Assembly (NCBI RefSeq): GCF_014645315.1
Contig: NZ_BMLQ01000001.1
Location: 57,665 to 121,664, forward strand
Direction: 5' to 3'
Origin: Citricoccus zhacaiensis
Lineage (GTDB): Bacteria; Actinomycetota; Actinomycetes; Actinomycetales; Micrococcaceae
DNA length: 64,000 bases
A model generated the notes under the pieces. It was not told the DNA's origin, did not search any database, and saw only the letters and a program-made list of their open reading frames with translations. Below are positions 1-64,000 of the stretch, piece by piece; the stretch's first letter is position 1; each line of letters begins with the position of its first letter. The position numbers and the translations under genes were made by a program.

Positions 1-4
1 ACGC

Positions 5-39
5 CGGCCGGTGAGGTGCACAGCGCACCTCACCGGCCG
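5..39. terminator. strong hairpin at window edge
   Basis: A perfect 15-bp inverted repeat (5-19 and 25-39) with a 5-nt loop. It lies upstream of the fasR-like gene and is probably the transcription terminator of a gene outside the window. There is no clear U-tract, only a T/C-rich stretch after it on the plus strand, so the direction of termination is uncertain. Confidence 0.5.
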
Positions 40-119
40 TCGTCGTCCTTGTGGGTTTCCCACAATGCTCCCGTGTCACGCGCATCACGACGCCCCTTCC
101 GGGGCCTATGCTCGAGTGC

Positions 120-1316
120 ATGTCCGACGCGCGCAGCACCCCACCGCCGCGCAAGGTCTCCGAGGAGTCCCTGCGCCGGTTGCGCGCCCACCTGGGCGTA
201 CTCAACACCGCAACGCTCCAGCGTCTGGACTCCACGCTGCCGTGGTACCGGAAGCTGACGCCGGACGAACGCTCCTCCCTCGGACTCATCGCCCAACGCG
301 GGCTCACCGGGTTCCTGTCCTGGTTCGAACGCCCCACCACCTCGATCAGCACCGTCCTCGGGGAGGTCTTCGGCGGGGCACCCACCGAGCTGACCCGCTC
401 CATCAGCCTGCAGCGAGCCCTCCAGCTGATCCGCACGGTCGTGGACGTGGTGGAGGCCCAGGTACCGGGGATCGTGCAGGACCGGGACCAGATCCTGGTG
501 CGCGAGGCCGTCCTGAGATATTCCCGGGAGATCGCCTTCGCCCTGGCTGACGTCTATGCCCGTGCCGCCGAGACCCGCGGCGCCTGGGACAGCCGGAACG
601 AGGCGGTCCTGCTGGACGCCGTGCTGCGCGGCGAGGCACCGGACGAGATCCTCTCCCGCGCCACGGCTGCCGGCTGGAACGGCGACAAGGGGATCATGGT
701 GATGGCCGGGCCGACCCCCGCCGCCGACCTGCCCACCCGCCTGGCCGGGGCACGGCGCACCGCGGTCCGCGCCGGCCACGACCTGCTGGTGGGAGTCCAG
801 TCCGAACGGATCGTGCTCGTGGTCGGCGGCGTCACCGATCCCAGCCAGGCCGCACTCGCCCTGACGCCCTGGTTCGGTGACGGCCCGGTGGTCTACGGCC
901 CCCTCTCCGACAGCCTGGTGGACGCCCATCGCAGCGCCCGGGAGGCCCTCGCCGGGCTGGCCGCCGCCGCCGCCTGGCCCCGCGCTCCCCGCCCCGCCCA
1001 TGCCCAGGACCTGCTGCCCGAGCGCGCCCTGCACGGCGATCAGGCCGCCATCGACGTGCTGGTCCAACGCGTCTTCACACCCCTCCAGGCCGCGGGCAAT
1101 TCCCTGCTGGAGACAGTGGACGCCTACTGCGAGCTGGGACATTCCCTCGAGGGCACGGCGCGAGAGCTCTTCATCCACGCCAACACCGTCCGCTACCGGC
1201 TGCGGCGGGTCAGCGAGATCACCGGCTGGGATCCCCTGTCCCCCCGGGACGCCTACGTGCTGCAGACTGCCCTGGTCGTCGGTCGCCTGCCGCCCGCTCC
1301 CGGAACCACCTTGTAG
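120..1316 (+). CDS. fasR: PucR-family transcriptional regulator, FasR-like
   Basis: Protein of 398 aa with the CdaR/PucR layout: an N-terminal sensory region, a middle GGDEF-like PucR segment, and a C-terminal helix-turn-helix (about residues 343-370, ANTVRYRLRRVSEITG). It sits directly upstream of fabD-fabH-acpP-fabF on the same strand. In Streptomyces coelicolor the PucR-like activator FasR occupies this position and activates the fab operon, so the same role is inferred here. The ATG at 120 is chosen because the protein then begins MSDARSTPPP; the in-frame ATG at 51 would add 23 unlikely residues. No Shine-Dalgarno is visible before 120. A possible -10 (TATGCT, 107-112) would put transcription start at or next to the ATG, so the message may be leaderless. 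Confidence 0.85.
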   Translation: MSDARSTPPPRKVSEESLRRLRAHLGVLNTATLQRLDSTLPWYRKLTPDERSSLGLIAQRGLTGFLSWFERPTTSISTVLGEVFGGAPTELTRSISLQRALQLIRTVVDVVEAQVPGIVQDRDQILVREAVLRYSREIAFALADVYARAAETRGAWDSRNEAVLLDAVLRGEAPDEILSRATAAGWNGDKGIMVMAGPTPAADLPTRLAGARRTAVRAGHDLLVGVQSERIVLVVGGVTDPSQAALALTPWFGDGPVVYGPLSDSLVDAHRSAREALAGLAAAAAWPRAPRPAHAQDLLPERALHGDQAAIDVLVQRVFTPLQAAGNSLLETVDAYCELGHSLEGTARELFIHANTVRYRLRRVSEITGWDPLSPRDAYVLQTALVVGRLPPAPGTTL

Positions 1317-1395
1317 GAATCCTCCAAAACACGACGCGGAGCTTGGTGTCCCCACCGCCCCGGAACCCGGTCACGGTTTTGACACAGTTAAGGAC

Positions 1396-2352
1396 ATGCT
1401 TGCGATCGTGTGCCCCGGACAGGGCTCCCAGACCCCCGGGTTCCTCACACCATGGCTCGAGCTGGACGGTATGGCCGACCTGCTCGCGGACTGGTCCACC
1501 GCCACCGGGGTCGACCTGACCGCCCACGGCACCGTGTCGGATGAGGCCACGATCAAGGACACGGCCGTGGCCCAGCCCCTCATCGTGGCCGCCGGCCTGC
1601 TGGCTGCCCGGGCCCTGGACCTGAACTCCATCCCCGCTGCCGGATGGATCGCGGCGGGTCACTCCGTGGGTGAGATCACCGCGGCCGTCCTGGCCGGTGT
1701 CCTCCCCGCAGACGAGGCCTTGGAGTTCGTCCGCATCCGCGCCACGGGCATGGCCCAGGCCGCCGCGGCCGAACCGACAGGGATGTCCGCCGTGCTCGGA
1801 GGCGACCCGGACGAGGTCCTGGCCGCCCTCGAGGCCCAGGGACTCGTGCCGGCCAATGTCAACGGCGGGGGCCAGACCGTCGCCGCCGGCTCGGCGGACG
1901 CGCTGGCCGCCCTGGCCGAGAATCCGCCGGCCAAAGCCCGCGTCATCGCCCTCAAGGTCGCCGGTGCCTTCCACACCCCGTACATGGCCCCGGCCGTCCC
2001 GGCCCTGACCTCCTACGCGGACGGACTGGCCCCCCGGGATCCAGCCGTACCCCTGTTGTCCAACCGTGACGGGCTCGCGGTGGACACCGGGCGTCGGTTC
2101 GTGGACCAGCTCGTGGACCAGGTGACCCGCCCGGTCCGCTGGGACCTCTGCATGGGCACCCTCCGGGACTCCGGCGTGACCGGCATCCTGGAACTGCTGC
2201 CGGGCGGCACCCTCACGGGACTGGCCAAGCGTGCCCTGAAGGGGACACCCACCCTGGCGGTGAAGTCCCCTGCAGACCTGGACGCCGCCCGGGACTTCAT
2301 CGCCGAGCACGGCGTGCCCGCCACCGCCTCGATCACCGGCACGGCCCGCTGA
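1396..2352 (+). CDS. fabD: malonyl-CoA:ACP S-malonyltransferase FabD
   Basis: Cytoplasmic enzyme of 318 aa that moves malonyl from CoA to acyl carrier protein, supplying the extender unit for type II fatty-acid synthesis. The start PGQGSQ motif, the nucleophile elbow GHSVGE (Ser90) and the catalytic histidine in GAFHTPYM (His193) are all present, and the length is normal. The ATG at 1396 has AAGGAC just upstream. A TTGACA-like hexamer at 1378-1383 is too close to the start to be a useful -35. First gene of the fab operon, 79 nt after the fasR-like gene. Confidence 0.96.
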   Translation: MLAIVCPGQGSQTPGFLTPWLELDGMADLLADWSTATGVDLTAHGTVSDEATIKDTAVAQPLIVAAGLLAARALDLNSIPAAGWIAAGHSVGEITAAVLAGVLPADEALEFVRIRATGMAQAAAAEPTGMSAVLGGDPDEVLAALEAQGLVPANVNGGGQTVAAGSADALAALAENPPAKARVIALKVAGAFHTPYMAPAVPALTSYADGLAPRDPAVPLLSNRDGLAVDTGRRFVDQLVDQVTRPVRWDLCMGTLRDSGVTGILELLPGGTLTGLAKRALKGTPTLAVKSPADLDAARDFIAEHGVPATASITGTAR

Positions 2353-2430
2353 CCGGACGCCGGGCACACGGGGACCTCCTGGGTCCGCGCCCCACCCACC
2401 CAGACTGCACCCGAGAACCCCGAGGACATC

Positions 2431-3483
2431 ATGACCACCACCCTGAAGCAGTACGAGCCCGTCGCCGGCAGCCGCATCCTCTCCGTGGGCGCCGCGCGCG
2501 GCAACCTGGTGGTGACCAATGAGGACATCGCCGGACCGATCGACTCCTCTGACGAGTGGATCCAGAAGCGCACCGGCATCGTCACCCGCCGCCGGGCGGA
2601 CCGGGACCTGTCCCTGCTCGACCTCACCACCCAGGCAGCCCAGGAGGCCATCGACAAGGCCGGGCTCACCGGGGCGGACATCGACGCCGTGATCGTCTCG
2701 ACCGTCACCTCTCCCTACGCGACCCCGTCCGCGGCGGCCGCGCTGGCCCACAACATCGGCGCCACCCCGGCACCGGCCTTCGACATCTCCGCCGCCTGTG
2801 CCGGCTACTGCTATGGCGTGGCCCAGGCCGACGCACTGGTGCGGTCCGGCATGGCGAAGCACGTGGTGGTGGTCGGTGCCGAGAAGCTCTCGGACTTCAT
2901 CGACGAGACGGACCGCTCCATCTCCTTCATCCTCGGCGACGGTGCCGGAGCCGTGGTGGTGGGCGCCTCCGAGGAGGCCGGAATCTCCCCCAGCGTCTGG
3001 GGCTCCGACGGCGAACGCTGGGAGACGGTGAGCATGACCCGCTCGATGCTCGACCTGCGTGATGCCGTGGAGACCGCTCGGAGGACGGGAGACACGTCCG
3101 CCCTGACCGATCCGGAGTCCAAGCTCTGGCCGACGCTGCACCAGGACGGGCCGAGCGTGTTCCGCTGGGCCGTGTGGTCCATGGCCAAGGTGGCCCAGGA
3201 GGCCCTTGACAAGGCCGGTGTCCGGGCCGAGGACCTGGCAGCCTTCCTGCCGCACCAGGCCAACGAGCGCATCATCGACGAGATGGCCAAGCAGCTGAAG
3301 CTCCCGGACACCGTGACGATCGGGCGGGACATCAAGGAGACGGGCAACACCTCCGCGGCCTCGATCCCGCTGGCCATGCACCGAGTCCTGCAGGAGGACC
3401 CCTCCCTCAGCGGGGGCCTGGCCCTCCAGATTGGTTTCGGCGCCGGGCTGGTCTACGGCGCCCAGGTGGTGCGGCTCCCCTGA
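2431..3483 (+). CDS. fabH: beta-ketoacyl-ACP synthase III FabH
   Basis: Condenses a short acyl-CoA primer with malonyl-ACP to start each fatty-acid chain. The 350-aa protein has the full catalytic triad: Cys123 (AACAGYCYG), His275 (PHQANERI) and Asn306 (TGNTSAAS). GDGAGAVVVG marks the thiolase-like fold. In actinobacteria this enzyme usually prefers branched primers such as isobutyryl- or anteiso-CoA, but primer preference cannot be read from these motifs. It lies 78 nt after fabD in the same operon. Confidence 0.96.
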   Translation: MTTTLKQYEPVAGSRILSVGAARGNLVVTNEDIAGPIDSSDEWIQKRTGIVTRRRADRDLSLLDLTTQAAQEAIDKAGLTGADIDAVIVSTVTSPYATPSAAAALAHNIGATPAPAFDISAACAGYCYGVAQADALVRSGMAKHVVVVGAEKLSDFIDETDRSISFILGDGAGAVVVGASEEAGISPSVWGSDGERWETVSMTRSMLDLRDAVETARRTGDTSALTDPESKLWPTLHQDGPSVFRWAVWSMAKVAQEALDKAGVRAEDLAAFLPHQANERIIDEMAKQLKLPDTVTIGRDIKETGNTSAASIPLAMHRVLQEDPSLSGGLALQIGFGAGLVYGAQVVRLP

Positions 3484-3558
3484 GCCGCTCCCCCTGACCT
3501 GACCTCCACGTCAACCGACGCTGGATCAACCATCATCATCCACACCGAAGGAGCCACC

Positions 3559-3804
3559 ATGGCAAACAAGGAAGAGATCCTCGCCGGCCTCGCCGAGATC
3601 GTCAACGAAGAGACCGGCCTGGAGTCCGAAGAGGTCCAGCTGGACAAGTCCTTCACCGATGACTTGGACATCGACTCGATCTCGATGATGACCATCGTGG
3701 TCAACGCCGAGGAGAAGTTCGACGTCAAGATCCCGGACGAGGAAGTCAAGAACCTCAAGACCGTGAACGATGCCGTCGAGTTCATCGCCAACGCCCAGGG
3801 CTGA
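3559..3804 (+). CDS. acpP: acyl carrier protein
   Basis: Small acidic protein of 81 aa that carries growing acyl chains on a 4'-phosphopantetheine arm. The attachment site is Ser40 in DLDIDSISM. A strong Shine-Dalgarno (GAAGGAG) precedes the ATG by 5 nt, fitting a highly expressed protein. It lies between fabH and fabF, the usual actinobacterial order. Codon use is lysine-rich and less G+C-rich than its neighbours, as usual for ACP. Confidence 0.97.
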   Translation: MANKEEILAGLAEIVNEETGLESEEVQLDKSFTDDLDIDSISMMTIVVNAEEKFDVKIPDEEVKNLKTVNDAVEFIANAQG

Positions 3805-3958
3805 CCTGCCGTCGGACCACAGCGACCGGTGAGGGAACCGGCCGGCGGACAGACGGATTGTCCCGACGCCGGCCGGCCCCTCCCCCGGTTCAGGGCCGCC
3901 CCAGCCCCCTCAAACCACTCGTTCGGGTCCACCGACCCGGTAGACCAAAGGTAGATAC

Positions 3959-5218
3959 ATGAACCGCACAGCCGTGATCACCGGGCTCGGTGCCACGACA
4001 CCCATCGGCGGTGACGTCCCGACCCTGTGGCAGAACGCCCTCGCCGGAACCTCGGGCGCCCGCCCGCTGGAGCAGGAATGGGTCGCCGAGTACGAGTTGC
4101 CCGTGACCTTCGCCGCCCAGGTGTCCACCCCGGTGTCCGAGACGCTCTCCAAGGTGGAGATGAAGCGGATGGACCCCAGCACCCAGTTCGGGATGGTTGC
4201 CGCCCGTGAGGCCTGGGCCGACGCCGGGCTGGCCGTCGGGACGGACCAGGACAGCGCCGTGGACCCGGATCGCTTCGCCGTGTCCTTCGGCACCGGCATC
4301 GGTGGCGTGTGGACCCTGCTCGACGGCTGGGACACCCTGCGGAACAAGGGTCCGCGCCGCGTGCTGCCCATGACCGTGCCCATGCTCATGCCGAACGGTC
4401 CGGCCGCGGCCATCAGCCTCGCCCTGGGCGCCCGTGCTGGCGCGCGGACCATGGTGTCTGCCTGCGCCTCCGGCACCGAGTCCCTCGACATCGGCCTGGA
4501 GCTCATCCGCTCCGGCCAGGCGGACGTGGTGGTCTGCGGTGGCGCGGAAGCCGCCATCCACCCGCTGCCGATCGCCGCCTTCGCATCCATGCAGGCCCTG
4601 TCCCGGCGCAACGACGAACCCGAGCGTGCCTCCCGCCCCTATGACAAGGACCGAGACGGCTTCGTGCTCGGCGAGGGTGCCGGCGCCCTGGTCATCGAGT
4701 CCGAGGAGCACGCCAAGGCCCGTGGAGCACGCATCTACGCCGAACTGGCCGGTACGGGCGTCACCTCGGATTCCTATCACATCACCGCTCCCGAGGCCGA
4801 GGGGCTCGGAGCCTCCCGCGCCCTGACCCTCGCCCTGGAATCGGCCGGTGCCGTTCCCACGGACGTCAGCCACGTCAACGCCCACGCCACCTCCACCCCG
4901 GTCGGCGACCGCCCGGAGTACCTGGCCATGAGGTCCGTCTTCGGCGGCCACCTGGACGAGGTGGCCGTGTCCGCCACCAAGAGCCAGACCGGGCACCTGT
5001 TGGGCGCCTCCGGTGCCATCGAGTCCGTGCTCTCCGTGCTGGCCGTCTACCACGGCCAGGCCCCGGTGACCATCAACCTCGAGAACCAGGACCCGGAGAT
5101 TCCGCTGAACGTGGTGACCGGTCAGCCCCGAGAGTTGCCCCAGGGCGCCCGCGTGGCGGTCAACAACTCCTTCGGGTTCGGCGGTCACAACGCCGTGTCC
5201 CTGTTCCGGAGCGTCTGA
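3959..5218 (+). CDS. fabF: beta-ketoacyl-ACP synthase II FabF
   Basis: Elongating condensing enzyme of 419 aa that joins acyl-ACP to malonyl-ACP. Active-site Cys169 (SACASGTES), His309 (NAHATSTPVGD), Lys341 and His346 (KSQTGHLLGASG) are all present, and the C-terminal NNSFGFGGHNA motif is typical of KAS I/II. It is 154 nt after acpP and closes the operon; a strong terminator hairpin follows at 5253-5295. Confidence 0.96.
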   Translation: MNRTAVITGLGATTPIGGDVPTLWQNALAGTSGARPLEQEWVAEYELPVTFAAQVSTPVSETLSKVEMKRMDPSTQFGMVAAREAWADAGLAVGTDQDSAVDPDRFAVSFGTGIGGVWTLLDGWDTLRNKGPRRVLPMTVPMLMPNGPAAAISLALGARAGARTMVSACASGTESLDIGLELIRSGQADVVVCGGAEAAIHPLPIAAFASMQALSRRNDEPERASRPYDKDRDGFVLGEGAGALVIESEEHAKARGARIYAELAGTGVTSDSYHITAPEAEGLGASRALTLALESAGAVPTDVSHVNAHATSTPVGDRPEYLAMRSVFGGHLDEVAVSATKSQTGHLLGASGAIESVLSVLAVYHGQAPVTINLENQDPEIPLNVVTGQPRELPQGARVAVNNSFGFGGHNAVSLFRSV

Positions 5219-5252
5219 CACCGGGTCAGCACCCCGCGCCCGTCACCGGATT

Positions 5253-5295
5253 AACGGCAGAACCCGCCAGGATCACCTGGCGGGCTCTGCCGTTC
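5253..5295 (+). terminator. rho-independent-type terminator of the fab operon
   Basis: Inverted repeat of about 19 bp with one A/C mismatch (5253-5271 and 5276-5294), a 4-nt loop, and TTCT after it. It lies 34 nt past the fabF stop and separates the fab operon from the convergent DUF3145 gene. The T-run is short, as is common in high-G+C actinobacteria. Confidence 0.75.
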
Positions 5296-5410
5296 TGGGA
5301 GGAAAGGTGCGGTTCAGAAGCGCTGCTGCGGGACAGCTCAGACGGCTCAGCAGCACGGCCATGGCTTCTCTGTGCTGTGCTGTGGCCGCAGCTGCAGCCG
5401 CGGAGGGTTG

Positions 5411-5914
5411 CTAGCCCACTTGGTGGAGCCAGCGCACCGGGGCTCCTTCGGCAGCCTGGCGGAAGGGTTCAAGTTCCTCGTCCCAGGCCTCGCCCAGGGC
5501 CAGGCTCAACTCGTGGAAGACGGCTGAGGGGTCGCCACTGCCCTGCTCATACGCGTAGCGGATGCGGTCCTCAGACACCATGATGTTGCCCGTGACATCA
5601 GTGGTGGCATGGAAGATGCCCAATTCGGGAGTGTGCGACCACCGGCTGCCATCCGCTCCGGCGGAGGCCTCTTCAGTGATCTCGTAGCGCAAGTGTGCCC
5701 ACCCGCGCAGAGCGGAGGCAAGCCGGGCACCCGAACCCTGGGGCGCGGTCCACACTATCTCGGCTCGATAGGCACCCTGGGAAGCCGGCTGCGCCGTCCA
5801 CTCGAGCCGATCCTGGGCACCGAGGACCGAGCCCACCGCCCACTCGATGTGTGGGCATAGCGCGGCCGGGGCCGAGTGGATGGACACAATTCCACGGACC
5901 ATGGTTTCAGACAT
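5411..5914 (-). CDS. DUF3145 family protein
   Basis: A 167-aa soluble protein of unknown function, recognised as the DUF3145 family, which in many actinobacteria lies next to fabF. No signal peptide, membrane segment or catalytic motif is visible. The start at 5914 is chosen because GGGAGG lies 5 nt upstream; the longer in-frame reading from 5977 adds a Trp/Arg-rich stretch with no ribosome site. It converges on the fab operon. A link to lipid synthesis is suggested only by position. Confidence 0.85.
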   Translation of the reverse strand: MSETMVRGIVSIHSAPAALCPHIEWAVGSVLGAQDRLEWTAQPASQGAYRAEIVWTAPQGSGARLASALRGWAHLRYEITEEASAGADGSRWSHTPELGIFHATTDVTGNIMVSEDRIRYAYEQGSGDPSAVFHELSLALGEAWDEELEPFRQAAEGAPVRWLHQVG

Positions 5915-6092
5915 ACGTTCCTCCCAGTGCTGTGCGGTACGTCTTCCCCAACGACCCCACAGGCGGGTGAACCACAAGGGTTCCCGGGAGGCGGCGACCT
6001 GCGCCAGATGCCTCGATATGTTCAGTTACTGAGTCTGCTACTGGAAGCTCCGAGGTCAGTCGAAGGAATGACACGAGTGTGCTTCCGGGACC

Positions 6093-6122
6093 ATTGTGCC
6101 CCACAACTGCCCCCAGCGCCAA
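6093..6122 (-). promoter_or_regulatory. possible promoter of DUF3145 gene
   Basis: On the minus strand a -35-like TTGGCG (6117-6122) and a -10-like CACAAT (6093-6098) are 18 nt apart, about 180 nt upstream of the DUF3145 start. The rest of the 221-nt gap to xerC shows no gene. Tentative. Confidence 0.3.
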
Positions 6123-6135
6123 GATCGACACCCGT

Positions 6136-7176
6136 TCAGGCCCGCGGATGTGCCTGGCGGTACCCCTCGCGCAGCCGATCGACCGAGATGTGGGTGTACA
6201 GCTGCGTGGTCTGCAGTGAGGAGTGGCCGAGTAGTTCCTGCACACTGCGCAGGTCCGCGCCGCCGTCGAGCAGATGGGTGGCTGCCGTGTGACGCAGCAC
6301 GTGGGGACCACGGGCGGCGGTGTCCCCGAGCCCGGCCAGAGCTCGGTTGACGACCTCACGTACCTGACGCACACCCAGCCGTCCGCCGCGGACACCCAGG
6401 AACAGGGCGTCCCGGGCTGGGCCTGAAGCTGAGGCTGAGAGCGGACGATGGCCAGTCGGGTCACCGGCCACGAGGACCCGGCGACCGTGATCGAGCCAGC
6501 GTTCGAGGGCGGTCGCCGCGGGCGCACCGAAAGGGACCGTCCGTTGCTTGCCGCCCTTGCCGGTGACCACCAGCGTGCGGCGCTCATGGTCCACGTCCTG
6601 ACGGTCCAGACCCACGAGTTCGGAGACACGCAGGCCGGTCGCATACAGCATTTCCAGCAGAGCAGCGTCCCGCAGGGCCACGGCCCGTTCCCGGGCGTCC
6701 TCCGGCGTGGGCTCCCCAGCGGTGTCCAACAGCCGGCCGGCCTGGTCGGCACTCAGCGCATCAGGCAACGTACTGCTGCGCTTCGGGGAGCTCAGCCGGA
6801 GCGACGGATCCTGTTCGAGGTATCCCTCCCGCACAGCCCACGCCATGAAGACCCGCACGGAGGCCGTCTTTCGCGCGAGCGTGGACCGCGAGCGCCCGGC
6901 TGCCGACAGCCGGCCCAACCAGCCGCGCAGGTCGGCCAGGTCGAGTCCGCCCAAGACCTCCGGCCAGGCTCCCTCAATGGGCTGCAGACGCTCGTGCTCG
7001 GCCACCTCGGCGATGAGGCCTTCCACGTCCGAAAGATAGGCGCGCACGGTCTGGTCCGAACGGTTGCGTTCATGCATCAGGTGGTCGGCGAAGCCCTCGA
7101 CCCAAGCGCGGTCCCGGGCCGCGAGCCGGGGCGACGTCCCGGCTCGCCCGGAGTGGGGTGCGGTGGAGGAGGCCAT
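6136..7176 (-). CDS. xerC: tyrosine recombinase XerC
   Basis: Site-specific recombinase that, with XerD, resolves chromosome dimers at dif. The 346-aa protein has an N-terminal SAM-like core-binding domain (about 22-115) and a C-terminal catalytic domain with the full active site: Arg183 (ATGLRVSEL), Lys207 (VTGKGGK), His292 and Arg295 (HVLRHT), His318 (LLGHSS) and Tyr327 (YTHIS). It is the last gene of the comM-dprA-xerC run, 80 nt after dprA. The chromosomal setting next to dprA and the absence of att-like repeats argue for housekeeping XerC rather than a phage integrase. Confidence 0.93.
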   Translation of the reverse strand: MASSTAPHSGRAGTSPRLAARDRAWVEGFADHLMHERNRSDQTVRAYLSDVEGLIAEVAEHERLQPIEGAWPEVLGGLDLADLRGWLGRLSAAGRSRSTLARKTASVRVFMAWAVREGYLEQDPSLRLSSPKRSSTLPDALSADQAGRLLDTAGEPTPEDARERAVALRDAALLEMLYATGLRVSELVGLDRQDVDHERRTLVVTGKGGKQRTVPFGAPAATALERWLDHGRRVLVAGDPTGHRPLSASASGPARDALFLGVRGGRLGVRQVREVVNRALAGLGDTAARGPHVLRHTAATHLLDGGADLRSVQELLGHSSLQTTQLYTHISVDRLREGYRQAHPRA

Positions 7177-7256
7177 GCTCCCACTCTGCCACCGTGCCGT
7201 CCCCTGACAGGGTTACGACTCCCCTCCTGGGTCAGTGTCAGTTGACTCTGCCGCCG

Positions 7257-8630
7257 TCATTTCCCCGCGGCCGCGCTGCGGCGCCAGCCGGACTCCCGTT
7301 GCTCTGCCAATGATTGGCGTTGGAGCTTCTTCAGGGTGCCCATGACCGTGCCGGGGCCCAATCCGGCCACGGCACAGAGCTTCTCCACCGGCGCGGCGTT
7401 GCGGAGGGGCAACGCCTCATAGACCAGCAGCTCCTCCACCGTCAGGTGGTCATGGGGCCGAGCGGCGCTCGGCGAACTACCCGAAATCCCCGAGCCACCC
7501 GAGCCACCCGAGCCGCCCGAGCCTCTAGGGCCTCCAGCATCTCCAGCGACTCCAGAGCTGACCCCGTGCAGTGCCGCCCCTCGACCGCCAACGGCATGCT
7601 CGGCATCGCCGCCGCCCGGTATCAGGGCAAGGGCCTCCTCCACGTCACTGACGACGACTGCGGGGGATTCCCGGAGCAGCCGGTGGCAACCGGCGGACTG
7701 CGGGGAGGTCACCGGCCCGGGGACGACCCCGACCTCCCGTCCCAGGCCCAAGGCATGACCGGCCGTGTTCTGCGCGCCGGAACGCCACCGCGCCTCCACC
7801 ACCAGCACGGCGGTGGACAGGGCCGCGATGATGCGGTTGCGTTGCAGGAACCTGTGCCGAGTCGGGCTGGCACCCGGTGGCAGCTCGGACAGCAGCATCC
7901 CCTGGGCCACCACATCTCGCAGCAGGTCCTCATTGCCGGCCGGGTAGTAGCGGTCCAGGCCGCCGGCCATGACCGCCACCGTCGGCGGCATTCCCGTGCC
8001 CGAGGCGAGCGCCGCCCGGTGGGCCATGGCGTCGATCCCGTAGGCCCCTCCGGACATCACTGTCAGTCCCCGAGCGGCCAGCCCACCCGCCAGGTTTCTC
8101 GTCACCGACTGCCCATAGCCGGTGGCGTCGCGGCTCCCCACCACGGCCAGGGTGGAGCTCCCGCGGGGAACAGGGCCTGCGCCCCGGAACCACAAGGCCA
8201 CCGGGGCGGCAAGCCCCAGGTCGTCCACCCCAGTGGGCCACTCGGGATCCTCCGGGATCAACAATCCGCCGCCCAGTCGGTCCAGCGAGTCCAGGTCGCG
8301 TTCGGGGGCGAGGCTCGGGGCGCGAGCCGCCCACCCGGCCAGGGACGTGGTCCAGGTCCGCTCGGTCAGTGTCACGCCCTCCGAGGCGAGGACCAGCCTC
8401 AGGTCCTGCCGCTCATCGGCGCCCGGGGTGTCCCGGCCGGTGAGGATCTGGACCGCACGCGCGGCACCCCAGACCCGGACTGCAGTGGCCCCCAGGACCG
8501 ATCCCGGCTCGAGCAGCCGGGTCAGCGCCGCCCGGGCGATGCGCAGCTCGTCGGTGACCCTCGCCGGAATCGTGTCCCCGCTCATGTCGTCTCCCGTCAT
8601 CTCGTCCCCGTTTCCCCTACCGTCGTTCAT
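7257..8630 (-). CDS. dprA: DNA-processing protein DprA
   Basis: Binds incoming single-stranded DNA and loads RecA during natural transformation. The 457-aa protein has the DprA Rossmann fold (VVGSRDATGYG, SGGAYGIDAMAHRAAL, RNRIIAALS) and a C-terminal winged helix. The two are joined by a low-complexity Gly/Ser linker encoded by 9-bp repeats (7492-7527). The ATG at 8630 overlaps the comM stop as ATGA; the open frame continues far upstream only as a shadow. Neighbours yraN and comM are also transformation-associated in other bacteria, but no pilus or ComEC genes lie in this window. Confidence 0.93.
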   Translation of the reverse strand: MNDGRGNGDEMTGDDMSGDTIPARVTDELRIARAALTRLLEPGSVLGATAVRVWGAARAVQILTGRDTPGADERQDLRLVLASEGVTLTERTWTTSLAGWAARAPSLAPERDLDSLDRLGGGLLIPEDPEWPTGVDDLGLAAPVALWFRGAGPVPRGSSTLAVVGSRDATGYGQSVTRNLAGGLAARGLTVMSGGAYGIDAMAHRAALASGTGMPPTVAVMAGGLDRYYPAGNEDLLRDVVAQGMLLSELPPGASPTRHRFLQRNRIIAALSTAVLVVEARWRSGAQNTAGHALGLGREVGVVPGPVTSPQSAGCHRLLRESPAVVVSDVEEALALIPGGGDAEHAVGGRGAALHGVSSGVAGDAGGPRGSGGSGGSGGSGISGSSPSAARPHDHLTVEELLVYEALPLRNAAPVEKLCAVAGLGPGTVMGTLKKLQRQSLAEQRESGWRRSAAAGK

Positions 8631-10210
8631 GCGGCGCCCTCCCCGTCGCTTCGACGCCGCAGATACAGGGCCGCGTCCACGTCTTCCGCCTCTGGCCGGT
8701 CCGCATCCCGCAGGTCCGCCATGGTCCAGGCCAGGCGCATGACGCGGGCATGACCGCGGGCGGTGAGTTCTGCTCGGTCCAGGGCCGCATCGGCTCCGGC
8801 GCGTGCCCTGGGCTCGATGGCCAACGGCCCCTCCCGTAGCACGGCTGCCGGGATGTGGGCATTGCGGGACAGTCCGAAGGGCCTCAGCCGCGCGGCCTGC
8901 CTCTCGACCGCGGGCAGGATGCGGCCCAGGACGGTGGCCGAGTCCTCTCCTCCGGCCCCGGAGGTCAGGGCTGCCGCGTCCACCGCCGGAACCGTGACCT
9001 GGATGTCCACCCGGTCCAGGAGGGGGCCGGACAGTTTGGCCGTGTAGCGCCGCCGTTGCAGGGATGTGCACCGGCACTTGCTGCCGCGCCCGCCACCCCA
9101 ACCGCAGGGGCAGGGATTAGCTGCGAGCACCAGTTGGAAGCGGGACGGATAGCGCACCGCCCCGGAGGACCGGTGCAGGGTGATGGCGCCGGACTCCAGG
9201 GGCTGACGCAGGGCATCCAGGACCCGCCGGTCGAACTCGGGTGCCTCATCCAGGAACAGCACTCCGCCGTGCGCCAGGGACGCGGCCCCGGGCCGGGCGA
9301 TCCCTGATCCGCCGCCCACCAGGGCCGCCATGGAGGCGGAATGGTGGGGCGCCTGGAACGGGGCTCGGCGGATCAGCCGGGCCGCGTCCTGGGGCCGTCC
9401 GGTCAGTGACCGTACCGCGGTCGCCTCCAGCGCCGTCTGGTCGTCCAACGGCGGCAGGATGCCGGGCAGCCGTTCGGCCAACATCGTCTTGCCCGCCCCC
9501 GGACTCCCCTCCAACAACACATGATGTCCCCCGGCAGCGGCCACCTCCAGGGCAAAGCGCGCCTCGAACTGTCCCGAGACCTCCGAGAGATCCGGATCAT
9601 GCCCTCCAGACAGGGAGGCGGAGGTGGTCCTGTCCTCGCCACCCGACGCCGGTGCCGGCTCCGCCACAGCACTGGCCAGCGGGGGCTCCGGTTCTCCGCC
9701 GAAGGCCCGGATCACGTCATGCAGCGAGCGGAACCCCCGCACCCTGGCGCCGGGCACCAGGGAGGCCTCGTCTGCCGACTCCTCGGCCACCACGACGTCC
9801 GGATACCCGGATTCGACCGCCGCCATCACGGAAGGCAGGATCCCGGGCGCGTGGCGCAGCCGGCCGTCCAGTCCGAGTTCGGCCAGGAACACAGGCCCGT
9901 GCACACCGTGGACCTGCCGGTCAGCGGCATAGGCGGCCATCACGATCCCCAGATCGAACCCGGGCCCACGTTTGTGCAGCGCCGCCGGGACCAGGTTCAC
10001 GGTCAAGTGCCGCCGGGTCAGCGGCAGCCCGGAGTTGCGGGCGGCGGCTTTGATCCGGTCCCGGCTCTCTTGAAGCGATTGATCCGGCAAGCCAAGCAGG
10101 ACGAAGCCGGGCAGGGTCTGGCCGATGTCCGCCTCGACCTCCACCACGCGGCCGTGCATGCCGGTGAGCGCCACGGCCAGGGTCCGTCCCATGACGGCTG
10201 CCGCGCTCAT
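8627..10210 (-). CDS. comM: YifB/ComM family Mg-chelatase-like AAA ATPase
   Basis: Hexameric helicase that promotes branch migration during integration of transforming DNA. The 527-aa protein has an N-terminal Lon-protease-like (ChlI) domain, a Walker A motif (EGSPGAGKTML), a Walker B (LFLDEAPEF) and a Cys-rich loop (NPCPCGWGG...KCRC) typical of YifB. The ATG at 10210 overlaps the yraN stop by 4 nt and matches the usual YifB start (GRTLAVALTGMHG). It is translationally coupled to dprA downstream. Confidence 0.93.
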   Translation of the reverse strand: MSAAAVMGRTLAVALTGMHGRVVEVEADIGQTLPGFVLLGLPDQSLQESRDRIKAAARNSGLPLTRRHLTVNLVPAALHKRGPGFDLGIVMAAYAADRQVHGVHGPVFLAELGLDGRLRHAPGILPSVMAAVESGYPDVVVAEESADEASLVPGARVRGFRSLHDVIRAFGGEPEPPLASAVAEPAPASGGEDRTTSASLSGGHDPDLSEVSGQFEARFALEVAAAGGHHVLLEGSPGAGKTMLAERLPGILPPLDDQTALEATAVRSLTGRPQDAARLIRRAPFQAPHHSASMAALVGGGSGIARPGAASLAHGGVLFLDEAPEFDRRVLDALRQPLESGAITLHRSSGAVRYPSRFQLVLAANPCPCGWGGGRGSKCRCTSLQRRRYTAKLSGPLLDRVDIQVTVPAVDAAALTSGAGGEDSATVLGRILPAVERQAARLRPFGLSRNAHIPAAVLREGPLAIEPRARAGADAALDRAELTARGHARVMRLAWTMADLRDADRPEAEDVDAALYLRRRSDGEGAA

Positions 10211-10611
10211 GGCCGGATGTCCTTGAGGACCTCGACGGTCAGGCCGCCACCGGCCGGCAACAGGACGGAGACTGCGTCCACCCTCCAGCCGGCCAACCGC
10301 CGCAACTCCGGGTGCGCCGCCGCCCACTGGAATGACAACCGGTACAACCGGCGGAGTTTGCGCGGGTTGATGGCCTCGAAGGGGTGCCCATAGCCGATCC
10401 CTCGGCGGGTCTTGACCTCCACCGCCACCCACCACCCCTGGTGGATCCCCACGAGGTCGAGTTCTCCGTCCGGGCAGCGCCAGTTGCGGTCCACGATCTC
10501 GTAGCCCTGGTCCTGCAGCCACCGGGCGGCCACGTCTTCCCCGAAGCGGCCGAGTGCCGTGTGAGCTGATGATTGCTGCGGCCGGCGACCGGCCGCGGTG
10601 GATTGCCCCAT
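10207..10611 (-). CDS. YraN family endonuclease-like protein (UPF0102)
   Basis: A 134-aa protein with the restriction-endonuclease-like core GELDLVG...WVAVEVKTRRG, the conserved D-(x)n-ExK pattern of UPF0102/YraN. The biological role is not established. The ATG at 10611 is preferred because GGAGGT lies 6 nt upstream; the track start at 10629 would place that site inside the gene. It overlaps comM by 4 nt. Confidence 0.88.
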   Translation of the reverse strand: MGQSTAAGRRPQQSSAHTALGRFGEDVAARWLQDQGYEIVDRNWRCPDGELDLVGIHQGWWVAVEVKTRRGIGYGHPFEAINPRKLRRLYRLSFQWAAAHPELRRLAGWRVDAVSVLLPAGGGLTVEVLKDIRP

Positions 10612-10725
10612 TGATGTACCTCCACGCACCAGCCTGCTCGCTGGCAGGGCTGCGTGGGGCGTGGCGGGTGGCCACTGTGGATGCTTCGGGCGAACCGGTC
10701 CGCTGTGGAGGACCGCGCCGGTTGG

Positions 10726-10793
10726 TTACGGCAGGCCGGGCTTTACGGGAGGGTGGGCTTTACAGCAGGGCCGACGTTACGGCAGGGCGGGCC
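10726..10793. repeat. four tandem 17-bp repeats at DUF2469 3' end
   Basis: Four direct 17-bp units at 10726-10742, 10743-10759, 10760-10776 and 10777-10793, each beginning TTAC(G/A) on the plus strand. The last unit contains the DUF2469 stop codon (10777-10779, TAA on the minus strand) and the codons before it. The other three copies lie just beyond the stop. Each copy therefore carries its own TAA on the minus strand. The units differ at several positions, so this is not a recent expansion. Confidence 0.85.
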
Positions 10794-11103
10794 CGTCCTG
10801 GGGCAGCTGCAGGTCGTCGTTCCGCGGGAGTTCCTCCACGTTGACGTCCTTGAAGCTGAGGACCCGCACCCGCTTGACGAAGCGGGCGGTGCGGTAGATG
10901 TCCCATACCCAGGCGTCCTCCATCAGGACCTCGAAGAACACCTCGCCGCCCTCCGCGCGGGCCTTCACCTCCACGGCATTGGCCAGGTAGAAGCGGCGTT
11001 CGGTCTCCACCACGTACCGGAAGAGGCCGACCACGTCGCGGTACTCCCGGTAGAGCTGGAGTTCCATCTCGGATTCGTAGTTCTCGAGTTCGTCGCCGCT
11101 CAT
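10777..11103 (-). CDS. DUF2469 family protein
   Basis: Small acidic protein of 108 aa, conserved in actinobacteria next to rnhB; function unknown. The sequence MSGDELENYESEMEL...YREYRDVVGLFRYVVETERRFYLAN is characteristic. The ATG at 11103 overlaps the rnhB stop as ATGA; an ATG at 11112 is also in frame. The 3' end lies in a four-copy 17-bp repeat. Confidence 0.88.
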   Translation of the reverse strand: MSGDELENYESEMELQLYREYRDVVGLFRYVVETERRFYLANAVEVKARAEGGEVFFEVLMEDAWVWDIYRTARFVKRVRVLSFKDVNVEELPRNDDLQLPQDGPALP

Positions 11104-11912
11104 GCCGTCCATTCTCCCTGTTGCAGGCTCTGTTCCCGCACCTGTTCAGGTCGTTGGGACCAGACCGGGGTCGCTTCCTGGCCTCGGGACAGGCCCAGGT
11201 TCCAGCTCATCCGATGGTAGGGGCTCGGCCCTCGGTCCAGGATGGCCTGCCGGTGTACCGCGGCCCCATAGCCCTTGTTGCCCTCCCAACCGTAGTGGGG
11301 AAAGGCCTCCGCCAGGCCGGTCATCAGCCCGTCACGTTCCACCTTAGCCAGGATCGAGGCGGCCGCCACGGTGGCACACGTCGCATCGGCCTTGACCTGG
11401 AGGTGCACCGACCCAGGGCCGGGGGCCAGGCCGACGCTGGCCTGTAACGGAGACCGGGGCAGCCAGTTGTCACGCCCGTCCAGGACCAGCGCATCCGGGA
11501 TGCACCCCAGATCGGCTGCCACCCGGTGCCAGGCCCGTCGGCCCGCGAGGGCCAGGGCCGCGGAGATCCCGTACCGGTCGATCTCCCCGGGCTCCGCGTG
11601 CCCGACAGCGGCCGCGGCACCCCAGGCGAGGATCTCGGGGACCAGCGCCTCCCGGCGCTTGGCGGACAGGACCTTGGAGTCACGGACGGCCGGTTGCGGG
11701 CCGGCGTCGGGCAAAGCCACGACGACGACCCCCACGCTCACCGGACCCGCCAGGGCACCCCGACCCACCTCGTCCATGCCGGCGACCAGCAGCGGGCGCC
11801 CGGTCCGTTCCGTCCGCGCGGAAGCTCCGGGTGAGGCGAGTGCCAGCTGTGCTGCGACGAGGGACAGCTCGACGGACAGGTTGGGGCCGGGCACGGTGGT
11901 ACGCGTGGTCAT
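11100..11912 (-). CDS. rnhB: ribonuclease HII
   Basis: Removes ribonucleotides and RNA from RNA:DNA duplexes. The 270-aa protein has the metal-binding acidic residues in GMDEVGRGALAGPV, LDGRDNW and VKADATCATVAAASILAKVERD, and the C-terminal HYGWEGNKGYG. The ATG at 11912 is preferred; the longer reading from 12017 would run into lepB. Usual place in the lepB-rnhB-DUF2469-yraN order. Confidence 0.93.
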   Translation of the reverse strand: MTTRTTVPGPNLSVELSLVAAQLALASPGASARTERTGRPLLVAGMDEVGRGALAGPVSVGVVVVALPDAGPQPAVRDSKVLSAKRREALVPEILAWGAAAAVGHAEPGEIDRYGISAALALAGRRAWHRVAADLGCIPDALVLDGRDNWLPRSPLQASVGLAPGPGSVHLQVKADATCATVAAASILAKVERDGLMTGLAEAFPHYGWEGNKGYGAAVHRQAILDRGPSPYHRMSWNLGLSRGQEATPVWSQRPEQVREQSLQQGEWTA

Positions 11913-11946
11913 ACGGGCCGACGTCCAGCTGGCTGGCGGGCGGGGT

Positions 11947-12735
11947 TCATTCGGACTCCGTCCGGGCCGCCTCAGGGTCCGGGACGTGCTCGAAGGCGTC
12001 GCGGTTGCCGCCGGCATCCCCCCAGCGGGAGAGGGGCCAGGCGATGACCTCGGCGCGGCCGGTCACGTCGTCCAAGCTGATGAAACCGTTGCCCGGGCCG
12101 TCCTGGTGCATGCGGGAATCGGCGGACGCGTCCCGGTGATCACCCATGACCCAGATGTGGCCTTCGGGCACCGTGACGTCGAAGGGGATGTCCGAGGGGG
12201 CTGATCCCGGGTGCAGGTACGGCTCCTCGACCGGAACGCCATTGACGGTGAGCATCCCCTCGGCGGTGCAGCACTCCACCCGATCCCCTGGCAGGCCGAT
12301 GAGCCGTTTGACGAGGTGCTGCTCGGATGAGTTCGGCATCAGGCCGATGAACTCGAGGGCCTCGCGGAAGGGGTTGGACGCCACCGGGACCGGCTCGCCG
12401 AGCCACCCCTTGGTGTCCTCGAAGACCACCACGTCCCCGCGCTCCACGTCGAAGGGGCCGGGGACCAGCAGGTTGACGAAGATCCGGTCATTGATCTGCA
12501 GCGTCTGCTCCATGGACCCGGAGGGGATGTAGTACGCGCGGAACAGGAAGGTCTTGACCAGGAAGGAGGCCAGCAGGGTGATGAGCACGATCAGGACGAC
12601 TTCACGGACCGCGAGCCAGAGCCGGTGTCCTCCGGAGGAGGCGCCGGCGTGGTCCGTGGGGGTCTCGGCGGGGGTCGCCCCAGGGCCTTCCCCTCGAGGG
12701 GCCTCAGGCGCCCCCGGGTTACTCTCCTGGGCCAT
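11947..12735 (-). CDS. lepB: type I signal peptidase (second copy)
   Basis: Membrane-bound peptidase of 262 aa that removes signal peptides from exported proteins. A cytoplasmic Glu/Pro/Gly-rich N-terminus is followed by one membrane segment (VVLIVLITLLASFLVKTFLF). Then come box B with the catalytic Ser (PSGSMEQTL), box D with the catalytic Lys (VKRLIGLPGD) and box E (VMGDHRDASADSR). The ATG at 12735 has GAGAGGAC upstream; a GTG at 12768 is an alternative. It is the second of two adjacent lepB genes that are only moderately similar, so not a recent duplication. Confidence 0.92.
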   Translation of the reverse strand: MAQESNPGAPEAPRGEGPGATPAETPTDHAGASSGGHRLWLAVREVVLIVLITLLASFLVKTFLFRAYYIPSGSMEQTLQINDRIFVNLLVPGPFDVERGDVVVFEDTKGWLGEPVPVASNPFREALEFIGLMPNSSEQHLVKRLIGLPGDRVECCTAEGMLTVNGVPVEEPYLHPGSAPSDIPFDVTVPEGHIWVMGDHRDASADSRMHQDGPGNGFISLDDVTGRAEVIAWPLSRWGDAGGNRDAFEHVPDPEAARTESE

Positions 12736-12769
12736 CTCGCCGTCCTCTCCGCTGGTCCGGCTGTCCACT

Positions 12770-13516
12770 CTACCGCTCGCCCACTCCCGGACCGGGCTCC
12801 AGCGGGGTGCGTCGCTCCGCAGGCCAGGCGATGCCGGTCACCTTCCCGATGACCTTGGTCTCCTCGATCATGCCGCCGCCCGGGGCGCCCAGGAGACCGC
12901 GCGAATCGTGGGAGTGGTGGCGGTTGTCTCCCAGGAGGAACAGCCGCCCCTCGGGCACCTCAACGGTGAACGCGGTGCGGGAGGCCGGCGGTTCGGCGAG
13001 GTAATCCTCCGCAACGGCCTCGCCGTTGACCTCGAGCAGGCCGTCGGCGCTGCAGCAGGAGACGGTGTCTCCGCCCACGCCGGCCACCCGCTTCACGTAG
13101 GCGGACGTGTCCGGCGCCAGGCCGAGCCATTGCAGCGCCTCATCCACCGCCCGGACCGGTGCCGGCCGGGAGTCATAGGGCACGAAGCTGCCCTCCCCAT
13201 CCACAACGATCACGTCCCCCCGCTCCACGGGTTCGCTCTCGTAGGCGCCTCGGTCCACACTGATGCGGTCCCCGGGGAGCAGCAGAGGTTCCATGGACCC
13301 GGAGGGGATGCGATACAGGTCCGCCACGGTGCTGCGCAGCAGTGCGGCGGCCAGCACGGCGGCGACCAAAACCGCACCGACGAGGACGGCCCAGGTCCGG
13401 ACGGGACGTGCCTCCAACGCCGCCCTGAGACGACGACGCCGCGGGCGCCGGTCCCCCTGGGGGTTCCGGCGCCCGCGGCGCTGACGAGGCGACGAGTCAG
13501 ACGACAGGTCGGTCAT
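12770..13516 (-). CDS. lepB: type I signal peptidase (first copy)
   Basis: A 248-aa signal peptidase I with a short Arg-rich cytoplasmic tail, one membrane segment (about residues 37-60) and the catalytic pair: Ser in PSGSMEPLL and Lys in YVKRVAGVGGD. Box E is LLGDNRHHSHDSRG. It follows rplS by 27 nt and is transcribed towards the second lepB copy. Two tandem lepB genes here are common in actinobacteria and may divide substrates. Confidence 0.92.
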   Translation of the reverse strand: MTDLSSDSSPRQRRGRRNPQGDRRPRRRRLRAALEARPVRTWAVLVGAVLVAAVLAAALLRSTVADLYRIPSGSMEPLLLPGDRISVDRGAYESEPVERGDVIVVDGEGSFVPYDSRPAPVRAVDEALQWLGLAPDTSAYVKRVAGVGGDTVSCCSADGLLEVNGEAVAEDYLAEPPASRTAFTVEVPEGRLFLLGDNRHHSHDSRGLLGAPGGGMIEETKVIGKVTGIAWPAERRTPLEPGPGVGER

Positions 13517-13543
13517 CGGGTCATGATCACGCGCAGGCGCAGA

Positions 13544-13906
13544 TCAGGCCTTCTTGGTCGAGAAGTCGCGCTTCTCCTTGATCTTGGCGGCCTTGCCGTG
13601 ACGATCGCGCATGTAGTACAGCTTGGCGCGGCGCACGTCACCGCGGGAGACGAGCTCGATCTTGTCGATGACCGGGGAGTGCACCGGGAAGGTACGCTCC
13701 ACGCCGACGCCGAAGGACACCTTGCGGACGCGGAAGGTCTCGCGCACGCCATGGCCGTGGCGGCCCATGACGAAGCCCTGGAAGACCTGCACACGGGCGG
13801 TCTTGCCTTCGACGATGTTCACGTGCACCTTGACGGTGTCGCCGGGGCGGAAATCGGGAACGTCGTTGCGCAGCGAGGGCGCATCGAGGGAGTCGAGAAT
13901 ATGCAT
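13544..13906 (-). CDS. rplS: 50S ribosomal protein L19
   Basis: Large-subunit ribosomal protein of 120 aa at the 30S-50S interface. The L19 signature MHILDSL...[12 protein letters not shown] and the lysine/arginine-rich C-terminus are clear. The ATG at 13906 has AGGAG 7 nt upstream; the extended frame from 13930 lacks one. The 268-nt gap to trmD holds no gene and probably contains its own promoter, for example TAGCTT on the minus strand, but I could not fix one. Confidence 0.96.
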
Positions 13907-14174
13907 AGTGCTACTCCTGGTGAACGCCACAGGTCATTCACGTCATCAGCGGCACGCCGGCCGGTGCCTCCGGAAGTGGAGGCGTCGGGATGGGCGTGCC
14001 CAAGCTAGGGACCGGTTGACCCGTCTGGGCGCCGGTGGGTCAGACTGTCGGCATCCGCCCCCTGTGGCAGGTCGGATGTCCAGTTGACACAGCTGACCAT
14101 TATGCCAGATCCGAGGCCGTCTTGTCTCCTGGCACGGTGGACTCCGTTGGGCCCGTGGTCACCGTGGACTCGGC

Positions 14175-14897
14175 TCATCCGGCTGATTCGGGTGGCAGCA
14201 GGTCCGGGCGCCGGGCCCGGGTGCGGACCACCTGCTGGTCATGCCGCCAGCGGGCGATCCGTCCGTGGTCGCCGGAGAGCAGGATCTGTGGGACGTCGCG
14301 ACCACGCCACGAGGAGGGCTTGGTGTAGACCGGGTACTCGAGCAGTCCGTCACTGTGGGACTCCTCCACAAGGGATTCCGGGTTGCCGACCACACCGGGC
14401 ACCAGTCGTCCCACGGCCTCGATCATCGCCAGAGCCGCCACCTCTCCGCCGTTCAGGACGTAGTCGCCGAGGGAGACCAGCCGCACCTCGAAGAGTTCGG
14501 CGGCCCATTCGAACAGACGTTCGTCGATGCCCTCGTAGCGTCCGCAGGCCACCACGAGGTGGTCCGCCCCGGCCAGCTCGTGCGCCACGGACTGCCGGAA
14601 CAGCGTGCCCGACGGCGTCGGCACCAGTAATACCGGACGCGCACCGGAGGCGTCGTCGGCGTCAGCTGCGGATGCCGCGATGGACTCGAGCGCCAGCGCC
14701 CAGGGCTCCGGCTTCATGACCATGCCGGCACCCCCACCGTAGGGGGTGTCGTCCACGGTGCGGTGCCGGTCGGAGGTGTGTTCGCGCAGGTCGTGGATGC
14801 GGATGTCCAGCAGGCCGTCCCGGCGCGCTTTGCCGATCAACGAGACGTCAAGAGCCTGGAGGTACTCGGGGAAGATCGTGACGACGTCGATCCTCAT
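14175..14897 (-). CDS. trmD: tRNA (guanine37-N1)-methyltransferase TrmD
   Basis: SPOUT-fold methyltransferase that makes m1G37 in tRNA, using S-adenosylmethionine. The 240-aa protein has [13 protein letters not shown] at the start and the trefoil-knot AdoMet site ([31 protein letters not shown]). [16 protein letters not shown] is a further family motif. Its ATG overlaps the rimM stop as ATGA, so the two are translationally coupled. Confidence 0.95.
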
Positions 14898-15493
14898 GCA
14901 GGATCCCCCGCTGCAGAGCTGCCGCCAGCCGTGGGCTCATTGAGCGTCAACAGGCCCGGCGGCGGGGTCAGGGTGATCGTGCCCGCCTCGGGGTCGACCT
15001 CGGGGACGATCTCCTCGACGAATGGCACGAGGGCGCTGGCCCCACCCTCGAGCGTCACCTCCAGCAGGTCCTGGACCTCTCCGGTGATCAGGCCGGTTAC
15101 GTCGCCGACCTTGGTGCCATCGACCATGGCGGCCAGTCCGACCAGATCCTCCTCGTACCAGGCGTCGTCCTCCCCCGCCTCGTCCGGCTCGGCGAAGAGT
15201 TCGGTGCCGCGGAGCGCCTCGGCCTGGTTGCGGTCGGCCACCTCCTCCAGGGCCAGCAAGAGGATGTCCTTGTTCCACCGGGCCCGAACCACGGTCAGCG
15301 CCCCGTCCCGGCCGGCTCCCTGGCCACCGCGGCGGCCCTGAAGCACCGCTCCGGGGCTGAACCGCTCTCCGGGCTCATCCGTGAACACCTGGACGGTCAC
15401 CTCACCATGGATGCCATGGGGCTTGCCGATCCTCGCGACGCGGACGTGCTCGCGCGCGTCCCGGGGTGGGTTCTCGGCACCTGACTGCGGCAT
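14894..15493 (-). CDS. rimM: ribosome maturation factor RimM
   Basis: Assists assembly of the 30S head. The 199-aa protein has the N-terminal RimM beta-barrel ([17 protein letters not shown]) and a C-terminal PRC barrel ending [13 protein letters not shown], then a short tail. The ATG at 15493 has AAGGAC upstream; the extended reading (from 15574) runs through pyrimidine-rich leader and is rejected. It follows a 170-nt spacer after khpA that contains a long hairpin. Confidence 0.93.
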
Positions 15494-15573
15494 GTTCGTG
15501 GGGTCCTTTCGGGAGGAAGGCAAGAAGGAGTCAAGAAGAAGACAAGAAGAGGACAAGAGGGTCAGGGACGACA

Positions 15574-15609
15574 ATGGCCCGCGCCGGACGGTGTCCGGAC
15601 ACGGGCCAT
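15574..15609 (-). terminator. hairpin in khpA-rimM spacer
   Basis: An 8-bp outer stem (15574-15581 with 15602-15609) and a 6-bp inner stem (15584-15589 with 15593-15598) around a 3-nt loop, separated by a 2x3 internal loop. On the minus strand the hairpin is followed by a long C/T-rich tract (about 15515-15572). It could be an attenuator, a partial terminator or an RNA-processing site inside the rpsP-khpA-rimM-trmD operon. Confidence 0.45.
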
Positions 15610-15663
15610 CATGTCATGCGGCCGCGCCGCGCCCGCAGGGCGGGACGGAGCGGCACGGTACAG

Positions 15664-15903
15664 CTACCGGCGGCGGTCGGTGTCCACGACGTCGACCCGG
15701 ACCGGATGTCCGGCGAGGCCGTCCAGCACGGTGCGCAACGCGGAGGCGGTCCGGCCCTGGCGGCCGATCACCCGACCCAGGTCGGCGGGATCGACACGGA
15801 CTTCGAGGACTTCGCCGCGACGGTTGTTCCGCAGGTCGACCTGAACGTCTTCCGGGGAATCCACGATTCCCCGGACCAGATGTTCGAGCGCTTCCTGCAG
15901 CAT
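15664..15903 (-). CDS. khpA: KH-domain RNA-binding protein KhpA
   Basis: Small RNA-binding protein of 79 aa. The KH core is visible as DLGRVIGRQGRTASALRTVL with the GxxG loop (GRQG). It lies between rpsP and rimM, its usual place in Gram-positive bacteria. The ATG at 15903 is chosen because relatives begin MLEEALEHLVRGIV; a GTG at 15909 overlapping the rpsP stop is also possible. Confidence 0.92.
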   Translation of the reverse strand: MLQEALEHLVRGIVDSPEDVQVDLRNNRRGEVLEVRVDPADLGRVIGRQGRTASALRTVLDGLAGHPVRVDVVDTDRRR

Positions 15904-15905
15904 GG

Positions 15906-16352
15906 TCACTCGGACTTCTCGTCGGCCGGAGCCTCGGTGGAGTCGGTGGCCTCGGTGGTCTCAGCAGCATCGGCCGGAGCCTCGGCGGCATCCTTCTTCG
16001 GCGTGATGGCCTCGGGGATGATGACCGAGCCCTTCTGCGGAGCCACGAAGGACTCCTTCGGCTGCTTGGTCTTCAAGGTGCCCTCGGCACCCGGCTCACC
16101 CTTGAACTTCTGCCAGTCACCGGTGATCTTGAGGATGGCGTGCACCTGCTCGGTGGGCTGGGCGCCCACAGACAGCCAGTACTGGGCCCGCTCGGAGTTG
16201 ACCTCGATGAACGAGGGCTCCTCGGTGGGGTGGTACTTGCCGATCTCCTCGATCGCACGGCCATCGCGGCGGGTGCGGGAGTCCATGACGACAATGCGGT
16301 AGTACGGGGCGCGCATCTTGCCGAAGCGCTTCAAACGGATCTTTACGGCCAC
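15906..16352 (-). CDS. rpsP: 30S ribosomal protein S16
   Basis: Small-subunit ribosomal protein. The first 85 residues are typical S16 ([25 protein letters not shown]). They are followed by an extension of about 60 residues rich in Ala, Glu and Thr ([18 protein letters not shown]), which makes this 148 aa against about 90 in E. coli; such tails are common in actinobacteria. The start is the GTG at 16352, with CCAGGAG upstream. First gene of the rpsP-khpA-rimM-trmD run. Confidence 0.95.
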
Positions 16353-16538
16353 GGGTGTGGTAGCTCCTGGTTCTTGGTTTTGGCGCAGCATGCACGCCGG
16401 CCGTGGGGTTGGCGCGGGGTGGTGTGCTGCTGACAGAACGGCCGGCCGGAGTGATAGAGGGTCGCCCGGACGGCAGTTCAGTACCGTCCCATTCTGCCAG
16501 ACACCCGGCCATTTGTCCTAGTTCGTCCAAGGGGTGTC

Positions 16539-17549
16539 CTACTGCGCCTCGGGCGCAGCCGCCGCAGCTGCCCCCGCATCGGTCCCGACGCCGGCCGGCA
16601 CCTCGGCCTCGGAGAGCACGAGCAGCGTGTTCCACGGATCGCGGACCTCGAGTCCGCGGTCGGTGCGCTGAGCAGACCGGCCAGCGCTCTTGAGCCGGTC
16701 CTCGGCAGCTCCCAGCCCCTCGCCCCGCGGCAGGGTGATCTCCACGGAGCCCAGGCCGAGGGTGTTGCGGCGGGGGCCGACACCGGTGGAATTCCACGTG
16801 TTCATCGCCATGTGGTGGTGGTAGCCACCCGCGGACACGAACAGGGCCATGGTGCCGAGCGCGGTGGTCTTCTCGAATCCGAGTTCCCGGACATAGAAGT
16901 CCTCCGCCACCTGGACGTCCCCGACCTGGAGGTGGACGTGCCCCACGGAGGCGGGAGCGATGGTCAGCCGGTTCACGGCCTCCTCGGTGAGGTGCGTGTC
17001 CAGGTACCGGTCCCACGGCAGGTAGAGGGTCGACATGGCGACCTGGCCGTCCGGGCCCCACTGCCATTGGTCACGGGGCCGGTCGACGTAGAGCTCGATG
17101 CCGTTGTTGTCCGGGTCCTGGAAGTAGAAGGCCTCGGAGACGAGATGGTCAGAACTGCCGACGAACCGCGTGGGATCGAGGCGCACGGCCGAGTAGACGG
17201 TCGCGGCGAGCTCGGCGGCCTCCTCAAAGAGGATGGCCACGTGATAGAGGCCGGCCTCCCCCTCACCGGGGAGCTTCAGGCCGCGCGCCTCCTCGATGCC
17301 GACGAGCGGCACCCCGGACCGGCCCAGGACGACGTTGGGACCATCCTCGGCCACGGCAACGAGACCCAGCGCCTGCTCGTAGTAGGCCCGCAGGCGTGCC
17401 ACATTCTCCGTCTTCAGGGTCACGATTCCCATGGACAGGCCAGCGGGCAGCAGGTCGGCGACCGGGCGTCCGCTGATGGGCTGGTGCTGCATGGACTGGC
17501 GCCGCAGGGTAACAGGATTCGCGGCGGCATCGGAGGCGGTGAAGGACAT
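16539..17549 (-). CDS. VOC family protein, two-domain dioxygenase-like
   Basis: A 336-aa protein built from two vicinal-oxygen-chelate halves (about residues 38-165 and 180-310), like catechol-2,3-dioxygenase or CatE/BphC relatives. Likely metal ligands are His at LYHVAILFE, His at VGHVHLQVGD and Glu in NGIELYVDRP. Other features such as GGYHHHMAMNTW match the uncharacterised Bacillus YfiE/CatE-type group. The substrate is unknown. The ATG at 17549 has GGAG upstream. It stands alone between rpsP and the ffh terminator. The C-terminus is an Ala-rich tail. Confidence 0.8.
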   Translation of the reverse strand: MSFTASDAAANPVTLRRQSMQHQPISGRPVADLLPAGLSMGIVTLKTENVARLRAYYEQALGLVAVAEDGPNVVLGRSGVPLVGIEEARGLKLPGEGEAGLYHVAILFEEAAELAATVYSAVRLDPTRFVGSSDHLVSEAFYFQDPDNNGIELYVDRPRDQWQWGPDGQVAMSTLYLPWDRYLDTHLTEEAVNRLTIAPASVGHVHLQVGDVQVAEDFYVRELGFEKTTALGTMALFVSAGGYHHHMAMNTWNSTGVGPRRNTLGLGSVEITLPRGEGLGAAEDRLKSAGRSAQRTDRGLEVRDPWNTLLVLSEAEVPAGVGTDAGAAAAAAPEAQ

Positions 17550-17752
17550 GACTGGTCTCCTCGGGTTCGGCCCGGTATCTATTCGGGCTGGTGGCGTCTG
17601 CGGTCGGCACTGCGGGTTCAACGGTTCACGAGACCCGGTCGGCACCTTCATGACATCACAACTAAGTTGACGCTTCAAGTATTCCCGGTCGGGGCGGTGT
17701 GATGAGAGCCACCCCAGCCCCACGGGGGAACCGCCTCAGCCCGGAAACATCA

Positions 17753-17786
17753 GAGGGCCGCAACCACCGTGGTGGTTGCGGCCCTC
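17753..17786 (-). terminator. terminator downstream of ffh
   Basis: Perfect 16-bp inverted repeat (17753-17768 and 17771-17786) with a minimal loop, 13 nt past the ffh stop. On the minus strand it is followed by TGATGTTT. The rest of the 250-nt gap to the VOC gene shows no gene. Confidence 0.75.
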
Positions 17787-17799
17787 GAGACGTGCCGGC

Positions 17800-19401
17800 T
17801 CAGTTGCCGCCCAGATACTTCTCGAACCCCTTGGGAAGGTTCAGCGACGACGGATCGAAGCCGCCGTCCGGACCACCCTCGGCGCCCTGACCGAAGGCAG
17901 AACCCGCGGCCGGGGAGCCGGATCGCTTGCGGCGGTCCTCGAGCTCACGCATCTCCTGGGCCGCCTTGGCCGGGTTGCCCGACTTGGGCTTGGTCTTCTT
18001 GCCCTTGCCCTTGCCCTTGCGGGCGCCGCCGGCCCCACCGGCTCCGCCTCCGGGCACCCCTGGCATCCCCGGCATGCCGCCGCCGGCCGCCATCTTCTTC
18101 ATCATCTTCTGGGCCTGGCCGAAGCGCTCCAGCAGGCCGTTGACCTCGGAGACCTGGACACCGGAGCCGCGGGCGATGCGGGCCCGGCGGGAGCCGTTGA
18201 TGATCTTGGGTGCCACCCGCTCGTGCGGGGTCATGGACCGGATGATGGCCTCGATGCGGTCGATCTGCCGCTCGTCGAACTGCTCGAGCTGCTGACGCAT
18301 GCCCTGGGCCCCCGGCATCATCATCAGGAGCTTCTTCATGGAGCCCATCTTCTTGATCTGCTGCATCTGATCAAGGAAGTCGTCGAGGGTGAAGTCCTCC
18401 TGGTCCACGAACTTCCGGGCCATCTTCTCGGCATCGGCCCGGTCCCAGTTGCGCTCGGCCTGCTCGATCAGGCTCATCACGTCACCCATGTCCAGGATGC
18501 GTGAGGCCATGCGGTCCGGGTGGAAGACCTCGAAATCGGAGAGGTTCTCACCCGTGGAGGCGAACATCACGGGCTTGCCCGTCACCGAGCGCACCGAGAG
18601 GGCCGCGCCGCCGCGAGCGTCGCCGTCGAGCTTGGAGAGCACCACGCCGGTGAAGCCGACGCCCTCGTTGAAGGCCTGGGCCGTGGCCACGGCGTCCTGG
18701 CCGATCATGGCGTCGAGGACGAAGAGGACCTCGTCCGGCTGGACCGCCGCCCGGATGTTCGCAGCCTGCTGCATGAGCTCGGCGTCCATGCCGAGACGGC
18801 CGGCGGTGTCCACGATCACGATGTCGTTGTACTTGGCTTTGGCCTCGGCCACGCCGTCCCGGGCCACCTGCACCGGGTCCCCGGTGGCATCCTCGAACTC
18901 GCTGGAGACGCCCGGGTGCGGTGCGTAGACCGGCACGCCGGCCCGCTCACCGTTGACCTGGAGCTGCTTGACCGCGTTGGGGCGCTGGAGGTCGGCGGCC
19001 ACCAGCATCGGGGTGTGGCCCTGTTCCTTCAGGTGCTTGGAGAGCTTGCCCGCGAGGGTGGTCTTACCCGCACCCTGCAGGCCGACGAGCATGATGACCG
19101 TCGGGGGGTTCTTCGCGAGGTTCAGCCGCCGTGTCTCACCACCGAGGATGGCGACGAGTTCCTCGTTGACGATCTTGACGACCTGCTGGCCGGGGTTCAG
19201 CGCCTGGCTGACCTCTTCGCCGAGGGCCCGCTCCTTGATGTGGCTGATGAATTCCCGCACCACCGGAACGGCGACGTCTGCATCCAGCAGGGCCCGGCGG
19301 ATCTCACGGGCGGTGGCGTCGATATCCGCTTCGGACAGGCGCCCCTTGCCCTTCAGGTTCTTGAAGGTGGCGGCCAGGCGATCGGACAGGGAGTTGAACA
19401 C
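17800..19401 (-). CDS. ffh: signal recognition particle protein Ffh
   Basis: The SRP54 GTPase, which binds signal sequences on ribosomes and hands them to FtsY. The 533-aa protein has an N-domain four-helix bundle, a G domain with Walker A (GLQGAGKTTLAGKL), DTAGR and TKLDGDARGG, and a methionine-rich M domain (MKKLLMMMPGAQGM). It ends in a Gly/Lys-rich low-complexity tail of about 90 residues. The start is a GTG with GGAAGAG upstream. ftsY lies 1.6 kb away with amtB between them. Confidence 0.96.
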   Translation of the reverse strand: MFNSLSDRLAATFKNLKGKGRLSEADIDATAREIRRALLDADVAVPVVREFISHIKERALGEEVSQALNPGQQVVKIVNEELVAILGGETRRLNLAKNPPTVIMLVGLQGAGKTTLAGKLSKHLKEQGHTPMLVAADLQRPNAVKQLQVNGERAGVPVYAPHPGVSSEFEDATGDPVQVARDGVAEAKAKYNDIVIVDTAGRLGMDAELMQQAANIRAAVQPDEVLFVLDAMIGQDAVATAQAFNEGVGFTGVVLSKLDGDARGGAALSVRSVTGKPVMFASTGENLSDFEVFHPDRMASRILDMGDVMSLIEQAERNWDRADAEKMARKFVDQEDFTLDDFLDQMQQIKKMGSMKKLLMMMPGAQGMRQQLEQFDERQIDRIEAIIRSMTPHERVAPKIINGSRRARIARGSGVQVSEVNGLLERFGQAQKMMKKMAAGGGMPGMPGVPGGGAGGAGGARKGKGKGKKTKPKSGNPAKAAQEMRELEDRRKRSGSPAAGSAFGQGAEGGPDGGFDPSSLNLPKGFEKYLGGN

Positions 19402-19472
19402 TGCGGTGCTCTTCCTTCGGTGGTGGGGAGTGGCGGCGGAAACTACCAGTTCCCAAGGGTATCAAGTCAGAC

Positions 19473-19508
19473 GGAGAGGGGCCCCGCTCGCTGGCGGGGC
19501 CCCTCTCC
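19473..19508 (-). terminator. terminator downstream of amtB
   Basis: Perfect 15-bp inverted repeat (19473-19487 and 19494-19508) with a 6-nt loop, 12 nt past the amtB stop and before ffh. There is no run of U after it. Confidence 0.7.
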
Positions 19509-19520
19509 GGACGTGACTCC

Positions 19521-20858
19521 CTACTTCACACCGACCGAGGTGGTCTCCCGCTCTGCCGGGGCCGAAGCGGCGACCGTCTCCTGTTCCCCGGTGTCCGGGG
19601 ATTCGGAATAGGACGTTCCCATCCCGCCGCCACCGAACTCGTAGGCGTTCTCGCTGTGCAGGGACCGGTCCAGGCCGGCCTCCTCCTCCTCGGCGGTGAC
19701 GCGCCACCCCATGGTGGCCTTGAGGGCGATTCCGATCACGAAGGTGACCACGCCGGCATAGACGACGGCGACCAGCACAGCCACCACCTGCGCCAGCAGC
19801 AGGGAGGCATCGCCGCCATAGAACAGTCCGGCGCGACCGTCCTCCATCGGCAGGCCGAGCAGGCCGATCATGACGGTGCCGATGATGCCCGCCACCAGGT
19901 GCAGTCCGACGACGTCCAGGGAATCATCGAAGCCGAGCTTGTACTTCAGGCCGACGGCCAGGGCACAGGCGGCACCGGCGATGAAGCCGATGATGAGGGC
20001 ACCCACGGGATCGACGAAGGCACAGGCCGGCGTGATGGCCACCAGTCCGGCCACGATCCCCGAGGCACTGCCGATCGAGGTGGCGCGCTTGCCGCGGATG
20101 CCTTCGGTCAGCAGCCAGCCGAGCATGGCGGCTGCCGGGGCCGCGAGGGTGTTGACCCAGATGAGGCCGGCTTCCGTGGCGTCGCCGGCGGCGCCGCCGT
20201 TGAAGCCGAACCAGCCGAACCACAGGAGAGTGGCGCCGAGCATCACGAAGGGGATGTTGTGGGGACGGTGCCCCGGGTCCGTGCCGAAGCCCTGACGCTT
20301 GCCGAGCAGCAGGGCGATGACCAAGGCGGCCACACCGGCGGAGATGTGGACGACCAGTCCACCGGCGAAGTCGACAGCCTCACCCACAGCGCTGCCGATG
20401 ACGCCGTCGGCGGAGAGCAGTCCACCGCCCCAGACCATGAAGGCCAGCGGACAGTAGACGGCGGTGACCCAGATCGGGACGAAGACCACCCAGGTACTGA
20501 ACTTGGCGCGGTCGGCGATGGCACCCGAGATCAGGGCGACCGTGATGATGGCGAAGGTGGCGCCGAAACCGATGCCGATCAGATCCTCGGTGCCGACGGC
20601 GCCATAGAGCCCGACGTCGGCGAAGGGGTTGCCGAACATCTCGGCGATGCCGTCACCGCCGGTCATGTTGTAGCCCCAGAGCACCCAGACCACGGCCACC
20701 AGGCCGATGGACACGAAGGACATCATCATCATGTTCAGGGCGGCCTTGGCACGGGTCAGGCCGCCATAGAAGAACGCCAATCCAGGGGTCATCAGCAGCA
20801 CCAGGGCGGCACACACCATGGTCCAGACATGCCCCGATGTCAGTTCAATCGTTTCCAC
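19521..20858 (-). CDS. amtB: ammonium transporter AmtB
   Basis: Eleven-helix membrane channel for ammonium. The 445-aa protein keeps the pore twin histidines (His171 in VVHISAGVAAL and His320 in GLHLVAG) and the conserved Asp163 near the binding site. The cytoplasmic tail is Glu/Thr-rich. The start is a GTG with GAGAGGAT upstream. In many actinobacteria amtB is followed by glnB and glnD; here a terminator and ffh follow directly. A GlnR-like operator is present upstream at 20974-21011. Confidence 0.95.
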   Translation of the reverse strand: METIELTSGHVWTMVCAALVLLMTPGLAFFYGGLTRAKAALNMMMMSFVSIGLVAVVWVLWGYNMTGGDGIAEMFGNPFADVGLYGAVGTEDLIGIGFGATFAIITVALISGAIADRAKFSTWVVFVPIWVTAVYCPLAFMVWGGGLLSADGVIGSAVGEAVDFAGGLVVHISAGVAALVIALLLGKRQGFGTDPGHRPHNIPFVMLGATLLWFGWFGFNGGAAGDATEAGLIWVNTLAAPAAAMLGWLLTEGIRGKRATSIGSASGIVAGLVAITPACAFVDPVGALIIGFIAGAACALAVGLKYKLGFDDSLDVVGLHLVAGIIGTVMIGLLGLPMEDGRAGLFYGGDASLLLAQVVAVLVAVVYAGVVTFVIGIALKATMGWRVTAEEEEAGLDRSLHSENAYEFGGGGMGTSYSESPDTGEQETVAASAPAERETTSVGVK

Positions 20859-20973
20859 TGTTCATCCTCTCGCCGAAGGACCACCCGTGGTTCCCGGGCG
20901 GGGATGGCCCGGGAGATCGTGCGGTGTCGCGACGGGTTGCGACCGGTCCCGCTTAAGAGAATGCGCGTGGTGT

Positions 20974-21011
20974 GTTTCACGGTCTTCGTCAGGTTGTTTC
21001 CCCGAGATGAC
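20974..21011 (-). promoter_or_regulatory. possible GlnR-type nitrogen operator before amtB
   Basis: On the minus strand GTCAT (21007-21011), a 6-nt spacer and GAAAC (20996-21000) match one GTnAC-n6-GAAAC half of the actinobacterial GlnR box. A second GAAAC (20974-20978) follows exactly 22 nt from the first, the repeat distance of GlnR sites. The second GTnAC element is poor. The site lies about 115-150 nt upstream of the amtB start. Confidence 0.4.
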
Positions 21012-21059
21012 GATCGCCCCGCACCGGTGAACAGCATGTTTCGCCGCAGGCCGTGGGGC

Positions 21060-22280
21060 TCAGTCGAGCAGGGCCTCCACGAAGCCCTCGGCGTTGAACG
21101 GGGCGAGATCATCCGGGCCCTCGCCCAGGCCGACGAGCTTGACCGGGACGCCGAGCTCGCGCTGGATGGCGACCACGATGCCACCCTTGGCGGTGCCGTC
21201 CAGCTTGGTCAGGGCGATGCCGGTGATGTTGACGACCTCGGCGAAGACCTTGGCCTGGGCCAGGCCGTTCTGTCCGGTGGTGGCGTCCAGGACGAGCAAC
21301 ACCTCGTCCACGGCGGCCTGCTTCTCGATGACGCGCTTGATCTTGCCCAGCTCGTCCATGAGGTTGGCCTTGTTCTGCAGGCGCCCGGCGGTATCCACGA
21401 TCACCACGTCGGCCTCCTGCTCGATGCCGGTCTTCACGGCCTCGAAGGCCACCGAGGCCGGGTCGGCGCCATCCTCGAAGGAGCGGACGGTGTCCACACC
21501 CACGCGGGCTCCCCACGTGGCCAGCTGCTCGGCGGCGGCAGCACGGAAGGTGTCAGCGGCGCCGAAGACGACATGGCGGTCCTCGGCCACGAGCACCCGC
21601 CCGATCTTGCCGACGGTGGTGGTCTTGCCGACGCCGTTGACGCCGACGACCATCATGACGGCCGGGCGGCCATCCTTGCGGGAGGCGTCCAGGCGGCGGT
21701 CCATGGTCGGATCCACCATCTTGACCAACTCCTCGTGGAGCATGGCCTTGACCTGCTGGGGGTCGCGGGAACCCTCCACCGTGACGCGTTCGCGCAGGTT
21801 GTCCACGAGTTCCATGGTGGGCTCGGTGCCGAGGTCCGCCAGCAGGAGGGTCTCCTCCACCTCGTCCCAGACGTCATCCGTGATGTTGTCCGTGGACAGC
21901 AGCGCCAAGAGGCCCTTGCCGAAGATGCTGTTGGACTTGGCCAGGCGTGCACGCAGCCGCGCCAGGCGGCCGGCGGCGGGAGCCGGTGTCTCCAGCTCGG
22001 GGGCGGTCGGCGCCTCGGTCTCCACCACGTCCGTGGCGGGCACGGGGGCGGCGACCGGCGCCTCGGGTTCGGCGACCGCGGTACCCGCAGGGCCGGCGTC
22101 GTCCGTCTCCGGACGATCGAGGACCGCGGTGCTTCCGCTACCGGTGGGCCCCGGGTCATTGGCATCACGAGTGGTCGGGTAGATGCCCCGGGGACGCTTG
22201 GGCTTGCGGTCGATGAAGACCAGCAGGACCAGGCCGACGAGCAGGACAGAGGCAAGCGAAATCAAGATGATCGGATCCAC
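21060..22280 (-). CDS. ftsY: SRP receptor FtsY
   Basis: GTPase receptor for SRP at the membrane. The 406-aa protein has an N-terminal membrane segment (residues 3-22), then an acidic Ala/Pro/Glu-rich linker (about 30-105). An N domain is followed by a G domain with GVNGVGKTTTVGK, DTAGRLQNK and TKLDGTAKGG. It belongs to the same GTPase subfamily as the nearby Ffh. The start is a GTG at 22280, just before the divergent MFS gene. Confidence 0.95.
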   Translation of the reverse strand: MDPIILISLASVLLVGLVLLVFIDRKPKRPRGIYPTTRDANDPGPTGSGSTAVLDRPETDDAGPAGTAVAEPEAPVAAPVPATDVVETEAPTAPELETPAPAAGRLARLRARLAKSNSIFGKGLLALLSTDNITDDVWDEVEETLLLADLGTEPTMELVDNLRERVTVEGSRDPQQVKAMLHEELVKMVDPTMDRRLDASRKDGRPAVMMVVGVNGVGKTTTVGKIGRVLVAEDRHVVFGAADTFRAAAAEQLATWGARVGVDTVRSFEDGADPASVAFEAVKTGIEQEADVVIVDTAGRLQNKANLMDELGKIKRVIEKQAAVDEVLLVLDATTGQNGLAQAKVFAEVVNITGIALTKLDGTAKGGIVVAIQRELGVPVKLVGLGEGPDDLAPFNAEGFVEALLD

Positions 22281-22394
22281 CGGACCAGTCTGTCACAGCT
22301 CTTCGGCTGACTCGCGATGGTACGCCGCGGCCCGTCGCGGCCGAAGCGGGCAGGGCAGGCCGGCCGGCCGGCCACAGGTGGCAAGATGGGGATC

Positions 22395-23711
22395 ATGGCG
22401 CGCACGAGGAACACCGGTCAGGAGCGGGAGCGGCTTCCCATCCCCCGGGAGATCAAGGTCCTCATCGTCGCCGCCTTCGTCATCGCCATCGGCTTCGGCA
22501 TCATCGCGCCGGTGCTGCCCCAATACGCCCAGTCGTTCAACGCCTCCGCCACGGCCGTCTCCGCCGTCGTCTCCGCCTTCGGGCTCACCCGGTTGCTGTT
22601 CGCCCCGTTCTCCGGGCGCCTGACGAGCCGGTTCGGCGAGACCCCGGCCTACATGGCCGGAGTGCTGGTCGTCTCGCTGTCCATGTTCCTCATCGCGTTC
22701 TCGCAGGACTATTGGCAGCTGTTGGTCTTCCGTGCGCTCGGCGGCATCGGATCCACCCTGTTCACGGTGTCCGCGATGGCGTTCCTGGCCCGGAAGGCAC
22801 CCCCGAGTATCCGCGGCCGGGTCTCCGGGGCCTACGCCTCGGCATTCCTGATCGGCAACATCGCCGGCCCGGTGGTCGGCTCGGTGCTGGCGGTCTTCGG
22901 CTACCGGGTGCCCTTCCTGATCTACGGCACGGCCCTGGTGGTCGCCGCCGGACTGGTGTTCTTCCTGCTGCGGGACTCCCGGCTCGCTGACCGCGGCAAG
23001 CCCGACACCCGGCCGGACATGAAGTTGGCCGAGGCCTGGGAGCGTCCGGCATTCCGCGCGGCGCTGACCTCCTTCTTCGCCAATGGCTGGGCGACCTTCG
23101 GCGTGCGCAACTCCCTGACACCGCTGCTGGCCGCCACCGCCTTCACGGGGACCGCGTTCTGGCTCGACGGACCGCAGATCGCCGGTGCCGCCCTGTCCCT
23201 CTTCGCGGTCGGCAACATCGCCGCGGTCACGTTCTCCTCGCGGCTGTCCGACGTCCACGGCCGCAAACCCCTGATCATCATCGGCCTCCTGGTGGCCGCG
23301 GCGGGCACCGCCGTGATCGGCTGGATGGACAACCCGTGGCTGTTCCTCGCGCTGTGCGTGGTGGCCGGAGCCGGCACGGGCACGCTCAATGCGCCACAGC
23401 AAGCCGCCGTGGCGGACATCGTGGGCCAGGAGCGCAAGGCCGGCCCCGTGATGTCCACCGCCCAGATGGCCTCCGACCTCGGGGCGATCTCGGGTCCGCT
23501 GATCGCCGGCCTGGTGGTGGACGCGGCCGGTTTCGGCTGGGCTTTCCTGCTCACCGGCGGCATCCTGGCCGTGGGCGCCATCTCGTGGGCCTTCGCCCCG
23601 GAGACCAATCTGCCGGTGGTGCCGGGTGGCCCCCGGACGGGCGTCCTGCCGAAGGTCAGCTCGAGGGTCAGTCCCCCGGAGCGGCCCGCACCGCCTCCAG
23701 ACGCTGGCTGA
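22395..23711 (+). CDS. MFS transporter
   Basis: Membrane protein of 438 aa with about 12 hydrophobic helices and the MFS signature in loop 2-3 (GRLTSRFGE) and again in the second half (RLSDVHGRKPL). Such proteins export drugs or small metabolites by proton antiport; the substrate is unknown. It is transcribed away from ftsY. Its 3' end overlaps the convergent smc gene by 44 nt. The ATG at 22395 is chosen over one at 22386 because GGGGA lies just upstream. Confidence 0.88.
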   Translation: MARTRNTGQERERLPIPREIKVLIVAAFVIAIGFGIIAPVLPQYAQSFNASATAVSAVVSAFGLTRLLFAPFSGRLTSRFGETPAYMAGVLVVSLSMFLIAFSQDYWQLLVFRALGGIGSTLFTVSAMAFLARKAPPSIRGRVSGAYASAFLIGNIAGPVVGSVLAVFGYRVPFLIYGTALVVAAGLVFFLLRDSRLADRGKPDTRPDMKLAEAWERPAFRAALTSFFANGWATFGVRNSLTPLLAATAFTGTAFWLDGPQIAGAALSLFAVGNIAAVTFSSRLSDVHGRKPLIIIGLLVAAAGTAVIGWMDNPWLFLALCVVAGAGTGTLNAPQQAAVADIVGQERKAGPVMSTAQMASDLGAISGPLIAGLVVDAAGFGWAFLLTGGILAVGAISWAFAPETNLPVVPGGPRTGVLPKVSSRVSPPERPAPPPDAG

Positions 23712-26700
23712 TGACGGTGCTGACGCCGTCCCCGCGCATGGAGACGCCGTAGAGCGCGTCCGCGACCTCCATGGTGCGCTTCTGGTGGGTGATGATGATC
23801 AGCTGACTGTCCTGCTGCAGTTCCCGGAAGATCTCCAGCAGCCGTCCGAGGTTGGTGTCATCCAGGGCGGCCTCCACCTCGTCCATCACGTAGAACGGGC
23901 TGGGCCGGGCCTTGAAGATCGCGACGAGCATGGCGACGGCGGCCAGTGAGCGCTCACCGCCGGACAGCAGGGACAGCCGCTTGACCTTCTTGCCCGCGGG
24001 CCGGGCCTCCACCTCGACGCCGGACTCGAGCAGGTTGTCCGGATCCGTCAGGAACAGCCGCCCCTCGCCGCCGGGGAACAGGGTGGCGAAGACGTGCTGG
24101 AACTGGGCGGCGGTGTCCTCGAACGCGGCGGAGAACACCCGCAGCACCGTGTCATCCACATCCTGGATGATCTTCAGCAGGTCCCGGCGGCTGGAGTCCA
24201 GGTCCTCGAGCTGACCGGACAGGAAGCGGTGCCGTTCCTCCACGGCGGCATACTCCTCCAGCGCCAGCGGGTTGACCCGGCCCAGGGCGGACAGTTCGCG
24301 CTCGGCCCGGCGCAGCCGCTTCTGCTGTTCCGCACGGTCGTACGGCACCGTCTCGGGCTCGCTGTGCGAATCAGGCTCGGCGGCGGCAGCTACGCCAGAA
24401 CCGGACCCGACGGCAGCATCGGCCTCGGTCTCGGTCTCCTCCGCGGGCGGCGCCAGCGGGACCGGCAGGTGCGGGCCGAAGTGCTCGAGCAGGTAGTCCC
24501 CGGTCATGCCGAGGTCATCGAGGGACTTCTCCCGCAACTGGTCCAGCTTGAGCTGCTGTTCCTGCCGGGCCATCCGGGCCGCGTGCAACCGGTCCTTGGC
24601 CTGGGCCGCCACCGAGCGGTGGTGGTCAGCGGTGCGCTGGAGCTGTTGACGCCGCACCGAGAGGTCCTCGCCACGGCGATCCAGTTCCGTGCGGTCCCGA
24701 TCAGCACGGGCGACGGCGTCCTGCACCCGTTCCAGGGCCTGGGCCAGTGCCTGCGAGACCGCTGAGATCCGGGTCAGCCAGGCCCGACGCTTCTGCTCGG
24801 CCCGCTCCCGCTCCTGGTGGGCCAGCGTGGCCGCCGAGACCTGGCGGCGCGCCTGCTCGGCCCGCGCGACGAGCTGGGACCGACTGGTCTCGGCGGCCCT
24901 CAGGGCCAATCTCGCCTCGGTCTCCCGGTGCCGGGCGAGGCCGGCCTGCTCCTCCGCCCTGTCCCGTGCCTCCGGGTCGGGACTGGCCGCCGTGTCTTCA
25001 GTCGACGCGTCCGTGGTCGAATCGTCCGCACTGGTCGGTTCCGCGGCGGCGGTCTGGGCCCGCCGCGCTTCCTCCTCGGCCTGCCCGACGCCGGCCGTCG
25101 CCTCCGAGAGGCGGTCCCGCAGGGCCGTGAGCTCGGCACGCTGGCGTTCCACGCCGTCGTCGGCATGGGCCAGCTGTTGATTGAGCCGGGCCAGCTCCTC
25201 GGTGACGGCCGTGAAGCGGGCGTCGGAGGCGTCGAGGGCCTCGAGTGCAGCAGTCTCGGCGGTGGTGGCCTGCTCGGCCTCCCGGGCCAGCCCGGAGCGC
25301 TGGAATCGAAGCCGCTCGACCTCATGGGTCGCCTGCTCCGCCACACCGGCCGCCTGGTCCGCCGCCGCCTTACGCTCCAGCCGACTGCCGGATCCGGCCC
25401 CGCGGCCGTCCGCCCATCCCGGACCGACCACGTGGCCGTCCCGGGTGGCCAGGCGGAGCGGCACACCCCGGTAGAGCGCCGGAAGCCGTCCGCCGTCCAG
25501 GAGTGCGGTGGCCGTGGCCAGGTCCTCCACGAGCACTGTCCCGGCCAGCAGGGAACGCACGGTGTCCGCGATCAAGTGTTCTGCGCTCGACGGTTCCGCG
25601 GTGGCGCCGGCGGTCCCGGTCTCCCCCTCGGGAAACCGGACCACGGACCCCGCGTCCATCGCTTCCTCGGGGAGGTCCTCCCCCGGCCCGGCGGAGTCGG
25701 CGGTGGGGATCGTGGACGCGGCTGAACCATCCGTGCCAGGCACCCAGGGGAACAGCAGTCGCGCGTCCGCTGCGCCGGCGTCGGCCAACCGACCCGCCGC
25801 CTCAACGGCCGGGGCGAGGCCGTCGAGGACGAGCTGCTCCGCAGGTCCGCCGAGGGCAGCAGCGATGGCGGCCTCCCAGCCGCCCTCCACGGTCAGGACC
25901 TCGGCGAGGGCGGTGGGGGCCAGGTCCCCGAGAGCCATGACGGCGGCACCGGCCTCCGGCTGGAGGGCCTCGGCCAGGGCATCCCGCCGGGCCAGGGCGG
26001 CACCATGGGCCGATTCGGCGGCGGCCAGCGCCTCGTCGAGCCGGGCCAGGCGTTCCTGCAGCCGATCGGCGGCCTCGGCGGCCGCCTCGTAGGTCGCGTC
26101 GAGTTCCTCCTCGGAATCAAGCGAGCCGGCCAGACGATTCTGGTGGTCGGCCAGTTCGGAGCGCAGGGACTGAGCGGCCCGCTCACTCTCCGTCAGCCGG
26201 GCGGTGGCCTTCTCCCACTGCGTCCGAAGGGACTGCTCGGTCGCCTTGGCGGCCTCGATGCGACCCGCCGCGACGGCGGCCGCCTGGCGCCGGTCCGCGG
26301 CCTGTTGCAGGAGACGCGTGTAGGTCTCCGATGCCGCCCGGGCCGCGGCTTCGGCACGTTGCCGCTCTGTGGAGGCCCGCTCGAGCTCTGACTGGGCCGT
26401 CTCCACGGCGGTCTCGGCCTCACCCGCCTCGGTGCCGGCCCGGTCGGCGAGGTCCCGCGCGGTGTCCGGGTCCGGGCCCGACGGTGCCGGGACCGGCTGA
26501 CTGCGAGAGCGTTCCCGCTCGGCGGCCACGGCACCCAGGGAACGGTACCGTTCGGCCAGGGTCGAGAGCCGGTACCAATGGTCACGGGCGGCCGCAGAGG
26601 CCTGCCCGGCCGTGGCGACGTCCGTGGCCAGCTCGGCTGCGGCCTCCTCGGCCCGAGTGACCTCGGCCTCGGCGGTGGAGACAGCCTGCTCGAGTTCCTG

Positions 26701-27444
26701 GTCTCCGGCGCCCAGCTGCTCCAGGGCCGCCTGCTGCCGGAACAGGTCGTCCGCGAGCAGGCGGGACCGGGCATCACGGACGTCGAACTGGATACGCTGC
26801 GCCTTGCGGGCGGTCTTGGCCTGCTTGGACAACGGCCCCAGCTGACGGCGCACCTCCTCGGAGAGGTCCCGGACACGGTCCAGGTTCGTACGCATCGACT
26901 CGAGCTTGCGGACGCTGCGCTCCTTGCGCCGGCGGTGCTTCAGCACCCCCGATGCCTCCTCGATGAAACCGCGGCGCTCCTCCGGACTGGCCTGCAGGAT
27001 CCGGTCCAGCTGGCCCTGCCCCACGATCACGTGCATCTCCCGGCCGAGGCCGGAGTCGGACAGCAGCTCCTGGATGTCGAGCAGTCGGCAGGAACTGCCG
27101 TTGATGGCGTACTCGGATCCCCCGCTGCGGAACAGCGTGCGGGAGATGGTGACCTCCGAGTACTCGATCGGCAGGGCGCCGTCGGCGTTGTCGATGGTCA
27201 GGGACACCTGGGCGCGGCCCAGCGGGGCCCGCCCGGAGGTGCCGGCGAAGATGACGTCCTCCATCTTCCCGCCGCGCAGGTTCTTCACACCCTGCTCCCC
27301 CATCACCCAGGAGAGGGCGTCCACCACGTTGGACTTGCCCGAGCCGTTGGGGCCCACCACGGCGGTCACACCGGGTTCGAAGTGGAAGGTGGTGGCCGAG
27401 GCGAAGGACTTGAAGCCGCGGACCGTCAACGTCTTCAGGTACAT
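23668..27444 (-). CDS. smc: chromosome segregation protein SMC
   Basis: Condensin ATPase of 1258 aa. The N-terminal head has GFKSFA and Walker A (GPNGSGKSNVVDAL). There are two long coiled coils around a hinge (about residues 515-690). The C-terminal head has the signature LSGGERSLAAVAML and Walker B (FYVMDEVEAALDD). It is about 70 residues longer than usual because of an enlarged hinge and Ala/Glu-rich coiled-coil insertions. The ATG at 27444 gives the conserved start MYLKTLTVRGFKSFA. It ends inside the convergent MFS gene. Upstream, where mutM would usually lie in relatives, the polysaccharide region begins. Confidence 0.96.
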   Translation of the reverse strand: MYLKTLTVRGFKSFASATTFHFEPGVTAVVGPNGSGKSNVVDALSWVMGEQGVKNLRGGKMEDVIFAGTSGRAPLGRAQVSLTIDNADGALPIEYSEVTISRTLFRSGGSEYAINGSSCRLLDIQELLSDSGLGREMHVIVGQGQLDRILQASPEERRGFIEEASGVLKHRRRKERSVRKLESMRTNLDRVRDLSEEVRRQLGPLSKQAKTARKAQRIQFDVRDARSRLLADDLFRQQAALEQLGAGDQELEQAVSTAEAEVTRAEEAAAELATDVATAGQASAAARDHWYRLSTLAERYRSLGAVAAERERSRSQPVPAPSGPDPDTARDLADRAGTEAGEAETAVETAQSELERASTERQRAEAAARAASETYTRLLQQAADRRQAAAVAAGRIEAAKATEQSLRTQWEKATARLTESERAAQSLRSELADHQNRLAGSLDSEEELDATYEAAAEAADRLQERLARLDEALAAAESAHGAALARRDALAEALQPEAGAAVMALGDLAPTALAEVLTVEGGWEAAIAAALGGPAEQLVLDGLAPAVEAAGRLADAGAADARLLFPWVPGTDGSAASTIPTADSAGPGEDLPEEAMDAGSVVRFPEGETGTAGATAEPSSAEHLIADTVRSLLAGTVLVEDLATATALLDGGRLPALYRGVPLRLATRDGHVVGPGWADGRGAGSGSRLERKAAADQAAGVAEQATHEVERLRFQRSGLAREAEQATTAETAALEALDASDARFTAVTEELARLNQQLAHADDGVERQRAELTALRDRLSEATAGVGQAEEEARRAQTAAAEPTSADDSTTDASTEDTAASPDPEARDRAEEQAGLARHRETEARLALRAAETSRSQLVARAEQARRQVSAATLAHQERERAEQKRRAWLTRISAVSQALAQALERVQDAVARADRDRTELDRRGEDLSVRRQQLQRTADHHRSVAAQAKDRLHAARMARQEQQLKLDQLREKSLDDLGMTGDYLLEHFGPHLPVPLAPPAEETETEADAAVGSGSGVAAAAEPDSHSEPETVPYDRAEQQKRLRRAERELSALGRVNPLALEEYAAVEERHRFLSGQLEDLDSSRRDLLKIIQDVDDTVLRVFSAAFEDTAAQFQHVFATLFPGGEGRLFLTDPDNLLESGVEVEARPAGKKVKRLSLLSGGERSLAAVAMLVAIFKARPSPFYVMDEVEAALDDTNLGRLLEIFRELQQDSQLIIITHQKRTMEVADALYGVSMRGDGVSTVISQRLEAVRAAPGD

Positions 27445-27469
27445 GGGCGTTGGGTCTCGTGATGCAGGG

Positions 27470-28624
27470 TCAGTCGGCGAAGTCCGGCAGGCGTTCCCCG
27501 CGTCCGAGCAGGGCGCGCACGGCGGCCACGGTGCGGGCCGCGGCGCGGCCGTCACCGTAGGGGTTCACGGCGTTGGCCATGACCGAGTAGGCCTCGGCAT
27601 CGTCCAGCAGGGTCGAGACCTCGGTGACCACGCGCTCCTCGTCCGTGCCGATCAGCTTCACCGTTCCGGCGGTGACGGCCTCGGGTCGCTCGGTGTTCTC
27701 GCGCATGACCAGGACGGGCTTGCCGAGGCCCGGCGCCTCCTCCTGCACGCCGCCGGAATCCGTCAGGACCACGTGGGCCACGGACAGCAGGTGCGTGAAC
27801 TCTCCGTAGGCGAGCGGCTCGGTCACGATGACGTTGGTCCGGCCCTCGACCTCCGGGAGGATGGCTTCCCGGACCACCGGGTTGCGGTGCGCGGGCAGCA
27901 CGAAATCCACGTCCGGGTACTGCTCCGACAACCGGGCCAGAGCTCGGCCGACGCCGCGCATGGCCTCGCCCTGGTTCTCACGCCGGTGCGTGGTCACCAG
28001 CACGAGCCGCCGTCCGCTGTCAGCCAGCTCCTGCAATTGCGGGTCGGAGAACGGCACCGCCTTCTCCACGACCTCGTACAACGCGTCGATGACCGTGTTG
28101 CCGGTGACCACGATGTCGTCCGGGTTGACCGCCTCGCGCAGCAGGTTGTCCCGGCTGGTCGTGGTCGGGGCGAGGTGGAGGCTGGCCACCTGGGTGGTCA
28201 TCTTGCGGTTGGCCTCCTCGGGGAACGGGGAGAACAGGTCGAAGCTGCGCAGGCCCGCCTCCACGTGCACCACGGGGATGCCCCGGTAGAACGCGGCGAT
28301 CGCGCCGGCCGTCGAGGTGGTCGTGTCGCCCTGGACCACCACCGCGTCCGGTTTCACCTGCTCGAAGAGGGCGTCCAGGCCGTCGATGGTCCGCGTCATC
28401 ACACCGTTGAGCGTCTGGCGGGGACGGATGATGTTGAGGTCGTGGTCGGGGACGATGCCGAAGAGCTCGTTGACCTGATCCAGCATCTCCCGGTGCTGTC
28501 CGGTGACGGCCACCTCGCACTCGACATCATCCGACTCCTGCAGCGCCTTGATGATGGGAGCCATCTTGATGGCCTCCGGGCGGGTGCCGTAGATCGGCAT
28601 GATCTTCAACTGTCCTTGGTTCAC
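27470..28624 (-). CDS. wecB: UDP-N-acetylglucosamine 2-epimerase (non-hydrolysing)
   Basis: Interconverts UDP-GlcNAc and UDP-ManNAc. The 384-aa protein shows the family start (IMPIYGTRPEAIKMAP), QHREMLDQ, the HVEAGLRSFD motif and the C-terminal SDSGGVQEEAPGLGKPVLVMRENTERPEAV. With WecC at the far end of the cluster it gives UDP-ManNAcA. It is transcribed towards smc, 25 nt before it. The start is a GTG at 28624 with AGGAG upstream; a TTG six codons in is possible. A weak -10 (TAGGCT, 28682-28687) precedes it. Confidence 0.94.
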   Translation of the reverse strand: MNQGQLKIMPIYGTRPEAIKMAPIIKALQESDDVECEVAVTGQHREMLDQVNELFGIVPDHDLNIIRPRQTLNGVMTRTIDGLDALFEQVKPDAVVVQGDTTTSTAGAIAAFYRGIPVVHVEAGLRSFDLFSPFPEEANRKMTTQVASLHLAPTTTSRDNLLREAVNPDDIVVTGNTVIDALYEVVEKAVPFSDPQLQELADSGRRLVLVTTHRRENQGEAMRGVGRALARLSEQYPDVDFVLPAHRNPVVREAILPEVEGRTNVIVTEPLAYGEFTHLLSVAHVVLTDSGGVQEEAPGLGKPVLVMRENTERPEAVTAGTVKLIGTDEERVVTEVSTLLDDAEAYSVMANAVNPYGDGRAAARTVAAVRALLGRGERLPDFAD

Positions 28625-28763
28625 GGTGTGTACGCACTCCTCATTCCGGTGCGGGTGATGGCCCGCCTTTTGTTGCCTCCCAGCCTACGGGGCAGACTGT
28701 GGGTTCTGACCCGCCGTGATCCGGACGACGCCGTCCGGGTCCCACGGATGGCATGGTCTGCGT

Positions 28764-28772
28764 TGTTATACT
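28764..28772 (+). promoter_or_regulatory. extended -10 promoter of the ABC exporter operon
   Basis: TGTTATACT, an extended -10 element (TGn plus TATACT), about 70 nt upstream of the permease gene start. No good -35 is seen, as allowed for extended -10 promoters. It lies in the 218-nt divergent gap shared with wecB. Confidence 0.5.
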
Positions 28773-28842
28773 GTCCGTCGGCGTCAGCCATGTTGCCGCG
28801 CCGGCAGGATGGCGCGAGCCGCACTTGAACGGAAGGACCTAG

Positions 28843-29727
28843 GTGAACACCACCGAAGACACCGGGGACTCCGGAACCCGCACGATCGCCCTTGATCGGA
28901 ACGGTTTGATCCGCGTCGGCGCCAGGCCAAGCCTGTGGCGGTACCTGCGGCAGATCTGGGAGTTCCGGAGCTTCGTCCTCTTCGACTCGAAGTCACGGAT
29001 CGCCGGCGGCAACAGCACCAATTCCCTGGGCCAGATCTGGCTGGTGCTGAACCCGATCCTCAACGGCGCCACCTACTTCTTCGTCTTCGGCCTGCTCCTC
29101 GGGACCGGCCGGGGCATCGAGAACTTCATCGCCTACCTGATCATCGGCGTGTTCATGTTCCGCTTCACCTCCTCGGCCATCACCAGCGGCTCCAAGGCGA
29201 TCATCAGCAACCGTGCCGTGGTGCGGGCCTTCTCGTTCCCCCGGGCGACGTTGGCCTTGGCCGTGAACGTCCGGGAGCTCATGGTGCAGATCCCCGCGTT
29301 CATCACGATGTTCGTGTTGATCCTTGCCTTCCCCCCTCTCGAGATCGTGTCCTGGAAGTGGCTGCTCTTCATCCCGTTGGTGGCGGTACAGTTCCTGTTC
29401 AACCTCGGTCTGAGCCTGATCCTGGCCCGCTTGGTCACCCGCTTCAACGACGTGACCAACCTCATCACCTTCGGCACCAGGATCTGGCTGTACCTGTCCG
29501 CTGTCTTCTTCAGCATCGACCGTTTCGCGGACCACCCCACGATCCTCTTCATCATGCACTTGAACCCCATGTACTGCATCCTGGAGATCGCCCGCGACAG
29601 TCTGCTGTATGACACCTGGCCGGACCCGAACCGGTGGCTCGTCCTCGGCGCATGGACCCTGGTACTCCTGGTCGTCGGCACCGTGTTGTTCTGGCAGGCC
29701 GAGGAAAGCTACGGACAGGAGAAGTGA
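28843..29727 (+). CDS. ABC-2 polysaccharide exporter, permease subunit (Wzm/TagG-type)
   Basis: Inner-membrane subunit of a polysaccharide exporter, 294 aa. A cytoplasmic N-terminus with an amphipathic stretch (LWRYLRQIWEFRSFVLFDSK) is followed by about six membrane helices, the ABC2_membrane layout of O-antigen and teichoic-acid exporters. The GTG start has GGAAGGA upstream. The stop overlaps the ATPase start (TGATG). It should carry the lipid-linked glycan made by the surrounding glycosyltransferases. Confidence 0.92.
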   Translation: MNTTEDTGDSGTRTIALDRNGLIRVGARPSLWRYLRQIWEFRSFVLFDSKSRIAGGNSTNSLGQIWLVLNPILNGATYFFVFGLLLGTGRGIENFIAYLIIGVFMFRFTSSAITSGSKAIISNRAVVRAFSFPRATLALAVNVRELMVQIPAFITMFVLILAFPPLEIVSWKWLLFIPLVAVQFLFNLGLSLILARLVTRFNDVTNLITFGTRIWLYLSAVFFSIDRFADHPTILFIMHLNPMYCILEIARDSLLYDTWPDPNRWLVLGAWTLVLLVVGTVLFWQAEESYGQEK

Positions 29728-30629
29728 TGACGGCAGCAGAGGTCGCCCCCCACGCGGTCACGTCGCCCTCGGCTCAGGCGGCCGTGGTGATCGATTCGGC
29801 CTCCATGACCTATGTGGTGCGGTCGATCCGACCGGCCCCACGCCATGAGACCTTCAGGGCCCGGCTCAGTCGCGCCGGGTCCGGAGTCGAGATCTCCCAT
29901 CTCGAGGCCCTCAAGCCCCTGTCACTGGTGGTGGAGCACGGCGAGAGCGTGGGGGTGATCGGCACCAACGGTTCGGGCAAGTCCACCCTGATGAAACTGG
30001 TCACCGGGCAGCTCGCCCCCACCAGCGGGTCCGTCTACGCCACGGACACACCCATCATGCTGGGGGTCAATGCCGCCCTCGTCCCGCAGATCTCCGGCGA
30101 GGACAACATCATCCTCGGTTGCCTGGCCATGGGCATGTCACGGGCCCAGGCTGATGCGAAGTTCGATTCCATCGTGGAGTTGTCCGGTCTGAAGGACTCA
30201 CTCCATCTGCCGCTCAAGGCCTATTCCTCCGGCATGGCGTCCCGATTGCAATTCGCCATCGCCACCAGCGTGGACCCGGAGATCCTGGTGATCGACGAGG
30301 CGCTGAACACCGGTGACGCCCAGTTCCGCGAACGCACCCGCCAACGCATCAATGTGCTGCGCGAACAGGCCGGTTGCGTCTTCCTCGTCAGCCACTCCCT
30401 CGGCACCATCCGCGACATGTGCACCCGAGCCATCTGGATCGAACGCGGCGAGCTGCTAATGGACGGGACTCCGGAGGAGGTCACCGGCAGGTATCAGGAG
30501 TACGCCGGCCATATGGGCAAGAAGCACGACAAGAAGGCCGCGGATCTCCGGGAGAAGTGCCGCAGCGAACTCGTCCGTACCAAGATCGTCTGGAATGACC
30601 AACGCTCCCCGTCCTCGGCCACCCCGTGA
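29727..30629 (+). CDS. ABC-2 polysaccharide exporter, ATPase subunit (Wzt/TagH-type)
   Basis: Energises export of lipid-linked polysaccharide. The 300-aa protein has Walker A (GTNGSGKST, 79-87), the ABC signature (YSSGM, 166-170) and Walker B (LVIDEAL, about 187-193). It keeps the long N-terminal stretch before Walker A that is typical of Wzt/TagH. There is no C-terminal carbohydrate-binding domain of the long Wzt type, so terminal-sugar recognition by this subunit is unlikely. Its start overlaps the permease stop. Confidence 0.92.
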   Translation: MTAAEVAPHAVTSPSAQAAVVIDSASMTYVVRSIRPAPRHETFRARLSRAGSGVEISHLEALKPLSLVVEHGESVGVIGTNGSGKSTLMKLVTGQLAPTSGSVYATDTPIMLGVNAALVPQISGEDNIILGCLAMGMSRAQADAKFDSIVELSGLKDSLHLPLKAYSSGMASRLQFAIATSVDPEILVIDEALNTGDAQFRERTRQRINVLREQAGCVFLVSHSLGTIRDMCTRAIWIERGELLMDGTPEEVTGRYQEYAGHMGKKHDKKAADLREKCRSELVRTKIVWNDQRSPSSATP

Positions 30630-32457
30630 CCGGTTGCCCATGACCCGTCTGGTCCGCGCCGCGGCCACCCGCTCCCGCCGGGTCGCACAGACCGTGGCCT
30701 CACGCTGGTCCGACGCCGTCCTGACCGGCAGGCGTGCCCGCTGGGACCGGGCTGGACGCCTCGGCGTCCCCGACGACGTCTGGCCGGCCACGCCGGACTC
30801 CCCCGGACGGACAGCCCCTCTGGGCAACCGCATGATGCCCCTGCCGCCCGCCTGGGGGCTGTCCCGCTGGCTGTGGGGAGACACCGGAAACAGGAACGAC
30901 GGCGGTGACCGCTCGAATGACCTGCTCGCCGTCTACCTCGACCGGACGGATCTGACGCCCGGCAACAACGGGTGCTTCGCCACCACCGATGCCGTGGCCC
31001 TCGTCGCGGACCGTGCCGCCGCGGACACGGGGGATACCGCCCGCGGACCGCACACCCTCATGGTGGTGGCCGACGGTTCCGCTGACGATGTTGCGAAATC
31101 GCTTCGGGACGCCGGGGCGCACCGCGGCTGTCTCGTCCTCGACGATCCCGGCAGCGAACGCCGCGCGGCCCTGCTCAGCCTGTGCGCCGCCGTCGCCGTC
31201 CCCGCCGGCACGGATCCCCTGCGGTCACCCTGGGCGCGTGAGGCAGGTGCCGCCGGTGTGGCCCTTCTCACCCATACCGCCCCTGCACCACTGCCACGGG
31301 ATCTCGGCCTGCCGTCCGCACGACGGGTGGCCGGCCGGGTGGCACGCCATACCCTGGTCAGTGCCGATCCGACGGCGCTGGAGCCGGTGCCCGGACCACT
31401 TCCGGAGCGCCCCCGTTCCTCGGGGCTCGTCGTCGTGACCGAGCGACGCCGAGTGGTGGTCGCCGGCCACGACCTCAAGTTCGCCCGGGGGCTCATCGAG
31501 CACCTCCGCGGTGAGGGGCATGAGGTCCGGCTGGACGAGTGGGCCGGGCACGAACGTCACGATCCACGGCTGAGCCGGGACCTGGCCGGCTGGGCCGATG
31601 CCGTGTTGTGTGAATGGGCCCTGGGCAATGCGGTCTGGTATTCGCGCCACGTCACGGACGGCACCCAGCTGACCGTTCGTCTCCACCTCCAGGAGGCCGC
31701 CACCGCCTTTCCCGCCCGGGTCCGAGCCGACCGGATCGACGCTGCGGTGTTCGTGTCCGAGCATCTACGCCGTCAGGTGGTCCGCGACTTCACCTGGCCG
31801 GCTGCGCGCAGCCTGGTGGTGCCCAACGCCGTCAGGATTCCCGAGGCACTGGAGAGCACCGTCGGGCCAGAACGCCGGTTCCGGCTAGGTCTGGTGGGGA
31901 TCGTCCCGTCCCGCAAGGGCCTTCACACGGCCCTCGATGTCCTGCACCGACTGCGCTCCGTCGACGACCGCTACACGCTCAGCATCAAGGGCCGCCGGCC
32001 GTCTGAGTACCCGTGGATGGCCCATCGCCCCGCTGAGCGCGACTACTTCAGGGAACAGTTCGCGCGGATCGACGACGATCCGCTCCTGGGAGCGGCGGTG
32101 AGCTTCGAGCCGTTCGGCCCGGACATGGACGCCTGGTTCAGCCGGATCGGAATCGCCCTGTCCACGAGTGATTTCGAGTCCTTTCACTTCACGCTCCCGG
32201 ACGGAGCCGCCCACGGGGTGCTCCCGCGCTCCCTGTCCTGGCCCGGTGCCGACCTGCTCTATCCGCTCCGCTGGTTGGCCCCGGACGCCGTCATGCTGGC
32301 GGAGTCCATCCATAGAGCCACCCAGGATCCGTCCCAGTGGCAGGCTGAGGCGGTGGAGGCACGCCAGTTGGTCGTCCAACGATTCGCCGCATCCCGTGTC
32401 CTGCCGGAGCTCGCCGATGTGGTCCTCGGCCGGCGCCGTGCGGAGGTCCGCCCATGA
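30595..32457 (+). CDS. glycosyltransferase with N-terminal extension
   Basis: A 620-aa protein. Residues 1-275 form a poorly conserved module. Residues 280-610 are a GT-B glycosyltransferase with VVVAGHDLKFA, PNAVRIPE, RLGLVGIVPSRKGL and FEPFGPDMDAW...SDFESFH. The GT half closely resembles the C-terminal half of the 777-aa protein at 45507-47840. It is the third gene of the exporter operon; the ATG at 30595 overlaps the ATPase gene by 35 nt, and an ATG at 30640 is an alternative. Donor and acceptor are unknown. Confidence 0.8.
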   Translation: MTNAPRPRPPRDRLPMTRLVRAAATRSRRVAQTVASRWSDAVLTGRRARWDRAGRLGVPDDVWPATPDSPGRTAPLGNRMMPLPPAWGLSRWLWGDTGNRNDGGDRSNDLLAVYLDRTDLTPGNNGCFATTDAVALVADRAAADTGDTARGPHTLMVVADGSADDVAKSLRDAGAHRGCLVLDDPGSERRAALLSLCAAVAVPAGTDPLRSPWAREAGAAGVALLTHTAPAPLPRDLGLPSARRVAGRVARHTLVSADPTALEPVPGPLPERPRSSGLVVVTERRRVVVAGHDLKFARGLIEHLRGEGHEVRLDEWAGHERHDPRLSRDLAGWADAVLCEWALGNAVWYSRHVTDGTQLTVRLHLQEAATAFPARVRADRIDAAVFVSEHLRRQVVRDFTWPAARSLVVPNAVRIPEALESTVGPERRFRLGLVGIVPSRKGLHTALDVLHRLRSVDDRYTLSIKGRRPSEYPWMAHRPAERDYFREQFARIDDDPLLGAAVSFEPFGPDMDAWFSRIGIALSTSDFESFHFTLPDGAAHGVLPRSLSWPGADLLYPLRWLAPDAVMLAESIHRATQDPSQWQAEAVEARQLVVQRFAASRVLPELADVVLGRRRAEVRP

Positions 32458-34901
32458 ACACGGCCGTGTCGCGAGCCGAGCAGCCCCACATGGCCATGCT
32501 GGTGGCGAATCCCGTGGTGGGCGATTCCCGCGTGGAGAAGAGCGCCCTCAGCGCCGTGCGGGCGGGATACCGCGTGACGATCGTGGGAGTCGGGAATGCC
32601 AGCACCTCTCGCGTCGACCACTACGAGCACATTCCGATCTATCGGATCCCCCTGGACTTCACACGGCACAAGGCGTGGACGGTCGAGAACCGGCGACGGA
32701 ACAGCAGTACAGCACCCGAGGCTTCCGGCACGAGCCCTCTGAACAGGGCGAGCAGGGCCCTGCACCGCCTGAACCGCTCGTGGGCCGAGCGATTCCGGAC
32801 CGTGCGGGAGTCCTTCCGGGCCGGTCGACCCGGTGGCTGGCGAGCGGTCTGGCCGCAGACACTGGACTACGAGGAGGCTTTCCTCGAGGTCCTCCATCGG
32901 CTGCAACCAGACATCATCCATGCACATGACCGGCACCCGATGGCCGGGGCCGCAGCCTACTCCGCCCTCCAACGGGCCGCGGGGACCCCGGTTCCCTGGG
33001 TCTACGACGCCCACGAGTGGGTGCCCGGCACCATCATTGGCGGGCCGCCGCAGGCCAAGACGGCCTGGGTCGCCCTGGAAGCCGAGCTGATCCGCACTGC
33101 CGATGCCGTCATCACCGTCACGGACCATGTGGCGGGCGAGCTCCACGCCCGGCACCGGCTCGATGTCCGCCCGACGACGGTCATCAACGCCCCGCGCGGG
33201 GCCCGGCAACCCCTGCCACCGGACCAGCGCCGCCCGCTACGAGAGGAGTGCGGTGTGGGCCCGGAGACGCCCCTGCTGGTGTATGTGGGCATGCTGGCCG
33301 AGCACCGGGGGGTCTTCACCATCGTCGATGCCCTGGGCGAGATGCCGGGTGTCCATGTGGCGTTCGTCGGCTCTCAGAACGCCACGGTCCGCCAGCAGCT
33401 GCACGACCGCGCCGAGGAGGCGGGGGTGCGAGACCGGCTGCACCTCCTGGACTATGTTCCGTCCCATTCCGTGACCTGGTACATCGAATCGGCGACCTGC
33501 GGTGTCAGCGCCCTGATGCCCTACCCGGCGCATGAGCTCGCGATGCCCACGAAACTGCGTGAGTATGCCCAGGCTGGTCTGCCGGTCATCGCCAGCGACC
33601 TGGACACACAGTCCGCCTTCGTCACGGAGCACGGGATGGGCACGCTCTTCGAAGCCGGAAACGCCTCCTCCTTGGCGGCAGCCTTCCACCGCCTCCTGGA
33701 CGATCAGGAGTCGTATCGTCGCGCCGTCCGGGACCCGGACTTCCTTGCCTCGCAGACCTGGGAGGGAAACGAGACGGCCTTGGCGGCGACCTGGCATTCC
33801 CTGTGCCCGGTGCAGCTCCCACCGGACGGACCCCGTTCAGTGGCCCCGGCCGACGCAACCACATCGCAGACGGAGGCCGAGCGGCACCCCACCCTGGTCG
33901 TCGTCGGTGCCTCGGGGACCGATCCCTGGACCGAGGCATGGTCCCGGCATGCGGGTGAGGCCCGCGGTCATGCCGGCTCCGGCACCGAGGCGGACGGTGA
34001 CGCCCCCCTGATGTCCGCGGCCCTGGACTCCTGGCTGGAGATCGACCAGCTCGCCGATGCCGTGCTGTATCACGGACTGTCCTGCGCGCATGGAGACGTC
34101 GACGGCGGACCCCTGTCCGAGATGCTCTCGCTGCAACGCCGGCAGAAGCAGGTGGGCGTCCTGACAGAGGCGCCCCTCGTGGATGCGGAGCTCCTGAGAG
34201 ATCGGCCCGGGCACGCCCTCAGCGACTGGGACCCCGAGGTCTTCGGTCGATATCGACGGCAGGCCCTGAAACAGGCCCGCCCCTTCCTGACGATGCTGGA
34301 GCACGGAATCCCCCTCTTCACCTCCAGTCAGCGGACCGCGCACATGCTCCACGGCGTCGAGTGGATTCCCACTCCTCTCCTCGCCCCGTCACCGCCTCAT
34401 CTGCCCCCAGCTGGGGAGGCACGTCACGATCCCCAGGCCCCGGTGAGCATCCTCATCGTGCCAACCATCCGGTCACAGGCCGAGAACAGGCAGCTCGATC
34501 GGCTGGTGGAGGGCGCCACGCGACACGGCTTCACGGTCCGACGCCCCCGGTTCTCAAGGTACGATTCCGCTCAGGCCCGCCACGCCGATATCGTCGTCGA
34601 TGCGCTCACCCTCGGGGAGTGGAGCCAGAGTGCCGCGCATGCCTGGTCAGCGTCCCGGCTCGTCGTGGGGCATCTCGACGAGTCGTTGGGAACAAGCGTG
34701 AACACCCCTCTCGCGACGGCTCCGGCTCCGCCCCTGCTGGAATCGTCGGTCCCTGAGATCGCTGACACCGTCCTGGCCCTGGCGCATTCCATGGATGACG
34801 AGAGAACGGTGGCGGCCCGTTGGCAGGGACGGGATTTCGCCGAGTCGATCTACGGTGGAAAGATGGCCGTTGCGAGTCTGCGCGGCGTATGGGACGTCTG
34901 A
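32454..34901 (+). CDS. two-module glycosyltransferase (tandem copy 1)
   Basis: An 815-aa protein. Residues 10-460 are a GT4-type GT-B enzyme (PHMAMLVANPVVGDSRV, DIIHAHDRHPMAGAAAY, YDAHEWVPG, YVGMLAEHRGVFT, EYAQAGLPVIASD). Residues 480-815 are a second, unassigned module that looks like a degenerate Rossmann or GT-B half (PTLVVVGASGTDP..., DIVVDALTLGEWSQSAAHAWSASRLVVG). The whole length is shared with the next gene, so this is a tandem duplication. The ATG overlaps the previous stop by 4 nt. Confidence 0.82.
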   Translation: MNTAVSRAEQPHMAMLVANPVVGDSRVEKSALSAVRAGYRVTIVGVGNASTSRVDHYEHIPIYRIPLDFTRHKAWTVENRRRNSSTAPEASGTSPLNRASRALHRLNRSWAERFRTVRESFRAGRPGGWRAVWPQTLDYEEAFLEVLHRLQPDIIHAHDRHPMAGAAAYSALQRAAGTPVPWVYDAHEWVPGTIIGGPPQAKTAWVALEAELIRTADAVITVTDHVAGELHARHRLDVRPTTVINAPRGARQPLPPDQRRPLREECGVGPETPLLVYVGMLAEHRGVFTIVDALGEMPGVHVAFVGSQNATVRQQLHDRAEEAGVRDRLHLLDYVPSHSVTWYIESATCGVSALMPYPAHELAMPTKLREYAQAGLPVIASDLDTQSAFVTEHGMGTLFEAGNASSLAAAFHRLLDDQESYRRAVRDPDFLASQTWEGNETALAATWHSLCPVQLPPDGPRSVAPADATTSQTEAERHPTLVVVGASGTDPWTEAWSRHAGEARGHAGSGTEADGDAPLMSAALDSWLEIDQLADAVLYHGLSCAHGDVDGGPLSEMLSLQRRQKQVGVLTEAPLVDAELLRDRPGHALSDWDPEVFGRYRRQALKQARPFLTMLEHGIPLFTSSQRTAHMLHGVEWIPTPLLAPSPPHLPPAGEARHDPQAPVSILIVPTIRSQAENRQLDRLVEGATRHGFTVRRPRFSRYDSAQARHADIVVDALTLGEWSQSAAHAWSASRLVVGHLDESLGTSVNTPLATAPAPPLLESSVPEIADTVLALAHSMDDERTVAARWQGRDFAESIYGGKMAVASLRGVWDV

Positions 34902-34993
34902 GAAGGACGGACCCAGGTGCCCGCTGCTGAACTGGTGCTGCACCATCCGAGCACACCAACCACTCGCCTTCGAATCTATAGAGGAGTCCACGC

Positions 34994-37534
34994 GTGACCG
35001 ACAGTGCCCCGAGAGAGTCCTCCCTCCGACCCCACATGGTCATGCTGGTGGGAAACCATGTGGTCGGTGACTCCCGGGTGGAGAAGAGCGCCCTCAGCGC
35101 CGTCAAGGCGGGGTATCGGGTGACGATCGTCGGCACGAGGCACCGAACCACGTTCCACGTCGGTGAGTATTCGGGGATCCCCATCTACCGGATCCCTGCG
35201 GACTTCGCGCGCCACGTGACTTCGGGTCAGTGGAATGAGCTCAAGCCCCGACGGTGGTCGGACAGCACTGACCCGCTGGCCTGCTGGGGTCGGGCTCGGG
35301 ATACGCCACCGTGGAGCTTCCGCTCCACCGTGGACCGGTTGGACCGAGCCACCCACGCCGTGAGGACCCGGATCGAGAAGCAGCTTGATCACCGTGGCAC
35401 GCGTGCGGCCGACGCCGTCGGTCAGGTGCGGGACCGGGCCCTTGCGGCCCTGCCGCGTGGTTGGCGGCGGGTCTGGCCGCATATCGCCGACTATGAGGAT
35501 GCCTTCCTCGACGTCCTCCAGCGCTTGAAACCGGACATCATCCACGTTCACGACCGCCACCCGCTGCCGGGCGCCGCGGCCTATGCCGCCTGGCAGAGGT
35601 CCAGGGGCCGGGACGTGCCGTGGGTGTACGACGCCCATGAATGGCTTCCGGGCCAGGAGCTGCCGGGTCCGGCCGCCGCCCGGACCGGATGGCTCGCCGC
35701 CGAGGCCGAACTGATCCACCACGCCGATGCTGTGCTCACGGTCTCCGACGACCTCGCCACCCGCATGCAGCGGCGTCACCATCTGAAGGAACGGCCCGGG
35801 ACGGTCATCAACGCCCCAGCCCTGACCCGGACGCCCATGGATCCGGCCGTCCGCCGGCCGATCCGCGAGGAATGCGGGCTGGCCCCTGAGACCCCCCTGT
35901 TCGTCTACGTCGGCAAGATGAGCGAGCGTCGCGGAGTCCTCACCATGGTGGAATCGCTCCCCCTGTTGCCAGACACCCACATCGCCTTCATCGGTTCCCG
36001 CGATGCGGTCATCCGGCAACACATCATGGAACGGGCCGAGCAGCTCGGTGTCGCAGACCGAGTGCATCTCAAGGACTATGTCCCCTCGTCCTCGGTCACC
36101 TGGTACATCGAATCGGCCACGGGCGGCATCAGTCCACTCCTGTCCACCCCGGCTCACCAGCTGGCCATCGCCACCAAGATCAGCGAGTACATCCAAGCCG
36201 GGCTTCCCGTCATCGTCAGCGACATGAAGGCCCAGGCCGCCTTCGTGCGCGACCATGCCATCGGCACCGTGTACACCGCTGGGGACCCCGCCGACCTCGC
36301 CGCGGCGACCCATCGGCTGCTGGAGGGGCTGGAGGGATTCCGCCGGGCGGTACACCATGGCGAGGTGCGCGAGCTGCAGACCTGGGACCACGCGGAGCGG
36401 GTGCTGATCCACACTTGGACTCGTCTGTGCCCGCCTCCGGCGCCGCTGGCGCCGACTACCGTCGGCAGCCCGGCGGACGGCAGTCCGGCCGAGCGCGCTT
36501 CTGCCGTCGCCGGGTCGGTGGGCGGGTCGGGGCCGGCCCTCGACCTGATCGGGGCCGCTGGGAATGATCCGCTGGCTCAGGTCTGGGCTCGCCACGCCGG
36601 CTCCGCGGTGACGCACACCGGGCTGGAACCCAGCGAGACGGCGGGCGACGCTGACCTTCCTGCGGTGCTCGCAACCTGGTCGGACATCAATCGCCATGCT
36701 GATGTCGTCCTCTACGCAGGTCGGACCTCCGCCGGCGGTGGAGACGATGGGCCCGTCTCCTCTGAGATGCGCTCCCTGCTGGCACGCGGTAAGAAGGTGG
36801 GGATCTGGACGGGCTCGGCCCCTCTCGTCGATCCTCGCCTGCTCATCAGCGCCGATCCGGGCCATCCCTTGGCACAGTGGACCGCGGATCAGCTCAAGCG
36901 GTACCGCCGTCAGGTGCACCGTGGGTCCCGTCCACTGCTGGAGCTGCAGGACCTCGGCATCCCGATCTTCACCACGGATGCGGCGGCGGCCGAGCTCCTG
37001 ACCGATGTGCACTGGGTTCCCTCGCCGGTGGCAGGCCCACGAGCGTTCCCGGACGAACCGGCCGCTGCCCTGACGGAGGGCCGATCTCCCCAGATCCTCA
37101 TCATCCCGGCCCTGCGTTCCCCGGAGGAGTTGGCGTCCCTGGACGACCTGGAAGCGATGGCGACGGCGGCCGGCTACCGTGTGGCGCGTCCGCGGGCCAA
37201 GAGGTTCCATCCCTCGGATGCCGTCTTCTCCGACATCGTCGTGGACACCTTGACGACGGATGGGTACAGCGAGGCATCAGCGTGGGCCTGGTCCGCCGGC
37301 CGCCCGGTGGTCGGCCGAGTCGGAACCGCGCCACGAGGGATCGATCTCCCGGAGAACCCCATGGTGGCCGCAGATCCGAGCAGCGTCGTCGAGACCGTGA
37401 TGGCCCTGGCCCAGGCGCACGCCGCCGGTCAGCGGAATGAGGGCGGCACCGCGGGCCGCATCTTCGCGGAATCGGTCCACGACGGCCGGCTCACGGTGCA
37501 ACGGATCACCACGGTGCTCGACGGTCAGAGGTAA
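34994..37534 (+). CDS. two-module glycosyltransferase (tandem copy 2)
   Basis: An 846-aa paralogue of the preceding gene, alike over its whole length (HMVMLVGNHVVGDSRVEKSALSAVKAGYRV against MAMLVANPVVGDSRV...). The GT4 half has DIIHVHDRHPLPGAAAY, YDAHEWLPG and YVGKMSERRGVLT. The C-terminal module has DIVVDTLTTDGYSEASAWAWSAGRPVVG. GTG start with GAGGAG 8 nt upstream, after a 92-nt gap. The two copies may add different sugars or the same sugar in different linkages. Confidence 0.82.
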   Translation: MTDSAPRESSLRPHMVMLVGNHVVGDSRVEKSALSAVKAGYRVTIVGTRHRTTFHVGEYSGIPIYRIPADFARHVTSGQWNELKPRRWSDSTDPLACWGRARDTPPWSFRSTVDRLDRATHAVRTRIEKQLDHRGTRAADAVGQVRDRALAALPRGWRRVWPHIADYEDAFLDVLQRLKPDIIHVHDRHPLPGAAAYAAWQRSRGRDVPWVYDAHEWLPGQELPGPAAARTGWLAAEAELIHHADAVLTVSDDLATRMQRRHHLKERPGTVINAPALTRTPMDPAVRRPIREECGLAPETPLFVYVGKMSERRGVLTMVESLPLLPDTHIAFIGSRDAVIRQHIMERAEQLGVADRVHLKDYVPSSSVTWYIESATGGISPLLSTPAHQLAIATKISEYIQAGLPVIVSDMKAQAAFVRDHAIGTVYTAGDPADLAAATHRLLEGLEGFRRAVHHGEVRELQTWDHAERVLIHTWTRLCPPPAPLAPTTVGSPADGSPAERASAVAGSVGGSGPALDLIGAAGNDPLAQVWARHAGSAVTHTGLEPSETAGDADLPAVLATWSDINRHADVVLYAGRTSAGGGDDGPVSSEMRSLLARGKKVGIWTGSAPLVDPRLLISADPGHPLAQWTADQLKRYRRQVHRGSRPLLELQDLGIPIFTTDAAAAELLTDVHWVPSPVAGPRAFPDEPAAALTEGRSPQILIIPALRSPEELASLDDLEAMATAAGYRVARPRAKRFHPSDAVFSDIVVDTLTTDGYSEASAWAWSAGRPVVGRVGTAPRGIDLPENPMVAADPSSVVETVMALAQAHAAGQRNEGGTAGRIFAESVHDGRLTVQRITTVLDGQR

Positions 37535-37573
37535 GTCGATCTGATCATTCAGGTCCGACGGCCTGATCCGTCC

Positions 37574-37606
37574 GGGCTCGCCGGTCAGGACTGACCGGCG
37601 AGGCCC
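37574..37606. terminator. bidirectional terminator hairpin between convergent glycosyltransferase genes
   Basis: A 12-bp perfect stem (37577-37588 with 37591-37602) and a 3-bp GGG/CCC extension with one bulged G. It includes the stop codon of the minus-strand gene (37585-37587) and follows the plus-strand gene by 39 nt, so it may end both transcripts. Confidence 0.55.
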
Positions 37607-39690
37607 TCGCGCACCGTTCGGACACGACCGTCCCAGGTCTCGGAAGTCCGGGTATGGTCGAGCCCCGGGGCTCCGGCCGCCACCAGGTGCTCGATTCCGG
37701 CGCGGATCGACTCCGTGGTCCGTTCGCAGTCGATGCCGACACGGTGCTCCCGCACGAACTCAGCGATCCCCATATCCTGATAGCACAGGACCGGGAATCC
37801 CCGCTCGATCATGCTCACGGTCTTGTACGGGAAGCTGAACCGTGCGTAGTCGCTGTCGAGCAGCACGATCCCGAGGCACACCGCCGTTCGTGGCCGGTAC
37901 AGGTCCAGGGGGACGGTGAGGATTCGAACCCGTTCCTGGTCCAGCAGTCCGTGGCGGTCCAGGCAGGCCCGCAGATAGTCGGCCTCCTCGTCCCGGACCA
38001 CGAAGTCGAGGAAGTAACCTGTGCTGCCGTCGCTCACGGCCGCCAGGTAGTCGTCCATGCCGTAGACGCTGTTCATGCCGCCGGCATAGAGCAGGGTCGC
38101 CCCCTCGGCCACGGGGTGGAGCCCCCCGGCGTCCACCACATTGGCCTCAGCAACCGCGGGCGGCAGGGGAACCCAGGTGCGCGCCGTCTCGCCGTGGGCG
38201 GTCAGCAACCGATTGAACCCGTCCCCCGAGGCCTCGCTGGGCGCCAGCAGCATCTCTGCGCGGTCACCGATCTGGCGCAGTTCCTGCAGCCCCCGGGCCG
38301 TCAGTTCGCTACGCATCGCCTCGTCGTCGAGGTACCCGTCCACCTCATCGAGCCAGTGCAGGTCCCGAACGAACCACGCGCACCGACCGCCCGCCGCACG
38401 GATCTCGTCCATGAAGAGCTCAAGATCATCCACGGCGTCCTTGGACGCAATGGGCGAGGTCGAGTTCTCGCCATAGAACACCCCGATCGGGCGGCCTTCG
38501 GCGATGAGACGACGCACGGCCTCAGCCCGGCGGCGGAATCCGCCGCCGCTGGAGTAGAGGCGGATGGCCGCCTCGGGGCGGTCGAAGGCCTCAGCCATGT
38601 TGCGGATCCGCTGGGGCCGGGCCCCGTTGGTGCGGTCCTGCAACGGGGCGACGGAGTAGAAGACGTCCAACGGGCCCGTGCCCTGCAGCGCCGCCAGCTC
38701 CTCGAAGTCTCGGGAGACGGTGCGCTCCATGATCTGGTCCAGGGCCGGGAGCAGGTCCTCGTCATGAGTGACGGTCCGTGAGGACGCCGGGCGCTCGATG
38801 GCAGCACTCGGGGCACCGGCCCCCACCATCCGCTGCAGCTCGGCCGAGATCCGCAACCCGCGGGCCACCTGCGGCAGACCCAGGTCCCGGGCCAGGTTGC
38901 CGTTGCCGATGGTCTCTTCCACGATCACCCGGTCCCACTGGCCGTGGAGACAGCCGAGCACCGCAGCGTAGTGGCGGGAGGTCCCCACCATGACCACGTG
39001 GGAGTATCCCCCCAACCGGGTCTTCAGCGTGGGCCCCAGGAGACGGCCCCGGGAGAGATCGCGCCCACGGTAGAGGGATTCCACCTCCACGGCGACCGTC
39101 TCGGCACCGTCCAGGGCCGCTGAGAGGTTCTCCCGGTACGTCTCCACCCGTCCGGCGTCCATGACATGCGGATGGATCAGGGCGACTCGCGTCCCGGAGT
39201 CGGCCGACAGCACGGGTTGACCGTCCCCAAGCAGCAGCGGGGCCAGGAGATGCGCCACCGTGGAGCCCTTGGCTCCCGCCTTGTCCATCTCCCACTCGTC
39301 GTCCACGAGCACCCGGTCGGTCGCGGTGTTGAGCGCCGCGAAGTCATCAGCCAGAGCCGTACGGGCGGCCGAGAAGTCCAGACTCCCGCGCATCAGCCAC
39401 GGGACGAAGGGAATGACCACGTTCTCGGCCGCGAAGGCCGCCGCTTCCAGCCCGAGGGCGATGACCCGGTCCACGCCCTTCGCCTCGATGAATCGCGTCA
39501 TGTAGGACGTCGCCAGGGCGCTCCGGCGCAGACGATATCCCTTCATCCACAGCGGCACCCGGTCACCGCCACGGAACCACTGGCCATTGACGTCGAAGAC
39601 GTGGATCTCGTGCCCCGCGTTCCGCAGGGACGAGAACACCCGGGCCTCGGCGGGCCCCGGGCTTCGGGTCAGCAGCAATACGGTGCTCAT
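37585..39690 (-). CDS. glycosyltransferase-like protein, two-module
   Basis: A 701-aa protein with an N-terminal Rossmann-like module (VLLLTRSPGPAEARVFSSLRNAGHEIHVFDV) and a second GT-B-like module from about residue 320 (YSVAPLQDRTNGARPQRIRNMAEAF, AWFVRDLHWLDEV, TLLYAGGMNSVYGM, SFPYKTVSMIERGFPVLCYQDMGIAEFV). The last motif resembles the donor site of GT4 enzymes. Substrate unknown. Last gene of the six-gene operon with the uronic-acid enzymes; its ATG overlaps the preceding stop by 4 nt. A terminator overlaps its 3' end. Confidence 0.72.
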   Translation of the reverse strand: MSTVLLLTRSPGPAEARVFSSLRNAGHEIHVFDVNGQWFRGGDRVPLWMKGYRLRRSALATSYMTRFIEAKGVDRVIALGLEAAAFAAENVVIPFVPWLMRGSLDFSAARTALADDFAALNTATDRVLVDDEWEMDKAGAKGSTVAHLLAPLLLGDGQPVLSADSGTRVALIHPHVMDAGRVETYRENLSAALDGAETVAVEVESLYRGRDLSRGRLLGPTLKTRLGGYSHVVMVGTSRHYAAVLGCLHGQWDRVIVEETIGNGNLARDLGLPQVARGLRISAELQRMVGAGAPSAAIERPASSRTVTHDEDLLPALDQIMERTVSRDFEELAALQGTGPLDVFYSVAPLQDRTNGARPQRIRNMAEAFDRPEAAIRLYSSGGGFRRRAEAVRRLIAEGRPIGVFYGENSTSPIASKDAVDDLELFMDEIRAAGGRCAWFVRDLHWLDEVDGYLDDEAMRSELTARGLQELRQIGDRAEMLLAPSEASGDGFNRLLTAHGETARTWVPLPPAVAEANVVDAGGLHPVAEGATLLYAGGMNSVYGMDDYLAAVSDGSTGYFLDFVVRDEEADYLRACLDRHGLLDQERVRILTVPLDLYRPRTAVCLGIVLLDSDYARFSFPYKTVSMIERGFPVLCYQDMGIAEFVREHRVGIDCERTTESIRAGIEHLVAAGAPGLDHTRTSETWDGRVRTVREGLAGQS

Positions 39691-41270
39691 CGGCGGCGGT
39701 TTCCCTTCGTCGGTTCAGTCAGGCCCATCAGCTCCACTTCACGGCGAACGGTCGCGTCGGCTCCGCACTGCCGTTGGGCACGCTCGGAGGCGGCGCGGGA
39801 CATGCGCGTGAAGAGCGCGGGGTGGGACAGGACTCGGTTCAGCCCTCGCACGAGTGCGTCCACCTCTTCGTCGCCACCCAGGATGGCGCAGTCCTCGTCC
39901 ACGAACTCGGGGATGGCGGTCACGGCATTCGTCACCGGGACCAGCCCGGAGGACATCGCCTCGTCCCGCGAGACGCCCTGCGAATCCAGTCGCGACGGCA
40001 CCAGGAAGATGCCGTGGTCCTTGTGGAGCGCGGCCACGTCCTCCTGCGTGACGAACCGGCGCTGGATGGTCACGTTGGCGTGGTGACCGAGGGCGTCCTC
40101 GAACTCGTGGAAGTACTTCCCGTCGCCGATGATCGTCGCCTCGACCCGTGACCAGTGGGGCCCCTTGGCCAGTCGTTGCAGGACCTTGATCGCGATGTCG
40201 TTTCCGTACTTCCGGCTGCCGGCGTTGCGCACCCACAGCAGCTTGAAACGCTGATCCGGATCTTTCGGGACGTAGTCGAACAGTTCCGTGTCGATGAAGT
40301 TGTGAACGATCCTGGACCGGGTGGCCGGGAAGACCAGCCCCATGTCGTCCGTGACAGCACGCCGCCACCACTCGGACACGAAGATGAACGATGCCGGCCC
40401 GTGGGGATGGCGGACCACGTCCCTCCAGAAACGTTGCAGGGCCAGGGTACGGTCGATCCCCCGTTCCAGCTCAGTTCCTTTGCCGAAGTTGAACACACGG
40501 CGGATCCACCGGTCGCACTCGTAGCCGTGCAGGAACACATGGAGGTCAAGGTCAGGAAGGAACGGCACCAGATGGCGCCACATCAGGGCATTCAGGAAGT
40601 GCACGCTGACGCTCCTGTACTCCTGCCGTGATAGCACGGCCGCGATCTCCGGTCCGTGCCCGACCAGCACCCGCACGCCGTCAAAGGTGTAGATACGGCG
40701 TTCCTGGGACGGGGCGGTCAGCACCACGTCCACGTCGATGCCGGAGTCGATGTAGTGCAGGAGGCGTCGGTGGACGAAGCCGTTCCCGTACTCCCGGCCG
40801 ATGTCCGGGTAGTCGTTGGCGATCACCAGGTGCCTCGGGGCACCCGGGCGCAGGACCTGCCCAGACAGGTACTCCTCCGCCAGTTCCTCGGGTGCAGGCC
40901 CCTGGGGTTCCTCGGAGTCGTCCCCGATGCCCAGAGCGCCGGAATACTGGACCTCGTCCTCCCTCAGGGAGTCCAGCTCGTCCAGCGCGGCCGTCAGTCG
41001 CTGCCGCAGCACCGAGTTCTCGAGAGCCAGCATCGGCAGGATCTCATGCTCGCTGTACGTGGTGCCAACGAACTCGGGCGGAACGGACAGCAACTGGCCG
41101 ACATTCTCCTCGCCCCCGCGCGCCTGGCCGGGCAGGACGGCCCGTCGTACTCGGGCAGACACCTCGTCCGGCAACAAGTCCAGCGATCTCCGTGCCGAGG
41201 ACTTCAGCGAGGGGGGAAGGGAGGACCCGACCCGCCGAATCTGTTGCTGGGCGGCGCGCTTGAAGTTCAT
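39687..41270 (-). CDS. glycosyltransferase, GT4-type
   Basis: A 527-aa protein. Residues 1-110 are basic and helical. From about residue 140 it is a GT-B enzyme (LVIANDYPDIGREYGNGFVHRRLLHYI, IFVSEWWRR, LLWVRNAGSRKYGNDIA, LVPSRLDSQGVSRDEAMSSGLVPVTNAV). The Glu in SRDEAMSSG matches the donor-binding E-x7-E region of GT4. The N-terminus shares an LPDxxSxRVRRAV stretch with the 288-aa protein at 47837-48703. Coupled by a 4-nt overlap to the genes on both sides. Confidence 0.85.
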   Translation of the reverse strand: MNFKRAAQQQIRRVGSSLPPSLKSSARRSLDLLPDEVSARVRRAVLPGQARGGEENVGQLLSVPPEFVGTTYSEHEILPMLALENSVLRQRLTAALDELDSLREDEVQYSGALGIGDDSEEPQGPAPEELAEEYLSGQVLRPGAPRHLVIANDYPDIGREYGNGFVHRRLLHYIDSGIDVDVVLTAPSQERRIYTFDGVRVLVGHGPEIAAVLSRQEYRSVSVHFLNALMWRHLVPFLPDLDLHVFLHGYECDRWIRRVFNFGKGTELERGIDRTLALQRFWRDVVRHPHGPASFIFVSEWWRRAVTDDMGLVFPATRSRIVHNFIDTELFDYVPKDPDQRFKLLWVRNAGSRKYGNDIAIKVLQRLAKGPHWSRVEATIIGDGKYFHEFEDALGHHANVTIQRRFVTQEDVAALHKDHGIFLVPSRLDSQGVSRDEAMSSGLVPVTNAVTAIPEFVDEDCAILGGDEEVDALVRGLNRVLSHPALFTRMSRAASERAQRQCGADATVRREVELMGLTEPTKGNRRR

Positions 41271-42268
41271 GAGCCCTCCGAGGCCGTCAGATTCCCGTTC
41301 TGCGGATCCGGCCCTGCGGCGAGCATCTTCTCGGCCACACGGAGGATCTCCAGCCCCTCCTCCAGGGAGACGTGCCGGTTGTCCTCGCCGAGAATCGCGT
41401 CACGGAACGCCTCGTGTTCGGTCCGCAGCGGCTCCTTCTTGGGGAAGGCGTACCTGATGACGTCCCCCTCGGTGACTCCCCGGAAGTTCGCCACGGGCTG
41501 CCATTCCGTGGGGACGCTGCCGTTCTCGTAGAACGTGAGGTCGGCCGTGAGGGTGCTGGCGACCAGGACGCCCTTCTCACCGGTGACCACGGTGGTGCGC
41601 TCCTTCACCGGGGACAGCCAGTTCACGATGTGGTTGGTGATGACACCGTTGTCCAGTTGGCCGATGGCCACCACCATGTCCTCGTGCTCCCGGCCGGCAT
41701 TCCGGGCGGTGTGCGCGGAGACGGAGGCGAAGCGGGAACGGGCCAGCCAGGCCGTCAGATCGATGTCATGCGTCGCCAGGTCCTTGACCACGCCCACGTC
41801 CGCGATCCGGGCGGGGAACGGCCCCTGGCGCCGGGTGGAGATCTGCAGGATGCGGCCCAGCTGGCCGTCGTCGATCCTCCGGCGCAGTTCCTGCAGGGCC
41901 GGGTTGAAGCGTTCGATGTGGCCCACGGCCCCGACCAGCCCGCGCGACGAGAAGGCTTCCACGAGTCGTTCGCCGGCGGCCAGCGAGGCGGCGATCGGCT
42001 TCTCGACCATGATGTGGATGCCGGCCTCGGCCACCGCCAGTCCGACCTCCTCGTGCAGGCCGGTGGGGACGGCACACACGATGGCGTCCACGCCGCAGTC
42101 GATCAGTTGGTCCACGGAGGAGTACACCGGCAACCCGTCGGCCACGCCGTGCGTGTCCCCGATGGCGTCGGCCAGTGCCACCAGCTCGGTGCCCTCGATC
42201 TCGCGCATGACCCGGGCGTGGTGACGACCCATCATGCCCAGTCCGATCAGTCCGGTGCGGATGGTCAT
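41267..42268 (-). CDS. Gfo/Idh/MocA family oxidoreductase, probable UDP-GlcNAcA 3-dehydrogenase
   Basis: A 333-aa NAD(P)-dependent enzyme with an N-terminal GLIGLGMMGRHHARV Rossmann motif, the EKPIAAS catalytic Lys motif (about residue 94) and HDIDL in the C-terminal domain. Proteins of this type (WbpB/WlbA) oxidise C3 of UDP-GlcNAc uronic acid. That role is inferred from the three neighbours, which supply the other steps. Coupled by 4-nt overlaps on both sides. Confidence 0.85.
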   Translation of the reverse strand: MTIRTGLIGLGMMGRHHARVMREIEGTELVALADAIGDTHGVADGLPVYSSVDQLIDCGVDAIVCAVPTGLHEEVGLAVAEAGIHIMVEKPIAASLAAGERLVEAFSSRGLVGAVGHIERFNPALQELRRRIDDGQLGRILQISTRRQGPFPARIADVGVVKDLATHDIDLTAWLARSRFASVSAHTARNAGREHEDMVVAIGQLDNGVITNHIVNWLSPVKERTTVVTGEKGVLVASTLTADLTFYENGSVPTEWQPVANFRGVTEGDVIRYAFPKKEPLRTEHEAFRDAILGEDNRHVSLEEGLEILRVAEKMLAAGPDPQNGNLTASEGS

Positions 42269-43380
42269 GCGTGCGCCTCCCCGACGACGGTGTTCACGGC
42301 CTCGACGATGCGCTCCAGGTCCTCCCGCGTCAGTGAGGGATGGACCGGGAGGGAGAAGACGGTCGCGGCGGCGATCGCGGTGTGGGGCAGGTCTGCCGGC
42401 TGCTGGAACGACGGCAGCTCGTTGGTGGGAATCGGGTAGTAGATCCCGGTGCCGACGCCGAACTCGTTCTTGAGCCGGTCGAGGATCGCACCCCTGGCGC
42501 CGGCCAGGTCCTCGGCCAGCCGCACGGTGTACTGGTGGTAGACGTGCACCGCGCCCTCGCGGACCACCGGGGTGGTCACCCCGCGCAGTCCGGCGTCAAG
42601 GAACGCCGCGTTCTCCTGGCGCTGGCGCGTCCACGCGCCGACCTTCGTCAACTGGACCCGGCCGATCGCGGCGTGGAGGTCCGTCATGCGGTTGTTGAAG
42701 CCCACGACCTCGTTCTCGTACTGGCGTTCCATACCCTGATTGCGCAGCAGGCGGACACCCCGGCCCATGGCCTCGCTGTCCACGGACACCATGCCGCCCT
42801 CGCCGCTGGTCATGTTCTTGGTGGGGTACAGGCTGAACATGCCGAAGGTCCCGAAGGTCCCCACCGGACGTCCGTTCCAAGCCGCCCCGTGGGCCTGTGC
42901 CGCGTCCTCGAAGACCATGAGTCCGTGGGCGTCGGCGATTCGTCCCAATTCGTCCATGGGAGCCGGGTGGCCATAGAGGTGCACCGGCATGATGGCCTTC
43001 GTGCGATCCGTGACCAACGCCTCGACGCTGGCCGGCTCCAGGCAGTAGGTGTCCAGGTCGATGTCCGCGAACACCGGGGTCGCCCCGGTCAGGCGCACGG
43101 CGTTGCCGGTAGCGGCAAAGGTGAAGGCCGGGACGATCACCTCGTCGCCGGGGCCGATGCCGGCGGCCAGCAGGCCGAGGTGGAGTCCCGAGGTACCGGA
43201 GTTCACCGCGACGCAGGGGCGTCCGGCCACCAGGACGTCGGCGAACTCGGCCTCGAAGGCGGCCACCTCCGGTCCCTGGGCCACCATGCCGCTCTGGAGG
43301 ACGCGGTCGACGGCGGCGCGTTCCTCATCGCCGATGATCGGCTTGGCCGGGGGGATGAATGCGGGTGTTGCCTGGGTCAT
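42265..43380 (-). CDS. DegT/DnrJ/EryC1 aminotransferase, probable UDP-3-keto-GlcNAcA aminotransferase
   Basis: PLP enzyme of 371 aa that would aminate the 3-keto uronic acid (WbpE/WlbC type). NSGTSGLHLGLLAAG binds phosphate, FEDAAQAHG carries the Asp for the PLP nitrogen (Asp159), and SLYPTKNMTSGEGG carries the Schiff-base Lys (Lys188). The ATG at 43380 overlaps the acetyltransferase stop by 4 nt and gives the normal family length; upstream frame is shadow. Substrate assignment rests on context. Confidence 0.88.
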   Translation of the reverse strand: MTQATPAFIPPAKPIIGDEERAAVDRVLQSGMVAQGPEVAAFEAEFADVLVAGRPCVAVNSGTSGLHLGLLAAGIGPGDEVIVPAFTFAATGNAVRLTGATPVFADIDLDTYCLEPASVEALVTDRTKAIMPVHLYGHPAPMDELGRIADAHGLMVFEDAAQAHGAAWNGRPVGTFGTFGMFSLYPTKNMTSGEGGMVSVDSEAMGRGVRLLRNQGMERQYENEVVGFNNRMTDLHAAIGRVQLTKVGAWTRQRQENAAFLDAGLRGVTTPVVREGAVHVYHQYTVRLAEDLAGARGAILDRLKNEFGVGTGIYYPIPTNELPSFQQPADLPHTAIAAATVFSLPVHPSLTREDLERIVEAVNTVVGEAHA

Positions 43381-44030
43381 GCTCTCGGTTCCTCTCCGTC
43401 CAGGACGACGAGCGCGTCGCCGTCCTCGCGATACTTCTCGCCCGTGTCCGGGCACACCAGGACGGAGGGTTCCGTCGCCGACGGCTCCAGCTTCCGACCG
43501 GTCTTGCCGACCCATCCGAGGCGGCGGGCCGGAACCCCGGCCACCAGGGCGTGGTCAGGCACGTCACGCGTCACCACCGAGCCGGCGGCCACGAGTGCCC
43601 AGGCCCCGATCGTCAACGGCGCCACGCACACGGCCCGGGCCCCGATGGCCGCACCACGGCCGATGGACACCCCGACGGCATCCCAGTCGGAGGCGGATTT
43701 CTGGGTGCCGTCCGGGTTGATGGCCCGCGGGTAGGTGTCGTTCGTCAGGACCACGGCCGGACCGATGAACACCCCGTCGTCGAGGTGAGCCGGTTCATAG
43801 ACGAGGGCGTGGTTCTGGATCTTGCAGTTCTCGCCCACCGTCACGCCGGTGCCGATGTATGCGCCCCGGCCGACCACGCAGTTCGGGCCCAGCAGCGCCT
43901 TCTCGCGGACCTGTGCCAGGTGCCAGATCTTCGTGCCGGCCCCGATGACCGCGTCTGCGGAGACATCTGCGCCCGGGGCGACGCTGTACGGCAACTCTTC
44001 AGGGGTGGTGCGGTCGGTCATCTCAGGCAT
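43377..44030 (-). CDS. left-handed beta-helix N-acetyltransferase (WbpD/WlbB type)
   Basis: A 217-aa hexapeptide-repeat acyltransferase. Helix coils are seen as ADAVIGAGTKIWHLAQVREKA and GRGAYIGTGVTVGENCKIQNHALVYEP; the catalytic residue region DDGVFIGPAVVLTNDTYPRA and GAGSVVTRDVPDHALVAGVPAR match WbpD/WlbB. It would acetylate the 3-amino group of UDP-GlcNAc(3N)A. The last 40 residues (KTGRKLEPSATEPSVLVCPDTGEKYR) are extra. The ATG at 44030 overlaps the dehydrogenase by 8 nt; 44021 is an alternative. Confidence 0.88.
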   Translation of the reverse strand: MPEMTDRTTPEELPYSVAPGADVSADAVIGAGTKIWHLAQVREKALLGPNCVVGRGAYIGTGVTVGENCKIQNHALVYEPAHLDDGVFIGPAVVLTNDTYPRAINPDGTQKSASDWDAVGVSIGRGAAIGARAVCVAPLTIGAWALVAAGSVVTRDVPDHALVAGVPARRLGWVGKTGRKLEPSATEPSVLVCPDTGEKYREDGDALVVLDGEEPRA

Positions 44031-45336
44031 CGGTCCCGGTCTCGGTGGGCAGACCGATGACGCGGCGGGCCACCGAGGTCCAGTTGGCCGGATCGGTCAT
44101 GTTGCGGCCGTCCACCAGGGTGGCGATCCCCGGGAGCTGGTCCGCGGAAAGCTCCCTGTACTCCGCGTGGTCGGTCTGGATGATCGCCGCGTCCACTCGA
44201 TCGCCCCACTGGTACGGGGAGAATCCGAGGCGAGTGAGCTCCTCGTCCGTGTACAGCGGATCGTGGACGCTGACCTGCGCTCCGGCCTCCTCCAGCGAAC
44301 GGACGGTGGCGAAGACGCCGGAGAAGGCCGTCTCCTTGACGCCGCCGCGGTAGGCCGCACCGAGCACGAGGACCTTCTGGCCGCTCAGCGATCCATGGGC
44401 GCCGGCCAGCATGCCGACGGCGTAGGCGGGCATTCCGGCGTTGACGGCGCGGGCGGTACGGACGATGTCCGCCGCCGGATCGTTCCAGAGGTACAGCCGC
44501 GGGTACACGGGGATGCAGTGTCCGCCCACGGCGATCCCGGGACGGTGGATGTGGCTGTACGGCTGCGAGTTGGAGGCCTCGATGACACGGTAGATGTCGA
44601 TGCCGTTGTCCCCGGCGTAGCGGGCGAACTCGTTGGCCAGGCCGATGTTGACGTCGCGGTACGTGGTCTCGGCCAGCTTGGCCATCTCAGCGGCTTCAGC
44701 ACTGCCCAGGTCCCACACGCCGTTCGGGCGGTCCAGGTCCTCGCGGACGTCGAAGTCGAGCACCGACTCGTAGAAGTCCCGGGCGCGCTCGGCGCCCTGG
44801 GCGTCCAGGCCGCCGATGAGCTTGGGGTACTTGCGCAGGTCAGCGAAGACGCGCCCGGTCAGGACGCGCTCCGGGGAGAAGACCACGTGGAAGTCCTCGC
44901 CCGAGGTCAGGCCGGATCCCTCTTCGAGCATCGGCTGCCACCGGGTCCGCGTGGTGCCCACCGGCAGGGTCGTCTCGTAGGAGACCAGGGTGCCGGGGGT
45001 CAGGTTGGCCGCCAGATCGCGCGTGGCGGCATCCATCCAGCCGAAGTCCGGCCGAGCCTCCTCGTCCACGAACAGCGGGACCACCAGGACCACGGCGTCC
45101 GCGCCGGGGATGGCGTCTGCATAGTCGGTGGTGGCGCGCAGCGTGCCGTTGGCCACCGCCTCCGAGAGCTTCTCCTGCAGCTGGTCCTCGCCGGGGAAGG
45201 GCTCCTGGCCCGCATTGACCAGCTCAACGACCTTCTCGTTGACGTCGACGCCGACGACCTGGTGACCCTTGCTGGCGAACTGGACAGCCAGCGGCAGCCC
45301 GATCTTTCCCAACGCCACGACAGCGATCTTGAGCAC
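44023..45336 (-). CDS. nucleotide-sugar 6-dehydrogenase, probable UDP-GlcNAc dehydrogenase (WbpA type)
   Basis: A 437-aa NAD-dependent enzyme that oxidises C6 of a UDP-sugar to a carboxylate. The N-terminal VVALGKIGLPLA is a modified dinucleotide-binding motif. Lys220 (AEMAKLAE) and the catalytic Cys274 (GGHCIPVYP) are present. It differs clearly from the WecC at 56166-57425 and heads an operon with the 3-dehydrogenase, aminotransferase and acetyltransferase, so UDP-GlcNAc is the likely substrate. GTG start with AAGGATGG upstream. Confidence 0.87.
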   Translation of the reverse strand: MLKIAVVALGKIGLPLAVQFASKGHQVVGVDVNEKVVELVNAGQEPFPGEDQLQEKLSEAVANGTLRATTDYADAIPGADAVVLVVPLFVDEEARPDFGWMDAATRDLAANLTPGTLVSYETTLPVGTTRTRWQPMLEEGSGLTSGEDFHVVFSPERVLTGRVFADLRKYPKLIGGLDAQGAERARDFYESVLDFDVREDLDRPNGVWDLGSAEAAEMAKLAETTYRDVNIGLANEFARYAGDNGIDIYRVIEASNSQPYSHIHRPGIAVGGHCIPVYPRLYLWNDPAADIVRTARAVNAGMPAYAVGMLAGAHGSLSGQKVLVLGAAYRGGVKETAFSGVFATVRSLEEAGAQVSVHDPLYTDEELTRLGFSPYQWGDRVDAAIIQTDHAEYRELSADQLPGIATLVDGRNMTDPANWTSVARRVIGLPTETGTDA

Positions 45337-45506
45337 GGTTCATCCATCCTTCGGTTTGACGGCGGGTTGACATCGACGTCCACGGTCGCAGAGTGCGCCG
45401 GTGGTTCGGCCAGACGTCAGCCTAACACCGGGCAACCCGCCGACCGGGGAGCTTTCCCGCGCCATCCGGGCCCGGCGGAACCGTGATCCGTGCCACGTCG
45501 ACAGGC

Positions 45507-47840
45507 TCACAGTCCGGAGAGGAGCACCTGTTGCCAGGCTGCAGTGACGGTTCTCTCATCGAACCCGGCCACCCGCTCGCGTGCCGTCCGCTGCCGAGCC
45601 GCCCGGGCGTCGTCGTCCGCGTCCGTCTCCAGGATCAGCCGCGCAGCGGCGGCCGTGTCCTGCACCACGAACTCGTCGCCGAAGATGTCACGGGCGCCGG
45701 GCCGGTCCCACAGCACCGGCAGCGCCCCGGAGGCCATGCCCTCGGCCGGTGCCAGGTGGAAGCTCTCCACGGTGCTCGGCGAGAGCACCCAGCCGATCTT
45801 GCGCAGCCATCCGGCCATGTCCGCTCCGAAGGGCTCGAACGCCACGGCGTGGCGTACCGGATCCGCGCCGAGCCGGGCAAAGAGGTCCATGTAGGCCTCG
45901 CGCTGGACCGGCTTGCGCCATTCGTGCGGGTACTCCCACGGCATCCGCCCGCGCAGGTGCAGGGTGTACCGGGGGTCGGTGCGATGGAGCTCACGCAGCA
46001 GGTCCACGGCGCGGTCCAGGCGTTTGCGCAGGGGCACGATGCCGACCAGTCCGAGGCGGTGCTGGCGCCCCGGCAGACCCGGACGGTCCAGGTCCGCCAG
46101 GCTCACGGCATTGGGGATGACCGAGACACGTTCAGCAGCAAGGCCCAGGTGCTCGACCACCAGGTCCCGGTAGTGCTCCGAGACCGTGACGAACCGGTCC
46201 ACGGCGTCCGAGGCCAGCTCGGAGAGCCACCGTCCGCGCAGCTCGAACATGTGGAGCCGGACCACCAGTCGCTGTCCCGCTTTCTTGTGCCGCGCGTACC
46301 AGACGGCGTTGGGCCCGGCCCATTCGCACATCACGACGTCGGCCCAGTCCACGAGGTCCCGTGAGGCCGCCTCGTCGTGGTGGTGCAGGGAGGACCAGTG
46401 GTCCAGCCGCAGGTCGACGTCCGGATGGTCGGTGAGCAGATCCACCAGCTCGCCCGCGAACTTCAGGTCATGGCCGGCGACGACGACGCGCACCGGCCGG
46501 GAGCGCCGCGACTGCGCCGGTCCGGGCAGCCCGATCCGGGCCAGCCACGTCTTCAGGGTCTCGGCACGCGCGGTCATCCGAAAGGGCTCGGCCACGGCCA
46601 GGACCCGGGCGGACAACTGCGGCAGCTGGTCCCGGACCGCGGCGATGGTCCGGGCGATCTGTCGCGGGCCGTCCGCCGCACCGTCCACGAAGAGGGGGTA
46701 GTCGACTCCGAGCAGCTCCTCGTGGGCCGCCGTGCGATTCACCAGGGGTGGGACGCCGAGTGCGCAACTCTCCAACACCTTGGTGGACAGTTCCAGGCTC
46801 AGGTCCAGTTCCTCGTCACGCCACCCGAGGGTGATGTCAGCCCCGGCGGCGGCGTCCAGCGCCGCGGTGCGGTCCAACGCCCCCAGCCAGGCCACGTCCG
46901 GGCGGGGCGCGTCCATGACGGCACGCATGTGCTCCGCCCAGTCGGGGTGCTCCGGATCATGCTGGACCTTGTCCCCCACCATGGTCAGCTCAGCGGCCAC
47001 TCCACCGGCCCGCAGGCCCTCCACGATCTCCGGCATCTGATCCGTGCGCCAGCGGCGGGCGAACTTGCCCGTGTAGACCAGGCGCACGGGCTCGCCTGTC
47101 CCCGGCGCCGCGGGCGGGGCCGTTGAGGCGACGGGGCCAGCTGACGCAGCGGGGGTCACTGCAGCAACGCGGGTGGTCGAGGGGCCGATGGCGTCCGGCA
47201 CCATCGGCGAGAGCACCACGGTCTGTCCGGCCGCGGCCGGGACCATGGCCTCCAGCACGGCGCGGGCCTGCTCGGTCTGGGCCAGCATGAGGCGACTGGC
47301 CGCGGCAATCTCGCCGAGCTGCTGCCATCGCTCGGCGCCGGCGCCGGCGCCGGCATCGGCATCGGCATCGGCATCGGACGCATCCTGCGGGTATCCGAAC
47401 TCCGTCACGTAGGACCAGAGTCGTCCGGCGAAGGCCCCCCGACGGGCGATCTGGCGGCAGATGCGGATGCCCCGGACCATGACGACGTCATAGGGATCCT
47501 GACCGTCCAGCTTCTGGAGGGCATCGGCGGCCGGCACCGGCTCCAGGGCACGGCGTCCCTGCGGCGGATGAGCCGGCCACACGGTGACCCCTGGCATGTT
47601 GCGGAGCTCTCCGGACAACAGGGTGCGGTCCTCAACGGCCTTGAGCTGGACGTCGACCTGGGCACCGGCCAGGGACCAGGTCCGGGCCATGGAGGTCAGC
47701 CAGACGGCGGAACCGTCGATGATGTTCAGGTCCACGTCTCCGTAGAGCAGCACGCGGACCCGCCGCTGTGGAGGCAGGGTGCCGGACGGGTTCGCCGGCT
47801 CGCTGCCGGCCTCGGTTCCGGCGGTCTCGGTGCCGTTCAT
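45507..47840 (-). CDS. glycosyltransferase, two-module, with hexanucleotide repeat
   Basis: A 777-aa protein with two GT-B-like modules. The first (about 30-420) has VRVLLYGDVDLNIIDGSAVWLTS and LVYTGKFARRWR...LSLELSTKVLESCALGVPPLVNRTAAHEELLG. The second (about 445-775) has VVVAGHDLKFAGELVDLL, PNAVSLADL, RLGLVGIVPLRKRL and FEPFGADMAGW...VESFH. The second half resembles the protein at 30595. A (DA)4(GA)3 stretch near residue 165 comes from 6-bp DNA repeats. The ATG at 47840 overlaps the preceding stop by 4 nt. Confidence 0.82.
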   Translation of the reverse strand: MNGTETAGTEAGSEPANPSGTLPPQRRVRVLLYGDVDLNIIDGSAVWLTSMARTWSLAGAQVDVQLKAVEDRTLLSGELRNMPGVTVWPAHPPQGRRALEPVPAADALQKLDGQDPYDVVMVRGIRICRQIARRGAFAGRLWSYVTEFGYPQDASDADADADAGAGAGAERWQQLGEIAAASRLMLAQTEQARAVLEAMVPAAAGQTVVLSPMVPDAIGPSTTRVAAVTPAASAGPVASTAPPAAPGTGEPVRLVYTGKFARRWRTDQMPEIVEGLRAGGVAAELTMVGDKVQHDPEHPDWAEHMRAVMDAPRPDVAWLGALDRTAALDAAAGADITLGWRDEELDLSLELSTKVLESCALGVPPLVNRTAAHEELLGVDYPLFVDGAADGPRQIARTIAAVRDQLPQLSARVLAVAEPFRMTARAETLKTWLARIGLPGPAQSRRSRPVRVVVAGHDLKFAGELVDLLTDHPDVDLRLDHWSSLHHHDEAASRDLVDWADVVMCEWAGPNAVWYARHKKAGQRLVVRLHMFELRGRWLSELASDAVDRFVTVSEHYRDLVVEHLGLAAERVSVIPNAVSLADLDRPGLPGRQHRLGLVGIVPLRKRLDRAVDLLRELHRTDPRYTLHLRGRMPWEYPHEWRKPVQREAYMDLFARLGADPVRHAVAFEPFGADMAGWLRKIGWVLSPSTVESFHLAPAEGMASGALPVLWDRPGARDIFGDEFVVQDTAAAARLILETDADDDARAARQRTARERVAGFDERTVTAAWQQVLLSGL
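47334..47375. repeat. in-frame hexanucleotide repeats
   Basis: Three copies of GGCGCC (47334-47351) followed by four copies of GGCATC (47352-47375), all in frame within the 777-aa glycosyltransferase gene and encoding alternating Gly-Ala and Asp-Ala. Changes in copy number would not shift the frame. Confidence 0.8.
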
Positions 47841-48703
47841 CGGCGGGCCTCCTGGGATCCGTTGGTCAGTGCATCCGATGCCGTCCGGGGTGCGGGCTGG
47901 GCTACGGGCTGAGGGGCTGCGGGCTCGTGACCGGACGGCGGCTGGAGGGGGTCCAGGTCCCGCAGCAGGTCCACCACCCCCGTGGGAGCGTCGCCCGGGT
48001 CCTCCGTGATGTGGTGCTGCGGGGGTACCGCACCGGGGCGGATGGTCAGGACGCCCCCGTCCCGGCGCAGGGCCACGGCTCCGAGCCGGAACCGGTCCGG
48101 GCCACGGTCCACGAGCCACACGCTCACGCCTTGAGAGCGTGCGTGAGACAGGGCGTCCTGCAGCTCCAGGTACAGCGCCACCCCCTCGGCATCCAGTGCA
48201 CCGGCCCAGGTCCCGGCCACCCCGGCCAGGTCGATCACGGCCACCTCGCTCAGATCGATGGTCGCGCGGGCCGTCCCCGGCAGCAGCGGGTGGACCTCAT
48301 GGCCCGCCGACTCCAGCCCTGCCACGAGGTCGGCAGCGGCGAGGACGGCGATGCGGCGCCCGCCGCCTGCCGGACGCGGTGCCCGTCCGCCCAGCAGCGC
48401 ACGGTTCAGCCGGTGGGCGGACTCCGGGTCCCGCCCGGTGACGGCGGCAGCCCTGCCGGTGGCCACGGTGGCCAGGGAGGCGGCAGGGCCCCGGCCGGGA
48501 GCCAGTCCGAGCGGGTCACCGGCGGGCGCGGCGCCCCGGGGTGCACGGGCGGGGGTGCTGCGGCCCACGGCCCGGCGGACGCGCCGGGACAGCGAGTCCG
48601 GGAGGTACTCGTCCACCGTGCGGAGGGTGCCCTTCAGCGCCCGGCGAAGGGGAGTCTTCACCCGGGCCGGGAGGGCTCGACGTGCTCTGCTGTATACGCT
48701 CAT
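47837..48703 (-). CDS. hypothetical protein in polysaccharide cluster
   Basis: A 288-aa protein I cannot assign. The first 50 residues are basic (RALPARVKTPLRRALKGTLRTVDEYLPDSLSRRVRRAV). The middle has a Rossmann-like RRIAVLAAADLVAGLESAGHEVHPLLPG and a DLSEVAVIDLAGVAG strand, like the first half of a GT-B fold without a recognisable donor site. The tail is Pro/Ala-rich. The ATG at 48703 has AGGAAAGCAGG upstream. It overlaps the next glycosyltransferase by 4 nt, so it may be a partner subunit of it. Confidence 0.65.
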   Translation of the reverse strand: MSVYSRARRALPARVKTPLRRALKGTLRTVDEYLPDSLSRRVRRAVGRSTPARAPRGAAPAGDPLGLAPGRGPAASLATVATGRAAAVTGRDPESAHRLNRALLGGRAPRPAGGGRRIAVLAAADLVAGLESAGHEVHPLLPGTARATIDLSEVAVIDLAGVAGTWAGALDAEGVALYLELQDALSHARSQGVSVWLVDRGPDRFRLGAVALRRDGGVLTIRPGAVPPQHHITEDPGDAPTGVVDLLRDLDPLQPPSGHEPAAPQPVAQPAPRTASDALTNGSQEARR

Positions 48704-48794
48704 GTCCTGCTTTCCTACACCGTGTGCGGTCGGCCGGGCGCACGCAGGGGCCCGCGGGCACCGGCCCTGCGGCGCACGCTGGCCAGGGTCCAGC

Positions 48795-50576
48795 CTACGC
48801 CGGAGCGACTCCGAGTCCGCGGTACATCGTCAGGTAGCGCTCGGCGTTGCCGCTCCAGGTTCGCGTCTGAAGCGCCCAGCGTCGTCCGGCCTGTCCGAGG
48901 TGCCGAGCGTGCCCGGGATCCTCGAGCAGGCCCTGGAGGGCGGCGGTCAGCGAATCGAGGTCCTCGGGCCGGAACAGCACTCCGGTCACGCCGTCCTGGA
49001 CGAGCTCAGCCAGCGCGGGCAGGTCCGAGGCCACCACCGGGCGGCCCACGGCCGAGGCCTCCACGGATTTCATGGGCGTGACCGTACGGGTGACGGACAG
49101 GTCCTTGCGGGGCACGATGAACACGTCCAGAGCGGCGTGGTTCATCAGCGCCTCGGCGCGCGGAACCCGCCCGGGGAAGTCACACCGGTCCTCGATGCCC
49201 AGCTCCCGGGCGAGCACCCTCAGTCCGGGCAGGGCCACCCCGTCTCCGGCGATACGCAGCCGGAGGCCGGGGTGCCGGGGCGCGAGGGCCGCCGTCGCCC
49301 GCACCAGCAGGTCCAGTCCCTCGTAGTCGACGATGCTGGAGACCGTGCCGATGATGGTGTGCCCGATCTCCAGGCCGAGAGCGGCCCGTGCCTCGTCCCG
49401 GGTGGGCGGCTCCTGCAGGAACTGGTCCCCCACGGCGTTCGGGCAGATGATCATCCGCTCCGGGTCGACTCCGGCTGCCACCAGCGCCGAACGCATGCCC
49501 TCACCGAGGGTGACCACCCGGTCAGCGCTGCGGGCCACCTCCGCCTCCCGTGCCACGAACTCGCGGTAGCGCTGGGAGGAGCGGGCGTCCTCCCCCCGGG
49601 TGGCGGCCCAGGTGTCCGCCAGCTGGCCCCGGACCTCATAGACCCACGGGATTCCGGTCGCTTCGGCGACCGCCCTGGTCACCAGTCCGTTCGTGAAGTG
49701 CGTGGTGGTGTGGAGGAGGGAGGGACGGTGGCGGCGCACGTGGTCCTCCAGGAGCTCCGCATGCTGGTCCAGTCGGTCCTGCAGTCCCTGATCCATCCGG
49801 AACGGCAGCAGCCGGGCATAGTCCACCGTCTCCACGGTGTCCAGGTCGGCGGCCCAGGGGACGCCCACCTGGACGGGGTAGCCGGGGCGGGTCACGGCCG
49901 AGACCTCAAGACCGGCCTGCTGCAGCGAACGGAGGATCGAATGACTGCGTTGTGCGTAGCCACTGGAGGTGTGCGGCAGGGAGTTGGTCAGGATGTGGAG
50001 CACCCGGCCGGGGACCGGGTCGATCGGCCCGCGTCCAGAGGGCCGGGGCCCGTGGCCGGTGAACCCGGACAGTTCCCCGGCGGCCCGCTTCGCCAACGAC
50101 CGGTTGCGCGGATGCTGGGCGGCCAGGGCGGCCGCACCATCCAGGTCTCCGCGGTAGGCGGCCACCCGCGAGGCGGCAGCGAACCACGGGGCCCGGCGGT
50201 CCGCGGGATCCACCTCCTCCAGCAGTGCCTCTGCCCTGGCCTCGTCCGCCAAGCCGAGGGCGGCGTCCGCCCGGTAGGGAACGGCGCGGACCGACGTTCC
50301 GCGGCGGGGCCGCTCCAGCGCCCGCCAGGCCGCGGACCGGTCTCCACGCATCTCGTGGCCGATGGCCTCCAGGACGTCCGCGCCCAGGCGCCCCGAGGCG
50401 ATGAATCCCGAGGCCAGCGGCCGGGACACGGCCGCTGGCAGGCGGCGGGAGACCTGCAGGGCCAGCAGGACGGGATCGTCGACGATGTGTTCACGCACCG
50501 TCTGGGCGGTCAGGGCCAGGTTCCGCAGCCACGGGGTCTTCCCGGCGCGGGGGCCAGGGGTCTCTGAGCGGGTCAC
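48795..50576 (-). CDS. glycosyltransferase, GT4-type, with helical N-terminal domain
   Basis: A 593-aa protein. Residues 20-190 are helical with repeat-like Ala-rich segments (AWRALERP..., AEALLEEVDPADRR). Residues 205-590 are a GT4 enzyme: HILTNSLPHTSSGYAQRSHSIL, GRVPRAEALMNHAALDVFIVPRK and TPMKSVEASAVGRPVVASDLPALAELV (E-x7-E donor site). The start is the GTG at 50576 overlapping the preceding stop as GTGA. It ends 91 nt before the hypothetical gene at 48703. Confidence 0.85.
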   Translation of the reverse strand: MTRSETPGPRAGKTPWLRNLALTAQTVREHIVDDPVLLALQVSRRLPAAVSRPLASGFIASGRLGADVLEAIGHEMRGDRSAAWRALERPRRGTSVRAVPYRADAALGLADEARAEALLEEVDPADRRAPWFAAASRVAAYRGDLDGAAALAAQHPRNRSLAKRAAGELSGFTGHGPRPSGRGPIDPVPGRVLHILTNSLPHTSSGYAQRSHSILRSLQQAGLEVSAVTRPGYPVQVGVPWAADLDTVETVDYARLLPFRMDQGLQDRLDQHAELLEDHVRRHRPSLLHTTTHFTNGLVTRAVAEATGIPWVYEVRGQLADTWAATRGEDARSSQRYREFVAREAEVARSADRVVTLGEGMRSALVAAGVDPERMIICPNAVGDQFLQEPPTRDEARAALGLEIGHTIIGTVSSIVDYEGLDLLVRATAALAPRHPGLRLRIAGDGVALPGLRVLARELGIEDRCDFPGRVPRAEALMNHAALDVFIVPRKDLSVTRTVTPMKSVEASAVGRPVVASDLPALAELVQDGVTGVLFRPEDLDSLTAALQGLLEDPGHARHLGQAGRRWALQTRTWSGNAERYLTMYRGLGVAPA

Positions 50577-53224
50577 GGGTGTCGCCTTTCCGGGGGTCCG
50601 GGATGGTGCTGAAGTCGAGGTGGTCCGGCTGGGGCCACCGGCAGTGGTAACAGATGGATGGCCAAGCCCAGAGTCCCGGTCGCGGACGCCCGCCGCGTCC
50701 CACGACGGACCCGCATCCGCAGGCGCACCCGGGTCACCCGATGCAGCCGATGGGCCGGGTCGCCGAGCAGTTCCACGGACACCGGCTCCCGCGCGGGTTC
50801 CGGCGCCCCCGTGGCGATGAGGTCCACGGCCTGCGTGGATCCCGCTGGGAACCGCGTCTCGGCCAGTACCCGGTCGCCCTGCAGGACGCGCATCCCGCGG
50901 ACCAGGTCGGCCCCGGTGAAGGAGAGTCTCAGGGCCAGGTACTCGCCGGCGGCCCACGCGAAGGCGGCCGGACCCAGGGGGTAACGGTGGTCCAGGAGCA
51001 CCATCCGGTCCTCATCGGCGGCCAGGGGGGACGGCAGGTCTGCTGGATCCCCCGGGCTCCCCGGATTCCCTGGGCCTCCCGGATCTGCTGAGCCATCGAT
51101 CCGACCGGCCGCCCGGTGGTCATCGGCCCGGCGGAACCAGTCGTCGAGTTGCCGGCGTGCGTCCAGCAGTCGGCCGCGTTCTTCCGCCTCGGACACCCTT
51201 GACGCCTCAGACGTCCCGGACAGACGATCCAGCTTCAAGGCCGCTTCCTCCGAGGAGTCGACCTTCATCAGCCAGGCACCCCACAGGTCGTCGAACCGGT
51301 TGGCCGGGTGCCGGGACGTCAGGACCACAGGCCCGGCGCACACCGCATACGGGGTCACGGGAGCATGCGAGCGCTGCCGGCCTGATCCGGTCGGCTGGAG
51401 GTAGACCACCGTGCCGGACAGCGCCGCGGCGAGTTCATCCGGGCCGGCATCCTCGAGGTCACTGGCAGCCAGGTCACGCGTGGCCACGTCACGGGTGGCC
51501 AGGTCTCGCGCTGGACCTGAAGACCTTTGGGCAAGGGAGTCGGCCACCGGATCGGCAGAGGCCCCCGCTCCGGTCCCGGCGTCGGAGTCCTCGGAGCGGA
51601 TCACCGTAAGTCCGGTCCAGGCGGCGCTGACGTCATGGGGCTGAGCAGTTCTTCGTTGCACCGCCGCCAGGAAAGCGGATTCCACCACCGCCGGCGTGTG
51701 CAGGGCATTCGTCGCCGGCCCGAGCAGGTTCACCCGGTCCACCGGGGCTGGCCCGATGCGGACCACGAGGTCGTAGCGCGCGGCGTCCGCGGGGCTGAAG
51801 GTCTCCCCCGAGAGCAGGCACACGGTGGACAGCCCCGCGTCCCGGGCGGCGTCCGCCTCCCGCGCCGTGAGCCGGAGGCCGTCGGCGAGCACCAGGTAGC
51901 GGGCCGGTCCTCCTTCGAGGGAGCCCAGCAGCGATCGGAGCCCGTCCTCGTCGTCGTCGGGAATCCACACCGCCGCCAACCGGCCCCAACCCTCCAGCTC
52001 CCGCCGAATCACGTCCGTGGCATCGAAGCGCCGTGGCGAGTATCGGTACGCCAAGACCACATCACCGGCGCTCTCCGCCGCGAGCGGGGCGTCCCGCGTG
52101 TCCGCGGCGTCTCTGATCTCCGGGGTGACTGCGGAAACTGGGGTGACTGCGGTGACGGGGGCATCCGGGACGGTGCGGCCGTCGAACTGGAGGAACCAGA
52201 CCGTCCGCTCGGCCGCATCCAGCGAGCGCCAGCTGTCATCCTGCAGCAGCGCCTCGAGGGCCTGGACTCGGGCCGTGGCGCTGAACGAGCGGTCGAAGCG
52301 GTCGAGGGTCCGGGCCGCCAATGCGGGCAAGCCGCCGGAGTCCAGCATGTCCGTGATCCGCCGATCGGCCTCCTCGATGCCCCCGCAGACCTCCATCTCC
52401 GGGAACGCCGGGCTGCGGGGCGCCCCCGGCACGACGCTGACCACGGGCAGCCCCATGGCGGCGTACTGAACCACCCGGCTGGGCAGATCGAAATGACCGA
52501 GATCCTCGAGGCCGGGGAACCAGGTGGGCTGCCCGCGGTAGGCGCTGAAGAACTGCGGGATGTTGAGTGCGACCCGGGCCCGGCCACCTGCCTCGGCCAC
52601 CTCGGCATCGGAATCCAGGAACCCGCCGCCCATCCCGGCGGGGTCTGCCTCCATCCGGCCGTACACCCTCACGGAGTGGCCCATGGCAGCGAGCTGTTCG
52701 TACCGTGCCCGCCGCACCGGACCGACCATGTTCCCGAGGAACATCACGGTGGACTCGGGCTCGTGCTGCCCGTACACGGCGGGGAACGCGGTGTGGTCCG
52801 TCCAGAACGGGAAGTTCACTCCGGTCGGCCGCCCGAACCGCTGTTCGTAGAACCGCAGGACGGACTCGTTTCCGCAGTGCAGGATGAGGTCGTAGAGGTC
52901 GATGACCGGGCCGTAGGAGTCCTTGAAGAGCACCGGGTCGTCGGACAGCCAGGCGGCCACCACGGCGCCCGTCCCGCGCAGGGCCTGCAGGACGGGGTAA
53001 GGAGCCGAGGCCGGGCGGAACACCAGCACCAGATCCGGCCGGAAGCCCGTGATCACGTCCAGGTGGGAGGCGATGGAGGGCAGCAGCTCGTCCGTGTCCC
53101 GGAACAGGTACCCGGAGCCGAAGCGTCCGGTGTTGTAGACCTCGTGGCCGCGGGACCGCAGCGCGCGCTCCAGGGACGAGGCGACGTGCGTCTCCTGGAT
53201 GCCGTCATACAGCACCACCCTCAT
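50573..53224 (-). CDS. large glycosyltransferase-like protein (CgeB/GT1-like) with C-terminal extension
   Basis: An 883-aa protein. Residues 1-345 resemble the CgeB-like glycosyl-transferase group (MRVVLYDGIQETHVASSLERALRSRGHEV, AWLSDDPVLF, FLGNMVGPVRRARY, FDLPSRVVQYAAMGLPVVSVVPG). A second module follows (about 385-690; ARYLVLADGLRLT...). It ends in a beta-rich domain (about 740-860) resembling a carbohydrate-binding or accessory fold. Linkers are low-complexity (TAVTPVSAVTPE; ATRDVATRDLA; PGGPGNPGSPGDP). Overlaps its neighbours by 4 nt on both sides. Confidence 0.72.
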   Translation of the reverse strand: MRVVLYDGIQETHVASSLERALRSRGHEVYNTGRFGSGYLFRDTDELLPSIASHLDVITGFRPDLVLVFRPASAPYPVLQALRGTGAVVAAWLSDDPVLFKDSYGPVIDLYDLILHCGNESVLRFYEQRFGRPTGVNFPFWTDHTAFPAVYGQHEPESTVMFLGNMVGPVRRARYEQLAAMGHSVRVYGRMEADPAGMGGGFLDSDAEVAEAGGRARVALNIPQFFSAYRGQPTWFPGLEDLGHFDLPSRVVQYAAMGLPVVSVVPGAPRSPAFPEMEVCGGIEEADRRITDMLDSGGLPALAARTLDRFDRSFSATARVQALEALLQDDSWRSLDAAERTVWFLQFDGRTVPDAPVTAVTPVSAVTPEIRDAADTRDAPLAAESAGDVVLAYRYSPRRFDATDVIRRELEGWGRLAAVWIPDDDEDGLRSLLGSLEGGPARYLVLADGLRLTAREADAARDAGLSTVCLLSGETFSPADAARYDLVVRIGPAPVDRVNLLGPATNALHTPAVVESAFLAAVQRRTAQPHDVSAAWTGLTVIRSEDSDAGTGAGASADPVADSLAQRSSGPARDLATRDVATRDLAASDLEDAGPDELAAALSGTVVYLQPTGSGRQRSHAPVTPYAVCAGPVVLTSRHPANRFDDLWGAWLMKVDSSEEAALKLDRLSGTSEASRVSEAEERGRLLDARRQLDDWFRRADDHRAAGRIDGSADPGGPGNPGSPGDPADLPSPLAADEDRMVLLDHRYPLGPAAFAWAAGEYLALRLSFTGADLVRGMRVLQGDRVLAETRFPAGSTQAVDLIATGAPEPAREPVSVELLGDPAHRLHRVTRVRLRMRVRRGTRRASATGTLGLAIHLLPLPVAPAGPPRLQHHPGPPERRHP

Positions 53225-54093
53225 GGCCGGTCCTCCGCAGACCGAGCGGTGGCAACTTCAGTGGCGGGATCAGTGCTGAGTTCGCTGTCGGGTTCGATCC
53301 CCCGGTCGAAGCGCACGGTGTCCGAGGTCTCGACCACCGGCAGGAGGGCGCCCCCAGTGGCCCGGGCCACGGCGGCCGCGCCCAGGGAGAGTCGTTGAGG
53401 CACGCGGCTGAAGCCGAGCACCGGGACGTCGGTCCGGAGCCACCGGGCGAAGCCGGACCACGCGTCTTGGTCTCGGTCCGGCTGACCGAACGCGAAGCGG
53501 TCGAGGTCAATGAGGAGGGCACCCACGGCGTGGGCCGGCGTCGTGGGGAGGCCGGTGTACGCTCCGGGCCCGTTGCCGAGCCCTTCTCCGTCGACGCCGC
53601 CGACCACGGGGTCCACCACCTCGAAGGCAGCCCCGGTCCGGTCCGCGGCCAGGATGGCGGTCGCATCGTGTCCGTCCAGCACCAGGCACATCACGCCCTC
53701 GCGCCGGCGGTCTCCGAGCACCTGCCAGGCCCGGAGTGCGGCACGGTCGCGGAGCATCGTCACGTCCGCGGCCAGGGTCCGGATGTCGTCCCGCATCCCG
53801 TCGAGAGAGGTCGCCGGGTCCTGCCCGGACACGCCCTGACCGGGGCTGCCCTGCCGGGCGCGGTCGGCGGCCAACTGTTGACGGCGGGAACGCTCCAGAT
53901 TGCCGGCCAGCGTCCTCAGGTCCCGTTGGGTGGCGCGGAGGCCCGCCACCAGGTACGCGGCCACGCCCAGCACTCCGGCGGCCAGCAGGGCCGGCGCCCA
54001 CCGGTCGAGGCCCAGGGCGAACAGCGGCACGCAGGCTGTGATCAGGACCAGACCCGACACCGCCGCAGCACCCAGGAGACGGCTCATCCTCAT
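53221..54093 (-). CDS. membrane-anchored protein with coiled coil, function unknown
   Basis: A 290-aa protein. Two hydrophobic helices at the N-terminus (about residues 7-27 and 33-51) are followed by a charged coiled-coil region (TQRDLRTLAGNLERSRRQQLAADRAR, about 54-120). A soluble C-terminal domain contains GVMCLVLDGHDATAILAADRTGAAFEVVDP. No enzyme motif is recognised. It heads the operon running to 45507 and its stop overlaps the next ATG. It may organise glycan assembly at the membrane, but this is only inferred from position. Confidence 0.65.
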   Translation of the reverse strand: MRMSRLLGAAAVSGLVLITACVPLFALGLDRWAPALLAAGVLGVAAYLVAGLRATQRDLRTLAGNLERSRRQQLAADRARQGSPGQGVSGQDPATSLDGMRDDIRTLAADVTMLRDRAALRAWQVLGDRRREGVMCLVLDGHDATAILAADRTGAAFEVVDPVVGGVDGEGLGNGPGAYTGLPTTPAHAVGALLIDLDRFAFGQPDRDQDAWSGFARWLRTDVPVLGFSRVPQRLSLGAAAVARATGGALLPVVETSDTVRFDRGIEPDSELSTDPATEVATARSAEDRP

Positions 54094-54264
54094 GGAGCGG
54101 GCAGACCTTCCGTTCTGGGTTCCGGTGCGCCCCTCCGCAAGGATTCGACGGGCGTCCGGCCGAGTGTTCCGGTCCGGACCCGGGCCGGTCAGGGCAGGGC
54201 TTCACGGCGACTATACCGTTTCCGGCCCGCCAGCCCCGTGCTCCCGGGGGTGTGCCGCCCACCC

Positions 54265-54273
54265 TGCTAGGTT
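54265..54273 (+). promoter_or_regulatory. extended -10 promoter of the pyruvyl transferase gene
   Basis: TGCTAGGTT, an extended -10 element, about 58 nt upstream of the GTG start at 54331. No -35 is clear. The 237-nt gap between the divergent genes holds nothing else recognised. Confidence 0.4.
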
Positions 54274-54330
54274 GAACGGTGGCCGGCCCCGGGCCCCGTT
54301 GGCGGCGAGCAGGAGAAGCGAGGACACCAG

Positions 54331-56116
54331 GTGAGTCACGAGTCGATCCCGAGCCACTCGAACCAGGGGGCCTCCCGCCATCGTGTGGTGCTGGTCCGCC
54401 GAGGTTCTAAACACCAGGCCCGGGACACCGGCGTCCTCCGGGCCCTCCACCTGCTGGGTCATACCGTCTTCGACCTCGATCTCCGTCGGCATCCGGACTG
54501 CCTGGTCCCGGAGCCCGGAACCGCCGGCCAGCGCTTCGATCACGGTCCCGTGGAGGCGGTCTTCCGGCGCCATGCACCGGACATCGTCCTTTTCGCCGAC
54601 GGCGGCCCGGTCCCCTCGGAGTCGACGTCCGCCTTCTTCGCGCAGCACGGAATCATGGCCGTCGTCCTGGGCGACGACGCCCCGGGCGATGCCGCCGATC
54701 GCGGACTCGAGGCACTCGAGTCACTCTTCCGCGGCCTCCGGTCGGACGGGCTCGTGCCGGCTGGGGAGGCACCCCTGCCGCGCACCGTGATGTTCTCGGG
54801 CTACTACGGTGCGGGAAACCGCGGGGACGAGCTGCTCCTGGAGACCTTGGTGTCCCATCTGCAGGACACGCTGCCCGGTTTCCACCCCGTCGTCGCCGGT
54901 TCGAAGCCCGCGATCGTGGAGCGCGAGCACGGGGTCCAGTCTCTGGCCCGCGCCGACCTCGAGGCCGGTGAGGAGTATGCCGAACGGGCCTCGTCCCTGG
55001 TCCTGGGTCCGGGGGGGCCACTGGCACGACTACTCCATCAAGCTGGCGGGCGGGGCGGCCGGAATCTTCCGTGGCGCCCACGTCTCCCCCGCCCACATGG
55101 CCCAGTTGCCCCTGCTCGTCAGCGCCTACGGTGGCGCGGTCCACGTGCGCGGCATGGGGGTCGGCCCGCTGACGGACTCCGCGGCACGCGCCGCCGTCAA
55201 TCTGACGGGCCGCCTGGCCCGCACCATCACGGTCCGTGACCAAGAATCCGCAGGACTCCTGGAGCCGATGTCCGAGGCCTGGCCGGCCGCCGTCGAGGTC
55301 TCCCCGGACGTCGTCTACGGGCTGCCCCTGCCCGCCCCAGGCACCGGGACGGTGCCGGAAGGACTGCCGGACCGGTACCTCGCCGTGAATCTCCGGCCCT
55401 GGTCCGACCACCCGGACCGGCGCCGGGACCTGCACACGATCCTGCTCGACACCGCGCGGGACCACGGTCTCGCGATCGTGGGCGTCCCGATGCAGGCCAC
55501 TGACGAGGCCGCCCTGCGGGATCTGGTGGCCACGGCCGAGGCGTCGGGCTCCGGCGTCGCTGTCACGGTCGTACCCGCGGGGATCGACCTGCCGGGGTTC
55601 CTCGAGGTCCTGCGCGGTGCCGAGGCGCTGGTCGCCATGCGGCTGCACGCCAATCTGCTGATGCACCGCTTGCGCCGCCCCGCCGTGGGTCTCGTCTACG
55701 ACCCCAAGGTCGGCTCCCACTTCGCCGAGCTCGGCCGGTCCGGATATGCGCTGGAACTCACGGCCGCGGGAGCCGGCCTGCGGGACGCGCTCGACCGCGT
55801 GTTGCGGGAGGGTGAGCTGCCCCCGGCGACCGGCTCGCTCGTGGACGGGTTGGAGGAGCGAGCCCGCGGGGAACTGGACCGGCTCACCGAGACGCTGGCG
55901 TCCGATCCACTGCGGATTCCGGATCCGGCCTGGGTCCGGTACCCGGCACCCGCCGCGAAGAAGCCCCCGCCGAAGGCACCGGCCGCCGCGAAGGCCCCGG
56001 CGACGTCAGAGACCACGGCAACGTCAGAGACCACGGCTCCGTCCCGACCACGCCAGCCGGCGTGGCGGCGGGCGGTCCGCCGCATCTACCGCGGAGTGAG
56101 GCGCCAGCTGCGCTGA
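54331..56116 (+). pseudogene. polysaccharide pyruvyl transferase family, frameshifted at a G7 tract
   Basis: Two overlapping frames read as one protein. Frame 1 (54331 onward) holds an N-terminal domain and the family start FSGYYGAGNRGDELLLETL. After LGPGG the sequence continues only in another frame (HWHDYSIKLAGGAAGIFRGAHVSPAH... MRLHANLLMHRLRRPAVGLVYDPKVGSHF). The switch falls at seven G (55011-55017); six would restore one frame of 594 aa. Pyruvyl transferases such as CsaB add pyruvate ketals to wall glycans. Either the gene is broken or phase-variable, or the assembly has one extra G. The C-terminus is Ala/Pro/Thr-rich and then basic. Confidence 0.8.
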
Positions 56117-56165
56117 CGCGCCCCTGGGGTCGGTCCGGACCGGACCACCTCGGGACGGACGAAGC

Positions 56166-57425
56166 TCAGAGGACGCGGGTTTCGCGCCACTGGCCCCGGG
56201 TGTCCACCACGTGCTTGCCCGCGGCCAACGGCTTGAGGTCGGCGAAGGCGGCGTGGTCCACCAGCAGCACCACGATGTCGGCACGCTCGATCGCGGCCGC
56301 CGGATCCACCAGTTCCACGTTGTCCCGGCCGGCCAGGGAGGCCGGCAGCTCGTCCACGTGGGGTTCCACGGCCAGGATCGTGCTGCCGGTGAACTGCTCG
56401 GCCATGGCCGCGGCGATGTTCAGGGCCGGGGACTCCCGCAGGTCATCGATGTTCGGCTTGAACGCCAGGCCCAGGGCCGCGACCACCGGGGCCCGCCCGG
56501 TCGCCTGCTGCACGTCGAAGGCCTTGACTTTGACCTGGTCGATGACCCACTCGGGTTTGGAGTCGTTGACCTCACGGGCGCTGCGGATGATCCGCGCCGC
56601 GCTCGGGGCGGCGTCCACGATGAACCATGGGTCCACGGCGATGCAGTGCCCGCCCACGCCCGGACCGGGCTGCAGGATGTTGACCCGAGGGTGGTGGTTG
56701 GCCAGCTCGATCAGCTCCCAGACGTCGATGTCCAGGTCCCGGCTGATCATCGACAACTCATTGGCGAACGCGATGTTCACGTCCCGGAAGGAGTTCTCCA
56801 CGAGCTTGGCCATCTCGGCGGTCCGCAGGTTCGTCAACAGGATCTCGCCCCGGCAGAACGTCTCATACAGGCCCTTCGCGGCCTCGGCGGCGGCCTTGCT
56901 GGACCCGCCCACGATGCGGTCGTTGGTGACCAGCTCGGTCATGACCTTGCCCGGCAGCACCCGCTCCGGGCAGTGCGCGAACAACAGGCTCCCGGCCTCG
57001 GCCAGGTCCTCACGCTCCTCGTGGATGACCTCGGCCAGGCGCTCGGTCGCCCCGGGGGGCGAGGTCGACTCGAGGATGACCAGTTCGCCACCGCGCAACT
57101 GCGGGGCGAGGTTCCGCCCGGCGGCCTCGATGTAGGACAGGTCCGGGGACTTGTCCGCGTGGAAGGGGGTGGGCACCGCCACGATGTAGGCGTCCGCGGC
57201 CGGGGTCTGCGTCGAGGCGGACAGCAGTCCCTCGGCGACCGCCTTCTGCACGAACCGGTCCAGGTCCGGCTCCACGAACGGGACAGATCCCGCATTGACC
57301 GCATCGACCGTGCGCTGGTTCACGTCCACCCCGTGGACACGGAGTCCGCTCCCCGCCAGGATGGCCGCCGTCGGCAATCCGATGTAGCCCAGGCCGATCA
57401 CGGCAACGCTGGAAATCTCAGTCAT
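56166..57425 (-). CDS. wecC: UDP-N-acetyl-D-mannosamine dehydrogenase
   Basis: Oxidises UDP-ManNAc to UDP-ManNAcA. The 419-aa protein matches WecC closely: VIGLGYIGLPTAAILA, AVPTPFHADKSPDLSYIE, ESTSPPGATE, RTAEMAKLVENSFRDVNIAFANEL, HPRVNILQPGPGVGGHCIAVDPWFIV (catalytic Cys261) and GLAFKPNIDDLRESPA. It completes the pathway begun by WecB about 28 kb away. It lies downstream of an LCP protein and a glycosyltransferase on the same strand and converges on the pyruvyl transferase gene with a 49-nt gap. Confidence 0.95.
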   Translation of the reverse strand: MTEISSVAVIGLGYIGLPTAAILAGSGLRVHGVDVNQRTVDAVNAGSVPFVEPDLDRFVQKAVAEGLLSASTQTPAADAYIVAVPTPFHADKSPDLSYIEAAGRNLAPQLRGGELVILESTSPPGATERLAEVIHEEREDLAEAGSLLFAHCPERVLPGKVMTELVTNDRIVGGSSKAAAEAAKGLYETFCRGEILLTNLRTAEMAKLVENSFRDVNIAFANELSMISRDLDIDVWELIELANHHPRVNILQPGPGVGGHCIAVDPWFIVDAAPSAARIIRSAREVNDSKPEWVIDQVKVKAFDVQQATGRAPVVAALGLAFKPNIDDLRESPALNIAAAMAEQFTGSTILAVEPHVDELPASLAGRDNVELVDPAAAIERADIVVLLVDHAAFADLKPLAAGKHVVDTRGQWRETRVL

Positions 57426-57532
57426 GGAGTACGTCCTTCAATCGATGGAGCCCTTCAGGCGGTCGTCCCGGACACGATGCCGGAGAAACGGCAACCGTCG
57501 GTGTTCGGGTCCACGACCGCGGGCAGATCCGG

Positions 57533-58777
57533 TCAGTGGCGATTATAGGCCGTGGCCCGTGGGCTACGGCGCAGCACGGTCTCCCGGGCAAGTCCGACGA
57601 AGCGCCGGCCGAGCTCCGGCAGGTCGGCGTGGCGGTGCACCCAGTCACGGCCGCGGCCGTCCACCACAGTGCTCTGTGGACGGGTGGCGAGGTCTCGCCA
57701 GTGTGCCGCCAGTGAGGCGGCATCGGCCGGCACGATGCTGGCCGCGCCGGACTCCTCCAGCACGCGGGCGGCCTCGCCCGTGACCACCCCGGTGACGTGC
57801 CGGCCCACGGCCAGCAGCTCGTACGTCTTGGACGGGATGGTCCAGTCGAAACTCGGCCAGTCCGGGCGCAGACTCACCAGGCAGGTGTCCGCCCAGGCGT
57901 ATTGGGCGCGCAATCCGGCCCCGTGCACCGCGTCCATCATGGTGACCGGAGCGCCGAGTGAGTCGTTCAGGTCGGACAGGGCATCGCGCTGGGTCCCCGA
58001 TCCGACGAGGCGCACGGCAATGCGCTCGGGGCCCTCCTGCACCAGGGCAGCCGCCCGGATCACGGTCTCCAGTCCCTGGCTCTCACCGTGGTTGCCGAGG
58101 TAGAGCACGTTGAGTTCACCGGGAACACGGTCCCGTGCCGGAACCGGTTCGATCCGGCTCAACGGGACGCCGTTGCCGACCACCTCCACCACCCGGATCC
58201 CGCGCTCGGAGAGCCGTTCGGCGAATCCCCGCGTCACCGTCACCACGAGGTCCGCCGAACGCTGCGTCCCCGTGACCAGGTACTCCATCAACCGGCTCAG
58301 CAACCCGGTGGAGACTCCCGAGTCACGGGCCAGGTCCGGCCAGGCGTCGCGCATCTCCACGATCAACGGTGTCCGGCGGAGCTTGGACAGGGTCCAGCCG
58401 GCGACGACGGTCGGCAGGGCCGGCACGGTGACGACCAGGACATCGGGCCGCTCGGCGCGCAACGCCACCGGAATGGCCGCCAGCGCATGGACGACGTGAC
58501 CGAGGAACCGGCCGTCTCGCGTGGCACCGAGGGCAGGGATCGTCCACGTCCGCCAGATGCGTTCCCCGTGGGCGCCCCAACGGTCATCGGCACCAGTGGA
58601 GGCGGCCGGGGCCTCAGGCCCCTGTCCCCCACCCGGGACGTGTCCCGGATCGGCCTGCGGGACGACGACGTCGACGTCCCAGCCGGCGCCCCGGAACGCC
58701 TCGACGAAGGCGGCCCACCGCCGCTGGGGCGGAGTCCGTTCGGGCAGGTAGGAATGCGTGATCAGCTGGACGCGCAT
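57533..58777 (-). CDS. glycosyltransferase, GT4-type (WbuB-like)
   Basis: A 414-aa GT-B enzyme with the WbuB-like start RVQLITHSYLPERTPPQRRWAAFVEAF, VEMRDAWPD, NGVPLSRI and the donor region SFDWTIPSKTYELLAVGRHVTGVVTG. The P-S-K-x-Y/F-E-x-L-A pattern is typical of transferases of N-acetylated amino sugars. Position next to wecC makes ManNAcA or GlcNAc transfer plausible. Starts 3 nt after the LCP gene stop; wecC follows after 107 nt. Confidence 0.87.
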   Translation of the reverse strand: MRVQLITHSYLPERTPPQRRWAAFVEAFRGAGWDVDVVVPQADPGHVPGGGQGPEAPAASTGADDRWGAHGERIWRTWTIPALGATRDGRFLGHVVHALAAIPVALRAERPDVLVVTVPALPTVVAGWTLSKLRRTPLIVEMRDAWPDLARDSGVSTGLLSRLMEYLVTGTQRSADLVVTVTRGFAERLSERGIRVVEVVGNGVPLSRIEPVPARDRVPGELNVLYLGNHGESQGLETVIRAAALVQEGPERIAVRLVGSGTQRDALSDLNDSLGAPVTMMDAVHGAGLRAQYAWADTCLVSLRPDWPSFDWTIPSKTYELLAVGRHVTGVVTGEAARVLEESGAASIVPADAASLAAHWRDLATRPQSTVVDGRGRDWVHRHADLPELGRRFVGLARETVLRRSPRATAYNRH

Positions 58778-58780
58778 GAA

Positions 58781-60046
58781 TCAGGCCCCGGCGCAGACGG
58801 CGGCGGGTTCGGTGGCCTCTCGGGAGGCGCTGCCGGACCCGCCGGCACTGGCACTGGCCGAGCTGGTGGCGTCCGTGGCACCGTCCGTGGCAGAGGGTTC
58901 ACCGGAGGCGGAGGGTCCACTGGAGACCGATGGCTCGCCGGACGCATCGGCGCTGGCGTCCGGACTGGCGATCCCATCATTGGCCGCATCAGTGGCCCGG
59001 GCGGTGGCCTCCTCAGTGGCATCATCGCCCGAGAGATAGCTGTCCAGGTCGTCCGCCTCCAGGGCCTGGCGCAACTCCTCGATCCCGGCTTCGTCCTGGA
59101 GCACGATCGAGGCCCCGCCGGGGCCCTCGGCCGGATCACCATGGGGAACCGTGAAGGTCTCGATGTCATTGCTGCGGATGCCGTTGAGCTGGAGGCCGTA
59201 ACCGGCGATCGTCGCCGCGTCCAACCCGTCATCCACCGTGATGAAGGGGACGATGCTGTTGACGACGCCCATCAGCTTCTGGGGATTGGCCAGCGTGTCC
59301 ACCGTGAGGATCTGGTCCACCATCGCCGAGACGAAGCGCTGCTGGTTGGCCACCCGCTCGAAGTCACCGCCGAGGAAGGCCTTGCGCTCCCGGACGTAGC
59401 GCAGGGCGTCAGAGCCCTCCAGCAGGATCTCGCCCCGGGGGAAGAAGGACGGGTTGACCTGCCCCGAGGAGAAGGACTGGGGATTGCAGACCTGGACGCC
59501 GCCGAGAGCACTGGTCAGCCCGTTGAAGCCCTCGAAGTCGATCACGGCCAGATGATCAATGTTGACGCCCAGCATGTTCTCCACCGTCGCGGTCACCAAC
59601 GGGTAGCCCCCGAGACTGAGCGCGGCATTGACCTTGCGTTCGCCATGGCCGGGGATCTCCACCCACAGGTCACGCACGATCGACATGACGTAGACGTTCT
59701 GCCGGTCCTCAGGGATGTGCACGAGCATCAGGGTGTCCGAGCGTTCACCCGCTTCGCCCTTGTTCTCGGCGGTGTCCATGCCCTCACCCCGGGAGTCCGA
59801 TCCCATGACCAGGACGTTCAGGGCTCCGTCCGTGGTGGCCTCGGAGGTGGCGATGCCGGCGTCCACCGTCTGGCGCTTGTCGTTGAAGGTCGAGGCGATG
59901 GAGCCCACATAGACGGCGACGAACACGAGCACGACCACCAGCAGTGCGGCTACCACGATGAAGGCGTTGCGGACGGTATGGCGCCGCCGCCGTGCCCGGC
60001 CGCTCGAGCGGCGCGGCAGATAGTCGTAGTTCTCAGTGTGAGACAA
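58781..60046 (-). CDS. LytR-CpsA-Psr (LCP) family glycopolymer ligase
   Basis: Attaches lipid-linked wall polymers to peptidoglycan outside the membrane. The protein of about 421 aa has a short basic cytoplasmic tail, one membrane helix (NAFIVVAALLVVVLVFVAVYV) and an LCP domain with the arginines that bind pyrophosphate (GSDSRGEG, GERSDTLML, SIVRDLWVEIPG, LRYVRERK). A Ser/Ala/Asp/Thr-rich tail of about 80 residues ends with a single Cys. The start is uncertain: TTG at 60046 gives MSHTENYDYLPRR; another TTG lies at 60070. Confidence 0.9.
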   Translation of the reverse strand: MSHTENYDYLPRRSSGRARRRRHTVRNAFIVVAALLVVVLVFVAVYVGSIASTFNDKRQTVDAGIATSEATTDGALNVLVMGSDSRGEGMDTAENKGEAGERSDTLMLVHIPEDRQNVYVMSIVRDLWVEIPGHGERKVNAALSLGGYPLVTATVENMLGVNIDHLAVIDFEGFNGLTSALGGVQVCNPQSFSSGQVNPSFFPRGEILLEGSDALRYVRERKAFLGGDFERVANQQRFVSAMVDQILTVDTLANPQKLMGVVNSIVPFITVDDGLDAATIAGYGLQLNGIRSNDIETFTVPHGDPAEGPGGASIVLQDEAGIEELRQALEADDLDSYLSGDDATEEATARATDAANDGIASPDASADASGEPSVSSGPSASGEPSATDGATDATSSASASAGGSGSASREATEPAAVCAGA

Positions 60047-60081
60047 AAGGGGTTCCCATCGACACGTCAAAGTTCCACATC

Positions 60082-60087
60082 ATCCTA
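60082..60087 (-). promoter_or_regulatory. possible -10 of the LCP operon
   Basis: TAGGAT on the minus strand, about 12 nt before the upstream TTG and 36 nt before the preferred TTG start of the LCP gene. If used, the upstream TTG would have almost no leader, which supports the start at 60046. No -35 is clear. Confidence 0.25.
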
Positions 60088-60127
60088 GACCGCCACGGGG
60101 CGGCGGCCGGTCCTGCCGTGCCGGACG

Positions 60128-61063
60128 CTACCAGCGGGCGCGGCGCGGCACCGGCTGGCACCGCGGGCAGTAGGCCGAGGACCGGTTCATGAACCGGTCC
60201 TTGACGATCAGGCTCTGATGCCCCTCGGCCGCACAGCGCGCGCACGGCCGGCCGGCCTGGCCGTAGACGTTGAGGGAGCGGTCGAAGTAGCCCGATTCCC
60301 CGTTGACGTTGACGTAGAGGGAGTCGAAGCTCGTACCGCCCTGGGCAAGGGCCTGCACCATCACCGCGTGCACCGCCGTCAGAAGACGTCCCGACTCACT
60401 GCGGTTCAGGGTCTCGGTCGGCCGTGCATAGTGCAGACGTGCCTGCCACAGGGCCTCGTCCGCATAGATGTTGCCGATACCGGAGATGAGTCCCTGGTCC
60501 AGCAGAGCCCGCTTGAGGCCGGTCCTGCGGCGGCGGAACCGCTGGTACACAGCGTCTGGATCGAAGTGAGGGTCCAAGGGGTCGCGGGCGATGTGGGCCA
60601 CCGAGGCGGGCACCAGCTGGTCCGGACGGTCCGACGTCGGCACCAGGGCATCTATGAACAGCCCACCGAAGATGCGCTGGTCCACGAAGCGCAGTTCCAG
60701 CGCGGTCCCGCTGTCCTCGCCCTCGCCCTCGCCCTCGCCCTCGAGCAGGATCCGGATGCGCAGGTGCCTCGGATCCGGATCCCCCGGAGAATTCACGAGG
60801 AGTTGACCGCTCATGCCCAGATGAGCCACGAGCGCCCGATCGGGCGTCGAGCCGGCGGCCGCCAGGGGAACCCACAGGTATTTGCCGCGACGCTCGGGGA
60901 CCGCCAGCCGCAGTCCGGAGAGCTGGGATTCGAAGGCGGGCGCGCCGCCGTCGTGCCTACGGGTGGACCGCGGCTCCACCACCTCGACGCCGGAGACCGG
61001 CCGTCCGGCCGCCCATGTCTCGAGCCCCCGGCGGACGACCTCCACCTCGGGCAGTTCAGGCAC
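60128..61063 (-). CDS. mutM: formamidopyrimidine-DNA glycosylase MutM/Fpg
   Basis: Removes 8-oxoguanine and formamidopyrimidines from DNA. The 311-aa protein starts [13 protein letters not shown], with Pro2 and Glu3 (after the start codon) as the active site. It has [22 protein letters not shown] and a C-terminal zinc finger of four Cys (CARC...CPRC). A (GE)4 acidic insertion near residue 115 is encoded by 6-bp repeats and is unusual. The GTG at 61063 overlaps rnc by 8 nt; the longer frame through rnc is shadow. Confidence 0.94.
60715..60744. repeat. in-frame hexanucleotide repeat in mutM
   Basis: Four copies of CCTCGC from 60715 to 60738, then a variant CCTCGA (60739-60744). On the coding strand they encode Gly-Glu repeats in a loop of MutM. 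Copy-number change would stay in frame. Confidence 0.75.
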
Positions 61064-61847
61064 CGGCGGCTGCCTCGGTACCGGCGGCGACGGCCCCGGC
61101 CGCGGCCGACACGCGGTCCCAGGAGTGGGCAGCGGCCTGGCGTTCGGCCTCCTTCTTGGAGGGCCCGGTGCCGGTGGCGTAGGGCGTGCCGCCGACCACC
61201 AGGGTGGCGGTGAACACCTTGTCGTGGTCCGGGCCGGCGGATTCCATCCGGTACTCGATGGGACCGAGGCCGCCGTTCGCGGCGGCCTCCTGGATATACG
61301 TCTTCCAATCGGTGCCGGCACCCATGGCGAGCTTGTCCGCGAGCAGCGGGATGACCAGCCGGTGAACGAGGTCATGGGCGGCCGGCAGGCCCTGGTCCAT
61401 ATAGGTGGCGCCGATGAGCGCTTCCATGGTGTCCGCCAGGATGGAGTCCTTGTCCGCGCCGCGCGTTCGCCGTTCGCCCTCCCCGAGCAGAACTGCAGGA
61501 CCGACGCCGATGGTGCGGGCCACGGAGGCCAGGGCTCGGGTGGAGACGACGGCGGCGCGCATCTTCGCCAGGTTCCCCTCGGGAAGATCCGGATACGTGC
61601 GATAGAGGTGGTCCGTGACCACGAAGCCGAGCACCGAGTCGCCGAGGAACTCGAGGCGCTCGTTGGTGGGCAGCCCGCCATGCTCATAGGAGTAGGAGCG
61701 GTGCGTCAAGGCAAGCACAAGCGTCCCGGGGTCGATGGTGACCCCGAGACGCTTGAGCAGGTCTTCAGTTATCGGCCGGTCCAGCTGGACCGGCCGGCGC
61801 CGCCCGGACTGCTGTCCGGACGCCTGGACCGACTTCCGTGGCGCCAT
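61056..61847 (-). CDS. rnc: ribonuclease III
   Basis: Cuts double-stranded RNA in rRNA and mRNA processing. The 263-aa protein has the catalytic signature [14 protein letters not shown], the second acidic motif ([16 protein letters not shown]) and a C-terminal double-stranded RNA-binding domain ending in an Ala-rich tail ([19 protein letters not shown]). The ATG at 61847 has GAGGTG upstream; a GTG at 61853 is also possible. It lies between rpmF and mutM, its usual place. Confidence 0.95.
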
Positions 61848-61854
61848 GGGCACC

Positions 61855-62058
61855 TCAGGCGTCGGCGACCTTGCGGCCCTTGTATTCCATGAACAACGGC
61901 GTACCGGCAGAATCGGTCACGACCTGGGCCTGGTGCGGCAGGCGGTAGGTGACGCGGCCGTTTTCCACGGACTTCACCAGCGGAGGCACGGTGGCCTTCC
62001 ACTGGGAGCGGCGGGCACGGGTGTTGGAACGGGACATCTTCCGCTTCGGAACTGCCAC
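61855..62058 (-). CDS. rpmF: 50S ribosomal protein L32
   Basis: Small basic ribosomal protein of 67 aa ([21 protein letters not shown]). No Cys pair is seen in the C-terminal half, so this is the zinc-independent form. The start is the GTG at 62058, 2 nt after the yceD stop. The open frame extends upstream only as shadow of yceD. Confidence 0.95.
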
Positions 62059-62060
62059 GG

Positions 62061-62669
62061 CTATCTCTCTTCTGTCTCGTCGGATGAGGTCTTCGTCTCC
62101 GGGCCGGCGGTGCCGGACTCGGAGGTCTTCGTCAGTTCGGCCAAGGCCGCCCAGCGCGGATCCAGCTGTTCGTGGACATGGTCCTCCGGTGCGTCCTCCA
62201 GTCGGATGCCGCATTCGGAGCACAGGCCCTGACATCCTGGCCGGCAGACCGGCTGGAAGGGCAAGGCCGTGACCACGGCGTCCCGGAGGACTGGCTCCAG
62301 ATCCACCGCCTCGTGCACCACCAGACGCTCTTCGTCGCTCCCACCCTCCGGGGCGGACGCGAGGAACAGCTCCTGCAGGTCAACGGTGATCCCGTCCTGG
62401 ATCGGGTCCAGGCAGCGACTGCACTCTCCCACGAGGTCGGCGTGAGCCTCACCGGTGACCAGGATGCCTTCGTGGACCGACTCCAGACGCAGGTCGACGT
62501 CCACGGCTGAACCAGCCGGGATGCCGATGAGCGGAGTGGACAGTGCCTCGGGGGCTGGCCACTGCTCCTCCAGAGTCCTCATGGACCCCGGACTGCGCAC
62601 CAGGTCCTTGACGGAGACCACCCACCTGTCAGCTGCACCGGCTACAGTCGGGGACGATGACGCGGACAT
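62061..62669 (-). CDS. YceD/DUF177 family protein
   Basis: A 202-aa protein of the DUF177 family, linked in other bacteria to 23S rRNA accumulation and always next to rpmF. It has the four-Cys pattern GECSRCLDP and [13 protein letters not shown]. The ATG at 62669 has AAGGA 6 nt upstream; an ATG at 62675 overlaps that site and is less likely. First gene of the yceD-rpmF-rnc-mutM operon, preceded by a good promoter. Confidence 0.9.
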
Positions 62670-62775
62670 CAGCATTCCTTCTTCAGCGGGCGGTGGTGGC
62701 GGTACGGATCCCTGCGCATGGCTTCCACCGTACGCTGGGATCCAGGCAGGGTAGAACCCTCAGGACCGACTCACC

Positions 62776-62804
62776 AGTCTAGCCGCTCCGTTCCGCCGTT
62801 CCAA
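62776..62804 (-). promoter_or_regulatory. sigma70-type promoter of yceD-rpmF-rnc-mutM
   Basis: On the minus strand TTGGAA (62799-62804) and TAGACT (62776-62781) are exactly 17 nt apart. Transcription would start near 62768, about 100 nt before the yceD ATG. This is the best-matching promoter in the window. Confidence 0.6.
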
Positions 62805-62837
62805 ATGACCCGCCGGGCGGACCAGGGTCCGTGATGC

Positions 62838-63749
62838 TCAGAGCTCCGCGACGAACTCCTTGAGCCAGGGGCGCAGGCCCGGCCCCAGGTCATCGCGGGC
62901 ACTGGCCAGTTCGATCACGGCCTTGAGGTAGCTCAGCTTGTCACCGGTGTCATAGCGCTTGCCGCTGAACACCACGGCGTGCACGCCGAAACCCTTCCCG
63001 TGCCCCTCGGCCAGGACCTGCAGGGCGTCGGTCAGCTGGATCTCATTGCCGCGGCCGGGCTGCGTGCGCTCCAGGATGTCGAAGACTGCAGGGTCCAGGA
63101 CATAGCGTCCGATCACGGCCAAATTGGAGGGCGCGTCCTCCACCGGGGGCTTCTCCACGAGCCCGGTGACACGCACCACGTCCTCTGGTCCCCCTGCCAC
63201 CGTGGAGACCTCGGCCACCCCGTAGGCGGAGATGTTCTCGCGGGGGACCTCCATGAGGGCGATGACCGAGCCGCCCTTCTCCTGCTGGACGTCGATCATC
63301 CGCTCCAGCAGGTCCTCCTTCTCGTCGATCAGGTCGTCACCGAGCAGCACGGCGAACGGCTCGCGGCCCACGTGCTGCTTGGCACACCACACCGCGTGGC
63401 CCAGGCCCTTGGCATCGTTCTGGCGCACGTAGTGGATGTTGCCGAGGTTGGTGGCCTCCTGGATCTTGTCCAGTTTGCCGAAGTCCCCCTTGAGCTCCAG
63501 GCTGCGTTCGAGGGCGGGAACCCGGTCGAAGTGGTCCTCCAGAGCACGCTTGCTGCGGCCCGTGATCATCAACAGGTCCTTCAGCCCGGCGGCCTTGGCC
63601 TCCGCCACCACGTACTGGATGGCCGGCTTGTCCACCACCGGGAGCATCTCCTTGGGCATGGCCTTGGTGGCCGGCAGGAACCGGGTCCCCAGTCCGGCGG
63701 CGGGGATGATGGCCTTCTTGGTGCGGGGATTCTGCGAGCGCTCAGTCAT
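62838..63749 (-). CDS. galU: UTP-glucose-1-phosphate uridylyltransferase
   Basis: Makes UDP-glucose from UTP and glucose-1-phosphate. The 303-aa protein has the nucleotide-binding start AIIPAAGLGTRFLPATKAMPKEMLPVVDKP, the LGDDLID metal site and GLVEKP. The ATG at 63749 is chosen; the frame from 63776 adds nine residues. UDP-glucose would feed the polysaccharide cluster 2.7 kb away. It lies between coaD and yceD, which are adjacent in many relatives. Confidence 0.95.
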   Translation of the reverse strand: MTERSQNPRTKKAIIPAAGLGTRFLPATKAMPKEMLPVVDKPAIQYVVAEAKAAGLKDLLMITGRSKRALEDHFDRVPALERSLELKGDFGKLDKIQEATNLGNIHYVRQNDAKGLGHAVWCAKQHVGREPFAVLLGDDLIDEKEDLLERMIDVQQEKGGSVIALMEVPRENISAYGVAEVSTVAGGPEDVVRVTGLVEKPPVEDAPSNLAVIGRYVLDPAVFDILERTQPGRGNEIQLTDALQVLAEGHGKGFGVHAVVFSGKRYDTGDKLSYLKAVIELASARDDLGPGLRPWLKEFVAEL

Positions 63750-63837
63750 GGGTGCAGGATAGCCCGTCCGGGTCACCCGGGGGCGGCGACGGGTGGTCGA
63801 CCAGTAGGCGACCGGTAGTCGACCGATCCGGCGCAGC

Positions 63838-63854
63838 GCCGGCTCCAGGCCGGC
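63838..63854 (-). terminator. short hairpin after coaD
   Basis: A 6-bp stem (63838-63843 with 63849-63854) and a 5-nt loop directly after the coaD stop. Weak as a terminator and without a U-tract. Confidence 0.3.
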
Positions 63855-64000
63855 TCACGACTCGTTCAGCCGCCGTATGACGGCCCGCGGAACGAACTCC
63901 GAGACGTCCCCGCCGAGCTGGCTCACTTCCTTGATGAGGGTGGAGGACAGGTGCGCGTAGCGGCTGTCGGTGGGCAGGAACACGGTCTCCACACCGGTCA
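63855..64000 (-). CDS. coaD: pantetheine-phosphate adenylyltransferase CoaD, C-terminal part
   Basis: The last 47 residues of a protein running off the window edge: GVETVFLPTDSRYAHLSS, then TLIKEVSQLGGDVSEFVP and AVIRRLNES. The FLPT...SSTLIKE motif is the conserved C-terminal active-site region of CoaD, which makes dephospho-CoA. The stop is at 63855-63857. Confidence 0.88.
   Translation of the reverse strand, partial: TGVETVFLPTDSRYAHLSSTLIKEVSQLGGDVSEFVPRAVIRRLNES

Follow-up and report, generated by a model that had tools for sequence, protein, structure and literature searches.

Four adjacent genes in a 64,000-nt stretch of the Citricoccus zhacaiensis genome (hereafter, the window) raise the question of which nucleotide sugar they make, in what order their reactions run and where the product goes. 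Taken as a whole, the explanation that we consider probable is a route to UDP-GlcNAc3NAcA that begins at C3 and delivers the sugar in its gluco form.

An overlapping gene run within a polymer cluster

All four frames of the module lie on the minus strand between 41267 and 45336, with a third-position GC of 0.86–0.91, and are assigned by Pfam and NCBIfam to the UDP-sugar dehydrogenase, hexapeptide transferase, DegT/DnrJ/EryC1 and Gfo/Idh/MocA families (DH, NAT, AT and GFO below). A preliminary description had proposed a single operon of four enzymes with overlaps of 4–8 nt, and the measured overlaps bear this out: 8 nt between DH and NAT, 4 nt between NAT and AT and 4 nt between AT and GFO. The NAT/AT value takes the internal ATG at 43380 as the start of AT; the longest AT ORF reaches 43515 and would give an overlap of 139 nt with NAT. 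The extent proposed at the time, 41267–45336, does hold the four genes but stops short of the end of the run, which continues past 41267 through two further 4-nt overlaps into two glycosyltransferase-like genes. The DH-NAT-AT-GFO order recurs in other genera, and the arrangement is therefore more than chance. The features of the module and its surroundings are as follows.

44023..45336, minus strand: putative diacetamido-pathway UDP-sugar 6-dehydrogenase (DH, P0004, 437 aa, GTG start; PF03721/PF00984/PF03720)
43377..44030, minus strand: left-handed beta-helix (hexapeptide) N-acetyltransferase, WlbB/WbpD-like (NAT, P0003, 217 aa; best PDB match 3mqg, 131.8 bits)
42265..43380, minus strand: PLP aminotransferase, DegT/DnrJ/EryC1 (AT; PF01041, 401.6 bits)
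41267..42268, minus strand: predicted Gfo/Idh/MocA 3-dehydrogenase, nearest to UDP-GlcNAc 3-dehydrogenases (GFO, P0001, 333 aa; NF040723, 221.3 bits, under the cut-off of 450)
39687..41270, minus strand: glycosyltransferase (group 1 domain), candidate transferase for the sugar (PF00534/PF13692; 4-nt overlap with GFO)
37585..39690, minus strand: 701-aa protein P0006, probably GT-B-like (no Pfam or NCBIfam match)
27470..28624, minus strand: WecB, UDP-GlcNAc 2-epimerase (TIGR00236, 471 bits against a cut-off of 210)
56166..57425, minus strand: WecC, UDP-ManNAc 6-dehydrogenase (NF008286, 575 bits against a cut-off of 459)
28843..30629, plus strand: ABC-2 type exporter, permease 28843–29727 and ATPase 29634–30629 (PF01061, PF00005)
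45507..48119, minus strand: glycosyltransferase upstream of the module (PF13692/PF13439)
48795..50957, minus strand: glycosyltransferase, group 1 (PF00534, 94.3 bits)
54809..56116, plus strand: polysaccharide pyruvyltransferase (PF04230)
57533..58777, minus strand: glycosyltransferase (PF13579)
58781..60070, minus strand: LytR-CpsA-Psr (LCP) protein, candidate polymer-to-peptidoglycan ligase (PF03816, 136.6 bits)

P0006 served as the marker that defines this cluster type, which is found in 10 of 149 family genomes. Its predicted structure (mean pLDDT 87.6) returned, among the Foldseek matches listed, GT-B-type glycosyltransferases or related enzymes at 8–16% identity and query TM-scores of at most 0.37, values that make the fold call a weak one. 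In the nine other family genomes of the cluster type, the 39687–41270 glycosyltransferase was always present, directly after GFO in eight and, in G049, beside DH on the opposite strand. The exporter, the 48795–50957 glycosyltransferase and the LytR-CpsA-Psr protein were likewise kept in 9/9, the glycosyltransferases at 45507–48119 and 57533–58777 in 7/9 each, and the pyruvyltransferase in only 2/9; the fetched stretches of these genomes contained WecB in 7/9 and WecC in 8/9 (absent in G048). WecB of the window lies outside the range given in the preliminary description. We think it probable that the sugar is built into a wall polymer.

Family identity of the four enzymes

The acetyltransferase had been described as WbpD-type, an assignment that held: NAT matches 3mqg, which we take to be Bordetella WlbB, over residues 17–201 including the C-terminal CPxTGxxY tail, and shares 34% identity over 201 columns with the acetyltransferase of Diaphorobacter L221, a plasmid-borne proteobacterial DH-GFO-NAT-AT set used here as a stand-in for the Wbp set. 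The sugar class suggested at the outset, a diacetamido uronic acid, is supported as well. Structure matches of AT include WbpE (222.7 bits), with 7b0d (264.8 bits) and others ranking above it, and the lysine of its PTKN motif is invariant across 72 aligned sequences.

The two oxidoreductases depart further from the Wbp enzymes. NF040723 is the best NCBIfam model for GFO, and the Diaphorobacter GFO scores 99.6 on it; in profile comparisons GFO scored higher against GnnA (7bvj, titled UDP-N-acetylglucosamine 3-dehydrogenase; 104.6 bits) than against WlbA (3q2k; 86.1 bits) and by profile falls outside the WbpB/WlbA branch. E89-K90, D163 and H167 of GFO are invariant in 71 aligned sequences, GHIERFNPA replaces a KQNR..N stretch, and the predicted structure has a mean pLDDT of 89.7. 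DH reached 200.5 bits on the WecC model, below the cut-off of 459, and 126.9 bits on the TviB model NF011729, on which the Diaphorobacter enzyme scores 584.5; judged against that enzyme, it lies outside the TviB branch. Cys274 and Lys220 of DH are invariant in 50 aligned sequences. With identities to L221 of 29% (DH), 25% (GFO), 39% (AT) and 34% (NAT), the earlier equation of the set with WbpA/B/D/E itself is not supported: by sequence comparison, the module is not a close copy of these enzymes, and its oxidoreductase is nearest to GnnA.

A nested distribution and the proposed route

Gene sets of the UDP-GlcNAc3NAcA type are already known in actinobacteria (Streptomyces, PMC13274773) and are common. 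NAT, AT and GFO occurred together in 61 of the 80 nearest named loci, and all four genes in 41 of the 80. Across the 149 family genomes, counted irrespective of kinship, the genes formed a nested series (NAT 60, GFO 47, DH 40 and WbpI-type epimerase 18), in which DH was found only in genomes with GFO and NAT (40/40), a co-occurrence that ties DH to the diacetamido pathway rather than to ManNAcA, a sugar already served by a true WecC. Among named genomes with a trio stretch lacking DH, 12/15 carry a DH of this type (67–76%) elsewhere. Seven of the 47 GFO genomes are without this DH, and two of the 47 (G010 and G117, 99% and 100% complete) yielded no PF03721 protein over the cut-off, with NAT-AT-GFO intact.

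In the route that we favour, the Gfo/Idh enzyme would oxidise C3 of UDP-GlcNAc, the PLP enzyme would then aminate this position, the acetyltransferase would cap the amine to give UDP-GlcNAc3NAc, and the dedicated dehydrogenase would finally oxidise C6, yielding UDP-GlcNAc3NAcA for use in the gluco form. Gene content, enzyme families and co-occurrence together make UDP-GlcNAc3NAcA a very probable product of the operon. C3 chemistry followed by an optional C6 oxidation, opposite to the Pseudomonas order, is hinted at by the nesting of the genes and by the two trio genomes without a 6-dehydrogenase over the Pfam cut-off, and we lean slightly towards this order.

Alternative routes and products

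The same product would arise if DH acted first to give UDP-GlcNAcA and GFO, AT and NAT then worked on the uronic acid, the order described for P. aeruginosa in the accessible text of PMC10622841. The authors of the Streptomyces study, in the accessible text of PMC13274773, liken their own pathway to the Pseudomonas one, the overlapping run opens with DH, and DH accompanies GFO in 40/47 genomes; set against the position of GFO nearer to GnnA than to WlbA, and against the GFO genomes that lack this DH or any PF03721 member over the cut-off, these points leave a C6-first order a real but somewhat doubtful prospect. It is very unlikely that P0004 is instead a second UDP-ManNAc dehydrogenase for teichuronic acid, with the other three enzymes making a 2,3-diacetamido sugar that is not a uronic acid: P0004 does have an archaeal UDP-ManNAc dehydrogenase as its best equivalog match (271 bits) and 4r16, named UDP-N-acetyl-D-mannosaminuronic acid dehydrogenase, as its best solved structure, but it falls under the cut-offs of both the archaeal model (750) and WecC, a WecC-passing protein sits in the same cluster, and wherever it occurs in the 149 genomes, GFO and NAT are present too. 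A 4-amino-6-deoxy sugar pathway, to which the good scores of DegT aminotransferases of 4-amino sugars (PseC, 262 bits) might point, is scarcely credible, given that every 4-amino model listed scored far under its own cut-off, that the scan of cluster proteins revealed no 4,6-dehydratase and that the partner acetyltransferase is WlbB-like.

Whether the product is epimerised at C2 turns on two enzymes. WecB, which had been raised as a candidate for acting on the diacetamido product, scored 394.8 bits against a UDP-GlcNAc 2-epimerase structure and 146.5 bits against the UDP-GlcNAc3NAcA epimerase 8sxv; its residues Met/Gln/Arg at the three specificity positions (Ala18, Tyr96 and Trp307 in the Thermus enzyme; positions from the accessible text of PMC10622841) are of the UDP-GlcNAc type, and these residues, together with its WecC partner in the window, make such a role unlikely. 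The remark that no WbpI-type epimerase was visible is true of the window, but one was found elsewhere in the genome, at C5. This protein matches 8sxv at 339 bits and keeps the Tyr and Trp of the Ala18/Tyr96/Trp307 set, with Leu replacing Ala as in every WbpI-type homolog aligned. At the C5 locus no acetyltransferase of the NAT kind was found and the DH is broken, so that it would need those of the window; apart from NAT itself, the genome yielded one acetyltransferase of this kind, at C1:520258. A final sugar of UDP-ManNAc3NAcA, formed by the C5 epimerase from the product of the window operon, would accord with these observations. We nevertheless regard it as rather unlikely, the third specificity position being Leu and not Ala, and no such epimerase having been found in 10 of 11 cluster-type genomes, including G034, whose module is 96–97% identical to that of the window. 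WbpI-type epimerases occurred in 1/10 family genomes of the cluster type as against 17/30 other DH genomes, and none was found in Gulosibacter, the single cluster-type example among the 80 named loci. The earlier preference for the gluco form fits the near-absence of the epimerase from cluster-type genomes, and use of UDP-GlcNAc3NAcA as such is likely. In Streptomyces, according to the accessible text of PMC13274773, a cluster without predicted epimerases leads to a GlcNAc3NAcA homopolymer and a cluster with them to ManNAc3NAcA.

Relation to known systems

The Streptomyces utr loci, as described in the accessible text of PMC13274773, resemble the window in holding DH, AT, an oxidase and NAT for a 2,3-diacetamido uronic acid of an actinobacterial wall, within clusters for teichuronic acid-like wall polymers, some of which include a 2-epimerase gene and some of which do not. 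Their genes are divided between two divergent operons, with transferases predicted to act on ribitol teichoic acid; those of the window form a single overlapping run, set in a cluster that also encodes an exporter, an LCP protein, WecB and WecC. The S. griseus utr loci were likened by description, and sequences were compared with another Streptomyces locus, L114 (NAT 65%, DH 70%, GFO 56% and WbpI-type epimerase 56% identity). Publication of the Streptomyces polymers reduces the novelty that the preliminary description had implied for the module.

The Wbp/Wlb systems of Pseudomonas and Bordetella comprise the same four reaction types and resemble the window module in the acetyltransferase and perhaps in the aminotransferase. 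Judged by the Diaphorobacter stand-in, the GFO and DH of the window come from different branches. GnnA, which together with GnnB serves lipid A, is the nearest solved sequence to GFO, here accompanied by an acetyltransferase and a 6-dehydrogenase. The N-glycan of Methanococcus carries GlcNAc3NAcA beside a ManNAcA-type sugar and requires the acetyltransferase MMP0350 (PMC2952790, accessible text), though it is an archaeal protein glycan and not a wall polymer.

Implications for Micrococcus luteus and related actinobacteria

One family genome, G124, looks like M. luteus NCTC 2665 (NC_012803; PMC3674793, accessible text) and holds the same cluster type (WecB 79%, WecC 77%, DH 82%, AT 76%, GFO 73% and NAT 72% identity). 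The published teichuronic acid of M. luteus consists of glucose and ManNAcA only (PMC3005890, accessible text), so that a gene cluster of the window type would stand beside a published polymer without diacetamido uronic acid. No report of this sugar in M. luteus was found in the open-access literature searched; one paper, PMC13274773, covers both subjects, and its accessible text mentions the species solely with regard to how its teichuronic acid is linked.

We tentatively propose that in actinobacteria GnnA-type, AT and NAT enzymes first make UDP-GlcNAc3NAc, with DH and then the WbpI-type epimerase as optional additions; some lineages may use UDP-GlcNAc3NAc as such, and in the Micrococcus-type cluster the sugar may join ManNAcA. 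If so, the wall of M. luteus, a textbook organism for teichuronic acid, would contain a uronic acid that has been overlooked, for example in the linkage region or a second polymer, a prediction that reopens a wall-polymer composition thought settled. The nested gene pattern offers a direct test of reaction order. Since antibacterial umbrella toxins use diacetamido uronic acid polymers as their receptors on Streptomyces (PMC13274773, accessible text), which actinobacteria make these sugars, and by what route, bears on surface recognition.

Organization of the module within a wall-polymer cluster

The preliminary description proposed a complete WbpA/B/E/D-like module with UDP-GlcNAc3NAcA as its likely product, and the four genes lie where it had placed them, on the minus strand at 41267-45336, inside a wall-polymer cluster that in the window also holds an LCP protein and several glycosyltransferases.

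Features of the module and the surrounding cluster (window coordinates)
44023-45336, minus: 6-dehydrogenase (DH)
43377-44030, minus: acetyltransferase (NAT)
42265-43380, minus: PLP aminotransferase (AT), start set at an internal ATG
41267-42268, minus: Gfo/Idh oxidoreductase (GFO)
39687-41270: group-1 glycosyltransferase, directly after GFO
37585-39690: 701-aa protein, marker of the cluster type
28843-30629: ABC-2 exporter
27470-28624: WecB, above curated cut-off
56166-57425: WecC, above curated cut-off
54809-56116: polysaccharide pyruvyltransferase

Successive reading frames in the module overlap by 8 nt (DH/NAT), 4 nt (NAT/AT) and 4 nt (AT/GFO), and the run goes on past GFO through the glycosyltransferase and 701-aa protein genes, with a 4-nt overlap each. 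The 701-aa protein, whose gene is closely linked to the window cluster type, had no family match in Pfam or NCBIfam; its predicted structure (mean pLDDT 87.6) retrieved GT-B-type glycosyltransferases among the Foldseek matches listed (8–16% identity, query TM-score ≤0.37), hinting weakly at a GT-B-like predicted fold. Judged by sequence, WecB and WecC should together supply UDP-ManNAcA. WecB aligns Met, Gln and Arg with Ala18, Tyr96 and Trp307, the specificity positions of the Thermus UDP-GlcNAc3NAcA epimerase given in PMC10622841, and on that account is of the UDP-GlcNAc type.

Enzyme identities

Alignments showed Cys274 and Lys220 of DH unchanged across 50 sequences, the PLP lysine of AT across 72, and Glu89-Lys90, Asp163 and His167 of GFO across 71, residues that we presume, from general knowledge of these families, to be catalytic. 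NAT matched 3mqg, a structure that we take to be the WlbB of Bordetella, at 131.8 bits across the length of the protein, and AT, of the DegT/DnrJ/EryC1 family, matched WbpE at 222.7 bits, with several other structures above it. The best curated model for GFO was an archaeal UDP-GlcNAc 3-dehydrogenase, below cut-off (221 vs 450 bits), and a profile of 21 homologs scored 7bvj (titled UDP-N-acetylglucosamine 3-dehydrogenase GnnA) above WlbA 3q2k (104.6 vs 86.1 bits). DH fell below the cut-offs for WecC (200.5 vs 459) and TviB (126.9 vs 592), and comparison with the DH-GFO-NAT-AT genes carried by a plasmid of the proteobacterium Diaphorobacter gave identities of 29% (DH), 25% (GFO), 39% (AT) and 34% (NAT). 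The proposed Wbp assignment thus appears to hold for the chemistry, yet two of the four, GFO and DH, seem to stem from branches outside the Wbp set.

Nested distribution and a possible reaction order

Across 149 Micrococcaceae genomes, NAT was found in 60 (E≤1e-20), GFO in 47 (1e-50), DH in 40 (1e-60) and a WbpI-type epimerase, which would convert the gluco to the manno form, in 18 (at least 58% identity). Nesting was strict: all 40 DH genomes carried GFO and NAT, and all 18 WbpI-type genomes carried DH (DH within GFO genomes, hypergeometric 2e-29, kinship ignored). Module-type DH was absent from 7 of the 47 GFO genomes. Two of these kept NAT-AT-GFO as an overlapping run, one with only sub-threshold PF03721 matches (G010) and one with no PF03721 match (G117); the other five had other UDP-sugar dehydrogenases, and in one of them (G104) GFO was in two pieces. 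Among the nearest 80 of 574 confirmed named loci, 61 held NAT, AT and GFO, 41 all four genes, and 23 a WbpI-type epimerase within the retrieved stretch. Genome-wide searches for 15 of the 20 loci with the trio only recovered a module-type DH elsewhere in 12 (67–76%) and none in the remaining three (L103, L128, L131).

Such nesting is the trace expected of a linear route whose later steps are optional, the hard cases being two draft genomes. We infer that UDP-GlcNAc would be aminated and acetylated at C3, then oxidized at C6, with epimerization, where it occurs, coming last. An order of C3 before C6 would fit the GnnA-like GFO. It runs opposite to the Pseudomonas order described in PMC10622841, to which the Streptomyces authors liken their own pathway (PMC13274773).

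NAT also occurred without GFO at cut-off in 13 family genomes (G006, G017, G039, G046, G050, G051, G094, G102, G106, G111, G121, G123, G141), where it perhaps serves another acceptor sugar. In a phylum sample, 33 of 296 genomes had a NAT profile match (E≤1e-30). Actinobacterial-type NAT (67%), AT (70%) and GFO (61%) also stood on a contig assigned to an Acidobacteria MAG (L122); the contig is possibly mis-binned.

Gluco or manno form

The window cluster type, defined by presence of the 701-aa protein, was found in 10 of the 149 family genomes and in Gulosibacter (L072). The pyruvyltransferase gene recurred in two of the nine other family genomes of this type (G034, G044) and is probably a variable decoration. 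Only our own genome among these 11 had a WbpI-type epimerase, against 17 of 30 other DH family genomes (Fisher 0.013, kinship ignored); a search of 15 further named genomes with all four genes found it in 9. According to PMC13274773, S. antibioticus, in whose cluster utrH and one further predicted epimerase gene are missing, has a GlcNAc3NAcA homopolymer, and S. griseus, which carries utrH, has ManNAc3NAcA. The scarcity of the epimerase and this Streptomyces parallel therefore favor the gluco form, as first suggested, as the better guess for the window cluster.

The epimerase of our own genome lies on contig C5 (L069:2061-3143; G000:C5:320560-321642; 339 bits to Thermus 8sxv), upstream of a partial second set with AT (70%) and GFO (62%) paralogs in open frames. 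Like all WbpI-type homologs aligned, it has Leu at the Thermus Ala18 position. The DH paralog beside them (L069:6063-7126, on to about 7360; G000:C5:324562-325625 and beyond) is interrupted in more than one place and contains a 7-bp repeat, CTGGGAC, in 6.7 copies (L069:6680-6726). A search of the genome found two acetyltransferases of the NAT kind, the window's and one at C1:520258, and none on C5. The genome could make both gluco and manno forms. Adjoining the WbpI-type gene is a CapG-like 2-epimerase (L069:592-1806; 399 bits to 7ya2), which we assume belongs to N-acetylfucosamine synthesis and which suggests such a pathway at this locus. The second acetyltransferase (L048:15154-15882; G000:C1:520258-520869), 64% identical to the window's, has a different gene neighborhood, with no DH or GFO match in the stretch read.

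Implications for Micrococcus luteus

A family genome that looks like M. luteus NCTC 2665 (G124) carries the window cluster type, diacetamido module included, at about 961000-985000 of C1 (L207-L209), with identities of 79% (WecB), 77% (WecC), 82% (DH), 76% (AT), 73% (GFO), 72% (NAT) and 52% (LCP), and without the pyruvyltransferase and some further window genes. In PMC3005890, M. luteus teichuronic acid is described as consisting of glucose and ManNAcA, with a linker containing GlcNAc and phosphate; no part of the polymer as described there requires the four-gene module. Consequently, either a residue in the linkage region, a minor residue or a second polymer has so far escaped notice, or this organism keeps the module silent.

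2,3-Diamino-2,3-dideoxyglucuronic acid was reported from the wall of Propionibacterium acnes in 1983 (a title cited in PMC3848858), and Streptomyces diacetamido uronic acid polymers were published in 2025 (PMC13274773); the module itself therefore belongs to an already known kind. What merits following is the possible reverse order of reactions, together with the prediction for M. luteus.
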